A stretch of DNA of 38,001 nt, taken from Ruminococcus sp. Its GTDB lineage: Bacteria > Bacillota > Clostridia > Oscillospirales > Acutalibacteraceae. Below the pieces are notes generated by a model. That model did not search any database. It was not told the DNA's origin and saw nothing but the letters and a program-made list of their open reading frames with translations. The position numbers were made by a program, and so were the translations under genes. Position 1 is the first letter of the stretch. Each line of letters starts with the position of its first letter. This document shows positions 1 to 38,001 of the stretch, in pieces. The DNA lies in assembly GCA_017411385.1 (NCBI GenBank), contig JAFQQF010000021.1, positions 1 to 38,001 on the forward strand, read 5' to 3'.

Positions 1-3000
1 AGGTGCTTCAGGTGCTGTTGCTGCTGCGCCGTACTCTACTGTCTGTGTATCAAGTACTGCTCCGTCCTTATCTGTGAAGGTTACGGTGTACTTGTTAACT
101 GTTGTGTCGTACTTTGCAGTTGCGATTGTGTCTGCTGTGATAGCATCAAGGTCTGCATCCCAGCCTGCGAAGGTGTAGGTATACTGTGCATCTGCTGCCA
201 TTGTAGGTGCTTCGATGCCAGCTGCTGCCTTACCCTCTTCTACCTGCTCAAAGCCGAGGAACTTGCCGTCTGCGTTGAGGTAGATAACTGTGAAGTACTT
301 AACTGCGGGTTCGTCGGGAGTTGTCACGATCTCGTCGAGAACTGCTGTGATAGTAACCTTATCTGTTTCAGAATCAAAGATGAAGGTGTATGTGCCGCCT
401 GTAGCCTTAAGAGTACAGTTACCAACATCATTACCCTCTGCATCCTTATTCTTGAATGTCCAGCCTTCAGCTGTGTTCTCGATTGTGCCTGTGTTACCAA
501 GCCATGTACCGAACTCAACAATCTTGAATTCGTATGTGTCTGCTGCGAGCTTAACCTCTGTTGTGTAAACAGTTGTGGAGCCCTCAACAAGTGTCATTTC
601 GATAGCGCCTGTGGCCCAATCTGTGAAGGAACCTGCGAGCTTAACTGTTGTATCAACGATGGGCTCGTCGGGAGTGGGCTCCTCAGGAACTTCTGTACCG
701 GGATACTGAACAGCCAGCTTGGACTCAGATATTGTCCATGTGAATGTGTATGTGCCAGCCTCAGTTGTTGTAAGTTTTACATTATCCACACCGCTTGAGC
801 TAAATACGAGACCTGCAACGGAATCTGTGATTGTTGTAGCTGTCTTGGGAGCTGTCCATGCGCCATTGCGAACAATCTTGAATTCATAATCTTTTGCTGC
901 CTCGAGGTCAACAGTAACTACTGCTGTAGCTGCGCCTTCCTCTGTGAGCTTGAATTCGTCAGCGATTGTGCTCCAACCGTTGAAGGAACCAACAAGATAT
1001 ACATCTGTTGAAAGGGGATCAACTGCGGGAACGTCCTCAAGGCTATCGTACCAAGTCTGTGCCTTGATGTCATAGTACTTGTCTGCCTGAGTTGTGAGGT
1101 TTTCTGTCTGTGAACCCTTATCGTTGTTATTGAAGAGAAGGTTTACATACTTGGAATCGAAGGAGATAGCATAAACGTCTGCGCCGTTTATTGTTTCACC
1201 GTTCTTCTCCATTGCTACGCCGGGCCATGTATTATCTGTGCCGTTACCATCCCAAACATAAGCATAAACATCAGCCCAGTTTGCGGAGTTGATTGCGTAA
1301 ACTGTTACGAGTGTGGGAAGGTCGGGCTCGTCGCCTGTTGCAGGATCCTCAGGAGTTGTTGTTTCCTCGGGAACAGTTGTTTCCTGCTCGTCATCGGTAG
1401 TATCAGGTGTGGGAACATATACATACTTGTCAGTATGCTCGCCCTCTTCCTCGGACCAATCCATGTAGTAGCCATAGCCGTCTTCAGGAGTGATGTTTGC
1501 GGACTGCTTGAGTGTTTCGCCGTCAAGACCTGTGAAGTTGATACCATCTACATCAGCAGGAATTGTTGCTGTGTAAATATCCTGATCATACTCGTTGGTC
1601 TCAAGGTATGTCATAGCCTTACCGGGCCAAGATGTATCAGCCTCGAAATTGCTACCCCAATAGTGAACGCTAACTTCTTTCCATGCCCATGCATTTGAGA
1701 AGTAGATTGTGATGTACTCGGGCTCTACAACAGGCTCTGTTGTTGTGGGCTCGGAATCATCCTCAGATGAGTCGGGAGCTGTTGTTTCCTGCTCGTCATC
1801 AGTAGTATCAGGTGTGGGAACGTAGGTGTATGTACCAACATTGATCTTTCCGTCAACTTCCTCTACACAATACCAACCTGCGCCATCAACGATACCCTCT
1901 GTGATATCAGCGGTCTGTCTCATAACGCCTTCCTGCTGGTCGTGCTCACCACGGAAGAGGAGACCTGTTGTGTCTGCAGGAATCTCTGCAGAGTAAATAG
2001 CCTCATTGTTGCCATTAATCTCAACAAATGTCATTGCTGTACCGGGCCACTCTGTTCCTTCAAAGCCACCCCAGTAATGGATATCAACGTTCTTGAATGC
2101 CCAGTTGTTTGTGAAGTAAACTGTGATGTATTCCTTCTCAACTACGGGCTCTGTTGTTGTGGGCTCGGACTCATCCTCAGATGCGTCGGGAGCTGTTGTT
2201 TCCTCAGTTGTGGGATCTTCAACAGGAGCTGTTGTTTCCTCTTCTACGGGAGGTGTGTATGTCCATGTGCCAACTTCAATCTTGCTGTCCTTCTCGGAAA
2301 CACAATAGAAGCCGGAGTTCTGAGCAAACTCTGTAATGTCTACAGTCTGGCGGAGAGTTGTATGATCCTGGTCATTGATACCGGAGAAAATGATACCGTC
2401 TGCATCAGCAGGAACGTTTGCACAGTAAACATTTTCACCATTGTCGTTTGTCTCGACAAATGTCATTGTGATACCGGGCCATGTGGGAGTAGCAGCAGTT
2501 GTGCCACCAAACCAGTAAACGTTCTGTGTTTCAAAATTCCAGTTGTTTGTGAAGTAAACTGTTACGAAGCCTTCGGGAACAACAGTTTCTGCATCTGCAA
2601 ACTGAGCGGACATCCAGTTAATTCTGGAGAGCATCCAGTCTGCTGCGTAAGCTGCCTGACCTTCGAAGGTTTCCTGATCATATGTCTTATTGGATGTTGC
2701 AAGAGTATTAGCCTCTGCATCGTATGTGTACATAACGAGAGAGCTGTGGTCTGCAATCCAAGAGTTGTTTTTGTTGTTGGAAAGCTGCCAGCCCTTGCCG
2801 TAGTTCCAGTTACCGGAGTTAGCAAGTGAAGCAAGGTAACCGTCAAGAGTCTGGAGTCTGCTGGAAGCCTGAGCATCGCCTGTGAGAACATCAGCAACGC
2901 CTGCAAAGCTTGTAGTCCAAACATCCTTAACGATATCCATAAAGGTCTTGCCGTCAGCTGTCTTGGAAGTCATGTAGCAAGCCTCGGAGAATACACTTCT

Positions 3001-5226
3001 GCCACCCTTGAAGTTGGCGTCAAAGTGCATAAGCTCCTTAGCATACCAACCGTCAGGTCTGGAGAGGTCGAGCATCTTGCCGTCAGCGTCGTGTCTTTCA
3101 GGAATGCTGTGGGAGTTACCAAGTGCGTTGTCGTAGTCCCAAACAGGTGACATATAGAAGATGTTGTTGTCTGAGTCATATACGAAGTAGCAGCTTGTAA
3201 CACCTGCATCGAGGTTCTTAGCAACCTCGTTTACAAGGTAAGCTCTTGCAAAGTCGTTGATGTCAACGAGAGTTGCGAGAGTTGCAAGGTCATCTTCATA
3301 GAGAGCCTTCTCAACAGCCTGATACTTAGCCTTCATGAAAGCAACCTGCTCGTCTGTGGGCTCGTCGGGAACCTTGTGAGTCATAACCTGACCGAGTTCA
3401 GTTGTGAAAGTAAGGTCGCCTGCGTTTGCAGCATTTGCTGCTGTGTCAAGCTCGAGGATGAAGTCGAAGTTATCTGTGGGAACTACATCGCCCTCTTCCT
3501 CAACCTCTACGATAGGCTCTTCGAGGTCAGGCATTACAGTGTTCTTACCCATCTCAATCTTCTGAGTGAGCTGGTAGGAACCCTGATAGTAACCATTTAC
3601 GAACATATCAACGAAACGGGAGTCACATGCATAGTGCATACCAACTTCGTTAGCAAGGTCGTAAACAAGGCGGTTACGGAGAAGTGAAGAATCCTGTGCG
3701 TTTGCAAGGAGTGACCACTTCTTACCATTCATGCCGTCGATTGTAACATTCTTGTAGTATGTGATGTTGAAGGGCTTCTTAGCAAGATTCCATGTGGAGT
3801 TGCCACGACCCTTAATCTTCTTGATATCTGCACCGTCTTCAGGTGTGTCGGGTGTGATATCATCGATAACACCGTTTGCAGCAGAAGCTACAGCACCAGC
3901 AACGTTGCCAGCTTCCTGATTCTTAGAACCGCTTGTCAGGAATGCATAGAGGTCATATGTAGCGTCTACAGTAGCCTCTACCTTATCGTCGTTCTTAGTT
4001 GTTGTGCCGTTCTGAGCGTTCAGGAAGATTGTACCCTCAGCGTCAGTCTTGTAGATAGTAACTGTCTTGTTTGTAGCACCGGAGCAAACATAAGATGTAC
4101 CGGACTCGTAGGGAACTACTGCATACTCGCCTGCAGGAATGATAACACCGTTGAGGAGTACCTGACTGGAGTAAGTGTTAAGAACGATAACTTCTGTGTC
4201 AGAAGCACTACCGGGGAGGTAGAAGTTTCTGCCGTCAGAGTTCTCGTGCCATCTCTGCCAGCCGTTTGCACCGAGCTCTTCCTTTGTCTCAACTGTTGCA
4301 GCGTATGCATAGAGGCCGTCAACCTTCTGATAGCCAAGCTCATAGCTGTTGTCTACAACGGGTGTGTCAGGTGTGTCTGCCTGCTCATAACCCTTGATGT
4401 AAACAGTTGTTGTTGCGTAATCAGCAGAATACTTAACAACAGAACCAGCCTTGTTGTATGCCCAAAGGTATACATTAACTGCTAATGTCTCGTCGAGAGC
4501 AGGAGCAGAAAGATCACTGTAAAGAACAGATGTTGCGCCTACTGTCCAATCAACCTTGGAAGCAGTGTAGTTTACATTGTAAGCAAGACCGTTTGCATCG
4601 CCGAGTTTACCGGAAACGATCATTGTGGTCTTCTCTGCGGGAGTAACGAGATAAGGATCAGCCTCTGTACCTGTACCGCCGAATGTGTTCTGGAATGTTA
4701 CTGTGGGAGCTTCGGGAGCTGATGTGGGAGCAGAAACGAGTGTGGAGTCTGCGTAAACACTCCATGTGCCACCGCCTTTATCCCATGTGTTTTCTTTAAC
4801 TGCGTAACAGTTGTTTGTGCCGTCCCATGTAAGGTCAGATGTCTGGTTCCACTTATTGCTACCGTTTGAACCCCAATCGTTTACATTGTTACCAGGATTC
4901 ATACGGCAGAAGATAACGTTTGTGTAAGCCTTGTCTGCAGGAGACTGAACTCTGTAAACGCCATTGCCAGTACTTTCAACCTTTGTCATAGAAACCCAAG
5001 CTTCGCCGTTACCGAAGAAGTAAGCAGCAAAACGTGCGCCGTCTTTTGCCCAGTTAGCGCTGGGCTTGAGGTAGAGATATGTGCCGGCAGGGATAGAAGC
5101 GCCTGTTTCAGCAATCTCTACATTAGCAGCAGATGTGCTTGTGAAGCCAACTGTAACCAGAGAGAAAAGCATCATAACTGCAAGAACTACTGAGAGAAGT
5201 CTTGCAGTAATCTTAGATGATTTCAT
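1..5226 (-). CDS. Secreted CotH-kinase protein with starch-binding-like modules (3' end outside window)
   Basis: One open frame of 1742 codons runs from ATG 5226 to the left edge without a stop, so the C-terminus is missing. AAGGAGG lies about 9 nt before the ATG, followed by a signal peptide (MKSSKITARLLSVVLAVMML...TSAA, cleavage near residue 33). An N-terminal module spans about 35-160. A CotH kinase-like domain spans about 465-880, with GRGNSTW at 473, KKPFNITYYK, a DMFVNGYYQGSYQL motif and WDYDNALG at 696-703, whose aspartates are the expected metal ligands. Next come three related CBM26-like modules (about 884-995, 1030-1140, 1165-1275), a fourth divergent one (1303-1395), two VGSFNGW/AGSFTDW beta-sandwich modules of CBM48 style (1408-1510, 1527-1635) and InlB-type repeats (1640 to the edge). 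T/P/E/S-rich linkers join the modules. CotH proteins are atypical protein kinases known from spore coats and from ruminococcal extracellular systems. I infer a cell-surface or secreted role in glycan binding, with possible phosphorylation of exported proteins. The true substrate is unknown. Confidence 0.85.
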   Translation of the reverse strand, partial: MKSSKITARLLSVVLAVMMLFSLVTVGFTSTSAANVEIAETGASIPAGTYLYLKPSANWAKDGARFAAYFFGNGEAWVSMTKVESTGNGVYRVQSPADKAYTNVIFCRMNPGNNVNDWGSNGSNKWNQTSDLTWDGTNNCYAVKENTWDKGGGTWSVYADSTLVSAPTSAPEAPTVTFQNTFGGTGTEADPYLVTPAEKTTMIVSGKLGDANGLAYNVNYTASKVDWTVGATSVLYSDLSAPALDETLAVNVYLWAYNKAGSVVKYSADYATTTVYIKGYEQADTPDTPVVDNSYELGYQKVDGLYAYAATVETKEELGANGWQRWHENSDGRNFYLPGSASDTEVIVLNTYSSQVLLNGVIIPAGEYAVVPYESGTSYVCSGATNKTVTIYKTDAEGTIFLNAQNGTTTKNDDKVEATVDATYDLYAFLTSGSKNQEAGNVAGAVASAANGVIDDITPDTPEDGADIKKIKGRGNSTWNLAKKPFNITYYKNVTIDGMNGKKWSLLANAQDSSLLRNRLVYDLANEVGMHYACDSRFVDMFVNGYYQGSYQLTQKIEMGKNTVMPDLEEPIVEVEEEGDVVPTDNFDFILELDTAANAANAGDLTFTTELGQVMTHKVPDEPTDEQVAFMKAKYQAVEKALYEDDLATLATLVDINDFARAYLVNEVAKNLDAGVTSCYFVYDSDNNIFYMSPVWDYDNALGNSHSIPERHDADGKMLDLSRPDGWYAKELMHFDANFKGGRSVFSEACYMTSKTADGKTFMDIVKDVWTTSFAGVADVLTGDAQASSRLQTLDGYLASLANSGNWNYGKGWQLSNNKNNSWIADHSSLVMYTYDAEANTLATSNKTYDQETFEGQAAYAADWMLSRINWMSAQFADAETVVPEGFVTVYFTNNWNFETQNVYWFGGTTAATPTWPGITMTFVETNDNGENVYCANVPADADGIIFSGINDQDHTTLRQTVDITEFAQNSGFYCVSEKDSKIEVGTWTYTPPVEEETTAPVEDPTTEETTAPDASEDESEPTTTEPVVEKEYITVYFTNNWAFKNVDIHYWGGFEGTEWPGTAMTFVEINGNNEAIYSAEIPADTTGLLFRGEHDQQEGVMRQTADITEGIVDGAGWYCVEEVDGKINVGTYTYVPTPDTTDDEQETTAPDSSEDDSEPTTTEPVVEPEYITIYFSNAWAWKEVSVHYWGSNFEADTSWPGKAMTYLETNEYDQDIYTATIPADVDGINFTGLDGETLKQSANITPEDGYGYYMDWSEEEGEHTDKYVYVPTPDTTDDEQETTVPEETTTPEDPATGDEPDLPTLVTVYAINSANWADVYAYVWDGNGTDNTWPGVAMEKNGETINGADVYAISFDSKYVNLLFNNNDKGSQTENLTTQADKYYDIKAQTWYDSLEDVPAVDPLSTDVYLVGSFNGWSTIADEFKLTEEGAATAVVTVDLEAAKDYEFKIVRNGAWTAPKTATTITDSVAGLVFSSSGVDNVKLTTTEAGTYTFTWTISESKLAVQYPGTEVPEEPTPDEPIVDTTVKLAGSFTDWATGAIEMTLVEGSTTVYTTEVKLAADTYEFKIVEFGTWLGNTGTIENTAEGWTFKNKDAEGNDVGNCTLKATGGTYTFIFDSETDKVTITAVLDEIVTTPDEPAVKYFTVIYLNADGKFLGFEQVEEGKAAAGIEAPTMAADAQYTYTFAGWDADLDAITADTIATAKYDTTVNKYTVTFTDKDGAVLDTQTVEYGAAATAPEAP
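1400..2577 (-). repeat. Three tandem starch-binding-like modules with repeated TTTEP linkers inside the CotH gene
   Basis: Three units of about 400-430 bp each encode a beta-sandwich that starts with YITVYFTNNW or a close variant, contains a TWPG/EWPG/SWPG turn, and ends in TYTYVPTPDTTDDEQETT-like acidic Thr/Pro linkers. The linkers of units 2 and 3 (near 1740-1835 and 2150-2250) are nearly identical at DNA level, which points to recent duplication or recombination within the gene. Confidence 0.75.
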
Positions 5227-5640
5227 AAGTTTTTTCCTCCTTAAAAAATTTGTTTTTAGAAAAAATTTGTTATTGTGAAATGCCATTAGTCTTTGCCTGC
5301 CGTCTGACCACCGGAGGGTTCGGACAACCTATACAATACGCAAAGCACGCTTAAACGCACTCTATGCGAAGCACAGTGAATACGACCTGCTTCGCACATT
5401 GCATAGGCTGCCAGATAAAGCCTCGGCATTATCTACCTGAAATTAATATTTATAATGTATATGTAAAAGCCGAACACTTTTGCCTGATTTTCTGAGGAAG
5501 CTTTATGTAACAAAAACTCCCTCAGTCAGCTTCGCTGACAGCTCCCTCTCATAGGAAGCCTTGTTCGGTTACAAGAGGAAAAACAAGGTATAAATAACAA
5601 AATACATACTATCAGTTTAGATAATTTTGCTATTTTATAC
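5227..5640 (-). other. Long 5' leader of the CotH gene
   Basis: If transcription starts just downstream of the promoter at 5647-5674, the CotH mRNA has a leader of about 415 nt without an ORF. It contains one copy of the palindromic repeat (5517-5560) and a 9-bp perfect inverted repeat, TGCGAAGCA at 5365-5373 with TGCTTCGCA at 5388-5396. I recognise no known riboswitch class in it. Confidence 0.4.
5517..5560 (+). repeat. Palindromic intergenic repeat, copy 1
   Basis: The copy begins CTCCCTCA, continues into the hairpin GTCAGC-ttc-GCTGAC (5525-5539) and ends GCTCCCTCTCA. The outer sequence is shared with the copy at 5985-6030, while the stem sequence differs but stays paired. Confidence 0.65.
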
Positions 5641-5646
5641 ATACTA

Positions 5647-5674
5647 ATTATAGCACAGATTGTAAATTTTACAA
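5647..5674 (-). promoter_or_regulatory. Predicted sigma-A promoter for the CotH gene
   Basis: On the minus strand TTGTAA (5674-5669) is separated by 16 bp from a perfect TATAAT (5652-5647). It is the best promoter match upstream of the CotH gene. The alternative is a weaker site closer to the gene near 5455. Confidence 0.5.
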
Positions 5675-5881
5675 CAAAATTGTAAACATCAAACCTCACA
5701 AAATTTACTAAAATCTTTTGTGTAACTCGTCAATTGACTGCCATTTTACGTGCAAATTTTAGGAACCATAATAAATTACAGCCGTGATTAGCAGGACGTT
5801 TTTTCACACACATTGCCGACTGCATTAGAAAGCAATGGGTGGTTTCTGTAATCTCAGAGGCAACCAAATAAGCTTCACTAT

Positions 5882-5920
5882 CTGAGGGAAGTGGCTGTGC
5901 ACAAGCACAGACGATAGGAG
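5882..5920 (-). repeat. Palindromic intergenic repeat, copy 2 (inverted)
   Basis: Read on the minus strand this has the same layout as the other copies: CTCC, a CTGTGC-ttgt-GCACAG stem (5895-5910), then CCACTTCCCTCAG. The stem sequence is again different but fully paired. Confidence 0.5.
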
Positions 5921-5932
5921 TAATAGGATTTA

Positions 5933-5965
5933 TCCCTCAGTCTTTCGGCTTTGCCAAAGAGAGCT
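5933..5965 (+). repeat. Palindromic intergenic repeat, copy 3 (partial)
   Basis: CCCTCAG is followed by TCTTT-c-GGC-ttt-GCC-AAAGA (5941-5960), a stem with one bulged C, and then GAGCT. The right-hand CCCTCTCA flank is degenerate. Confidence 0.45.
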
Positions 5966-5984
5966 ATTATATACAAGGGGAACA

Positions 5985-6030
5985 CTCCCTCAGTCATCCA
6001 TTCGGATGACAGTTCCCTCTCAGAGGGAAC
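5985..6030 (+). repeat. Palindromic intergenic repeat, copy 4
   Basis: CTCCCTCA leads into the perfect hairpin GTCATCC-attc-GGATGAC (5993-6010) and ends with AGTTCCCTCTCAGAGGGAAC. It lies immediately downstream of the phage-cluster terminator. Confidence 0.65.
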
Positions 6031-6063
6031 AAAAATACCGCCTCTGAATAAATCAAAGGCGGT
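6031..6063 (-). terminator. Intrinsic terminator of the phage-like operon
   Basis: On the minus strand the stem ACCGCCT (6063-6057) pairs with AGGCGGT (6043-6037) and is followed by ATTTTTG. It lies 34 bp after the stop codon of the last phage gene. Confidence 0.75.
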
Positions 6064-6097
6064 AAACGAAAGGATATGTTATTTTGAATGAGTCATT

Positions 6098-6568
6098 TTA
6101 TCTGAAACCGATTACCCTGTAGGTTTTGCCCGACTCATTGAGGCAATTCATAAATCCATTTTCAGGCTCTTCATCCTGACTGACGGTAACCGACATTGAA
6201 TTAAAGTTTATTCCTGCCGAAAAACCTGCACCATACATTGAAAAGCCTGCGTAGTTCCTTGTGCAAAGAGTTGTGCTGTCATAAACTGCACAGGGCATAG
6301 AATCGCAAAAAACGATTACCGTTGTCACAACCGACGGCAACGCTACTGTACGGCGGGCTTCTCCGTTTCCAACAAAGGAAACCGTCACCATGGGCATTCG
6401 CACTCTGGTTTTTTCTGCTTCGCTTAAGTGAATCTCTGTGTTTTCAATGTGGTCGCCGACTACTTCCTCCACAATGAAGTTGTCACTGTTGAAATCATTT
6501 CTCTGGGGTCTGTCGCTTCCCTGCCACAGGTTAAGCCCCAACCTCTCGGTTTTATTTGCTGATGGCAT
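6098..6568 (-). CDS. Short tail fibre-like protein
   Basis: This 156-aa protein is the last gene of the phage-like operon. Its N-terminus reads TERLGLNLWQGSDRPQRNDF, the type of start that links tail fibres and baseplate-attached proteins to the particle in many Firmicutes phages. The remainder is a compact beta-rich domain with glycine-rich stretches (YGAGFSAGINF). The start ATG at 6568 has AAGGAGGAGAAG upstream and lies 12 nt after the stop of the gpI-like gene. There is no long fibre shaft, receptor-binding repeat region or chaperone gene, so if the particle has a fibre it is very small. Fibre-like is assigned from position and the N-terminal motif. The receptor role is inferred. Confidence 0.6.
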   Translation of the reverse strand: MPSANKTERLGLNLWQGSDRPQRNDFNSDNFIVEEVVGDHIENTEIHLSEAEKTRVRMPMVTVSFVGNGEARRTVALPSVVTTVIVFCDSMPCAVYDSTTLCTRNYAGFSMYGAGFSAGINFNSMSVTVSQDEEPENGFMNCLNESGKTYRVIGFR

Positions 6569-6580
6569 ATCTTCTCCTCC

Positions 6581-7162
6581 TTAAATATCTGCTGTATATA
6601 TATCAATCCTTGACCAAGGCATATTACTCGCATCCATCCTGTCAAAGGTAAGGTTATTGTTATCTATGTCGTCAAAGCAAAAGCCCTGCCAGACAATATC
6701 TATCTCCAAATGAGCAGGAAGCAAGGCTTCAAGCTGAGCACGAAACCAGTTTTTTTGACCTGTGGTAAAGGCTTCCTTTGTGGCATCAAGCACCAGTCGC
6801 TGTGCCTTGGGATACTCCTGCACCTGTGCATCAAGCCCCAAAAAACCCACAAGCTTTTGCACACCCTTCAGGGTAAAATCTTCAAGTCCGAAGGTGCTTC
6901 TGAGCAGTATCATCTGTCGGCGTTTTTCTGTATTCAGGTCATTCCTCACTCTGCCCCAGAGCCTCTCTCTTTCTTCGAGCCCAAAGGACTCCGCAGTTAT
7001 ACAAAAGCACTCTGAAAGCAAGGTGTCAAGCTCTTCACTCAGCATGTCAAGCCCCTCGGCATAAGCTGCAAGCTCGCAGTAAATATTACTGTCCTCGGTT
7101 ATGCTGTATATTCCCAAAGGCTCATGCTTTTTCAAAAGGGAGTTTAAAGCGCCCATACTCAC
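6581..7162 (-). CDS. Baseplate gpI-like / YmfQ (DUF2313) family protein
   Basis: This 193-aa protein sits directly after baseplate J, as P2 gpI and YmfQ-family proteins do. Family-like features are a helical first half, the stretch STFGLEDFTLKGVQKLVGFLG, and the C-terminal PAHLEIDIVW motif followed by DDIDNNNLTFDRMD. In related phages the protein joins the baseplate wedge to the fibres. The ATG at 7162 overlaps the stop of the preceding gene by 4 nt (ATGA), and an in-frame ATG two codons later is an alternative. The length is usual for the family. Confidence 0.75.
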   Translation of the reverse strand: MSMGALNSLLKKHEPLGIYSITEDSNIYCELAAYAEGLDMLSEELDTLLSECFCITAESFGLEERERLWGRVRNDLNTEKRRQMILLRSTFGLEDFTLKGVQKLVGFLGLDAQVQEYPKAQRLVLDATKEAFTTGQKNWFRAQLEALLPAHLEIDIVWQGFCFDDIDNNNLTFDRMDASNMPWSRIDIYTADI

Positions 7163-8220
7163 ACTCCCTCATAAACTCTGATATTGCCTGCCACGGGGTA
7201 GCTGTTCTGTGAGCAGTTTGTGTTACCCCCTGAAGAAACAATTCTGAAATCAGCCACACCCTCTGTGTGATAAAGCTTATCGCTCAGACGGCTCAACACC
7301 ACGCTGTCACCTACACCGCGTGTGCTTATGTAATCCGTCACGATTTTTTTGCATTCCTCTGCCACCTGTGTGAATTCATAGCCGTCGCACACATCCAGAT
7401 AAATCATTAAATCCACTCTCTCGGGCTCTGCTCTATATACAGCCACATCCACATTAACCTCTCTGAGCTGTGAAAGCTTACTCTGCACAGCCTCTAAGGT
7501 TTCATCGGAAACCTCGCTTCCTTCAGCTGAGATGTAAACATCCACCGTACCGGCACCTCTGCCTCGGGGCATAACTCCTGCTCCTGCAACACCTTCTACC
7601 TCTGTGGCTATGGTTTTGTAATAAGCACAGTTTGTACCGTTAGAGGCAAACTTGAAGCTTTCTATTACTCTATCTCTGAGATTTTCGTCACTCTCTCTGT
7701 CAGTACCTGCAGTACACTCATCAGGATTTGTAACCGACTGCACACCTGCTACAGGAGTTACCATAACCGTTATCTTGCCAGCCTTCACATTATAAGCTCT
7801 GCCTTCGCTTAAAGCCTGAATTTGCGCGTGCACACTCAAGGCACCAATGGGTATGCTTACACTCTCAACAGTTTCAAATCTCAAAGGGTATTCCTCATTT
7901 GTAGCCACCACAGTACCCTTGGGAATGTTAATCTCTTGTATTGCAGGCTCTGACACACTGAAAATTACGCTGCCAACAGCTTTTGAAGCCTCACGACGTG
8001 TGAGTCCTCTTTCCATAGCATGCAAATCAAGATACTCCTCCCCTGCAGTGGGTACAAACATTTGCCTTTTAAGCCACTCCATTGTCATATAAGCAGAGTA
8101 AAGCTCTCCTGCCAACACCTGAAGTCTTACATATATGTCCGATGCCTCTGCGGGAGTGTTGCCTGAAATCTCTTTGTATTTTTCTGCCATCCTCGCAAGT
8201 ATATCATCGTAAGTCTGCAT
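7159..8220 (-). CDS. Baseplate J-like protein
   Basis: This 353-aa protein matches the baseplate J family (P2 gpJ, Mu gp47, XkdT), the wedge component that forms the periphery of contractile-tail baseplates. Visible signs are the N-terminal MQTYDDILARMAEKY helix, the LQVLAGELYSAYMTMEWL segment, the GEEYLDLHAMERGLTRREA motif near residue 60, AGSVQS-type beta repeats, and the GTVDVYISAEG motif in the second half. The length is normal. The start overlaps the gp25-like gene by 1 nt (TGATG). Finding an intact contractile-type wedge protein in a cluster without a sheath gene is unusual. Confidence 0.9.
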   Translation of the reverse strand: MQTYDDILARMAEKYKEISGNTPAEASDIYVRLQVLAGELYSAYMTMEWLKRQMFVPTAGEEYLDLHAMERGLTRREASKAVGSVIFSVSEPAIQEINIPKGTVVATNEEYPLRFETVESVSIPIGALSVHAQIQALSEGRAYNVKAGKITVMVTPVAGVQSVTNPDECTAGTDRESDENLRDRVIESFKFASNGTNCAYYKTIATEVEGVAGAGVMPRGRGAGTVDVYISAEGSEVSDETLEAVQSKLSQLREVNVDVAVYRAEPERVDLMIYLDVCDGYEFTQVAEECKKIVTDYISTRGVGDSVVLSRLSDKLYHTEGVADFRIVSSGGNTNCSQNSYPVAGNIRVYEGV

Positions 8221-8567
8221 CAGATAATCACCTCCAGCGACATAATGTTCTCTTTGCAGGCAACCGTAAGCTCTGCAAGAATTCTTCCGTCAACAAGCTG
8301 AGAAGCACAATCCAGACGAAGACTGATATCTTCCATATCCGCCACAGCCTCCTGCAAAATCACCTCCAGCCTTCTGCACTCTCTATCTCCCGAAACATCT
8401 GTAACCGCCTCGGTTCCCATTTCCTTATTATATATGAATCCGCCTTTTTTGGCGGTGATTCTCATAACAATCTGCTGGAGAATTTCCTCTGTGCCCTCTA
8501 TTTTCACAGGAGCTCCTGTGCTGTCAAGAACCATATCTCCGTCTTTAATTTTTATATCCATAGGCAC
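8220..8567 (-). CDS. gp25-like baseplate wedge protein
   Basis: This 115-aa protein lies between the spike and baseplate J, where gp25/gpW/XkdS-type wedge proteins lie. It begins DIKIKDGDMVLDSTG, has the EEILQQIVMRITAKKGGF helix typical of the gp25 fold, a YNKEMGTEA motif, and ends in a beta strand with ILAELTVACKENIMSLEV. In T4 gp25 helps to initiate sheath assembly. The start is ambiguous: a GTG at 8567 overlaps the previous stop by 1 nt, and an ATG lies two codons downstream. Both are served by GGAAAGGAG. Confidence 0.75.
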   Translation of the reverse strand: MPMDIKIKDGDMVLDSTGAPVKIEGTEEILQQIVMRITAKKGGFIYNKEMGTEAVTDVSGDRECRRLEVILQEAVADMEDISLRLDCASQLVDGRILAELTVACKENIMSLEVII

Positions 8568-8902
8568 TAAAACTCCTTTCCGTTAATAAGCACCCTGCCG
8601 TCATTTTTTAGCACTATACTGGCACCGCCCTTGGAGCACAGCATAAGCTCTCCCGATGCAAGCTCCTTGGGGCTTTTTGCAACAACTCCCAAACAAACCT
8701 CACCCGACGGTGTTTCAAGGGTAACGGCTTTTTCGCCTGTTACAGGCACATACATCACTCCGAAGGGTGCTATCAATGGCAGGTCATGATGACTAAGCGT
8801 TGCATCTACCTGAAGTCTTCCGTCTTTTGTACCCATAACGCTGCCCGAGGATGCCGCACTATGCTCTCTAATATTTTTTGCCATAAATGAAGTAAGCCAC
8901 AT
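8567..8902 (-). CDS. Miniature gpV-like tail spike
   Basis: This 111-aa protein is short for a gpV/gp5-type central spike. After an N-terminal leader it has an OB-fold-like segment (GSVMGTKDGRLQVDATL, LIAPFGVMYVPVTGEKAVTL) and then a few beta-helix-like strands (GELMLCSKGGASIVLKNDG). It lacks the long C-terminal needle of most spikes. It lies between the hub gene and the gp25-like gene, in the expected order. AAGGAGAA precedes the ATG at 8902. A second in-frame ATG six codons in is possible. Confidence 0.65.
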   Translation of the reverse strand: MWLTSFMAKNIREHSAASSGSVMGTKDGRLQVDATLSHHDLPLIAPFGVMYVPVTGEKAVTLETPSGEVCLGVVAKSPKELASGELMLCSKGGASIVLKNDGRVLINGKEF

Positions 8903-8904
8903 AA

Positions 8905-9837
8905 TCAGTTCTCCTTCCTCTTTAGGGTAAGTCTTGTGAACTCTTCGTTTTCTGAAAAACTGTATCTTATTCCCGTCACGCAGAAGCCGTCAAGCCTGCC
9001 GATTTCGCTGCTCTCAACACAAGCACAAACCGCGAGCGCATCCGTCATGCAAAAAGGCACCGTCAGTACAATTATTTCGCTTGCTGTTTTTGAAGCACCT
9101 ATCAACCTTTCTGCATCCGCCAGCGTTTTGCTTGAAAGCTCCGTTGCATTGATATAGCGCTCTCTCACAACTTTTCTATCCTGTGCATCCGTGCTGGTCA
9201 CCAGAGCGTTGTAATCCTCACCGGATTTCAGCTTTACCCTTACCTTTGAAATCAGCTTGCATCTGAGTCGGTTATATTCAAGGCTTGTAAAAGCCACACC
9301 CTTACCGCAATCCGAAAAAACCACCTCTGATTCGGAAGCTTTGCCATTCAAAAACAAAGTATCTCCAAACACATAAGGAACCGCGCCCCACACAGCTTTG
9401 GAAAAATCCTGAAGCACCTGCCAGCACGACACGCCCTTTTTCACAACAAAGCTTCCCTTCAGGCTAGCATCTTCAACATCAGCAAGCTTAAACCCGAAGG
9501 GCTTTGCATAACGCTCAAAAATAAGCTTTGCAGACACATCTCTAAAGCTCTGAGGCTTAGCCTCATTGTCAAGGAGAAAAGCTGCCTTGCTTCTGCACAC
9601 AAGCTTTGTTCTCGCGTTTTTGTGCAGAATTATTATCTGCTCATCAACAACTCCGCTGAAAATCTCTTTGTCGTCATCATAAACGCTAATGAATGCAAGC
9701 TCTTGCCACAAGGCAGAGGGAAATTCCAGCGAAAGGCTGTCAGCAGGAGTATTAATATCCCTTGAAAGCACCGCTGACAAAGGCAAAGAGAGGCTGTGCC
9801 TCTCTTCCTTTGTGTCTGTTGCAACAATTCTCAGCAC
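8905..9837 (-). CDS. gpD/XkdQ-like tail hub protein
   Basis: This 310-aa protein matches the late-control gpD/XkdQ hub family, which forms the central ring under the tail tube and carries the spike. It begins with a beta-rich domain (LSLPLSAVLSRDINTPADSL, FSGVVDEQIIILHKNART), then a CWQVLQDFSKAVWG segment near residue 135, and a C-terminal domain ending TGIRYSFSENEEFTRLTLKR. The start is GTG 9837, preceded by AAGGAGGTGAGG, and overlaps the LysM gene stop by 7 nt. The length is typical. Confidence 0.8.
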   Translation of the reverse strand: MLRIVATDTKEERHSLSLPLSAVLSRDINTPADSLSLEFPSALWQELAFISVYDDDKEIFSGVVDEQIIILHKNARTKLVCRSKAAFLLDNEAKPQSFRDVSAKLIFERYAKPFGFKLADVEDASLKGSFVVKKGVSCWQVLQDFSKAVWGAVPYVFGDTLFLNGKASESEVVFSDCGKGVAFTSLEYNRLRCKLISKVRVKLKSGEDYNALVTSTDAQDRKVVRERYINATELSSKTLADAERLIGASKTASEIIVLTVPFCMTDALAVCACVESSEIGRLDGFCVTGIRYSFSENEEFTRLTLKRKEN

Positions 9838-10349
9838 AGCCTCACCTCCTTTAAGAGTGGCAAGTCATCCGCTCGTCTGAGCTGTGGGTTAAGCTCAACC
9901 AATTTATCCACCCTCACGCCGAATTCGTATGCAATATCAAAGAGAGTTTCTCCCTCACGCTGAGGAATATAACCCTTGGGAATATTCTTTAAAGGACTTG
10001 TTTGAGCCTCCATAAACTCAAAGGTATACTCGCAAAAATCAGGAGAAGGCTGTGCCACCAAGGAAAGCTCTGTAAAATAGGCATAAAAAGGGGTGTCAAA
10101 AGGTAGACTCAGCAAGGCCTTCCGCCCCTTTGCAAAAACCTGTGCAAGCTCCTTGTATCTAACAATACAATCCTTGCCTGCAAACTCTCCTTTTCCTTTT
10201 ACAACCCTCAATTTTCTGCCCAAAGGAAATGCAATATTTCCCTGTGAATAAAGGTTATGGACTTTGAAATCATTACTGTATAGCACCTGTACCGACAAGG
10301 GATTGTGCTCCCATTCAAACCCATCGAAACGCATATTTGAAATTATCAC
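9831..10349 (-). CDS. LysM-domain tail protein (XkdP-like)
   Basis: This 172-aa protein has a beta-rich N-terminal domain starting MRFDGFEWEHNP and a C-terminal LysM domain at about 128-172 (GETLFDIAYEFGVRVDKLVE, then LNPQLRRADDLP). In contractile-tail phages the LysM protein normally follows the tape measure and helps form the tail tip or baseplate hub. Here it directly follows a 41-aa gene. The start is GTG 10349 in a GTGA overlap with the stop of that gene. The fold assignment is firm for LysM and inferred for the N-terminus. Confidence 0.75.
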   Translation of the reverse strand: MIISNMRFDGFEWEHNPLSVQVLYSNDFKVHNLYSQGNIAFPLGRKLRVVKGKGEFAGKDCIVRYKELAQVFAKGRKALLSLPFDTPFYAYFTELSLVAQPSPDFCEYTFEFMEAQTSPLKNIPKGYIPQREGETLFDIAYEFGVRVDKLVELNPQLRRADDLPLLKEVRLC

Positions 10350-10471
10350 CCTGCGTCCTCCTCATCCTCAGAAATAAAACGGCTGTAGCGTCTGGAGTCA
10401 CGCTCAAAAGCAAGACTTAAATTTTCTGCCTGTAAAAGCTCAGAGTATATATTTTCATTGTTTCCTTCCAT
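10346..10471 (-). CDS. 41-aa acidic/amphipathic protein in the tape-measure position
   Basis: A short ORF starts at ATG 10471, one nucleotide after the upstream stop, and ends at 10346 in a GTGA overlap with the LysM gene, so it looks translationally coupled on both sides. The product begins MEGNNENIYSELLQAENL, is predicted helical in the middle (LLQAENLSLAFERDSRRY) and ends in an acidic tail (SEDEEDAG). No family is recognised. Its place is where the tape-measure chaperone and tape measure lie in PBSX-like clusters, yet it is at least ten times shorter than a usual tape measure. Coding status rests on the tight overlaps and the clean fit between neighbours. Confidence 0.65.
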   Translation of the reverse strand: MEGNNENIYSELLQAENLSLAFERDSRRYSRFISEDEEDAG

Positions 10472-10472
10472 A

Positions 10473-11252
10473 TCACTCACCGTTCCTTTTTGTAATCTCC
10501 CTTTGCAGACTCAGGAAGCTGTAGCACCTTACATCTGCGTTTTTTGGTTCTGAGTTCTCTGTGATTTTTTTGGCAACGCAACTTCTGAACAAACAGGATT
10601 CATCTGTCTGCTTCAAAGCTATATCAGGTTTTTCGCAGGCTTCAAAAGGGTCGCTGTCACTTCTCACCTTAATTTCAAGGGTATAGTTTTTCCCCTTTGA
10701 AATCACCCCTGTATCACCACATAAAAGCTCTCTTAAAACATAAACCTCGTCTGTAGCTGTTGTCTGTGCACTCAACACCTTCGCAGCCTTGCCGTTAACA
10801 AATATCTCTACGCTGTCGCCTGTCGGAAGAGGCAAAGGCTCCTCGTCATTGGAAGGACTCATCTCCCACAAAAGCTTAGCCTGAAGCATCTGTGTCTGGG
10901 TACACAAATCTTTATCGTATACCGCAGGTGTAATCTTTATATCCGAAATCTCATTCTCGGTATCCGCCCTGTCAAGGGCATCCATAAGATTTACGCAAAG
11001 AGCAGAAAGCTCACTTGCACCCTTATCAAAGGGAGCGTAAACCTGAAAGCACAGCTGAGCTTCAAAGCTTCTGTTTGAACGAGCATCCTTTTCTTTATGT
11101 ATCTCACCCACAAAGCAAGCAACAAAAAAGCTTGTGACGGGCTTCTCAGCCCCTTGGGATTTTCTTCCCTTTACAAACCTGACTGATAAAAACTCATCGT
11201 AGGTTTTAATTCTTCTTATAAGTTTATCAAGTACATTCTGGGGTCTAAGCAT
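10473..11252 (-). CDS. Composite neck/tail protein (tail-terminator-like N-terminus, possible tube-like C-terminus)
   Basis: This 259-aa protein follows two neck proteins. The N-terminal ~140 residues resemble a tail-terminator or neck protein (helix MLRPQNVLDKLIRRIKTYDE, a strand pair around FVACFVGEIHKE, the helix ELSALCVNLMDALDRA). After a PLPTGD linker near residue 145, the C-terminal ~115 residues form a new beta-rich domain (VEIFVNGKAAKVLSAQ, KNYTLEIKVRSDSDPFE, VRCYSFLSLQREIT). That domain pattern recalls tail-tube subunits, which start with a short strand, end with a conserved strand and contain a central helix or loop. This likeness is weak and inferred. The ATG overlaps the previous gene by 8 nt. 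No separate tube gene exists in the window. Confidence 0.5.
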   Translation of the reverse strand: MLRPQNVLDKLIRRIKTYDEFLSVRFVKGRKSQGAEKPVTSFFVACFVGEIHKEKDARSNRSFEAQLCFQVYAPFDKGASELSALCVNLMDALDRADTENEISDIKITPAVYDKDLCTQTQMLQAKLLWEMSPSNDEEPLPLPTGDSVEIFVNGKAAKVLSAQTTATDEVYVLRELLCGDTGVISKGKNYTLEIKVRSDSDPFEACEKPDIALKQTDESCLFRSCVAKKITENSEPKNADVRCYSFLSLQREITKRNGE

Positions 11253-11598
11253 AGTCGTCCTCCATAGGGGGTGAGTAGGTAGTCAGCACCGCCCAGATAT
11301 ACAAATCATCTTCTCCTAAATGCACACGTTCACTGCGTTTTATAGTGTAGCTTTCACTATTGCAGGTGATAACAGCAGAGCGGTAATCTCTGACAAAATC
11401 CGAGCAAGATGCAATCATCAGATAGTGTCCGGCATCGTAGTAGCCTGCAGACAGCTCACTTCCTCCCAGATACATCTTGTTCTTATACATAAGAGGTTGG
11501 ATGATTGCCTTTATCTCAAAGCTTCCGAGCTTATCCTTTACAGTAACATCGCTTCCGTATTTTTGAAGCATTTTGCTGATATTTTTCTGCACACTCAC
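11245..11598 (-). CDS. Head-tail joining (neck) protein
   Basis: This protein of about 117 aa lies in the XkdI position, after the capsid and the first connector. It is beta-rich with ends typical of neck or stopper proteins (FEIKAIIQPLMYKNKMYLGG, AGYYDAGHYLMIASCSD, YIWAVLTTYSPP). I set the start at GTG 11598 because it forms a GTGA overlap with the preceding stop and follows AGGGGTGTGAGG. An upstream in-frame start at 11619 would overlap more. The family assignment rests mainly on position and size. Confidence 0.6.
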   Translation of the reverse strand: MSVQKNISKMLQKYGSDVTVKDKLGSFEIKAIIQPLMYKNKMYLGGSELSAGYYDAGHYLMIASCSDFVRDYRSAVITCNSESYTIKRSERVHLGEDDLYIWAVLTTYSPPMEDDYA

Positions 11599-11963
11599 AG
11601 CCTCACACCCCTGAAACAAAAATCATCATGGGACTGGAGTAAATCACTTACACCGTTTTTTTCAAACTCCCAAAGGTCGTGTGCTTTCTTTGTATCATAC
11701 TGTGCTTTTGTAATACTCACAGACCCTGCTGTGAAGGATTTCACTTCGTCACGCTCCATATAAAGACAGTACTTGTAGTAAGCAAGCACTCCTGCCAAAG
11801 CACAAAGCCTGAGTATACTATCCTCATCCGAGAGAGCTTCTTTTGAAGCCTTTGCTTTTACCTGAAGCATAGCGTCAATGCAGACCGGAATCCACATTGA
11901 AACCTCGTGGGGCTCAAGACCCGACACAAGGGTAAATCTGTTTATTACCTCATTAAGCCTCAA
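11595..11963 (-). CDS. Head-tail connector / adaptor protein
   Basis: This 122-aa, mostly helical protein directly after the major capsid gene fits the gp6/XkdH-like adaptor that docks on the portal. It has an N-terminal helix (MRLNEVINRFTLVSGL), an SMWIPVCIDAMLQVKAK helix and a hydrophobic ILRLCALAGVLAYYKYCLYM helix, followed by the SFTAGSVSITKAQY strand motif common in these adaptors. The start codon is TTG at 11963, preceded by AAGGAGGG with about 7 nt spacing. It overlaps the next gene by 4 nt. Confidence 0.6.
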   Translation of the reverse strand: MRLNEVINRFTLVSGLEPHEVSMWIPVCIDAMLQVKAKASKEALSDEDSILRLCALAGVLAYYKYCLYMERDEVKSFTAGSVSITKAQYDTKKAHDLWEFEKNGVSDLLQSHDDFCFRGVRL

Positions 11964-11978
11964 GCCTTTCCCTCCTTA

Positions 11979-12989
11979 TCAGTATGTAAGCTTCACAGCC
12001 GCATCGTTAAAGATTTTTGCAAAGCCTGAGATACAGCTGATGGTAGCACGCTCAAGCTGTCTGTCGATGAGCTTGTCGTAATCTGTGATAATGTCGCCTG
12101 CCTGCACCATTTCCAGAGCACAGTTCTTATCAATACCGATAATTGTGCCTGAGGGCACAGAAGTTGTATGCACAAGCTTTGCACCCAGAGGTGTCACCAT
12201 ATTGCCTGTGCCGTGGAAACTCTGACCTGCCACAGAATCCTTAAGCTCAGACATAGCAAGAAGCTTTGTCATTGCGTCTGTGGGTGCAAGGATGGTTGTC
12301 ATCTCGTAGGGAGAAAGCTCTGCCCAGAGCTTCACCAAATCCTCGTAGGAAATTTTCTCTGTGCTCACAGCGGTAATACCCTTACAGGGATTTGAGTTAC
12401 CGTCACCTGAAAGAAGCACATCAACTGCATCTTTAAGCTGTGCTCTTGCAATGTAGGCACCAATCTGCTTGAGAGTCACAGTGAAAAGGTCAAGTCGCTG
12501 GAATCTGAGTGCCTCGTAGGAAGTCACCAGCATTCTGCCGCGCTTGTGAAGCTTCACAAGATTCTCCTGAGTAGAAACCTTTGTCTGGGGAATATAAGCA
12601 CCCTCAGCAACTCTCACCAAGGACTTGTCATCCTCAGAGGGTGTGGAGGTGATGCTTCTGTAATCCATGCCGTTAATCTCGGTTTTTGCCGCAATAATGT
12701 CAGAAAGCACGTCTGCCTGCTCCATACCCTGTCTTACAGCACGACACACATACTCGGGGAAAAGTGCCGCTGACTGGGTTGTTGCAAAGAACTTCTCCAC
12801 AGGGTCGCTCTTTGCACCGCTTACTCTGATATCAAAACGCTTGAGCTGACGTGAAAAAGCGTCAAGACCTTCAAGCTCACTACCCATATAGTTTACCGAA
12901 GGGTCAAGCTCCTCCAGAATATCCGTCATACTCTTGCCGCTGTAGCCGTACATTCCTCTTTCAAGGGAAATTTTCTCGTAATTAGCCAT
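11979..12989 (-). CDS. Major capsid protein (HK97-like fold)
   Basis: This 336-aa protein lies between the decoration protein and the first connector, the standard place for the major capsid. Supporting features are the E-loop-like region (RVAEGAYIPQTKVSTQENLV), a spine helix (LFTVTLKQIGAYIARAQLKDA) and A-domain-like strands (TTILAPTDAMTKLLAM, GAKLVHTTSVPSGTIIGID), with ERATISCISGFAKIFNDAA near the end. It has no N-terminal scaffold domain, which fits scaffold being carried by the protease gene. AAGGAG lies upstream of the ATG. Length is normal, and the protein contains several cysteines. Confidence 0.85.
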   Translation of the reverse strand: MANYEKISLERGMYGYSGKSMTDILEELDPSVNYMGSELEGLDAFSRQLKRFDIRVSGAKSDPVEKFFATTQSAALFPEYVCRAVRQGMEQADVLSDIIAAKTEINGMDYRSITSTPSEDDKSLVRVAEGAYIPQTKVSTQENLVKLHKRGRMLVTSYEALRFQRLDLFTVTLKQIGAYIARAQLKDAVDVLLSGDGNSNPCKGITAVSTEKISYEDLVKLWAELSPYEMTTILAPTDAMTKLLAMSELKDSVAGQSFHGTGNMVTPLGAKLVHTTSVPSGTIIGIDKNCALEMVQAGDIITDYDKLIDRQLERATISCISGFAKIFNDAAVKLTY

Positions 12990-13009
12990 ATTTTTCTCTC
13001 CTTATCTTA

Positions 13010-13342
13010 TTAAAGAATAAAGCCTGCTGTGTTTTCGTCAGCAGTAATCACAAGCACCTGTCTGCCTGTTTCATCTGCCTTAACCTTACCCTCGGCAGTT
13101 GCAGAAACGTTTGTAAAACCGCAGGACACTTCACCATCACAAGCAAGTGTTACAAAGCCTGCAACCTGAACTGATGCAAAGCTGTCACGTACATTCACGC
13201 ACACACCGCAGATTTTGTCACCCTCTGCACAAGCTGTCACCTTACCGCTTTCAACAACCTTTACAGGCACACCTGCCTTAACAGTTTCATCACACTCAAA
13301 GGTGATTGTGTTTTCCATAAAACCCATAAAACTTTTATTCAT
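13010..13342 (-). CDS. Capsid decoration (cement) protein, DUF2190-like
   Basis: This 110-aa all-beta protein sits between the protease/scaffold and the capsid gene. Motifs typical of head decoration proteins are AGVPVKVVESGKVTACAEGD, KICGVCVNVRD, a VQVAGFVTLACDG strand pair and a C-terminal AGFIL. Such proteins bind the assembled capsid surface and stabilise packaged heads. It has six cysteines in 110 residues. ACGGAGG precedes the ATG. Function is inferred from order and pattern. Confidence 0.65.
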   Translation of the reverse strand: MNKSFMGFMENTITFECDETVKAGVPVKVVESGKVTACAEGDKICGVCVNVRDSFASVQVAGFVTLACDGEVSCGFTNVSATAEGKVKADETGRQVLVITADENTAGFIL

Positions 13343-13353
13343 ATTAACCTCCG

Positions 13354-14334
13354 TCAGATTTTAAATTCTCTGTTGCCTGCAGTCTTATTCTGAGTATTAT
13401 CGCAGGCTTTCTTTGTCAAAGGCATAAGCTTCTGCTCTGCCTTCTTCTTATAAAAAGTCAGGAACTCTTTAAGTTCACAAACGGAAAGTCCCTTCATAGC
13501 ACTTTCCATAGTGCTTCTTGATATACCTTCCTGAGAAAGCATAGAATATCTCAGAACATCATTTTCAAGCTCCTGTCTGTACGCTTCACCCTGTCTAGCT
13601 TTTTCCTGCAGGGTAGTAATGTGCTCATAAAGACGTTTTGCTTCATCAACACACAAGGTAACACTATCTCCGTGAGAAAGTGCTTTCATAATTTCATTCA
13701 TACCTTCAAACTCCTTTTTAGGGGACTTCTCAAAAGACTTGATAACCCCTGCTTCTCTCTGGGCAGGTACTGCCACAAAGCTCCACTCATAAGCATCCGT
13801 TACATCGCAAAGCTCAAAGTAGCACATAGTGTCTGCGTACATTTGTCCCTTGATATGACCGCAGGGCGTTTTACCCTTTTCACTACCGCACACAGAGCAC
13901 ACCGCACGCTGAGCACTCACACCTACACTTACTTCCTTTCTGATTCCGCTTTCAATCTGCATAATAACATCCTCAGAGCTTTTGCATCTGGGAATATATG
14001 CCTTTGCAACCAGACGGAAATAGTCATCTCCCAGAGATGTTTTTCTGCCTTCCACCGCCTCAACACGGCAGTCAAAAATTCTTGCAGTCTGATTAACTGC
14101 TCTGGGGCTGTGGTCGTAGATACCCGTTTTGCCTACAAAGAGCTTTTCCATCTGAAACAACGACTCCACAGTAAACCGCTCAAAGTCCCTGTCCACGTCA
14201 TTGTCGCACAGCACCACAGAAAAGATATAGACCTCATCCGGTGCAAATGCACGCCTTGTATATCTGTTTACAAGCTCCATATCCTGCTCTGTTGTACTAT
14301 TATCCAAGCTTTTAATTATCTCGCCTGATTTCAA
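13354..14334 (-). CDS. Prohead protease fused to scaffold
   Basis: This 326-aa protein has a protease-like N-terminal domain (residues ~30-200) with IYDHSP as the probable catalytic histidine motif and KEVSVGVSA as the probable serine motif. The C-terminal third (about 215-326) is helical and charged, as expected for a scaffold (EAKRLYEHITTLQEKARQ, ELKEFLTFYKKKAEQ). Between them is CSVCGSEKGKTPCGH, which looks like a small zinc knuckle. The start is TTG 14334, in a TTGA overlap with the portal stop and after GGAAAGGTGAG; the first in-frame ATG is about 18 codons later. In HK97-like phages this protein directs capsid assembly and then cuts itself out. Confidence 0.75.
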   Translation of the reverse strand: MKSGEIIKSLDNSTTEQDMELVNRYTRRAFAPDEVYIFSVVLCDNDVDRDFERFTVESLFQMEKLFVGKTGIYDHSPRAVNQTARIFDCRVEAVEGRKTSLGDDYFRLVAKAYIPRCKSSEDVIMQIESGIRKEVSVGVSAQRAVCSVCGSEKGKTPCGHIKGQMYADTMCYFELCDVTDAYEWSFVAVPAQREAGVIKSFEKSPKKEFEGMNEIMKALSHGDSVTLCVDEAKRLYEHITTLQEKARQGEAYRQELENDVLRYSMLSQEGISRSTMESAMKGLSVCELKEFLTFYKKKAEQKLMPLTKKACDNTQNKTAGNREFKI

Positions 14335-15476
14335 GTGCTCACCTTTCCTTCCCTTTCAATCTTCTCAGCCTGTGCATTCCAAAGTCTTGCCTGTGCAAGC
14401 TCTGTTTCGTCAAGAAGCGAAACGTTGTCCCACACAACACTCACCGAAGAATCCGAGCCTAAAAATCTCAGCTGAGTACGGGCAATTTTTTCAATTACCG
14501 GTGTGAGCAGAGAACGAAAATACTCCAGCTCACTTGTAAGAATATCTGCCTGCACACTGCTCATTCTCTCTGTGCTCGACCATGAAAGCCCCAAGAGAAA
14601 AGGCGGAATACACAGCTTTGACACAATCTGCTCCAAAATATGCCTTATGGGAACATCGCAGTCCAGCACCTGAGAGTCGGCACCGATAACCTTTACGGAC
14701 ACATCCCCCACAGCCACAAAGTCACACACACCGCTGTCATCTCTCATGGCTCTTGACCACTCCCGAGCAATCTCGGTAGCTCGCTGACGGGCATTCACCC
14801 CTGAGTTTTCCGAAGGCTTGTAGGTTACCGCATAGCGGATGTTACCTGCACGCTCAAAGTTGTTGCCTATGCATCCGAGAATTTTAAGCAGTATTGAGCT
14901 TACAAAAGGCAGTCCCTTCAAAAGCGAATTACCTCTTACAGATCCCGCTTCCGCCTTAAGCAAAGAAGTGAGCAGAAGCTCCTGATTTTCTAAGGGTGTG
15001 TTGTTAATATCTCTTCTGCACACAAGCACCTCCATAGGGCTCTCGCCTTTTGCCACCGAAACATCCTTTAACGATGCATTGTAAAGCCCTGCAATGGTTC
15101 TCATATCCATATCGGGTACAATCTCACCGACTGCGCTGCCGTAGGTGAGAAGCTGGTCAAGGTATGTCTGCACAAAGCAGGCAAGTCCTGTGCCGCAGGC
15201 GCCAACCTTAACATTCTTCGTAAATTGTTCCAAAGGCTTCTGAAACCTCTCATCCTCAACGGAAAGAGTAAAGCTTCCTACCAGATGCACAAGCTTATCA
15301 AGTGCCGCATCAATCAAGGGAATTGCTTCTCTCAGAGAAGAATAAAGCTCAAGCTCCGCTTCACAGCAGGGAGAATATCTGTCAAATGCTGTGAAAGGGT
15401 GGGCATATACATTACGTTTATCTGCTGTCTGCACAGGTGCAGGCTGTGTCTTGTTTTTCTTAGAAAATAACTTCAC
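14331..15476 (-). CDS. Portal protein
   Basis: This protein of about 381 aa forms the DNA entry ring at one capsid vertex. It follows TerL and carries the family's central and C-terminal features (EIVPDMDMRTIAGLYNASL, LLKGLPFVSSILLKILG, the LCIPPFLLGL clip/wing motif, and the helical SSVQADILTSELEYFRSLL stretch). I chose GTG 15476 because AGGAGG lies 7 nt upstream. The longer frame from 15518 would overlap TerL by 59 nt and has no better ribosome-binding site. It overlaps TerL by 17 nt and the protease by 4 nt. At about 380 aa it is compact compared with the 450-500 aa of many portals. Confidence 0.85.
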   Translation of the reverse strand: MKLFSKKNKTQPAPVQTADKRNVYAHPFTAFDRYSPCCEAELELYSSLREAIPLIDAALDKLVHLVGSFTLSVEDERFQKPLEQFTKNVKVGACGTGLACFVQTYLDQLLTYGSAVGEIVPDMDMRTIAGLYNASLKDVSVAKGESPMEVLVCRRDINNTPLENQELLLTSLLKAEAGSVRGNSLLKGLPFVSSILLKILGCIGNNFERAGNIRYAVTYKPSENSGVNARQRATEIAREWSRAMRDDSGVCDFVAVGDVSVKVIGADSQVLDCDVPIRHILEQIVSKLCIPPFLLGLSWSSTERMSSVQADILTSELEYFRSLLTPVIEKIARTQLRFLGSDSSVSVVWDNVSLLDETELAQARLWNAQAEKIEREGKVST

Positions 15477-16734
15477 AGCTTTTCCTCCTGTCAGCGGCAA
15501 AGGCAAAGAAATCCTCACCGCTGTCTTCTAAAATTGTTGTGACGAAATATCTTATATCGTCCATGGCGTGATCGTACTCCTTGACAGGCGACTCCACTCC
15601 CTCTTTTTCATCCCAGCGATAAAGCGAGAATTCTCTTTTAGCATCAACACAGTTTCTGCAGATTTTAATTCTGCCTGATTTAAGTGCCGTAGACACACTG
15701 CGTATACCATCAGTCACAGAGTTTTTCGCAGGCACAACAGAAAACCTGCCGTGCCGTTTTATCACCTGAATGAAGCTTGCCGCAGAGGGGTCAACGGTAA
15801 CACACCTTACAGGGTGTTCACCGCAAAGGACACACAGAGCAGAGTAGTGCTCCTCATCTGTCCTTTGCAGCCCCTCTTTTTTTGAGTCATAGTAATACTC
15901 GTCAATTCTGTACCACACCCCTGATTTAAGCCCCCAGAGTCCGAAGGAGGCAGGATTCACCGTGCCGTAATCACAGGACACAGCATAATCCTCAAAGGGA
16001 AAATCGGGTACTTCACAAAAAGCACCCTCTTTGTCCATAAAGGGGTACACCGCACCCGAAACCGCTGTCCATTCACCCTTTACAAACCTTCGGTAAAAGC
16101 TTCCCGAATACATCCCCTCGTACCTTTTGCGGATTTCATCCGAAAGGGAAGGGTTGTCGTCCATAAGGAAGTGAACATACAAAGCGTTTTTCTCTTTTGC
16201 CTTCTTCACCCACTCTCTGTAAAACCAGTGAGCAGGATGCTCAGGGTTACAATTAAACCAGAACTTAGAGCCACCTACCGAACAACGTGCCAAAGCCTGC
16301 TCCACAAAGGAACGGGGCATCAGTGCCACCTCATCAAGCAAAACCCCCGAAAGAGTCATTCCCTGAATAAGCGATTGAGAGGACTCGTCCTTGCCTCCGA
16401 AAAGGTAAAATCTGTTTTCCTTCCCCTCGTAGGCAATTTGCAGGTAATTGGACGAGATGTTCTCTTTGACCGAAAACCCCATTTCTCTGAGTAATGGTAA
16501 TATGGGAACAGTCACATTTCGTCTGACAGAACGTATTGTTTTGGAGCATATGGCAAAGGATGCATCCGAAAATCGGGAGAAAGCCCAGACGATGAATGAC
16601 ACCGCCATACAAAAGGTTTTTCCCGACCTTACTGCACCGTCGCATATAATCGCATCACAATCTTTAAACTTTGAGTTTCCACACCACCAAGTGAGCAAAA
16701 GCATCTGTTTTTTTGAGAAAGGTTTAAGCTTCAT
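15460..16734 (-). CDS. terL: Terminase large subunit
   Basis: This 424-aa protein is the DNA-packaging motor. Residues ~30-40 hold the Walker A motif (CDGAVRSGKT) and ~130 the Walker B motif (LSGVLLDEVALM). FWFNCNPEHPAHWFY marks the motor C-motif region. The nuclease domain keeps its acidic residues in CDYGTVNPASFG, VTVDPSAAS and HAMDDIRY. The length is typical of PBSX/SPP1-like terminases. The ATG overlaps the terS stop by 11 nt. Nothing in it suggests inactivation, which argues that packaging capacity is retained. Confidence 0.92.
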   Translation of the reverse strand: MKLKPFSKKQMLLLTWWCGNSKFKDCDAIICDGAVRSGKTFCMAVSFIVWAFSRFSDASFAICSKTIRSVRRNVTVPILPLLREMGFSVKENISSNYLQIAYEGKENRFYLFGGKDESSQSLIQGMTLSGVLLDEVALMPRSFVEQALARCSVGGSKFWFNCNPEHPAHWFYREWVKKAKEKNALYVHFLMDDNPSLSDEIRKRYEGMYSGSFYRRFVKGEWTAVSGAVYPFMDKEGAFCEVPDFPFEDYAVSCDYGTVNPASFGLWGLKSGVWYRIDEYYYDSKKEGLQRTDEEHYSALCVLCGEHPVRCVTVDPSAASFIQVIKRHGRFSVVPAKNSVTDGIRSVSTALKSGRIKICRNCVDAKREFSLYRWDEKEGVESPVKEYDHAMDDIRYFVTTILEDSGEDFFAFAADRRKSCEVIF

Positions 16735-17218
16735 CCGCCGTTACCCCGCAGTCTTTTAGTGCCGCAGCTCCTGCACAAAGAGCTTCAATAACAGGAGATG
16801 CCCCTTTCTCCTCAAAGCTGTCCTCGCAAAGCTTCTCAAGAGCCTTGAAGCGGTCAAAAAATTTAATCTCCATAGAGCCGTCCTTGGGACGTTTTATTTC
16901 TGCTACAGAAAATAAATTCATCTGCTCCAGCTCCTTTGCACTCGGGTTCTCCATATATAAAAGAGAAACCGCATCAGCAATGCTCCCAAAAGCAAGCCTT
17001 GCGTAGCCTGTGCAGGCAAGAGAAGCGGCAGTCTGCTTTTTCAGCAAACAGATTCTTGCTATCTCCGAAGCTATATCCTCTCTTGATAAAAGCTCATTAC
17101 CTTTTTTCAGACTGTCGTTTTTAAAGCCGGCGGCTTCTGCCGCCAATCTGGAATTACCGCACTCAGAATACTGCCTGCAAAATTCCTTTTCTCTTTTGGT
17201 AAGCCCTTTTAATTTCAT
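16724..17218 (-). CDS. terS: Terminase small subunit
   Basis: This 164-aa protein opens the operon and matches the Terminase_2/XtmA-type small subunits that recognise DNA and recruit the large subunit. It begins LTKREKEFCRQYSECGNSRL followed by an AAEAAGFKN helix-turn-helix, then LLSREDIASEIARI, and a C-terminal segment with IKFFDRFKALEKLCE. GAGGAGG lies 7 nt before the ATG. It is the first gene after the divergent promoter region shared with the spore germination-type gene. Confidence 0.85.
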   Translation of the reverse strand: MKLKGLTKREKEFCRQYSECGNSRLAAEAAGFKNDSLKKGNELLSREDIASEIARICLLKKQTAASLACTGYARLAFGSIADAVSLLYMENPSAKELEQMNLFSVAEIKRPKDGSMEIKFFDRFKALEKLCEDSFEEKGASPVIEALCAGAAALKDCGVTADEA

Positions 17219-17272
17219 CTTAAACCTCCTCGTTTGTTCGTAGTGCTCTCACTTTTCCCTCAAAAAACAAAA

Positions 17273-17298
17273 AAAGTTGCATATATTCATGCAACTTT
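17273..17298 (-). terminator. Terminator-like hairpin in the terS / spoVAF divergent region
   Basis: AAAGTTGCAT (17273-17282) pairs perfectly with ATGCAACTTT (17289-17298) over a 6-nt loop. On the minus strand it is followed by a T-rich run (17272-17261), which makes it look like an intrinsic terminator 55 nt upstream of terS. It may insulate the phage operon from upstream transcription, act as an attenuator, or be an operator palindrome. Confidence 0.5.
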
Positions 17299-17393
17299 TC
17301 AAAAAATTTTAAAACTTTATTCTGTTTATTTTTCTTCTGCTTGTAAAATACATATTCTGCCTTTTTGCTCACAAACTACCACAGGGTGAAAAT

Positions 17394-18782
17394 ATGCTTA
17401 CAACAAACTTAGCAGAAAACAAAGAGCTTATGGACAAAGTTTTACGCGCAAATGAAAGCTTTGACATCATAAGGCGTGACATTGTAATCAACAACCGCGA
17501 AGCACGCATCTACTCCATAGACGGTCTTGTAAAGGACACGGTTATGGGCAAGATTATGACTTTCTTTTACGGACTCAAAGACGAGAACGTAATGCAGGAT
17601 GCAGACACCTTCACAAAAAGCTGTGTGCCCTACATCGAGGTCAACACAGAAAAAGACATAAATGTTATTTCCCAGAACATTTTAAGCGGTATAAGTGCAT
17701 TGTTTGTAGACGGCTTTGACTGTGCTGTAATGATGGATACCCGCACCTACCCTCAGCGACAAACCAGCGAACCCGACACCGACAAGGTTATGCGAGGCAG
17801 TAAGGACGGCTTTGTGGAAACCATCATCAGCAACATCGCTCTGATGCGAAGAAGAATAAGAGATGCAAACTTCACGGTAAAGCCATTCTCCGTCAGCCGC
17901 ACCTCAAAAGCAGATGTAGTGCTCTGCTATATGGAAAACAAGGTGGACCACAAGCTTCTCAAATCCATAACACAGCGGATTGAAAACATCAAGGTTGACT
18001 CTCTTGCAATGAATCAGCAAAGCCTTGTGGAGGCAATTTATCCGCGAAAATGGTACAACCCCTTCCCGAAAATCAAGTACACGGAGCGTCCCGATTCTGC
18101 CGCCGCCAATGCCATAAAAGGCAATATTATCATACTTGTGGACAATTCCCCCTCAGCACTCATACTGCCCACCTCTATCTTCGATGTTACAGAGGAAGCC
18201 GATGACTACTACTTTCCGCCCTTCACAGGCTCGTACCTGCGCCTTGCAAGATTTCTCATCCTGCTTTGCTCGGTGTTCATTACCCCTGTGTGGCTCCTTG
18301 CACAGGAAAACCCTGCCGTCATACCGCAAAGTCTGCAATTCATAGTAGTTGAGCAAGAATACAATATCTCCGTCTTCTGGCAGTTAATAATCTTGGAACT
18401 TGCCATAGACGGTCTGCGGCTTGCCGCTTTGAATACCCCCGCAACTCTTTCAGGTACTATGGGTATCATCGGCGCTATTGCTTTGTCGGAATTCTCTGTT
18501 GACGTAGGCTGGTTTTCCACTCAGGCAATCCTCTATATGGCATTTGCTACGCTGGCAGGCTTTACTCAGCCTAACTACGAGCTGGGCTACTGTGTAAAAT
18601 TCATCCGAATACTACTTCTGATACTCACTTCTCTTTTCAATGTATGGGGGTTCTTGGCAGGACTTATAATCACCGCCATACTCCTTGTAACCAACAAAAC
18701 CGTATCGGGAAAAAGCTACCTCTATCCCCTCATTCCCTTCAACGGCAAAGCCTTCATAAACAAGGTGCTGAGATTGAGATAA
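17394..18782 (+). CDS. GerA-family spore membrane protein, SpoVAF-like
   Basis: This 462-aa protein belongs to the GerA spore germination family and is closer in length and motif to SpoVAF than to germinant-receptor A subunits. It has a soluble N-terminal half with the signature TSEPDTDKVMRGSKDGFVE followed by LMRRRIRD, and a C-terminal half with about five membrane segments (near 285-310, 325-350, 365-385, 390-410, 415-440). SpoVAF-type proteins lie in the spore inner membrane and modulate germination. The SpoVA channel genes are not adjacent. AGGGTG precedes ATG 17394. It converges with spmB with a 6-bp gap and no visible terminator. Confidence 0.8.
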   Translation: MLTTNLAENKELMDKVLRANESFDIIRRDIVINNREARIYSIDGLVKDTVMGKIMTFFYGLKDENVMQDADTFTKSCVPYIEVNTEKDINVISQNILSGISALFVDGFDCAVMMDTRTYPQRQTSEPDTDKVMRGSKDGFVETIISNIALMRRRIRDANFTVKPFSVSRTSKADVVLCYMENKVDHKLLKSITQRIENIKVDSLAMNQQSLVEAIYPRKWYNPFPKIKYTERPDSAAANAIKGNIIILVDNSPSALILPTSIFDVTEEADDYYFPPFTGSYLRLARFLILLCSVFITPVWLLAQENPAVIPQSLQFIVVEQEYNISVFWQLIILELAIDGLRLAALNTPATLSGTMGIIGAIALSEFSVDVGWFSTQAILYMAFATLAGFTQPNYELGYCVKFIRILLLILTSLFNVWGFLAGLIITAILLVTNKTVSGKSYLYPLIPFNGKAFINKVLRLR

Positions 18783-18788
18783 TCCCTT

Positions 18789-19298
18789 TCAATCCATAAA
18801 CAATCTCACCGTCAGCACAGAGAAAACCACAGCTGTAAAATCTGCACACAAGCCTGCAAGCAGGGTGTGGCGTGATTTCTTAATCCCCACACTACCGTAA
18901 TACACGGCTATAGCATAAAAGGTGGTTTCTGTAGAACCTGCCATTACCGATACAATCCGCCCTGCAAAGCTGTCAGGTCCCAGTCTTTCCAGAATATCCA
19001 CCAGCAGGGCGGTGGAGCCTCCTCCGGATATAGGTCTGAGCAAAGCCACAGGCACAATCTCAGCAGGAAATCCCATTCTCTGTGCCACAGGACTTATAAG
19101 CTCTGTGAGCATATCTATGGCACCGCTTGCTTTGAGCATAGAAACCGCAGTTATAAGCCCCACCAAAGTCGGTGCTATAAGATACGCTGTGTGCAAACCT
19201 TCTTTTGCACCCTGCAAAAAGGCATCAAACACCCCCACTTTTCTGACTATACCCACACCTATAAAAAGCACCACTATCAAAGGCACTGCTATGTCCAC
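18789..19298 (-). CDS. spmB: Spore maturation protein B
   Basis: This 169-aa membrane protein is a nucleoside-recognition (Gate) domain protein acting with SpmA in spore core dehydration and heat resistance. The motifs LLRPISGGGSTALLVDIL and VMAGSTETTFYAIAVYYGSV are typical of SpmB. It has about four to five hydrophobic segments. The start is GTG 19298 after AAGGGGTGA, 6 nt downstream of the spmA stop, so the two form one operon. Confidence 0.9.
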   Translation of the reverse strand: MDIAVPLIVVLFIGVGIVRKVGVFDAFLQGAKEGLHTAYLIAPTLVGLITAVSMLKASGAIDMLTELISPVAQRMGFPAEIVPVALLRPISGGGSTALLVDILERLGPDSFAGRIVSVMAGSTETTFYAIAVYYGSVGIKKSRHTLLAGLCADFTAVVFSVLTVRLFMD

Positions 19299-19304
19299 CG
19301 CAAA

Positions 19305-19892
19305 TCACCCCTTTTTTCTTTCATCCGTACATAAAACTTTTGCAACTGTAATTCCCACAAGCAAAGCTACCGCTGAACTAAGCCACACACAGGGAATAAC
19401 CTCAAAAGGTTTTTCACTCCCAAAGCTTGCCCTGTACGCACACAGGGTTGTGGGCAAAAGCTGTAAAGAGGCTGTGTTCATCACAACAAATACAACCTGC
19501 GAATCTGAGGCTCTGTCCCTTATGGGGTTAAGCTTTTGCAGCTCCTTCATAGCCTGTAACCCAAAGGGGGTTGCCGCGTTGCCAAGTCCTAAAAGATTTG
19601 CACTTATATTAAGGCTTATGCAATGCATAGCCTCGGAGCTTTTATCCACACAAGGAAACAAGGGCGACAGTACAGGTGCAAAAATCTTTGCAAGCATATC
19701 CGTGATTTTTGCCCGTTTTGCAATCTCCATAATCCCCGACCAGAAACACAAAACCCCCAGTATTGACAAAAGAAGCTCCACCGCCTCACCTGCACCCGAA
19801 ATAAGGCTCTGTGAAACCTCCTGTGTGTTACCTGTAAAAAGCGAAAACACAAGGCTCAGGAATATCATTCCGGCCCATATATAATTCATCAT
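19305..19892 (-). CDS. spmA: Spore maturation protein A
   Basis: This 195-aa membrane protein is the partner of SpmB. Typical features are the N-terminal MNYIWAGMIFLSLVFSLFTG segment, LSILGVLCFWSGIMEIAKRA, the LGLGNAATPFGLQAMKEL motif and FVVMNTASLQLLPTT. AGGAGG lies 8 nt upstream of the ATG at 19892. The pair faces away from the divergent abrB-like gene. Confidence 0.92.
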   Translation of the reverse strand: MMNYIWAGMIFLSLVFSLFTGNTQEVSQSLISGAGEAVELLLSILGVLCFWSGIMEIAKRAKITDMLAKIFAPVLSPLFPCVDKSSEAMHCISLNISANLLGLGNAATPFGLQAMKELQKLNPIRDRASDSQVVFVVMNTASLQLLPTTLCAYRASFGSEKPFEVIPCVWLSSAVALLVGITVAKVLCTDERKKG

Positions 19893-19954
19893 TTTTGTTG
19901 CCTCCTGTCACAATTTGTCGATAAAAAACACCCATTGAATTATTAGGTGAGTTA

Positions 19955-19983
19955 TTGACTTATATGGTAACTTTTGGTAGAAT
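19955..19983 (+). promoter_or_regulatory. Predicted sigma-A promoter of the AbrB-like gene
   Basis: TTGACT (19955-19960), a 17-bp spacer and TAGAAT (19978-19983) lie 35 bp upstream of the start codon. Confidence 0.65.
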
Positions 19984-20018
19984 ATATGTGAATTAAATTC
20001 AAAGGGTGGAATTAAAAT

Positions 20019-20261
20019 ATGAAAGCTGCAGGTTACATTGTAAGAGTAGATGAACTGGGAAGAATTGTTATCCCCGTAAGACTCAGGCGTTCACTGGATT
20101 TTGACAAAGGCGCCTGCCTTGAGATGTTCACTCAAGACGAAAGCCTCGTTATCCGCAAATACTCCTCCTGCTGTGCTTTCTGTCAAAGTGACGAAAACCT
20201 GACAGAGCATCTGGGCAAGCACATCTGCAAAGCCTGTCTTGATGCAATAACAAAAGGCTGA
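20019..20261 (+). CDS. AbrB/SpoVT-type transition-state regulator with zinc-ribbon tail
   Basis: This 80-aa protein has an N-terminal AbrB swapped-hairpin DNA-binding domain (AGYIVRVDELGRIVIPVRLR) and a C-terminal four-cysteine cluster (CAFC ... CKAC) that probably binds zinc. AbrB-like proteins dimerise and repress many stationary-phase and sporulation genes. The position among sporulation genes fits this role. It has its own promoter. Confidence 0.85.
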   Translation: MKAAGYIVRVDELGRIVIPVRLRRSLDFDKGACLEMFTQDESLVIRKYSSCCAFCQSDENLTEHLGKHICKACLDAITKG

Positions 20262-20287
20262 TTAGCACAGCTTACAAAAAATTTTCC

Positions 20288-20316
20288 TTGACATCCTAAG
20301 TTAAATATATCATTAT
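20288..20316 (+). promoter_or_regulatory. Predicted promoter of the dCMP deaminase gene
   Basis: TTGACA (20288-20293) and CATTAT (20311-20316) are 17 bp apart. A TATAGA three bases further on would give a long 20-bp spacer. Confidence 0.5.
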
Positions 20317-20366
20317 AGAAGTGGAATTATGATACGGAAAAATCTTAACAGAGGAGGTCTTGTACT

Positions 20367-20855
20367 ATGTATCGTATAGATAAGGAAAACTACTATCTGG
20401 ATATTGCAGAAACCGTTCTGGAAAGAGGCACCTGCCTTCGACGCAACTTCGGTGCAATTATCGTTAACAACGACCAGATTGTATCCACCGGCTACGTAGG
20501 TGCTCCGAGAGGAAGAAAAAACTGCATTGATTTAGGTCATTGCGTGCGTGAAAAAAACAATGTTCCCCGCGGCGAAAGATACGAGCTTTGCCGCAGTGTT
20601 CATGCTGAGCAGAATGCCATCATCCACGCATCCCGTGAGCGTATGATAGGTGCTACCCTCTACCTTGTGGGCAAGGATGCTACCACAGGCGAATACGTTG
20701 AAAACGCCAGCGCCTGTGCAATGTGCAAGCGTATGATTATCAACGCAGGCATTGCCCGTGTTGTAATCCGCAACACAAAAGAAAAATTCACAGCTCTGTA
20801 CGTAGAGGAATGGATTGAAAACGACGAATCCCTAGACGCAGTAAAGGGCTACTGA
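20367..20855 (+). CDS. dCMP deaminase family protein (ComEB-like)
   Basis: This 162-aa zinc enzyme of the cytidine/deoxycytidylate deaminase fold would convert dCMP to dUMP for thymidylate synthesis. The catalytic motifs are SVHAEQNAI and CAMCKRM. The stretch CIDLGHCVREKN ... RYELCRSVHAE is typical of the dCMP deaminase/ComEB group, with extra cysteine and histidine ligands for a second zinc. AGGAGG lies upstream of the ATG. The gene is monocistronic, with a promoter and a terminator. Confidence 0.85.
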   Translation: MYRIDKENYYLDIAETVLERGTCLRRNFGAIIVNNDQIVSTGYVGAPRGRKNCIDLGHCVREKNNVPRGERYELCRSVHAEQNAIIHASRERMIGATLYLVGKDATTGEYVENASACAMCKRMIINAGIARVVIRNTKEKFTALYVEEWIENDESLDAVKGY

Positions 20856-20886
20856 TAACTCCTTAAAAACATTTCAACAAATCACA

Positions 20887-20922
20887 ACCGCCGATAGCAA
20901 AAAGCTGTCGGCGGTCTTTTTT
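20887..20922 (+). terminator. Intrinsic terminator after the dCMP deaminase gene
   Basis: ACCGCCGATAGC (20887-20898) pairs with GCTGTCGGCGGT (20904-20915) with one G-T pair and is followed by CTTTTTT. Confidence 0.85.
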
Positions 20923-20992
20923 ATCAGGACATTATATTGTATTTTCAATCCTGTGCGGTTCAGTTCTTTTTGAACCTATTCTTAACAAAAGC

Positions 20993-21184
20993 TTACTTTA
21001 AGCCTCTTTCGTAGGACTCAATCATTTTCTTGACCATCTGTCCGCCTACTGAGCCTGCCTGACGAGATGTCAGGTCACCGTTATAGCCCTGCTTGAGGTT
21101 AACGCCGACTTCTGCAGCAGCTTCCATCTTGAAGCGCTCAAGAGCGTCCTTTGCCTCAGGAACTACAATGTTGTTCTTAGACAT
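20993..21184 (-). CDS. Alpha/beta-type small acid-soluble spore protein
   Basis: This 63-aa protein carries the SASP signatures KMEAAAEVGVNL and GDLTSRQAGSVGGQMVKKMI, which include the GPR protease-site region (around MEAAAEVG) and the DNA-binding C-terminal helix. Such proteins saturate spore DNA in the forespore and protect it from UV and heat. AAAGGAG lies about 9 nt before the ATG. A leader hairpin is annotated separately. Confidence 0.93.
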   Translation of the reverse strand: MSKNNIVVPEAKDALERFKMEAAAEVGVNLKQGYNGDLTSRQAGSVGGQMVKKMIESYERGLK

Positions 21185-21226
21185 ATTTACTTACTCCTTT
21201 TCTGAAAAGTTTGATTCAAATCTGTT

Positions 21227-21253
21227 CTTGCGACTACTGTTTTTCGTCGCAAG
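21227..21253 (-). promoter_or_regulatory. Perfect hairpin in the SASP leader
   Basis: CTTGCGAC (21227-21234) pairs with GTCGCAAG (21246-21253) about 40 nt upstream of the SASP start. Upstream on the minus strand are GCATA and CATATAATA, vaguely like a forespore sigma-G promoter but with a 20-bp spacer and imperfect -10, so I do not call the promoter. Confidence 0.4.
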
Positions 21254-21304
21254 GTTATTATATGAAGGAGTCAAAAATATATAATATGCAAATTTTGCAA
21301 AAAC

Positions 21305-21646
21305 TCAGCTGCAATACTCGTTTATTGCAGCTCTGAGCTTTTGCTCCGAATCAAATTCAATACCTGCCTTCAGCTTTGCCTGAACATCATATGGTAATGA
21401 GCTTACTGCCAAGGTTGTTTCGATGTATGGCTTGTCCGCCCCTTTTACAAAAGCCACCAGTCTGTCTTCTTGAGATGTAAGCACATAGGTGCGCCCCTCT
21501 GTCTGAATTTCCTGCACATTCCCATCAACGGGCTTATTGCTTTCTGTTGTAATGGGGGCAATTACAGCTGAAGCCATAACACAGGAAACTACAATTACAC
21601 AGGTAATGTAAAACACTTTTTTAATATTAATATTCTTATAATTCAT
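21305..21646 (-). CDS. BofC C-terminal-domain-like membrane-anchored protein
   Basis: This 113-aa protein has one N-terminal membrane segment (VFYITCVIVVSCVMASAVIA) and an extracytoplasmic domain like the C-terminal domain of BofC: YVLTSQEDRLVAFVKGADKP, a SSLPYDVQAKLKAGI segment and the EQKLRAAINEYCS ending. In Bacillus, BofC controls the forespore SpoIVB protease checkpoint. Clostridial relatives are often single-domain, as here, and uncharacterised. I start at ATG 21646, because AAGGTGTG is properly spaced for it and would overlap an upstream GTG alternative. Confidence 0.65.
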   Translation of the reverse strand: MNYKNINIKKVFYITCVIVVSCVMASAVIAPITTESNKPVDGNVQEIQTEGRTYVLTSQEDRLVAFVKGADKPYIETTLAVSSLPYDVQAKLKAGIEFDSEQKLRAAINEYCS

Positions 21647-21865
21647 AATTAACACACCTTCGCAGTTATTTTTTCACAAAAAACCCGAGATATTCATATT
21701 GCATACTGACATATTATAAGAAAATATTTATTACATAATAAAAAAACTTTAATTTTTCAGTAAGTGGTGGTATAATATTCATCGTATGATTATAATCACT
21801 CGTATTGTATAACAATGTATAGTACGGTGAACGTATCCGTAACCTCAAAAAAGGAGGATGACGCT

Positions 21866-24154
21866 GTGCGTAAAACAGACATAAGCAATTTTAAAGCAAA
21901 AACAGATTCAGAGAAAAAGGGTCTTTCCCCTACTGCCTCGGCTATCCTGTCAGGTGCTCTCAAAACCCTGCTCACACTGATGCTGGTGGTTTTTATTGCA
22001 GGTGTTATTGTCTGCTTCAATATTTTCTTCTATCTTATGGAGCTCTCGGCTCAGCCTTCAGGCATCGACCTCGATGCCCGTATGCTGAATCTTTCCAGCT
22101 TCGTTTATGTTCAGAACCCCGAAACAGGCGAGTTCTACGAATACGAAACCCTCTACGGCACAGAAAACCGTGTTTTGGTTGACTTAAACGAAATTCCTCA
22201 GGCTATGATTGACGCTCAGATTGCCATTGAGGATAAGCGTTTCTATGACCACAAGGGAGTAGACTGGCTGAGAACCGGCGAAGCTATGCTCAACCTTGCC
22301 GGCGGCGACGACTCCTTCGGTGCTTCCACCATCACCCAGCAGCTTATCAAAAACCTCACAGAGGATGACGAGGTAAGCATCAACCGTAAAATCCGCGAAA
22401 TCATCAAGGCTTTGAAGGTTGAGAAGGAATACACCAAGGATGAAATCATCGAAGCTTACTTGAATGTTGTAAACTTCGGCGGCAGATGTCAGGGTGTTCA
22501 GGCAGCGGCTCAGATGTATTTTGACAAAGACATCACAGACTGCTCTGTTGCAGAGTGTGCCGCTATTGCAGGTATTACTCAAAACCCCTCTAAGTGGGAT
22601 CCCCTCATCTACCCTGAAAACAACAAAATCCGCCGTGAGGACGTGCTCTTTGCCATGCACCAATACGGCTACCTTACAGACGAAGAGTATGAGGCAGCTG
22701 AGCTCGAATCAGCAAATATGACCTTCAGCACCTCTGACGATGACGAAGAAGAGGACGATACTCCCATCAACATTCAGAACTGGTATTTCGATGAGCTGGT
22801 ATTTGATTTAAGCCGTGACCTTGCAAAGGTTTACAACATCAGTGAGGGTGCCGCTCTTGACAAAATTTACAGCGAAGGCTTAAAAATCTACTGTGCAATG
22901 GATGTTGATGCACAGAAAATGATTGAAGAAGAAGCACTTAATATTGATAAAACAAACAACCCTGACCTTGAAATAGCAATGACTATGATTGACTACTCAG
23001 GCAGGATTATTGCCACCGTAGGTTCATCAAACCAGAAAGACGGTAACCTTGTTTTTGACCGAGCTTCCATGTCAGACCTTCAGCCCGGTTCTTCTATCAA
23101 GCCTGTTGTTGCTTATGCAAAGGCTGTGGAAAACGGCCAGCTCCACTGGTCTTCCGTAGTTTCCGACCAGCCTCTGGACTCATGGATTTATGACGATGGA
23201 AACAAAGGTCCTTACAACTGGTACGATTACAACCACAAGAACGGATTGTTCACGGTAGATGCAATTGAGTGGTCATCAAACTGCTGCGCCGCAAATGCGC
23301 TCGATATGATAGGCGGTCCATCAGTAGCTTACAACCACGCTGTCAACTACCTTGGCTTTGAACACTTAAGTGCCGACAATGACCCCTTCAACATCTCTGC
23401 TTTTTCTCTGGGTGGTATGAATGGCGGTGCAACTGTCCGTGAAATGGCGGCAGCTTACAGCTACATCGGCAACGGCGGTCTTTACTACAAGCCCTACACC
23501 TACTACTACGTAACCGACCGCAACGATAAAATTCTCCTTGATAACCGCAACAATATGCCTATTCAGGCTTATTCCTCAGAAACTGCCTCTGTTATGAACA
23601 GACTTCTCAAATATAACATAGACTTTTCTGCTCATACAACTGCAGGCAACGCACGAGTTTACGGTTGGGAGATTGCAGGTAAAACAGGTACAACCAACGA
23701 TGACCGCGACAGCTGGTTCTGCGGTGGCTCACCCTACTGCACTCTGGCAGTTTGGGTAGGCTTTGACCAGCCCCAGACAATTATTTCTCCCGGATATGCA
23801 GTATCAACAAACACCTTCTCAAGTGTTATGTCACGTTATCTGGAGGATAAGGAACACAAGACTTTCGACATTGATGACGACCTCGAATACCTTGAATACT
23901 GCACTCACACAGGCAAGCTTGCCACATCTATCTGCAAGGATACCCGTTCCGGTTGGTACTCACCCGACAACAAGCCGGGCGAATGCACATCCCACGCAGG
24001 TGTAAACATCTCAGGTAAAGAGGAAGAAACCACAGCTCCCGTAACAGGAAACGCAACCTTTGCTCCTCTTACCGACAACACAGTTTCCATCGACCTTGGT
24101 GAGCCCACCGCTCCCACGGCAGTTACAACTGCCCCCACAGACCCTGTTGAATAA
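21866..24154 (+). CDS. Class A penicillin-binding protein (PBP1A-type)
   Basis: This 762-aa bifunctional enzyme polymerises and cross-links peptidoglycan at the membrane. After a cytoplasmic tail there is one membrane helix (LLTLMLVVFIAGVIVCFNIF). The GT51 domain has IEDKRFYDHKGVDW, FGASTITQQLIKNLT and KEYTKDEIIEAYLN. The transpeptidase domain has the Ser-x-x-Lys motif in PGSSIKPV, SSN in EWSSNCCAA and KTGTTND. The tail is Thr/Pro-rich (TTAPVTGN ... TAPTAVTTAPTDP). I start at GTG 21866, because AAGGAGG (21851-21857) is 8 nt upstream; a longer frame from ATG 21815 has no ribosome-binding site. Confidence 0.9.
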   Translation: MRKTDISNFKAKTDSEKKGLSPTASAILSGALKTLLTLMLVVFIAGVIVCFNIFFYLMELSAQPSGIDLDARMLNLSSFVYVQNPETGEFYEYETLYGTENRVLVDLNEIPQAMIDAQIAIEDKRFYDHKGVDWLRTGEAMLNLAGGDDSFGASTITQQLIKNLTEDDEVSINRKIREIIKALKVEKEYTKDEIIEAYLNVVNFGGRCQGVQAAAQMYFDKDITDCSVAECAAIAGITQNPSKWDPLIYPENNKIRREDVLFAMHQYGYLTDEEYEAAELESANMTFSTSDDDEEEDDTPINIQNWYFDELVFDLSRDLAKVYNISEGAALDKIYSEGLKIYCAMDVDAQKMIEEEALNIDKTNNPDLEIAMTMIDYSGRIIATVGSSNQKDGNLVFDRASMSDLQPGSSIKPVVAYAKAVENGQLHWSSVVSDQPLDSWIYDDGNKGPYNWYDYNHKNGLFTVDAIEWSSNCCAANALDMIGGPSVAYNHAVNYLGFEHLSADNDPFNISAFSLGGMNGGATVREMAAAYSYIGNGGLYYKPYTYYYVTDRNDKILLDNRNNMPIQAYSSETASVMNRLLKYNIDFSAHTTAGNARVYGWEIAGKTGTTNDDRDSWFCGGSPYCTLAVWVGFDQPQTIISPGYAVSTNTFSSVMSRYLEDKEHKTFDIDDDLEYLEYCTHTGKLATSICKDTRSGWYSPDNKPGECTSHAGVNISGKEEETTAPVTGNATFAPLTDNTVSIDLGEPTAPTAVTTAPTDPVE

Positions 24155-24184
24155 TCAATTCAAAGGAAACACAATTTAATTTAC

Positions 24185-24214
24185 AAGAGGGTGTGTACTC
24201 TCACCCACCCTCTT
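24185..24214 (+). terminator. Hairpin after the PBP gene
   Basis: AAGAGGGTG (24185-24193) pairs with CACCCTCTT (24206-24214). The T-run after it is weak, so it may be an inefficient terminator or part of the homoserine dehydrogenase leader. Confidence 0.5.
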
Positions 24215-24261
24215 TACATATTTGCTATATTATTTCAATGCTATATAAAGGGGTATACAAC

Positions 24262-25509
24262 ATGATTTCAGTAGCATTAATGGGACATGGCGTTGTAGGC
24301 TCGGGCGTTGCCGAAATCCTTACAACCCATAAACAGAAACTTTTCTCATCATTAGGTGAAGAAATTTACTTAAAGCACATTCTGGATTTAAGAGATTTTC
24401 CCGACAGTCCTCTTTGTGACCGCTTCACAAAGGATTTTGAGGAAATCATCGCAGACCGAGAGGTGCGGGTAGTAATCGAAACCATGGGCGGCATTAACCC
24501 TGCCTATGAGTTCACAAAGCGTTGCCTGAAAGATGGCAAGAGTGTGGTAACCTCCAACAAAGAATTGGTTGCACGCCACGGTGCAGAGCTTCTCTCCCTT
24601 GCAAAGGAAAACAACGCAAACTACCTGTTTGAAGCAAGTGTAGGCGGTGGTATTCCTATCCTCCGTCCTCTTCACCAGTGCCTTGTTGCAAATGAGGTTC
24701 AGGAAATTGCAGGTATCTTAAACGGAACCACAAACTTCATCTTAACCAAGATGATTAACGAAAACATGAACTTCGAGGATGCTCTCAAGCTTGCTCAGGA
24801 TTTAGGCTATGCAGAGCGTAATCCCGAGGCCGACGTTGAAGGTCACGATGCCTGCCGTAAGATTTGCATTCTTGCTTCTCTTGCATACGGCAAGCATATC
24901 TATCCCGACAATGTACATACAGAGGGTATCACAAAAATCACACTTGAAGACGTTGAGTATGCCGCAGCTTATGGCTGTGTAATCAAACTCATTGGCAAAT
25001 GCAAGCTTTTAGAAACAGGTCTTATGGATATTATGGTAGCCCCCATGCTTGTTCCCTGCACAAGCCAGCTTGCAAACATCAACGATGTGTTCAACGGAAT
25101 TATGGTACGCGGTGACTGCACAGGCGACGTAGTATTCTACGGCAAGGGTGCAGGTAAACTCCCCACCGCATCCGCTGTTGTAGCTGATACAGTTGACTGT
25201 TGCAAGCACCTGAAAGCCCGCAAGTATCTCTACTGGACAGACACAAGCGAAAACTGCATTGCAGACCACAACGAATCTTTAACAAAGATTTATCTGCGTC
25301 TTGAAGCTTCTGATGCTGAAAACGCATATAATAAAGCACAGGAAATTTTCACAGACATCACACGTCTTGAGCGTGCAGATGCACCCGAATCAGAGGTTGC
25401 ATTTGTAACAGAAAAGGAACTGCCCTACGGCAAAATCCTCGAAGCTGTGGAAACTCTTGAGCAGTCAGGTATCAAGGTAGCTTCCGCTATCAGAATCGGC
25501 AATTTATAA
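24262..25509 (+). CDS. hom: Homoserine dehydrogenase
   Basis: This 415-aa enzyme reduces aspartate semialdehyde to homoserine for threonine and methionine synthesis. It has the NAD(P)-binding motif GHGVVGSGVAEIL, the ETMGGINPAYEF and KSVVTSNKELVA motifs, EASVGGGIPILRPL, GILNGTTNFILTKM and the catalytic-domain DLGYAERNPEADVEG. A C-terminal ACT-like domain (about residues 340-415) suggests feedback control. I start at ATG 24262 after AAAGGGG; the longer frame adds 23 residues without homology. It forms an operon with the aspartokinase gene 21 bp downstream. Confidence 0.92.
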   Translation: MISVALMGHGVVGSGVAEILTTHKQKLFSSLGEEIYLKHILDLRDFPDSPLCDRFTKDFEEIIADREVRVVIETMGGINPAYEFTKRCLKDGKSVVTSNKELVARHGAELLSLAKENNANYLFEASVGGGIPILRPLHQCLVANEVQEIAGILNGTTNFILTKMINENMNFEDALKLAQDLGYAERNPEADVEGHDACRKICILASLAYGKHIYPDNVHTEGITKITLEDVEYAAAYGCVIKLIGKCKLLETGLMDIMVAPMLVPCTSQLANINDVFNGIMVRGDCTGDVVFYGKGAGKLPTASAVVADTVDCCKHLKARKYLYWTDTSENCIADHNESLTKIYLRLEASDAENAYNKAQEIFTDITRLERADAPESEVAFVTEKELPYGKILEAVETLEQSGIKVASAIRIGNL

Positions 25510-25530
25510 TACAGAAAGGTACTGAAACAA

Positions 25531-26745
25531 ATGAGCTTAATCGTACAGAAATTCGGCGGTTCCTCTGTTGCAGATGCAGACCGTGTCCGCAACGTTGCAA
25601 GAATTGTAACCGAAACCTATAAAAAGGGCAATGACGTAGTAGTTGTTGTATCCGCTCAGGGTGACACAACAGACGACCTCATTGCAAAGTACAAGGAGAT
25701 TGACCCCAACGCTTCCGAGCGTGAGCGTGATATGCTCCTTGCCGCAGGTGAGCAGATTTCTATTTCTCTGCTTGCTATGGCAATCCAGAGCATGGGTTGT
25801 CCCGCTGTTTCCCTCCTTGGCTGGCAGGCAGGCTTCAGAACCTCCTCCTCTCACACATCAGCCAGAATCAAGAAGGTAGACCCCACAAGAATCAGAAACG
25901 AAATCGCCAAGAAGAACATTGTTGTTGTAGCAGGCTTCCAGGGCATCGACAAACACGATGACGTTACAACTCTGGGCCGCGGCGGTTCCGACACAAGTGC
26001 AGTTGCCATTGCGGCTTCCATGCACGCAGACCTGTGCCAGATTTTCACAGACGTTGAGGGTGTTTACACAGCAGACCCCAGAAAGGTTCCTACAGCTTTG
26101 AAGCTTTCCGAGATTTCCTACGACGAAATGCTGGAGCTTGCAACTCTGGGCGCACAGGTTCTCAACAATCGTTCTGTTGAGCTTGCTAAAAAATACGGAA
26201 TCGAGCTTGAGGTTCTTTCAAGCCTTACCAACAAACCAGGTACTATTGTAAAGGAGCATACTAAAATGGAAAAATTACTTATTTCAGGCGTTGCCAAGGA
26301 TGAAGATATTGTCCGCATTTCTGTAACAAACATTCCCGACGAGCCCGGTCTTGCATTCAAGCTGTTCTCTATCCTCTCTGCAAAGAACATCAATGTTGAT
26401 ATCATTCTTCAGTCCATCGGCAGAGATAAAACAAAGGACATCTCCTTCACCGTTAACAAGGACAACGGTCAGGCAGCAGTTGACCTGCTTACAGAGAAGT
26501 TTGTAAACCGTCACGATGGTGTAAGCATCTCTATGAACGACAATGTTGCAAAGGTTTCCATTGTAGGCTCCGGTATGGAGAGCCACGCAGGTGTTGCTAC
26601 CGATATGTTCGAGGCACTCTATGATGCAAACATCAACATTCACATGATTTCCACAAGTGAAATCAAAATTTCTGTTCTTATCCGCAAGGAGTACGCTGAC
26701 AAGGCTGTTCGCATCCTCCACGATAAGTTCTTCCCCGAGGTTTAA
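25531..26745 (+). CDS. lysC: Aspartate kinase
   Basis: This 404-aa kinase phosphorylates aspartate, the first step to lysine, threonine and methionine. The catalytic domain has QKFGGSSVADADRV, LGRGGSDTSAVAIA and FTDVEGVYTADPR. Two C-terminal ACT domains (about 260-404) give amino-acid feedback. The length and the internal start at codon 246 resemble B. subtilis aspartokinase II, which makes an alpha and a separate beta subunit from one gene. It is coupled to hom upstream and ends before a strong terminator. Confidence 0.95.
   Translation: MSLIVQKFGGSSVADADRVRNVARIVTETYKKGNDVVVVVSAQGDTTDDLIAKYKEIDPNASERERDMLLAAGEQISISLLAMAIQSMGCPAVSLLGWQAGFRTSSSHTSARIKKVDPTRIRNEIAKKNIVVVAGFQGIDKHDDVTTLGRGGSDTSAVAIAASMHADLCQIFTDVEGVYTADPRKVPTALKLSEISYDEMLELATLGAQVLNNRSVELAKKYGIELEVLSSLTNKPGTIVKEHTKMEKLLISGVAKDEDIVRISVTNIPDEPGLAFKLFSILSAKNINVDIILQSIGRDKTKDISFTVNKDNGQAAVDLLTEKFVNRHDGVSISMNDNVAKVSIVGSGMESHAGVATDMFEALYDANINIHMISTSEIKISVLIRKEYADKAVRILHDKFFPEV
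26250..26745 (+). promoter_or_regulatory. Internal ribosome-binding site and in-frame start for a LysC beta subunit
   Basis: AAAGGAG (26250-26256) lies 9 nt before an in-frame ATG at 26266, codon 246 of lysC. Initiation there would give a 159-aa protein with only the two ACT domains. In B. subtilis aspartokinase II the beta subunit starts at almost the same place, around residue 247. The ribosome-binding site is seen in the sequence; its use is inferred. Confidence 0.6.
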
Positions 26746-26755
26746 TTATTATAAA

Positions 26756-26777
26756 CTCCCCTTGTTTAAAGGGCGGT
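26756..26777 (+). repeat. Short CCCCTTG...TAAAGGG intergenic palindrome, copy 1
   Basis: CTCCCCTTGTTTAAAGGGCGG after lysC resembles the element at 29684-29712. Both lie just after the stop of a plus-strand gene. Confidence 0.35.
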
Positions 26778-26850
26778 GCCGAGCGTGTGCAAAGCGGAGA
26801 AATTATAAAATACTTTTTCAAAACCTCTGCGCAAGCTTCCTCAAAACACC

Positions 26851-26883
26851 ACAGCCACTCTTCTCTGAGTGGCTGTTTTTTTC
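26851..26883 (+). terminator. Intrinsic terminator of the hom-lysC operon
   Basis: ACAGCCACTC (26851-26860) pairs with GAGTGGCTGT (26867-26876) over a 6-nt loop, followed by a run of T residues. Confidence 0.9.
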
Positions 26884-26956
26884 TGTAAATCCGTTTACTT
26901 ATTTAATTCACAAGCTCTCCAGTTAGTTACAAAATTGTCTATTTTTCAAAAAACTA

Positions 26957-26985
26957 TTGACATTAACGGCATTTACCAATAATAT
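26957..26985 (+). promoter_or_regulatory. Predicted sigma-A promoter of the aquaporin gene
   Basis: TTGACA (26957-26962) and TAATAT (26980-26985) are exactly 17 bp apart, about 57 bp upstream of the start codon. Confidence 0.75.
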
Positions 26986-27041
26986 GTTTTTAGTGTTAGG
27001 TAGCTAACCGAAAAATTTAATATCAGAAAGGTTGATTCCAC

Positions 27042-27710
27042 ATGGAAAGTATCAAGAAGTACATTGCTGAGTTCATCGGCACCTTTGTTCTCGTACTCTT
27101 TGCCTGCGGTACAGCCGCAGCTCTGGGTTGCTCCACCACCAGCCCCGACACAGCTTACATTATGACAGCCTTGGCTTTCGGACTTGTAATTGTGGGTATG
27201 GCTTACTCTGTGGGTAATGTTTCAGGATGTCACATCAACCCCGCTGTTTCAATCGCTATGCTCGTAGACGGCAGACTTTCTTTCAAGGATTTCATCGGAT
27301 ACATCGTTGCACAGTTTGCAGGTGCTATTGCAGGTGCAGCAACTCTGGGCGCTCTTCTGGGCACAGATTGCGGCTATGGTGCAAACGGTCTTTATGAAGG
27401 CAACATCTGGCTTTCACTCCTTGTTGAGGTTATCCTGACCTTCGTTTTTGTATTCGTTATTCTGGGTGTTACCTCCAAGCCTGAGTTTTCTAACGTTGCT
27501 GGTCTTGTAATCGGCTTCACACTCACACTTGTGCACATCTTCGGCATCCACTTCACAGGTACATCCGTTAACCCTGCAAGAAGCTTCGGTCCTGCACTCT
27601 TTGCAGGCGGCGATGCACTTGCAAATGTTTGGGTGTTCATTGCAGCTCCCCTTGTAGGCGGTGTGCTTGCAGCTCTTGTATTCAAGCTCTTCAAATCCAA
27701 GAAGGCTTAA
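27042..27710 (+). CDS. Aquaporin (MIP family)
   Basis: This 222-aa protein has six membrane helices and the two half-helix motifs GCHINPAVSIAM and TSVNPARSFGPAL that form the pore. The presence of SVNPARSFGP and a small size favour a water-selective AqpZ-like channel over a glycerol facilitator, which would have a D after the second NPAR. The His in FGIHFTG is also consistent with a water channel. It has its own promoter and a weak terminator. Confidence 0.92.
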   Translation: MESIKKYIAEFIGTFVLVLFACGTAAALGCSTTSPDTAYIMTALAFGLVIVGMAYSVGNVSGCHINPAVSIAMLVDGRLSFKDFIGYIVAQFAGAIAGAATLGALLGTDCGYGANGLYEGNIWLSLLVEVILTFVFVFVILGVTSKPEFSNVAGLVIGFTLTLVHIFGIHFTGTSVNPARSFGPALFAGGDALANVWVFIAAPLVGGVLAALVFKLFKSKKA

Positions 27711-27717
27711 TATTAAA

Positions 27718-27737
27718 ATACTGACCCGGCTCAGTAT
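27718..27737 (+). terminator. Weak terminator-like hairpin after the aquaporin gene
   Basis: ATACTGA (27718-27724) pairs with TCAGTAT (27731-27737), followed by only ATTTC, so efficiency is doubtful. Confidence 0.35.
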
Positions 27738-27792
27738 ATTTCACAACATAGTGCATAACAAATATATATTGCATATTTGTTTGGCATAAACC

Positions 27793-27823
27793 GTGCTGTC
27801 AAATTCAATACCAAGGACAGCAC
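27793..27823 (+). other. Hairpin in the acyl carrier protein leader
   Basis: GTGCTGTC (27793-27800) pairs with GACAGCAC (27816-27823) over a 15-nt loop, 12 nt before the AGGAGG of the acyl carrier protein gene. It does not match the FapR operator known to me. Confidence 0.3.
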
Positions 27824-27850
27824 AAAGATTCCCACAGGAGGCATTTTATC

Positions 27851-28078
27851 ATGGTTTTAGAGAAAGTAAAGGCAATTCTTGCAGAACAGTTCGACATTGA
27901 AGAGGACACTCTCACAGTTGACACTGACCTTCAGGAGGATCTGGGTGCAGACTCTCTTGACGTTGTAGACCTGCTTATGTCCATTGAGGACGAGTTCGAG
28001 GTTGAGATTCCCGACGAGGAAATCGAGAACATCAAAACTCTCGGCGAGCTTGTTTCTTACATCGAAGCAAACGCTTGA
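27851..28078 (+). CDS. acpP: Acyl carrier protein
   Basis: This 75-aa acidic protein carries the motif DLGADSLDVVDLLMSIEDEF, in which the serine of DSL receives the phosphopantetheine arm. It shuttles acyl chains in fatty acid synthesis. AGGAGG precedes the ATG. The gene stands alone, away from other fab genes. Confidence 0.95.
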   Translation: MVLEKVKAILAEQFDIEEDTLTVDTDLQEDLGADSLDVVDLLMSIEDEFEVEIPDEEIENIKTLGELVSYIEANA

Positions 28079-28111
28079 TTTTGCACGAGTTTAACTGAAT
28101 CTTTCAAAACC

Positions 28112-28146
28112 ACCGACTGAGAATATTTCTCAGTCGGTTTTGTTTT
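28112..28146 (+). terminator. Intrinsic terminator after acpP
   Basis: ACCGACTGAGAA (28112-28123) pairs with TTCTCAGTCGGT (28127-28138) and is followed by TTTGTTTTT. Confidence 0.9.
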
Positions 28147-28166
28147 TATGAATAATTCTAAAACAC

Positions 28167-28195
28167 TTGAAAAATTCTGCATTTATATGTATAAT
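28167..28195 (+). promoter_or_regulatory. Predicted sigma-A promoter of proS
   Basis: TTGAAA (28167-28172), a 17-bp spacer and a perfect TATAAT (28190-28195) lie 37 bp before the start codon. Confidence 0.75.
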
Positions 28196-28231
28196 AACTT
28201 TATATGTTTATTATCCTGAAGGGGTGTTAAT

Positions 28232-29671
28232 ATGGCAGACAATAAAAAAATGGTCGAGGCTATTACCAGCCGCGACGAAGATTTTGCAAAATGGTATACC
28301 GACATAGTCAAAAAAGCTGAGCTTGTTGACTACTCAGGCGTTAAGGGTTGTATGGTTATCCGTCCCTACGGTTATGCTATCTGGGAAAATATCCAGCGTG
28401 ACCTTGACAGACGCTTCAAAGAAACAGGTCACGAAAATGTATATATGCCTATGTTTATTCCCGAGAGCCTTCTGCAGAAGGAAAAGGACCACGTTGAGGG
28501 CTTTGCTCCCGAGTGTGCTTGGGTAACCGTAGGCGGAAGCGAAAAGCTCACAGAGCGTCTTTGCGTACGTCCTACATCAGAAACTCTTTTCTGCGAGCAC
28601 TACGCAAAGATTATCAACACTTACAGAGATTTACCCAAGCTCTACAACCAGTGGTGTTCTGTTGTGCGTTGGGAAAAGACAACCCGTCCTTTCCTGAGAA
28701 CCTCTGAGTTCCTCTGGCAGGAGGGCCACACAATGCACGAAACTCAGGAAGAAGCAGAGGCAGAAACACTTCAGATGCTCAAGGTTTACGAAGACTTCTA
28801 CCGTGAAACTCTGGCTATCCCTGCGGTTGTTGGCAGAAAGACCGAGAAGGAGAAGTTCGCAGGTGCAGAAGCAACCTACACCATCGAGCCTATGATGCAT
28901 AACGGCGTAGCTCTTCAGGGCGGAACAACTCACTACTTCGGCACAGGCTTTGCAGAAAGCTTCGGCATCACCTATCAGGGCAGAGATAACAAGCTCCACT
29001 TCCCCCACCAGACATCATGGGGTGTTTCCACCCGTATGATCGGTGCCATCATCATGGTACACGGTGACGATGACGGTCTTATCCTTCCCCCCAGAGTTGC
29101 TCCCGTACAGGTTGCAATCGTTCCCATCGCTATGCACAAAGCAGGCGTTCTTGATAAAGCTCAGGAGGTTGCAGACTCACTCAAAAAGCAGTTCAGAGTC
29201 AAGCTTGATGCAACTGACAACTCCCCCGGTTGGAAATTCTCTCAGTACGAGATGCAGGGTGTTCCCCTTCGTCTTGAGCTCGGTCCCAAGGATATCGAGA
29301 ACAACCAGTGTGTTCTTGTACGTCGCGACACAAGAGAGAAGATTTTTGTTTCTCTTGATAACATTGCAGAGGAAATCGCAAAGCTTCTTGACGTTATCCA
29401 CGATGCTATGTATAATCGTGCTCTGGAAAATATGAAGGCTAAAACCTTTGAAGCACGCACCTATGATGAGTTCCTCACAACAGCTAAGGAAACTCCCGGA
29501 TTTATCAAGGCAATGTGGTGCGGATGCACAGAATGCGAAGAAAAAATCAAGGAAGAAACAGGCGGCGTAAAGAGCCGTTGTATCCCCTTTGAAGAGGAAA
29601 ACCTCTCCGACGTATGCGTATGCTGCGGCAAGCCTGCAAAGCATATGGTATACTGGGGCAAGCAATACTAA
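28232..29671 (+). CDS. proS: Prolyl-tRNA synthetase, type without editing insertion
   Basis: This 479-aa class II aminoacyl-tRNA synthetase charges tRNA-Pro. It has motif 1 around [19 protein letters not shown], motif 2 near [20 protein letters not shown] with RPTSET before it, and the [13 protein letters not shown] stretch. It ends in the zinc-binding C-terminal domain ([35 protein letters not shown]) with the terminal Tyr typical of the archaeal/eukaryal-like ProRS group. The bacterial INS editing domain is absent. GGGGTG precedes the ATG. Confidence 0.95.
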
Positions 29672-29683
29672 TAGCCCCCACAG

Positions 29684-29712
29684 AATCCCCCTTGCCTAAA
29701 GAGGGATTTCCG
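29684..29712 (+). repeat. Short CCCCTTG...TAAAG(A)GGG intergenic palindrome, copy 2
   Basis: The element AATCCCCCTTGCCTAAAGAGGGATT is a near-palindrome between proS and the DUF1292 gene and resembles the copy at 26756-26777. Confidence 0.35.
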
Positions 29713-29753
29713 CACAGAGTACAAGAGAAGAATCATACAAAGGAGGTCATAAT

Positions 29754-30053
29754 ATGGCAGACGAGATTAAAAACAATATTCCCGAAGAGGAAGAGGCAAG
29801 CATCATCGTTCTTGAAGACGACCTTGGTAACGAGGTTGAGTTTGAGTATCTTGACGTAATCGAGTACGAAGGCGTTGAGTATCTCTATCTCCTTCCCGCA
29901 AACGAGGAAGACGGCAACGAGGTTGTAATTCTCAAGATTACATCTATCGACGATGAAACAGAGTCCTTCGAAGGCATCGAAGATGAAGAGCTCCTTTCAA
30001 CTCTCTTTGAGATATTCAAGGATAAGTGGAAAGACGAGTTCAACTTCGAATAA
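29754..30053 (+). CDS. DUF1292 (YrzB-like) family protein
   Basis: This 99-aa very acidic protein of unknown function matches the DUF1292 family widespread in Firmicutes. Seen in it are SIIVLEDDLGNEVEFEYLDV, EYEGVEYLYLLPA and the VVILKITSIDDE strand pattern, then an acidic helix DEELLSTLFEIFKDKW. AAAGGAGG precedes the ATG. It follows proS by 82 bp and may be co-transcribed with it. A strong terminator follows. Confidence 0.85.
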   Translation: MADEIKNNIPEEEEASIIVLEDDLGNEVEFEYLDVIEYEGVEYLYLLPANEEDGNEVVILKITSIDDETESFEGIEDEELLSTLFEIFKDKWKDEFNFE

Positions 30054-30097
30054 TTCCTAACCAAATTTAACACTTTGGTAGTATAACTACCACATCT

Positions 30098-30132
30098 ACC
30101 GCTACGGCTGTTTTAAACCGTAGCGGTTTTTT
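30098..30132 (+). terminator. Intrinsic terminator after the DUF1292 gene
   Basis: ACCGCTACGG (30098-30107) pairs with CCGTAGCGGT (30118-30127) and is followed by TTTTT. A small extra hairpin, TGGTAG-tataa-CTACCA, lies just upstream at 30076-30092. Confidence 0.9.
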
Positions 30133-30197
30133 GTTGTCATTATCTACAACCTATAAGATAAAAATTTGTGCAACAAACCAAAGTTCTCTCCGCTTAA

Positions 30198-30226
30198 TTG
30201 ACTTATACTTTTGAGCGGTTTATACT
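30198..30226 (+). promoter_or_regulatory. Predicted sigma-A promoter of the dockerin gene
   Basis: TTGACT (30198-30203), a 17-bp spacer and TATACT (30221-30226) lie 34 bp upstream of the start codon. Confidence 0.7.
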
Positions 30227-30259
30227 GATTTTAGCACATTAAACAGAAGGAGTGTCACT

Positions 30260-33200
30260 ATGAAATTGCTAAAAAAATCATTGGCATTATTGCTATGTCT
30301 GCTGTTAGTTGCCTCTGGCTGTATGCTCTCAGTTTCTGCAACAGACTCAACAGACTCCGAAACAATTTACTTTGAGGTACCATCCGATTGGCAAAATTGG
30401 AATTATATCTATTGCCATATTTACATTTATGGCGGAGAATCTCTGGGCTATTGGCAATCAAAGAAAGAGCGGTGCACTCAGGTTGAAGGCAACCTCTATG
30501 CCTACGACACCACAAAAGTCGGCGGACTTGAAGATGGTGTAACCTACTGTGTGATTATGTCCGCTGACACAGGTATGGAAACATACAGCACAGTATTGAC
30601 CACAGAGTGCTTAGGCGACACGCTCTATTGTGACGACACTTACTATGAAAACCCAATTGATTTCACCAAACGTGCAAGGGCAACTTTTTGGAGCAATCAG
30701 GACCCCAGTGAGTTCGGTCCCGTACTACAAATCACCTCTCTGGGCAACGTAATCGGCACTTGCCCCTTAGAGCCTGTATCCCATCTCTTCTTGGATTTCC
30801 TAAATTACAACCTCGATGATGCACAAATATACTCAGGTAAAACTGACCAGCAGATTATCGATGATATTGCAAAAGCACTTGGTCTTTCCAAAGATGAAGT
30901 TGCAGACTTAATCGAAGAATCCGGTGTACATGTAAACTGGACAGGCGAATCTTTCTTGAAGAGTATTGATGTAAAACCCTTGAGCTTTATCGAAGGTACC
31001 AACGGCTACATAGATACCGACTACAACGAGGAAACCGGCGATTATGACCTTGAGTACTATCGCTATACAGAATTTTCTGACATTGAGTACACCTTAACCT
31101 TTACTGACGGCACTACAATGGATGACTACAGTACTTGGTTTGAGTATGACGGCATGGACTACGACATCCATATCGAGTATGACCAATCCTACGAAAACCA
31201 GTGGACTGCAGGCAATACCTACTATGTTACAGCCTCCGTCTTGGGTGTATCCGATACCTTCCCTGTTACAATTGAAAAATCACCTATTAAATCCATCGAA
31301 GTAGAGCCTGTAAGCTTTATTGAAGGTACAAAAGGATATTTGGACGAAGACTATAACTATGACACCGACGAATGGGTTGAATATTATCGCTACTCCGACT
31401 TTTATGATATTGAATACACTGTAACCCTTAACGATGGAACCACAGAAATCTGCTCCGGTCCTTGGTTTGAATATGATGGTGAAGAATATGAGATAGAAAT
31501 CCAAGACAACCAATCCTACAAAAATCAATGGACTGCAGGCAATACCTATGAAGCAACAGCCACACTCTCAGGTGTATCCGATACATTCTCTGTTACCATC
31601 GAAAACACTCCCGTTAAGAGCTTAGAGGTAAAGCCCATAAGCTTTATTGAAGGCACAAATGGCTATATGGACTACGACTACAATGAAGAAACCGGAGATT
31701 ATGACCTTGAGTACTACCGATATAATGGTTTTTATAACATCGAATACACCGTAACCTTTAACGATGGTACCACACAGGATGGTAATGGTTATTGGTTTGT
31801 ATATGACGGTGTAGAATATGATATTGATATCTATGACAACCAATCCTACGAAAATCAATGGACTGCAGGCAACACATATGAGGCTACGGTTACACTCTTA
31901 GGTGTTTCTGACACCTTCCCTGTTACCATTGAAAGCTCTCCTGTAAAAAGCTTTGCAATAAAGCCCTTCACACTTACAGAAGGAATAGACGGATATTACG
32001 ACTATTACTCAGACATTGATACAGAAGAGTATTTTGAATATTTCTATTATAATAACTATGATAAATATGTTTATTATACCGTAACCTTTGCTGACGGCAC
32101 CACACTAAGCGGTTCAGACACCTATGTTGAATATAAAGGCGAAACGTATTATATTAACATCAGCGATAGCCAATCCTATGATAATTTCTGGACCCCCGGT
32201 AATACTTACACAGAACAGGCAACCTTAATGGGCAAAACCTGTGATGTTTCCATCACAATTCAGGAAAACCCCATTACAAGCATTGATGTTGTAAAAGAGC
32301 CCGATAAAACCGTATTCAACAAAACAGAATTAGTCAATCCTCAGGGTGCAGTACTCAGAATTAACTACAATGACGGCACTTATGAAGATGTAACTCTCGG
32401 CACATACACACCAATTTCCGGCAACAACTTTGTCTACGTAAAACGTTTCAACGATAACTTCCGATGGTCTGCATCTCCCATAGATGAAAATAGCAAATAC
32501 TATGTTTATTTATTGGACTTCGAGGTTGAACTCAGCGGAAAGTACAACGACAAAGAAGTAAAGTCTGTGACAATCAACGAAAAAGATGCTCAGCTCTATA
32601 TCACACTCACATACGAGGATAACTCACAAAAAACAGTGAAAGCTCTGGGTATAGAAATAGCCGGCAGAGGACAAGAAAGTGCAGATTTGTATAGCGTTGG
32701 AGGTATCATTATAACTGATGACGGCTTATATATGGGTAATTTTTACAAATATATAAGCACCGGAAAATTCTATATCACTATACGCAAGGATGGCGAAAAT
32801 AGAATACTTTCCAACACTCTGGACTCTTGTCTGTGGTGGAGCTTACAAGAAAAGTTTGACAACATCGTTCATGCTCTGGCAATCTGTGCAGAGGATTTAA
32901 AAACTTTTGACGGCAAAGTTACCGCTGAAAACTTCGACACTCTGATGAGAATAGCTTGCTACGCAGAAGACTTGTTCTGGAAAGAAGAAAGCATTCTTGG
33001 TGGAAACGAAAAATGGGTTTTATTCAACGCACAGCATGCTAAACTCGCATTCTATGAAATATTTGGGTTTATGCCCGACCTTACTCTCAGCGAAAACTAC
33101 GATGCCGCCAATAATTCCATCAAAGTCCCTGAGATAATCGGTCACGGCTCAGAGCCCTACATGGTACCCTTCGAGGTCACATCCTCCAACGGCACACACA

Positions 33201-33505
33201 CCGCAACAATCAATTGGGGTATTCGTAAGTTCACTATGACTCTCGACGAGGAGCTCTCACTTGTTAACTATCAAATTACAAGCAGCACCGGTATCCTTGG
33301 CGATGCAAATGGTGATAACGATGTCAACATCAAGGATGCAACTGCTATTCAGAAGCACATTGCAATGCTTTCAATGCTTTCAGCAAACGGTGTTTCACTG
33401 GCTGATGTTAACGGCGACGAAAACGTAAATATCAAGGATGCAACAACAATTCAGAAGCACATCGCAGGACTTCCCATTGAATTTCCAATCGGTGAGCCTG
33501 TATAA
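30260..33505 (+). CDS. Secreted dockerin protein with four Ig-like repeats
   Basis: This 1081-aa exported protein begins with a signal peptide (MKLLKKSLALLLCLLLVASG, cleavage after SVSA near residue 28). An N-terminal module rich in Trp and Tyr (about 30-165) resembles carbohydrate-binding modules. Four repeats of about 110 residues follow (about 234-672), each with SFIEGTNGY or a variant, a Tyr/Asp/Glu-rich hairpin, FNDGTT, QSYENQWTAGNTY and SDTFPVTIE. A fifth divergent unit and a helical region come next. The C-terminus is a type I dockerin: GDANGDNDVNIKDATAIQKH and ADVNGDENVNIKDATTIQKH, both with calcium-loop residues. Dockerins bind cohesins on scaffoldins, so I infer attachment to a cellulosome- or amylosome-like complex. 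No catalytic domain is recognised. AAGGAG precedes the ATG. Confidence 0.85.
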   Translation: MKLLKKSLALLLCLLLVASGCMLSVSATDSTDSETIYFEVPSDWQNWNYIYCHIYIYGGESLGYWQSKKERCTQVEGNLYAYDTTKVGGLEDGVTYCVIMSADTGMETYSTVLTTECLGDTLYCDDTYYENPIDFTKRARATFWSNQDPSEFGPVLQITSLGNVIGTCPLEPVSHLFLDFLNYNLDDAQIYSGKTDQQIIDDIAKALGLSKDEVADLIEESGVHVNWTGESFLKSIDVKPLSFIEGTNGYIDTDYNEETGDYDLEYYRYTEFSDIEYTLTFTDGTTMDDYSTWFEYDGMDYDIHIEYDQSYENQWTAGNTYYVTASVLGVSDTFPVTIEKSPIKSIEVEPVSFIEGTKGYLDEDYNYDTDEWVEYYRYSDFYDIEYTVTLNDGTTEICSGPWFEYDGEEYEIEIQDNQSYKNQWTAGNTYEATATLSGVSDTFSVTIENTPVKSLEVKPISFIEGTNGYMDYDYNEETGDYDLEYYRYNGFYNIEYTVTFNDGTTQDGNGYWFVYDGVEYDIDIYDNQSYENQWTAGNTYEATVTLLGVSDTFPVTIESSPVKSFAIKPFTLTEGIDGYYDYYSDIDTEEYFEYFYYNNYDKYVYYTVTFADGTTLSGSDTYVEYKGETYYINISDSQSYDNFWTPGNTYTEQATLMGKTCDVSITIQENPITSIDVVKEPDKTVFNKTELVNPQGAVLRINYNDGTYEDVTLGTYTPISGNNFVYVKRFNDNFRWSASPIDENSKYYVYLLDFEVELSGKYNDKEVKSVTINEKDAQLYITLTYEDNSQKTVKALGIEIAGRGQESADLYSVGGIIITDDGLYMGNFYKYISTGKFYITIRKDGENRILSNTLDSCLWWSLQEKFDNIVHALAICAEDLKTFDGKVTAENFDTLMRIACYAEDLFWKEESILGGNEKWVLFNAQHAKLAFYEIFGFMPDLTLSENYDAANNSIKVPEIIGHGSEPYMVPFEVTSSNGTHTATINWGIRKFTMTLDEELSLVNYQITSSTGILGDANGDNDVNIKDATAIQKHIAMLSMLSANGVSLADVNGDENVNIKDATTIQKHIAGLPIEFPIGEPV
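30959..32275 (+). repeat. Four tandem ~330-bp coding repeats in the dockerin gene
   Basis: Units start at 30959, 31289, 31616 and 31946, with spacings of 330, 327 and 330 bp. Units 1 to 3 are close in sequence, while unit 4 has diverged. Each encodes one Ig-like beta-sandwich of a kind often called Big or bacterial Ig-like domains. Confidence 0.8.
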
Positions 33506-33541
33506 GTAACTCTGAAAAATTCCAAAAAACCAATAAAAAAG

Positions 33542-33579
33542 AGGCTGTCTTACTATTGTCGGTAAGACAGCCTTTTCTT
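33542..33579. terminator. Bidirectional terminator between the dockerin gene and queT
   Basis: AGGCTGTCTTAC (33542-33553) pairs with GTAAGACAGCCT (33562-33573). T residues follow on the plus strand, and the A-run at 33535-33540 gives a T-run on the minus strand, so it can serve both convergent genes. Confidence 0.9.
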
Positions 33580-33589
33580 ATATGTATAA

Positions 33590-34120
33590 TCATTTATTAT
33601 TAAAAGCAGGAAGCTTTTTCATTGCAATGTAAAAAGGAATACCCAATCCTAGGCAAACCCCCGCTTCTCCAAGAGCTACCAAGGATGCCTGCAAGAGAAA
33701 GCCTGTAAAGGTAAAAGCACCTTCTATATAGAAAAATTCCAGCTCCAAGCCAATAATAACCGCGTTAAAAACAACAGGCATAAGAAGAGATAAAACGGGC
33801 ACAGAGAAAATTTTAAGGTTTCTGAGATAATATGCACACACTGCAGCCAAAAATGTTGCCGCGGTGCCCAGCACCATATCAAGGGGAAGCACCCCCACCG
33901 CCACAATGTTTGACAAAAGGCACCCCACAGTAAGTCCGGGGATTGCCGCAGGGGTTAATACTGCCAAGGTGCAAAGCACCTCACTTACACGAAACTGCAC
34001 AGGACCGATTGAGGATGAGGGCAGTATCATCTCCTGAGCATAGTTCACCGCAACGTACAAGGCCGCAATAATTGCCGCCTGCACCATATAAAAGGTTGCA
34101 GACTTTTTAGTCTTGGTCAT
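33590..34120 (-). CDS. queT: QueT-family ECF transporter S component
   Basis: This 176-aa membrane protein belongs to the QueT family, the substrate-binding subunits of energy-coupling factor transporters for queuosine precursors. The signature is IGPVQFRVSEVLCTLAVLTP followed by AAIPGLTVGCLLSN; about five to six hydrophobic segments are visible. CGGAGG precedes the ATG. It is a single gene, so the shared ECF module must be elsewhere. I could not fit a preQ1 riboswitch in the leader. Confidence 0.85.
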   Translation of the reverse strand: MTKTKKSATFYMVQAAIIAALYVAVNYAQEMILPSSSIGPVQFRVSEVLCTLAVLTPAAIPGLTVGCLLSNIVAVGVLPLDMVLGTAATFLAAVCAYYLRNLKIFSVPVLSLLMPVVFNAVIIGLELEFFYIEGAFTFTGFLLQASLVALGEAGVCLGLGIPFYIAMKKLPAFNNK

Positions 34121-34185
34121 TATAAATTCCTCCGTAGTTTTGATTGAGATAAAAAAATCTCTGTCAGGATTTTGCGAACTGACAT

Positions 34186-34510
34186 AGAAGCGCCGAGGTG
34201 CGTAGCCTTAAAAAATCAAGTACGACACCGAATTTGCCAAAAAACAAGTAAATGCTGTGCATTTGCTTGCAGGCAAATTTGTGGAGTACGATGACTTTTT
34301 TAAGAGAAGCGGAGCACTACGAGGCGTGACAAGAAGCGCCGAGGTGCGTAGCCTTAAAAAATCAAGTACGACATCGAATTTGCCAAAAGCCAAGTAAATG
34401 CTGTGCATTTGCTTGCAGGCAAATTTGTGGAGTACGATGACTTTTTTAAGGGTAGCGGAGCACAACGAGGCGTGACAAGAAGCGCCGAGGTGCGTAGCCC
34501 TAAAAAACCA
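34186..34510 (+). repeat. Tandem 146-bp palindromic element (two full copies and a partial third)
   Basis: Copies start at 34186, 34332 and 34478, each with AGAAGCGCCGAGGTGCGTAG. The two full units are nearly identical. Each unit is itself a long imperfect inverted repeat: AATTTGCC pairs with GGCAAATT around a central AAATGC-tgt-GCATTT, and CTTAAAAAATCAAGTAC near the start roughly pairs with GTACGATGACTTTTTTAAG near the end. The region has no gene; the open frames crossing it are a by-product of the repeat. Confidence 0.85.
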
Positions 34511-34565
34511 CACAACTCGCACGACTCGCTGATTATATCACATTAACCTCCATATTGCAAGCAAA

Positions 34566-34598
34566 CAAAAACACCGCCTGACTTACGCCAAGCGGTGT
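34566..34598 (-). terminator. Intrinsic terminator of the 87-aa protein gene
   Basis: On the minus strand ACACCGC (34598-34592) pairs with GCGGTGT (34577-34571), followed by TTTTG. It lies 60 bp after the stop. Confidence 0.75.
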
Positions 34599-34657
34599 CT
34601 TTGCTTTAAGGTTTTTGAAATCAACGTGAAACGAAGTTATCGTAATTTGATAAGTTT

Positions 34658-34921
34658 TTACGCAGTCTTTGACTCAACTTCACCGTACAGACCGAATCTG
34701 AACAACTTGCTTTCGTCCTCCTGATTGTCGCAGAGGATATAAGCTTCGGTGATTTTTCCGCCCTCAATCAGCTGTGTTAAGCCGATGAGCTGACAAAGCT
34801 TGCTTTTAAGGTTGAGGTGATCTCCCTCACGGGTTACAAGATATACATTGCCCTTGCAAGTGTCAAGCACGGTGAGGAACTTATCAACGTCGATGTTGTG
34901 CAAACTGATGACTGTAGTCAT
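34658..34921 (-). CDS. Small protein of unknown function, possibly HPr-fold-like
   Basis: This 87-aa protein is not confidently recognised. The pattern NIDVDKFLTVLDTCKGNVYL followed by LNLKSKLCQLIGL weakly recalls HPr-like proteins, in which a helix and AKS-type motif follow a strand, but the active-site histidine region is absent. AAAGGAGG lies 7-8 nt before ATG 34921; an upstream ATG at 34984 has no ribosome-binding site. It has a strong own promoter, a structured leader and a terminator, so it is a real single-gene unit. Confidence 0.7.
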   Translation of the reverse strand: MTTVISLHNIDVDKFLTVLDTCKGNVYLVTREGDHLNLKSKLCQLIGLTQLIEGGKITEAYILCDNQEDESKLFRFGLYGEVESKTA

Positions 34922-34988
34922 ACTGTTTCCTCCTTTTATAAGTATAAAATTTTCGTGCTGCCATTTACCATTTGGCATGTTCATAAAA

Positions 34989-35020
34989 TACCGACTGATT
35001 TGAGATTGTGTATGTCGGTA
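34989..35020 (-). promoter_or_regulatory. Leader with two competing inverted repeats
   Basis: TACCGAC (34989-34995) can pair with GTCGGTA (35014-35020), and CTGATT (34995-35000) can pair with AATCAG (35020-35025). The two pairings overlap and cannot form together. On the minus strand the first is followed by TTTTAT, about 65 nt before the start codon. Confidence 0.4.
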
Positions 35021-35049
35021 ATCAGGTGGACTTTTAACCTGACAACTTC

Positions 35050-35077
35050 ATTATATTCATTTTTTCGTGATTGTCAA
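35050..35077 (-). promoter_or_regulatory. Predicted strong sigma-A promoter of the 87-aa protein gene
   Basis: On the minus strand TTGACA (35077-35072) and TATAAT (35055-35050), both perfect consensus, are 16 bp apart. The leader would be about 120 nt. Confidence 0.75.
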
Positions 35078-35308
35078 CAATAAATTGTATTTTTGCTTGT
35101 GCAATGTGCTATTTCTCAGAAAATATTAACCTATTTGTAGCCGTGATTTTTGTATTTATTGCACAACACTTAGTTTTTCTTACACCTTCCTATTTCTTAA
35201 GAATGGTTACATTTTACCGAAAAATTATCATCGCATCTTGAGATTTTAATAAAATCACCAAAAGTTTTGATTTTGCCTTTTTTTCATAAAAAACACCGCA
35301 AAATTAGG

Positions 35309-35337
35309 TTGTGAAGCCCTCTATTTTAATGTATAAT
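35309..35337 (+). promoter_or_regulatory. Predicted promoter of the phosphohexomutase gene
   Basis: TTGTGA (35309-35314), a 17-bp spacer and perfect TATAAT (35332-35337) lie 33 bp upstream of the start codon. The stretch between 35078 and 35308 is AT-rich and shows no further feature. Confidence 0.65.
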
Positions 35338-35370
35338 AGGCTTGTACCTATAAATCACGGAGGAATTATT

Positions 35371-36873
35371 ATGCTTAATGACTTTTATAAACAGTTCAAA
35401 AGCGGTACCGATATCCGCGGTGTTGCAAGCGAAGGAGTAGAGGGCGAAGCTCTCAATATGACAAACGAAGCAGTAGCTGATATGACAGGCGGCTTCTGCC
35501 GTTGGCTTATGGATAAAACAGGCAAAACTGCATCTGAGCTTACTGTATCTGTCGGTCGTGACAGCAGAATCTCGGGTGAAAGAATTGCCGATGTTGTTAC
35601 CAAAACGCTCTCTTCCTTTGGTGTTAAGGTTATACTTTGTAACCTTGCCTCTACCCCCTCAATGTTTATGACCACAGTTGATTTGGGCTGTGACGGAGCT
35701 GTGCAGATTACTGCAAGCCATCACCCCTTCAACAGAAACGGTCTGAAATTCTTCACCCGCTTGGGCGGACTTGAAGGCTCTGACATTACCGCTATCCTTA
35801 CAAATGCTTCCGACAAAAACTTCCCTGCGATTACCGAGAACGGTACTATCGAAGAAGTTGACTATATGACTCAGTATGCAGAGCACCTTTGCGACATTAT
35901 CAAAAAAGGTGTTAACGCTGAAAACTACGATAAGCCCCTTGAAGGCTTCAAAATCTGCGTTGATGCCGGCAACGGTGTCGGCGGTTTCTATGCTGACAAG
36001 GTGCTGGCTCGACTTGGTGCAGACACTAACGGAAGCCGTTACCTTGACCCTGACGGAATGTTCCCCAATCATGTGCCCAATCCCGAGTCCCCTGTAGCTA
36101 TGAAAGCTATCTCCGAGGCAGTAGTTGAGGCACAAGCTGATTTAGGCGTTATCTTTGATACCGACGTTGACCGCGGTGCTGTTGTAGACGACAAGGGTAA
36201 CGAAATCAACCGTAACCGCCTCGTAGCACTGGCAAGCGCCATAGCTCTTGAAGGCTGTGAGGGCGGCACAATTGTCACCGACTCCATCACCTCTGACGGA
36301 CTGAGAGAGTTCATCGAGGACACATTAGGCGGCAAGCACTACCGTTATCGCCGTGGCTACAAAAACGTTATCGACAAGGCAGTTGAGCTTAACAAAGAAG
36401 GCATCCCCTGTCCTCTTGCTATCGAAACCTCAGGCCACGCCGCAATGAAGGAAAACTATTTCCTTGATGACGGTGCCTACCTGTGCACAAAAATCATCAT
36501 TAAGGCAGCACAGCTTCGCAAAGAGGGCAAAACAATCTCTGACCTTATAAGCACCTTAAAGGAGGCTAAGGAAGAAAAAGAAATCCGTATCAAGATTTTA
36601 GAAGAAGACTTCCGTGCTTGCGGTGAAAGAGTCATCTCTGAGCTTCTCAAATACGCCGAGGCAAACGAAGGCTGGGCAATCGCTCCCGACAATCGCGAGG
36701 GTGTACGCGTTTCCTTTGGCAAAGAAAACGGCGACGGCTGGTTCCTGCTTCGTCTTTCTGTTCACGACCCCATTATGCCCCTCAACATTGAAAGCAACAG
36801 TGAAGGCGGTTGTGAGATTATCCTCTCTCACCTCGAAAACTTCTTCAAAACCACCAAGGGCCTTGATATCTAA
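35371..36873 (+). CDS. Phosphoglucomutase/phosphomannomutase family protein
   Basis: This 500-aa phosphohexomutase interconverts sugar 1- and 6-phosphates. The phosphoserine lies in TASHHPFNRNGLKFF, the magnesium loop is DTDVDRG, the sugar-binding loop is ETSGHAAMKENY and the phosphate-binding loop is DNREGVRVSF. The specific sugar cannot be told from these motifs. I start at ATG 35371 after CGGAGG; a longer frame from 35311 would start inside the promoter. Confidence 0.88.
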   Translation: MLNDFYKQFKSGTDIRGVASEGVEGEALNMTNEAVADMTGGFCRWLMDKTGKTASELTVSVGRDSRISGERIADVVTKTLSSFGVKVILCNLASTPSMFMTTVDLGCDGAVQITASHHPFNRNGLKFFTRLGGLEGSDITAILTNASDKNFPAITENGTIEEVDYMTQYAEHLCDIIKKGVNAENYDKPLEGFKICVDAGNGVGGFYADKVLARLGADTNGSRYLDPDGMFPNHVPNPESPVAMKAISEAVVEAQADLGVIFDTDVDRGAVVDDKGNEINRNRLVALASAIALEGCEGGTIVTDSITSDGLREFIEDTLGGKHYRYRRGYKNVIDKAVELNKEGIPCPLAIETSGHAAMKENYFLDDGAYLCTKIIIKAAQLRKEGKTISDLISTLKEAKEEKEIRIKILEEDFRACGERVISELLKYAEANEGWAIAPDNREGVRVSFGKENGDGWFLLRLSVHDPIMPLNIESNSEGGCEIILSHLENFFKTTKGLDI

Positions 36874-36887
36874 AACCCAGTATTTAT

Positions 36888-36920
36888 GAGCTTTTCAAAG
36901 CTCCGCAACCTGTAGTTGCG
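36888..36920 (+). other. Two adjacent small hairpins after the phosphohexomutase gene
   Basis: GAGCTTT-tc-AAAGCTC (36888-36903) is followed directly by CGCAAC-ctgta-GTTGCG (36904-36920). Neither has a T-run, so they may mark the 3' end of the transcript rather than a standard terminator. Confidence 0.4.
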
Positions 36921-37014
36921 AGGATGAAAACCAGAATGTATAGTGTTTTTTATCGGTTGCGGATATAATGAAACCACAACAAAAAACAAACAACAATGGT
37001 TTTCGGAGGTAATT

Positions 37015-37824
37015 ATGAACATCGAAACAGCAAACAGACTTCTTCAGCACAGAAAGAGTTCAGGTCTTTCTCAGGAGGAATTAGCCGAAAAAATCGGTGT
37101 AAGCCGTCAGGCAGTATCCAAGTGGGAACGCGCCGAAGCGTCCCCTGACACAGACAATCTTATTACACTCGCACGTGTATACGGCGTATCGTTAGACGAA
37201 CTTCTCAATGTAAAAACCGAGGAAGAAACAACTACCGCAAAAGAAGACACACCCCACACATCAGAGGGCGCACCCAAAGCCAAGGATTCAGTCAGTTTCA
37301 AAGGCGGTATCCACGTCAATGCAGAAAACGGCGACAAAGTTGACATAAGTTTCAAAAACGGAATCCACGTAGATGCCACAGACGGAACCCGAGTGCACAT
37401 CGGCTCAGGCGAAATCCACGTAGACGACCCTTCGCGCAACACAAGTTATCATAGTGATACCACCCCTTGGATTAACGCCCTGTTGTATGTACCCTATCCT
37501 GTTATCGTTACCGCTATTTTCCTGTTCTGGGGATTCAGCGGAATGTATGGCGGTTGGGTTACATCCTGGCTTTCTTTCCTTACAGTTCCTCTTTACTATT
37601 CTCTTGTTGATTCAATCCGCAAAAAAGATGCTCAACACTTTGCTTTTCCGGTGCTTACCGTTCTTGTGTACTGTGCCGTAGGACTTTTCTGTGGAATCTG
37701 GCATCCTACTTGGGTAATCTTCATACTGATTCCCGTCTACTACCTCATCTGTTCTGCAATTAACAAAGCTCTTGGCAAAACACCCGAAGTAACAGTAGAC
37801 GAAACAGAATGCAATACAAACTAA
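37015..37824 (+). CDS. XRE-family regulator with four C-terminal membrane segments
   Basis: This 269-aa protein has a Cro/CI-type helix-turn-helix (about residues 5-60: LSQEELAEKIGVSRQAVSKW, then DNLITLARVYGVSLDELL). A charged linker follows, then three short related motifs (SFKGGIHVNAENGDKVDI, SFKNGIHVDATDGTRVHI, GSGEIHVDDPS). The C-terminal ~115 residues contain about four hydrophobic segments, so the DNA-binding domain is tethered to the membrane. CGGAGG precedes ATG 37015; the longer frame from 36943 lacks a ribosome-binding site. Membrane-anchored XRE proteins of this build are common in Firmicutes and often sense envelope conditions. The target genes are unknown. Confidence 0.8.
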   Translation: MNIETANRLLQHRKSSGLSQEELAEKIGVSRQAVSKWERAEASPDTDNLITLARVYGVSLDELLNVKTEEETTTAKEDTPHTSEGAPKAKDSVSFKGGIHVNAENGDKVDISFKNGIHVDATDGTRVHIGSGEIHVDDPSRNTSYHSDTTPWINALLYVPYPVIVTAIFLFWGFSGMYGGWVTSWLSFLTVPLYYSLVDSIRKKDAQHFAFPVLTVLVYCAVGLFCGIWHPTWVIFILIPVYYLICSAINKALGKTPEVTVDETECNTN

Positions 37825-37871
37825 TGAACCATAACAAAAGCCTGTGTACCGAAAAAGTACTGAAATGATAT

Positions 37872-37907
37872 AGTGATGGTAGACACAAAAAAGTGTCTAC
37901 CATCACT
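37872..37907 (+). terminator. Perfect 15-bp hairpin between the XRE gene and the right-edge transposase
   Basis: AGTGATGGTAGACAC (37872-37886) pairs with GTGTCTACCATCACT (37893-37907) around A6 and is followed by TTTTTATG. It works as a terminator for the XRE gene, but it could also be the end structure of the adjacent insertion sequence. Confidence 0.7.
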
Positions 37908-37943
37908 TTTTATGTTAGAATAAAGAAAAGGAGTTGAAAAAAG

Positions 37944-38001
37944 ATGGGAAGGCCAAAAGGTGGGACAAATAAGAATCATAGCAAAGAAGAAAAATTAGCA
38001 T
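37944..38001 (+). CDS. Start of a probable IS transposase OrfA (runs off the right edge)
   Basis: Nineteen codons are visible: MGRPKGGTNKNHSKEEKLA. The start, with basic residues followed by an SKEEKL helix, is like that of IS3-family OrfA helix-turn-helix proteins. AAAAGGAG lies about 10 nt upstream. Too little is in the window for a firm family call, and no terminal inverted repeat can be confirmed. Confidence 0.5.
   Translation, partial: MGRPKGGTNKNHSKEEKLA

Follow-up and report, generated by a model that had tools for sequence, protein, structure and literature searches.

A candidate gene-transfer-agent-like element with a predicted sheathless, nearly tailless injection end in Ruminococcus and its relatives

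The capsid-baseplate cluster and its neck-to-LysM interval

The window analysed here is a stretch of 38,001 nucleotides from Ruminococcus sp. (contig JAFQQF010000021.1). On its minus strand 17 open genes run in the same direction, from 17218 down to 6098, with many junctions overlapping or abutting. The cluster and its flanking features are as follows:

17238..17300, minus: putative operator/leader module ahead of terS, with the palindrome TTGCAT-N6-ATGCAA at 17277-17294
16724..17218, minus: terS, terminase small subunit; Pfam Terminase_2, 5.8e-14
15460..16734, minus: terL, terminase large subunit; Pfam Terminase_6N, 2.3e-16
14331..15518, minus: portal; phrog_30703, 1.9e-117
13354..14334, minus: 326-aa protein, placed where a head protease/scaffold would be; phrog_16951 (function unknown), 2.4e-90; head maturation protease, weak match, 0.0017
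13010..13342, minus: 110-aa virion structural (decoration-like) protein; phrog_4588, 2e-17
11979..12989, minus: major capsid protein; Pfam Phage_capsid_4, 3.5e-16
11595..11963, minus: 122-aa neck protein, by position only; kept in relatives; no Pfam/PHROG family match
11245..11619, minus: 124-aa neck protein at the stopper position, by position only; kept in relatives; no Pfam/PHROG family match
10473..11252, minus: 259-aa predicted tail terminator-tail tube fusion; AlphaFold2, Foldseek, phrog_37
10346..10480, minus: 44-aa mini tape-measure candidate; C-terminal motif
9831..10349, minus: LysM baseplate protein; Pfam LysM, 1e-5
8905..9837, minus: baseplate hub; phrog_177, 3.8e-14
8567..8902, minus: 111-aa protein at the spike position; phrog_25991 (unknown), 4.1e-8
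8220..8567, minus: gp25-like protein; Pfam Sheath_initiator, 4.9e-5, below cut-off
7159..8220, minus: baseplate J; Pfam Baseplate_J, 3.8e-48
6581..7162, minus: gpI/gp48-like baseplate protein; Pfam Phage_Mu_Gp48, 6.2e-5, below cut-off
6098..6568, minus: final gene, 156 aa, candidate fibre adaptor; residues 1-45 align with the beginning of phrog_33092 (998 positions, function unknown), 2.4e-6
6036..6064, minus: terminator-like hairpin of 12 pairs plus T tail; 2 such sites in a 1-kb stretch versus 0.9 in shuffles

Much of this had been described in an initial annotation of this DNA: the overlapping gene run, the terminator after it (6064-6036) and the retained contractile-type gpJ, hub and gp25 are all recovered here. 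Family matches cover TerS, TerL, portal, capsid, LysM, hub and gpJ; those for gp25 and Mu gp48 lie below Pfam's cut-off. Its report of missing integration genes also holds, as no integrase is present in the cluster (ORF list, Pfam); replication genes (ORF list, Pfam, PHROG profiles) and lysis genes (ORF list, Pfam) are likewise missing from the cluster itself. The sheath that it had found wanting has no Pfam match in the cluster or anywhere else in this genome.

The interval between the neck and LysM genes had been described as holding only a 259-aa and a 41-aa protein, and hence neither terminator nor tube. There is indeed no long ORF in it; the small protein, however, has 44 residues, and the 259-aa protein is predicted to supply both functions. 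Its AlphaFold2 model (pLDDT 89.4) recovers terminator and tube folds in Foldseek, the C-terminal half being a predicted tail tube. In the PHROG profiles, residues 5-120 match the phrog_37 tail terminator (0.0076). In most same-genus relatives terminator and tube are two separate genes. A predicted fusion of this kind points to a tail with a single tube ring, because each terminator subunit would be covalently joined to one tube subunit. At the place of a tape measure of several hundred residues the cluster holds only the 44-aa ORF. Among relatives, the ORF before LysM shares a C-terminal motif and has a median length of 191 aa in loci with a sheath versus 44 aa in those without; judged by this motif, the 44-aa protein resembles a tape measure that has shrunk. 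The dN/dS of its gene is 0.90 in one pair (48 codons), at which constraint is not evident.

Distribution, inheritance and selection among relatives

The same gene order with the same short interval was recovered in 16 of the 20 related stretches fetched, and in all 65 near-relative loci in which both flanking genes are present; the gap, for which a search of relatives had been proposed, is thus common to them. Interval-length classes were misleading in some loci of the sister family f14, and a sheath profile was therefore used instead: it matched in none of 20 loci of the window's family versus 16 of 20 of a sister family. Outside the element, no sheath was found in 13 of the 14 same-genus genomes searched; one genome of the genus (G026) has a sheath, on a different contig from its element. 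Two sister families, f14 and f25, include sheathed relatives with homologous genes in the same order. Unlike the window, these possess a sheath of ~342 aa (PF17482, 3.5e-15), a chaperone-like gene and a tape-measure-like protein of 77-292 aa, with which the 44-aa protein has its C-terminal motif in common.

The element is widespread: the capsid profile matches in 51 of the 60 genomes sampled from the family and, across the order, in 101 of 395, with a single match in 98 of the 101 positive genomes. TerL had no match in three of 35 same-genus genomes, whose assemblies are 78-89% complete. Merging of loci with identical capsid ends left 214. In a TerL-portal-capsid tree each of three families falls on one side of a branch, which is what vertical inheritance predicts; the two loci from genus g39 stand apart from each other in it. 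Pooled dN/dS is 0.08, 0.13 and 0.18 in three pairs, the last near saturation at synonymous sites, and so is not near 1, the other check that had been proposed. Conservation is strongest in TerS, TerL, portal and capsid, and the baseplate genes from LysM to gpI are under purifying selection in the window's lineage (dN/dS 0.05-0.26).

These observations bear on three accounts of the missing genes. The first, that a prophage domesticated not long ago underwent a precise deletion, had been offered in the initial annotation; we reject it, since the gap is common to the family, sister families keep the sheath, the tree follows host families and dN/dS is low. The second, a decaying prophage remnant whose frames stay open by chance, would fit the absence of a sheath, a chaperone and a long tape measure, but the family-wide gap, the open frames and dN/dS far below 1 leave it barely credible. 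The third is a phage satellite or small mobile phage whose helper supplies the missing parts. Its small size, missing tail parts and a viral-contig listing in IMG/VR speak for this; the lack of an integrase in the cluster, the tree by host family, the one copy in nearly all genomes with the element and the same divergent neighbour in 36 of 133 loci (duplicates not merged) speak against it, and we regard it as improbable. The neighbouring genes, which we take to be spoVAF, spmA and spmB, raised the idea of a sporulation link, which was dropped because that neighbour is present in only those 36 loci. A second contractile prophage as donor of parts was likewise rejected: this genome has one Baseplate_J match, which implies that no second contractile phage supplies them, and G000, G002 and G033 have one each. 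These comparisons point to a small virus-like particle whose contractile tail was pared down stepwise, encoded by an inherited, still selected host element in a gut bacterium and in relatives from several families.

The paring would go further in some lineages of f25 and f1, whose clusters stop at the hub or at the neck; Baseplate_J is absent from 10 of 11 (f25) and four of four (f1) genomes tested. Related lineages without any baseplate genes count against a gene-transfer reading: DNA injection would not be the role of the element everywhere, unless other genes replace the baseplate there.

A palindrome and a second operon

The palindrome ahead of terS recurs exactly once more in this genome, 41 nt before tail-fibre, GH25 endolysin and holin genes on contig C13. 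Hence, the earlier statement that lysis genes are missing is true of the locus and not of the genome. In a scan with arms starting TTG, TTC or TCG, picked after seeing the sequences, a palindrome with the fixed 6-base spacing was present in 65 of 142 loci versus two of 142 random windows. Outside the genus it turned up in only two of 19 loci from other genera of the family and in five of 20 of f14, and in six of 17 same-genus genomes the element is without the exact TTGCAT form; both points count against the reading favoured below. These 17 genomes hold 64 exact sites, of which 11 belong to the element; of the remaining 53, 40 were retrieved. Behind the palindrome, fibre genes vary among relatives while the capsid is conserved; replication-initiator-like proteins follow it in some relatives, with none seen in this genome. 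Judged from the shared site, lysis and structural genes may be under common control. An RNA hairpin or attenuator is a less likely reading of the palindrome, as the spacing is fixed at 6 and the arms vary; Rfam has no match in the window. A promoter directly after the palindrome is possible, but at some sites the ribosome-binding site comes too soon for one.

The second operon and the baseplate together bear on the possibility of a capsid-based device with another job, such as storing, releasing or degrading DNA in lysing cells, in which the baseplate is a dispensable remnant. The f25 and f1 clusters that end at hub or neck would suit such a device; the purifying selection on the baseplate genes in the window's lineage and the presence of the same palindrome at the fibre operon would not, and we consider it unlikely.

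Comparison with known systems and a proposed mode of action

The RcGTA family of Alphaproteobacteria is domesticated and vertically inherited, with dispersed genes, and is siphovirus-like with a tape measure. The tube-like protein described here also matches the RcGTA tube fold (6tba, Foldseek); no sequence kinship with RcGTA was seen. PBSX of Bacillus subtilis has the order TerS, TerL, portal, protease, capsid, neck, ..., LysM, hub, gp25, gpJ, gpI, which resembles that of the window's cluster. PBSX retains sheath, tube, chaperone and long tape measure, with lysis genes in the same cluster; in contrast, the element here has none of sheath, chaperone and long tape measure, and its putative lysis operon is at another locus. 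PBSX packages random 13-kb host fragments (PMC7667829) and is described as acting as a tailocin (PMC12946183). It is thus conceivable that the element is a domesticated PBSX-like killer particle, packaging DNA and selected to kill or perforate competitors via baseplate and fibres, and fibre genes that differ among relatives while the capsid is conserved are what specificity would predict. However, the whole family has lost the sheath, the part that produces force, and the packaging and capsid genes are the best conserved parts; we doubt this explanation.

A closer parallel is FpGTA of Faecalibacterium (PMC12946183): it belongs to Gram-positive gut bacteria, of the same order by our reading, and has a chromosomal packaging/capsid operon of ~10 kb with TerS, TerL, portal and capsid. 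Its other operon, which carries baseplate, fibre, receptor-binding, holin and endolysin genes, would have the fibre/endolysin/holin operon as its counterpart here. FpGTA is described there as having no visible tail, and the present element is nearly tailless by predicted gene content; unlike in FpGTA, its baseplate is in operon I and of contractile type. The same source reports GTA-like packaging in further taxa, namely Ruminococcus callidus, where the packaged DNA measures 4.6 kb, CAG-115, Gemmiger, Onthomonas and Christensenellaceae, and names a GTA operon for Faecalibacterium only. Genus g112, tentatively Faecalibacterium or near it, was the only genus to match a Faecalibacterium marker protein; it had no capsid-profile match, and no TerL match in four genomes. 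A Faecalibacterium 16S probe matched in none of 21 genomes, nor in the 395. We tentatively regard the element as parallel to FpGTA yet unrelated in sequence.

On balance we favour, as the probable reading, a gene-transfer-agent-like element that is inherited vertically and controlled by the host, with this cluster as its operon I, in line with the selected minimal particle that the initial annotation had offered as its other alternative. A putative dimeric regulator would bind the TTGCAT-N6-ATGCAA operator and turn on two operons, the capsid/baseplate genes of the window and the tail-fibre, GH25 endolysin and holin genes of contig C13. TerS and TerL would load host DNA into a small capsid, closed by portal, neck proteins and terminator ring; with a tail of one ring, the 44-aa tape-measure remnant may suffice. 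A sheathless myophage-type baseplate with fibres (LysM, hub, spike position, gp25, gpJ, gpI) would then sit on the tube ring. The best reading of the injection end is hence sheathless and nearly tailless, although we know of no working baseplate without a sheath. Holin and endolysin would lyse the producing cell, probably setting free a gene-transfer particle that may deliver the packaged DNA to kin.

More broadly, it is possible, short of likely, that these cell-owned DNA-packaging particles form an ancient family spanning the order, and that selection dismantled their contractile tail in steps: loss of sheath, chaperone and long tape measure; a terminator-tube fusion giving exactly one ring; then, in some lineages, loss of the baseplate, leaving host-encoded capsids that end at hub or neck. 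In the window's lineage one regulator would serve the particle and the dispersed fibre and lysis genes. Such a family would explain GTA-like packaging in gut Oscillospirales without an assigned operon, and is a candidate for some of the events described in PMC12946183. It gives testable loci in many gut species, and the palindrome offers a handle for finding the regulator and co-regulated parts. Among the 10-13 kb contigs of virus collections, at least some represent this host element, which bears on virome statistics. The natural series from sheathed through sheathless to nearly tailless forms asks how small a DNA-delivery end can be.

Composition and conservation of the cluster

The window is contig C53 of a 2.1 Mb assembly in 62 contigs. 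The 17 co-directional open genes described in the initial annotation are borne out, all on the minus strand:

Features of the capsid and baseplate cluster, in order from 17218 to 6098
1st, minus strand: TerS (Terminase_2, 5.8e-14)
2nd, minus strand: TerL (Terminase_6N, 2.3e-16)
3rd, minus strand: portal (phrog_30703, 1.9e-117)
4th, minus strand: 326-aa protein in the protease/scaffold position
5th, minus strand: 110-aa virion structural protein
6th, minus strand: major capsid protein (Phage_capsid_4, 3.5e-16)
7th and 8th, minus strand: two neck proteins without a family match
9th, minus strand: 259-aa protein
10th, minus strand: 44-aa protein
11th, minus strand: LysM protein (1e-5)
12th, minus strand: hub (phrog_177, 3.8e-14)
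13th, minus strand: spike-position protein
14th, minus strand: gp25-like protein (4.9e-5, below cut-off)
15th, minus strand: gpJ (3.8e-48)
16th, minus strand: Mu gp48-like protein (6.2e-5, below cut-off)
17th, minus strand: 156-aa last gene
6064-6036, minus strand: terminator-like hairpin, 3' of the last gene

Downstream, at 1-5286, lies a large protein that has a signal-like N-terminus; it exceeds 1762 aa and is truncated by the beginning of the window. A similar protein is also found 3' of the cluster in locus L034. The divergent neighbours (17394-19892) are genes which we take to be SpoVAF-like (spore germination), then spmB/spmA-like; the SpoVAF-like neighbour is retained in 36 of 133 loci.

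Values of dN/dS near 1 across the cluster, envisaged initially as the counter-sign to selection, are not seen: the pooled value is 0.18 between the window and locus L054, with synonymous sites near saturation, and 0.08 and 0.13 in two further pairs. No individual gene exceeds 0.38 apart from that of the 44-aa protein, the mini tape-measure candidate (0.90 in one pair, 48 codons).

Among the matches listed, the closest that bear a name are assemblies of Ruminococcus sp. and Clostridia, and many of these come from the ruminant gut. Of 35 other genomes of the genus, 32 carry TerL of the window type; the assemblies of the remaining three are 78-89% complete. Scored with profiles made from these same loci, the cluster recurs in the same order in 16 of 20 fetched stretches. 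A distance of 813-946 nt separates the stopper-position gene from LysM in these 16, of which five are complete but for a match to the last gene. Of the remainder, L040 and L052 are other prophages with little besides TerL in common, and L051 and L053 reach a contig end inside the cluster. The short interval is also found in 65/65 near-relative loci with both flanking genes (best 80 of at least 549, identical capsid ends merged before counting). The gap is common to the relatives, and the precise recent deletion that had been proposed as one origin for it is not supported.

Reduction of the tail

A sheath profile identifies sheath genes in 16/20 loci of f14 and 6/19 of f25, both sister families, in 1/1 of f7, and in none of 20 loci of f1, the host family; a representative of these genes has two Pfam sheath domains (3.5e-15 and 1.8e-11). 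The ORF directly 5' of LysM has a common C-terminal motif of the [RQ][DE][AS]RR[YF] type, and its median length is 191 aa where a sheath is present (ORF identified in 25/37 loci) and 44 aa elsewhere (66/129).

The 259-aa protein is modeled as two domains (pLDDT 89.4). In Foldseek the whole protein matches the lambda tail terminator gpU; a relative's separate second-half gene matches the tail tubes of monocin, lambda V and phiCD508, with gpU absent from the 50 rows listed for this half alone. Residues 5-120 have a weak tail-terminator PHROG match (0.0076). The Foldseek rows carry no aligned ranges, and the halves are assigned from all matches combined: on this reading the protein is a predicted fusion of tail terminator and tail tube, both of which the initial annotation had considered missing from the interval. 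Of 72 merged near-relative loci, 11 have a single ORF of 239-287 aa spanning the two places; elsewhere in relatives they are usually two genes. The passage from the sheathed to the window type is a loss of the sheath and a chaperone-like gene, with the tube kept.

Tape measures span about 1.5 angstrom per residue, so a 44-aa measure would give a length little above one tube ring; more than one ring is also hard to reconcile with a 1:1 covalent terminator-tube join. We infer a window-type tail of one tube ring. In some sheathless loci (L165:5416-6120 and L292:10854-11582) a single ORF has matches to the stopper-position protein as well as to the tube, apparently another fusion, which would fit a single ring.

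Certain lineages go further in reduction. In f25, clusters of about 7 kb (L244-L251, L256, L261-L263) end at the hub; of the 11 such genomes searched, 10 have no Baseplate_J anywhere, and G245 has one on another contig. The f1 genomes G202, G220, G238 and G431 have capsid-and-neck clusters (L293, L296, L298, L303; genera g36, g39, g50) and no Baseplate_J, with the last gene retained in L293 and L303.

A palindrome shared with fibre and lysis genes

Upstream of terS lies the palindrome TTGCATGAATATATGCAA (17277-17294); a T-tract comes next, along with a GGG..GTGAGAG stretch. Of 142 loci scanned, 65 have matching 6-base arms at spacing 6, and no more than 7 have them at any other spacing between 2 and 12; in random windows used as a control, spacing 6 occurred in 2. 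The arms at spacing 6 vary: TTGCAT (40), TTGACC (7), TTGCAC (5), TCGACC (5), TTGTAC (4), TTGCCC (2) and others (2). By group, the palindrome is present in 49/78 near relatives, 2/19 other f1, 6/18 f25, 5/20 f14 and 1/1 f7 loci, and in 2/6 viral contigs. The fixed spacing and paired arm changes point to a putative dimer-bound DNA operator. The leader could carry a promoter or RNA function.

Across 17 same-genus genomes the exact TTGCAT form (N4-6) occurs at 64 sites, between 1 and 8 per genome, and 11 of the sites belong to the element; the reversed TTGCAT control has zero sites in 13 of the 17. A palindrome-plus-leader model matches 22/22 same-genus genomes and 0/2 others, many matched sites being training sites. 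In the window's own genome the exact palindrome is at two sites, terS and C13:128993 on another contig, and the model finds the same two, both in its training set. The second lies 41 nt 5' of the gene for a 715-aa protein that has a GDSL domain and matches tail fibre phrog_5240 (1.7e-28); genes for an endolysin of the GH25 type (1.7e-31) and for a holin (1.4e-35) come after it. Lysis genes, initially noted as missing, are hence absent from the cluster but present in the genome behind the same palindrome. The endolysin (L329:6223-7158) has a dockerin-like C-terminal stretch (PF00404, 0.00028, just below cut-off).

Comparable arrangements are seen in G033 and G015 (SPP1-type holin and GH25) and in G012, G017 and G016 (fibre-like and CHAP-like genes). 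At 31 of 40 fetched non-element sites the leader scores above 1.7, a value that 99% of single random windows do not exceed, each site being given the better of two orientations and thus treated more leniently. By BLAST, 10 of the 31 precede fibre/lysis genes and 5 replication-initiator-like proteins, counts that are partly circular, the reference proteins coming from seven of these loci. In L332:4058-4369, L333 and L334 (G033), L341:4095-4436 and L342 (G026) and L365 (G025), the palindrome is followed by proteins of 103-174 aa whose matches are to the N-terminal, DNA-binding parts of phage replication initiators and of DnaD-like helicase loaders; possibly they are a regulator or a reused replication part.

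Inheritance and proposed function

Of 395 genomes sampled from the order, 101 match the capsid profile A1, 98 with a single match; they include 51/60 of f1 (G352 by two short pieces alone). In a TerL, portal and capsid tree of 71 loci, f1, f14 and f25 are each confined to one side of a branch (support 82, 81 and 98, by a quick method), with three family changes, the minimum possible; the two loci of genus g39 lie apart. Such a split is what vertical inheritance since before these families diverged predicts.

Phage records gave 15 capsid matches: five are close, at 58-67%, and each of these is a 'Bacteriophage sp.' record without annotation that derives from human faeces; the other ten are at 24-32%. 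The element also occurs on virus-collection contigs (L134-L213 from IMG/VR, MT835952, MT836604, MT835508 and others), many of 10-13 kb; part of those entries are thus host genes.

The published system closest in design, here compared indirectly, is FpGTA (PMC12946183). Titles and the starts of abstracts yielded no description of the element family itself. A Faecalibacterium marker protein matches one genus alone, g112 (about 50% identity, 3/395 genomes), tentatively Faecalibacterium or near it; g112 has no match to A1, nor to TerL in 4 genomes. This leaves two readings: FpGTA forms a family distinct from this one, or Faecalibacterium is a genus other than g112.

The simplest account of the cluster and the second operon is a host-controlled, gene-transfer-agent-like particle. 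TerS and TerL would fill the capsid with random host DNA for delivery; the particle would end in a neck, a single tube ring and a myophage-type baseplate with fibres and without a sheath; and the second operon would supply lysis.
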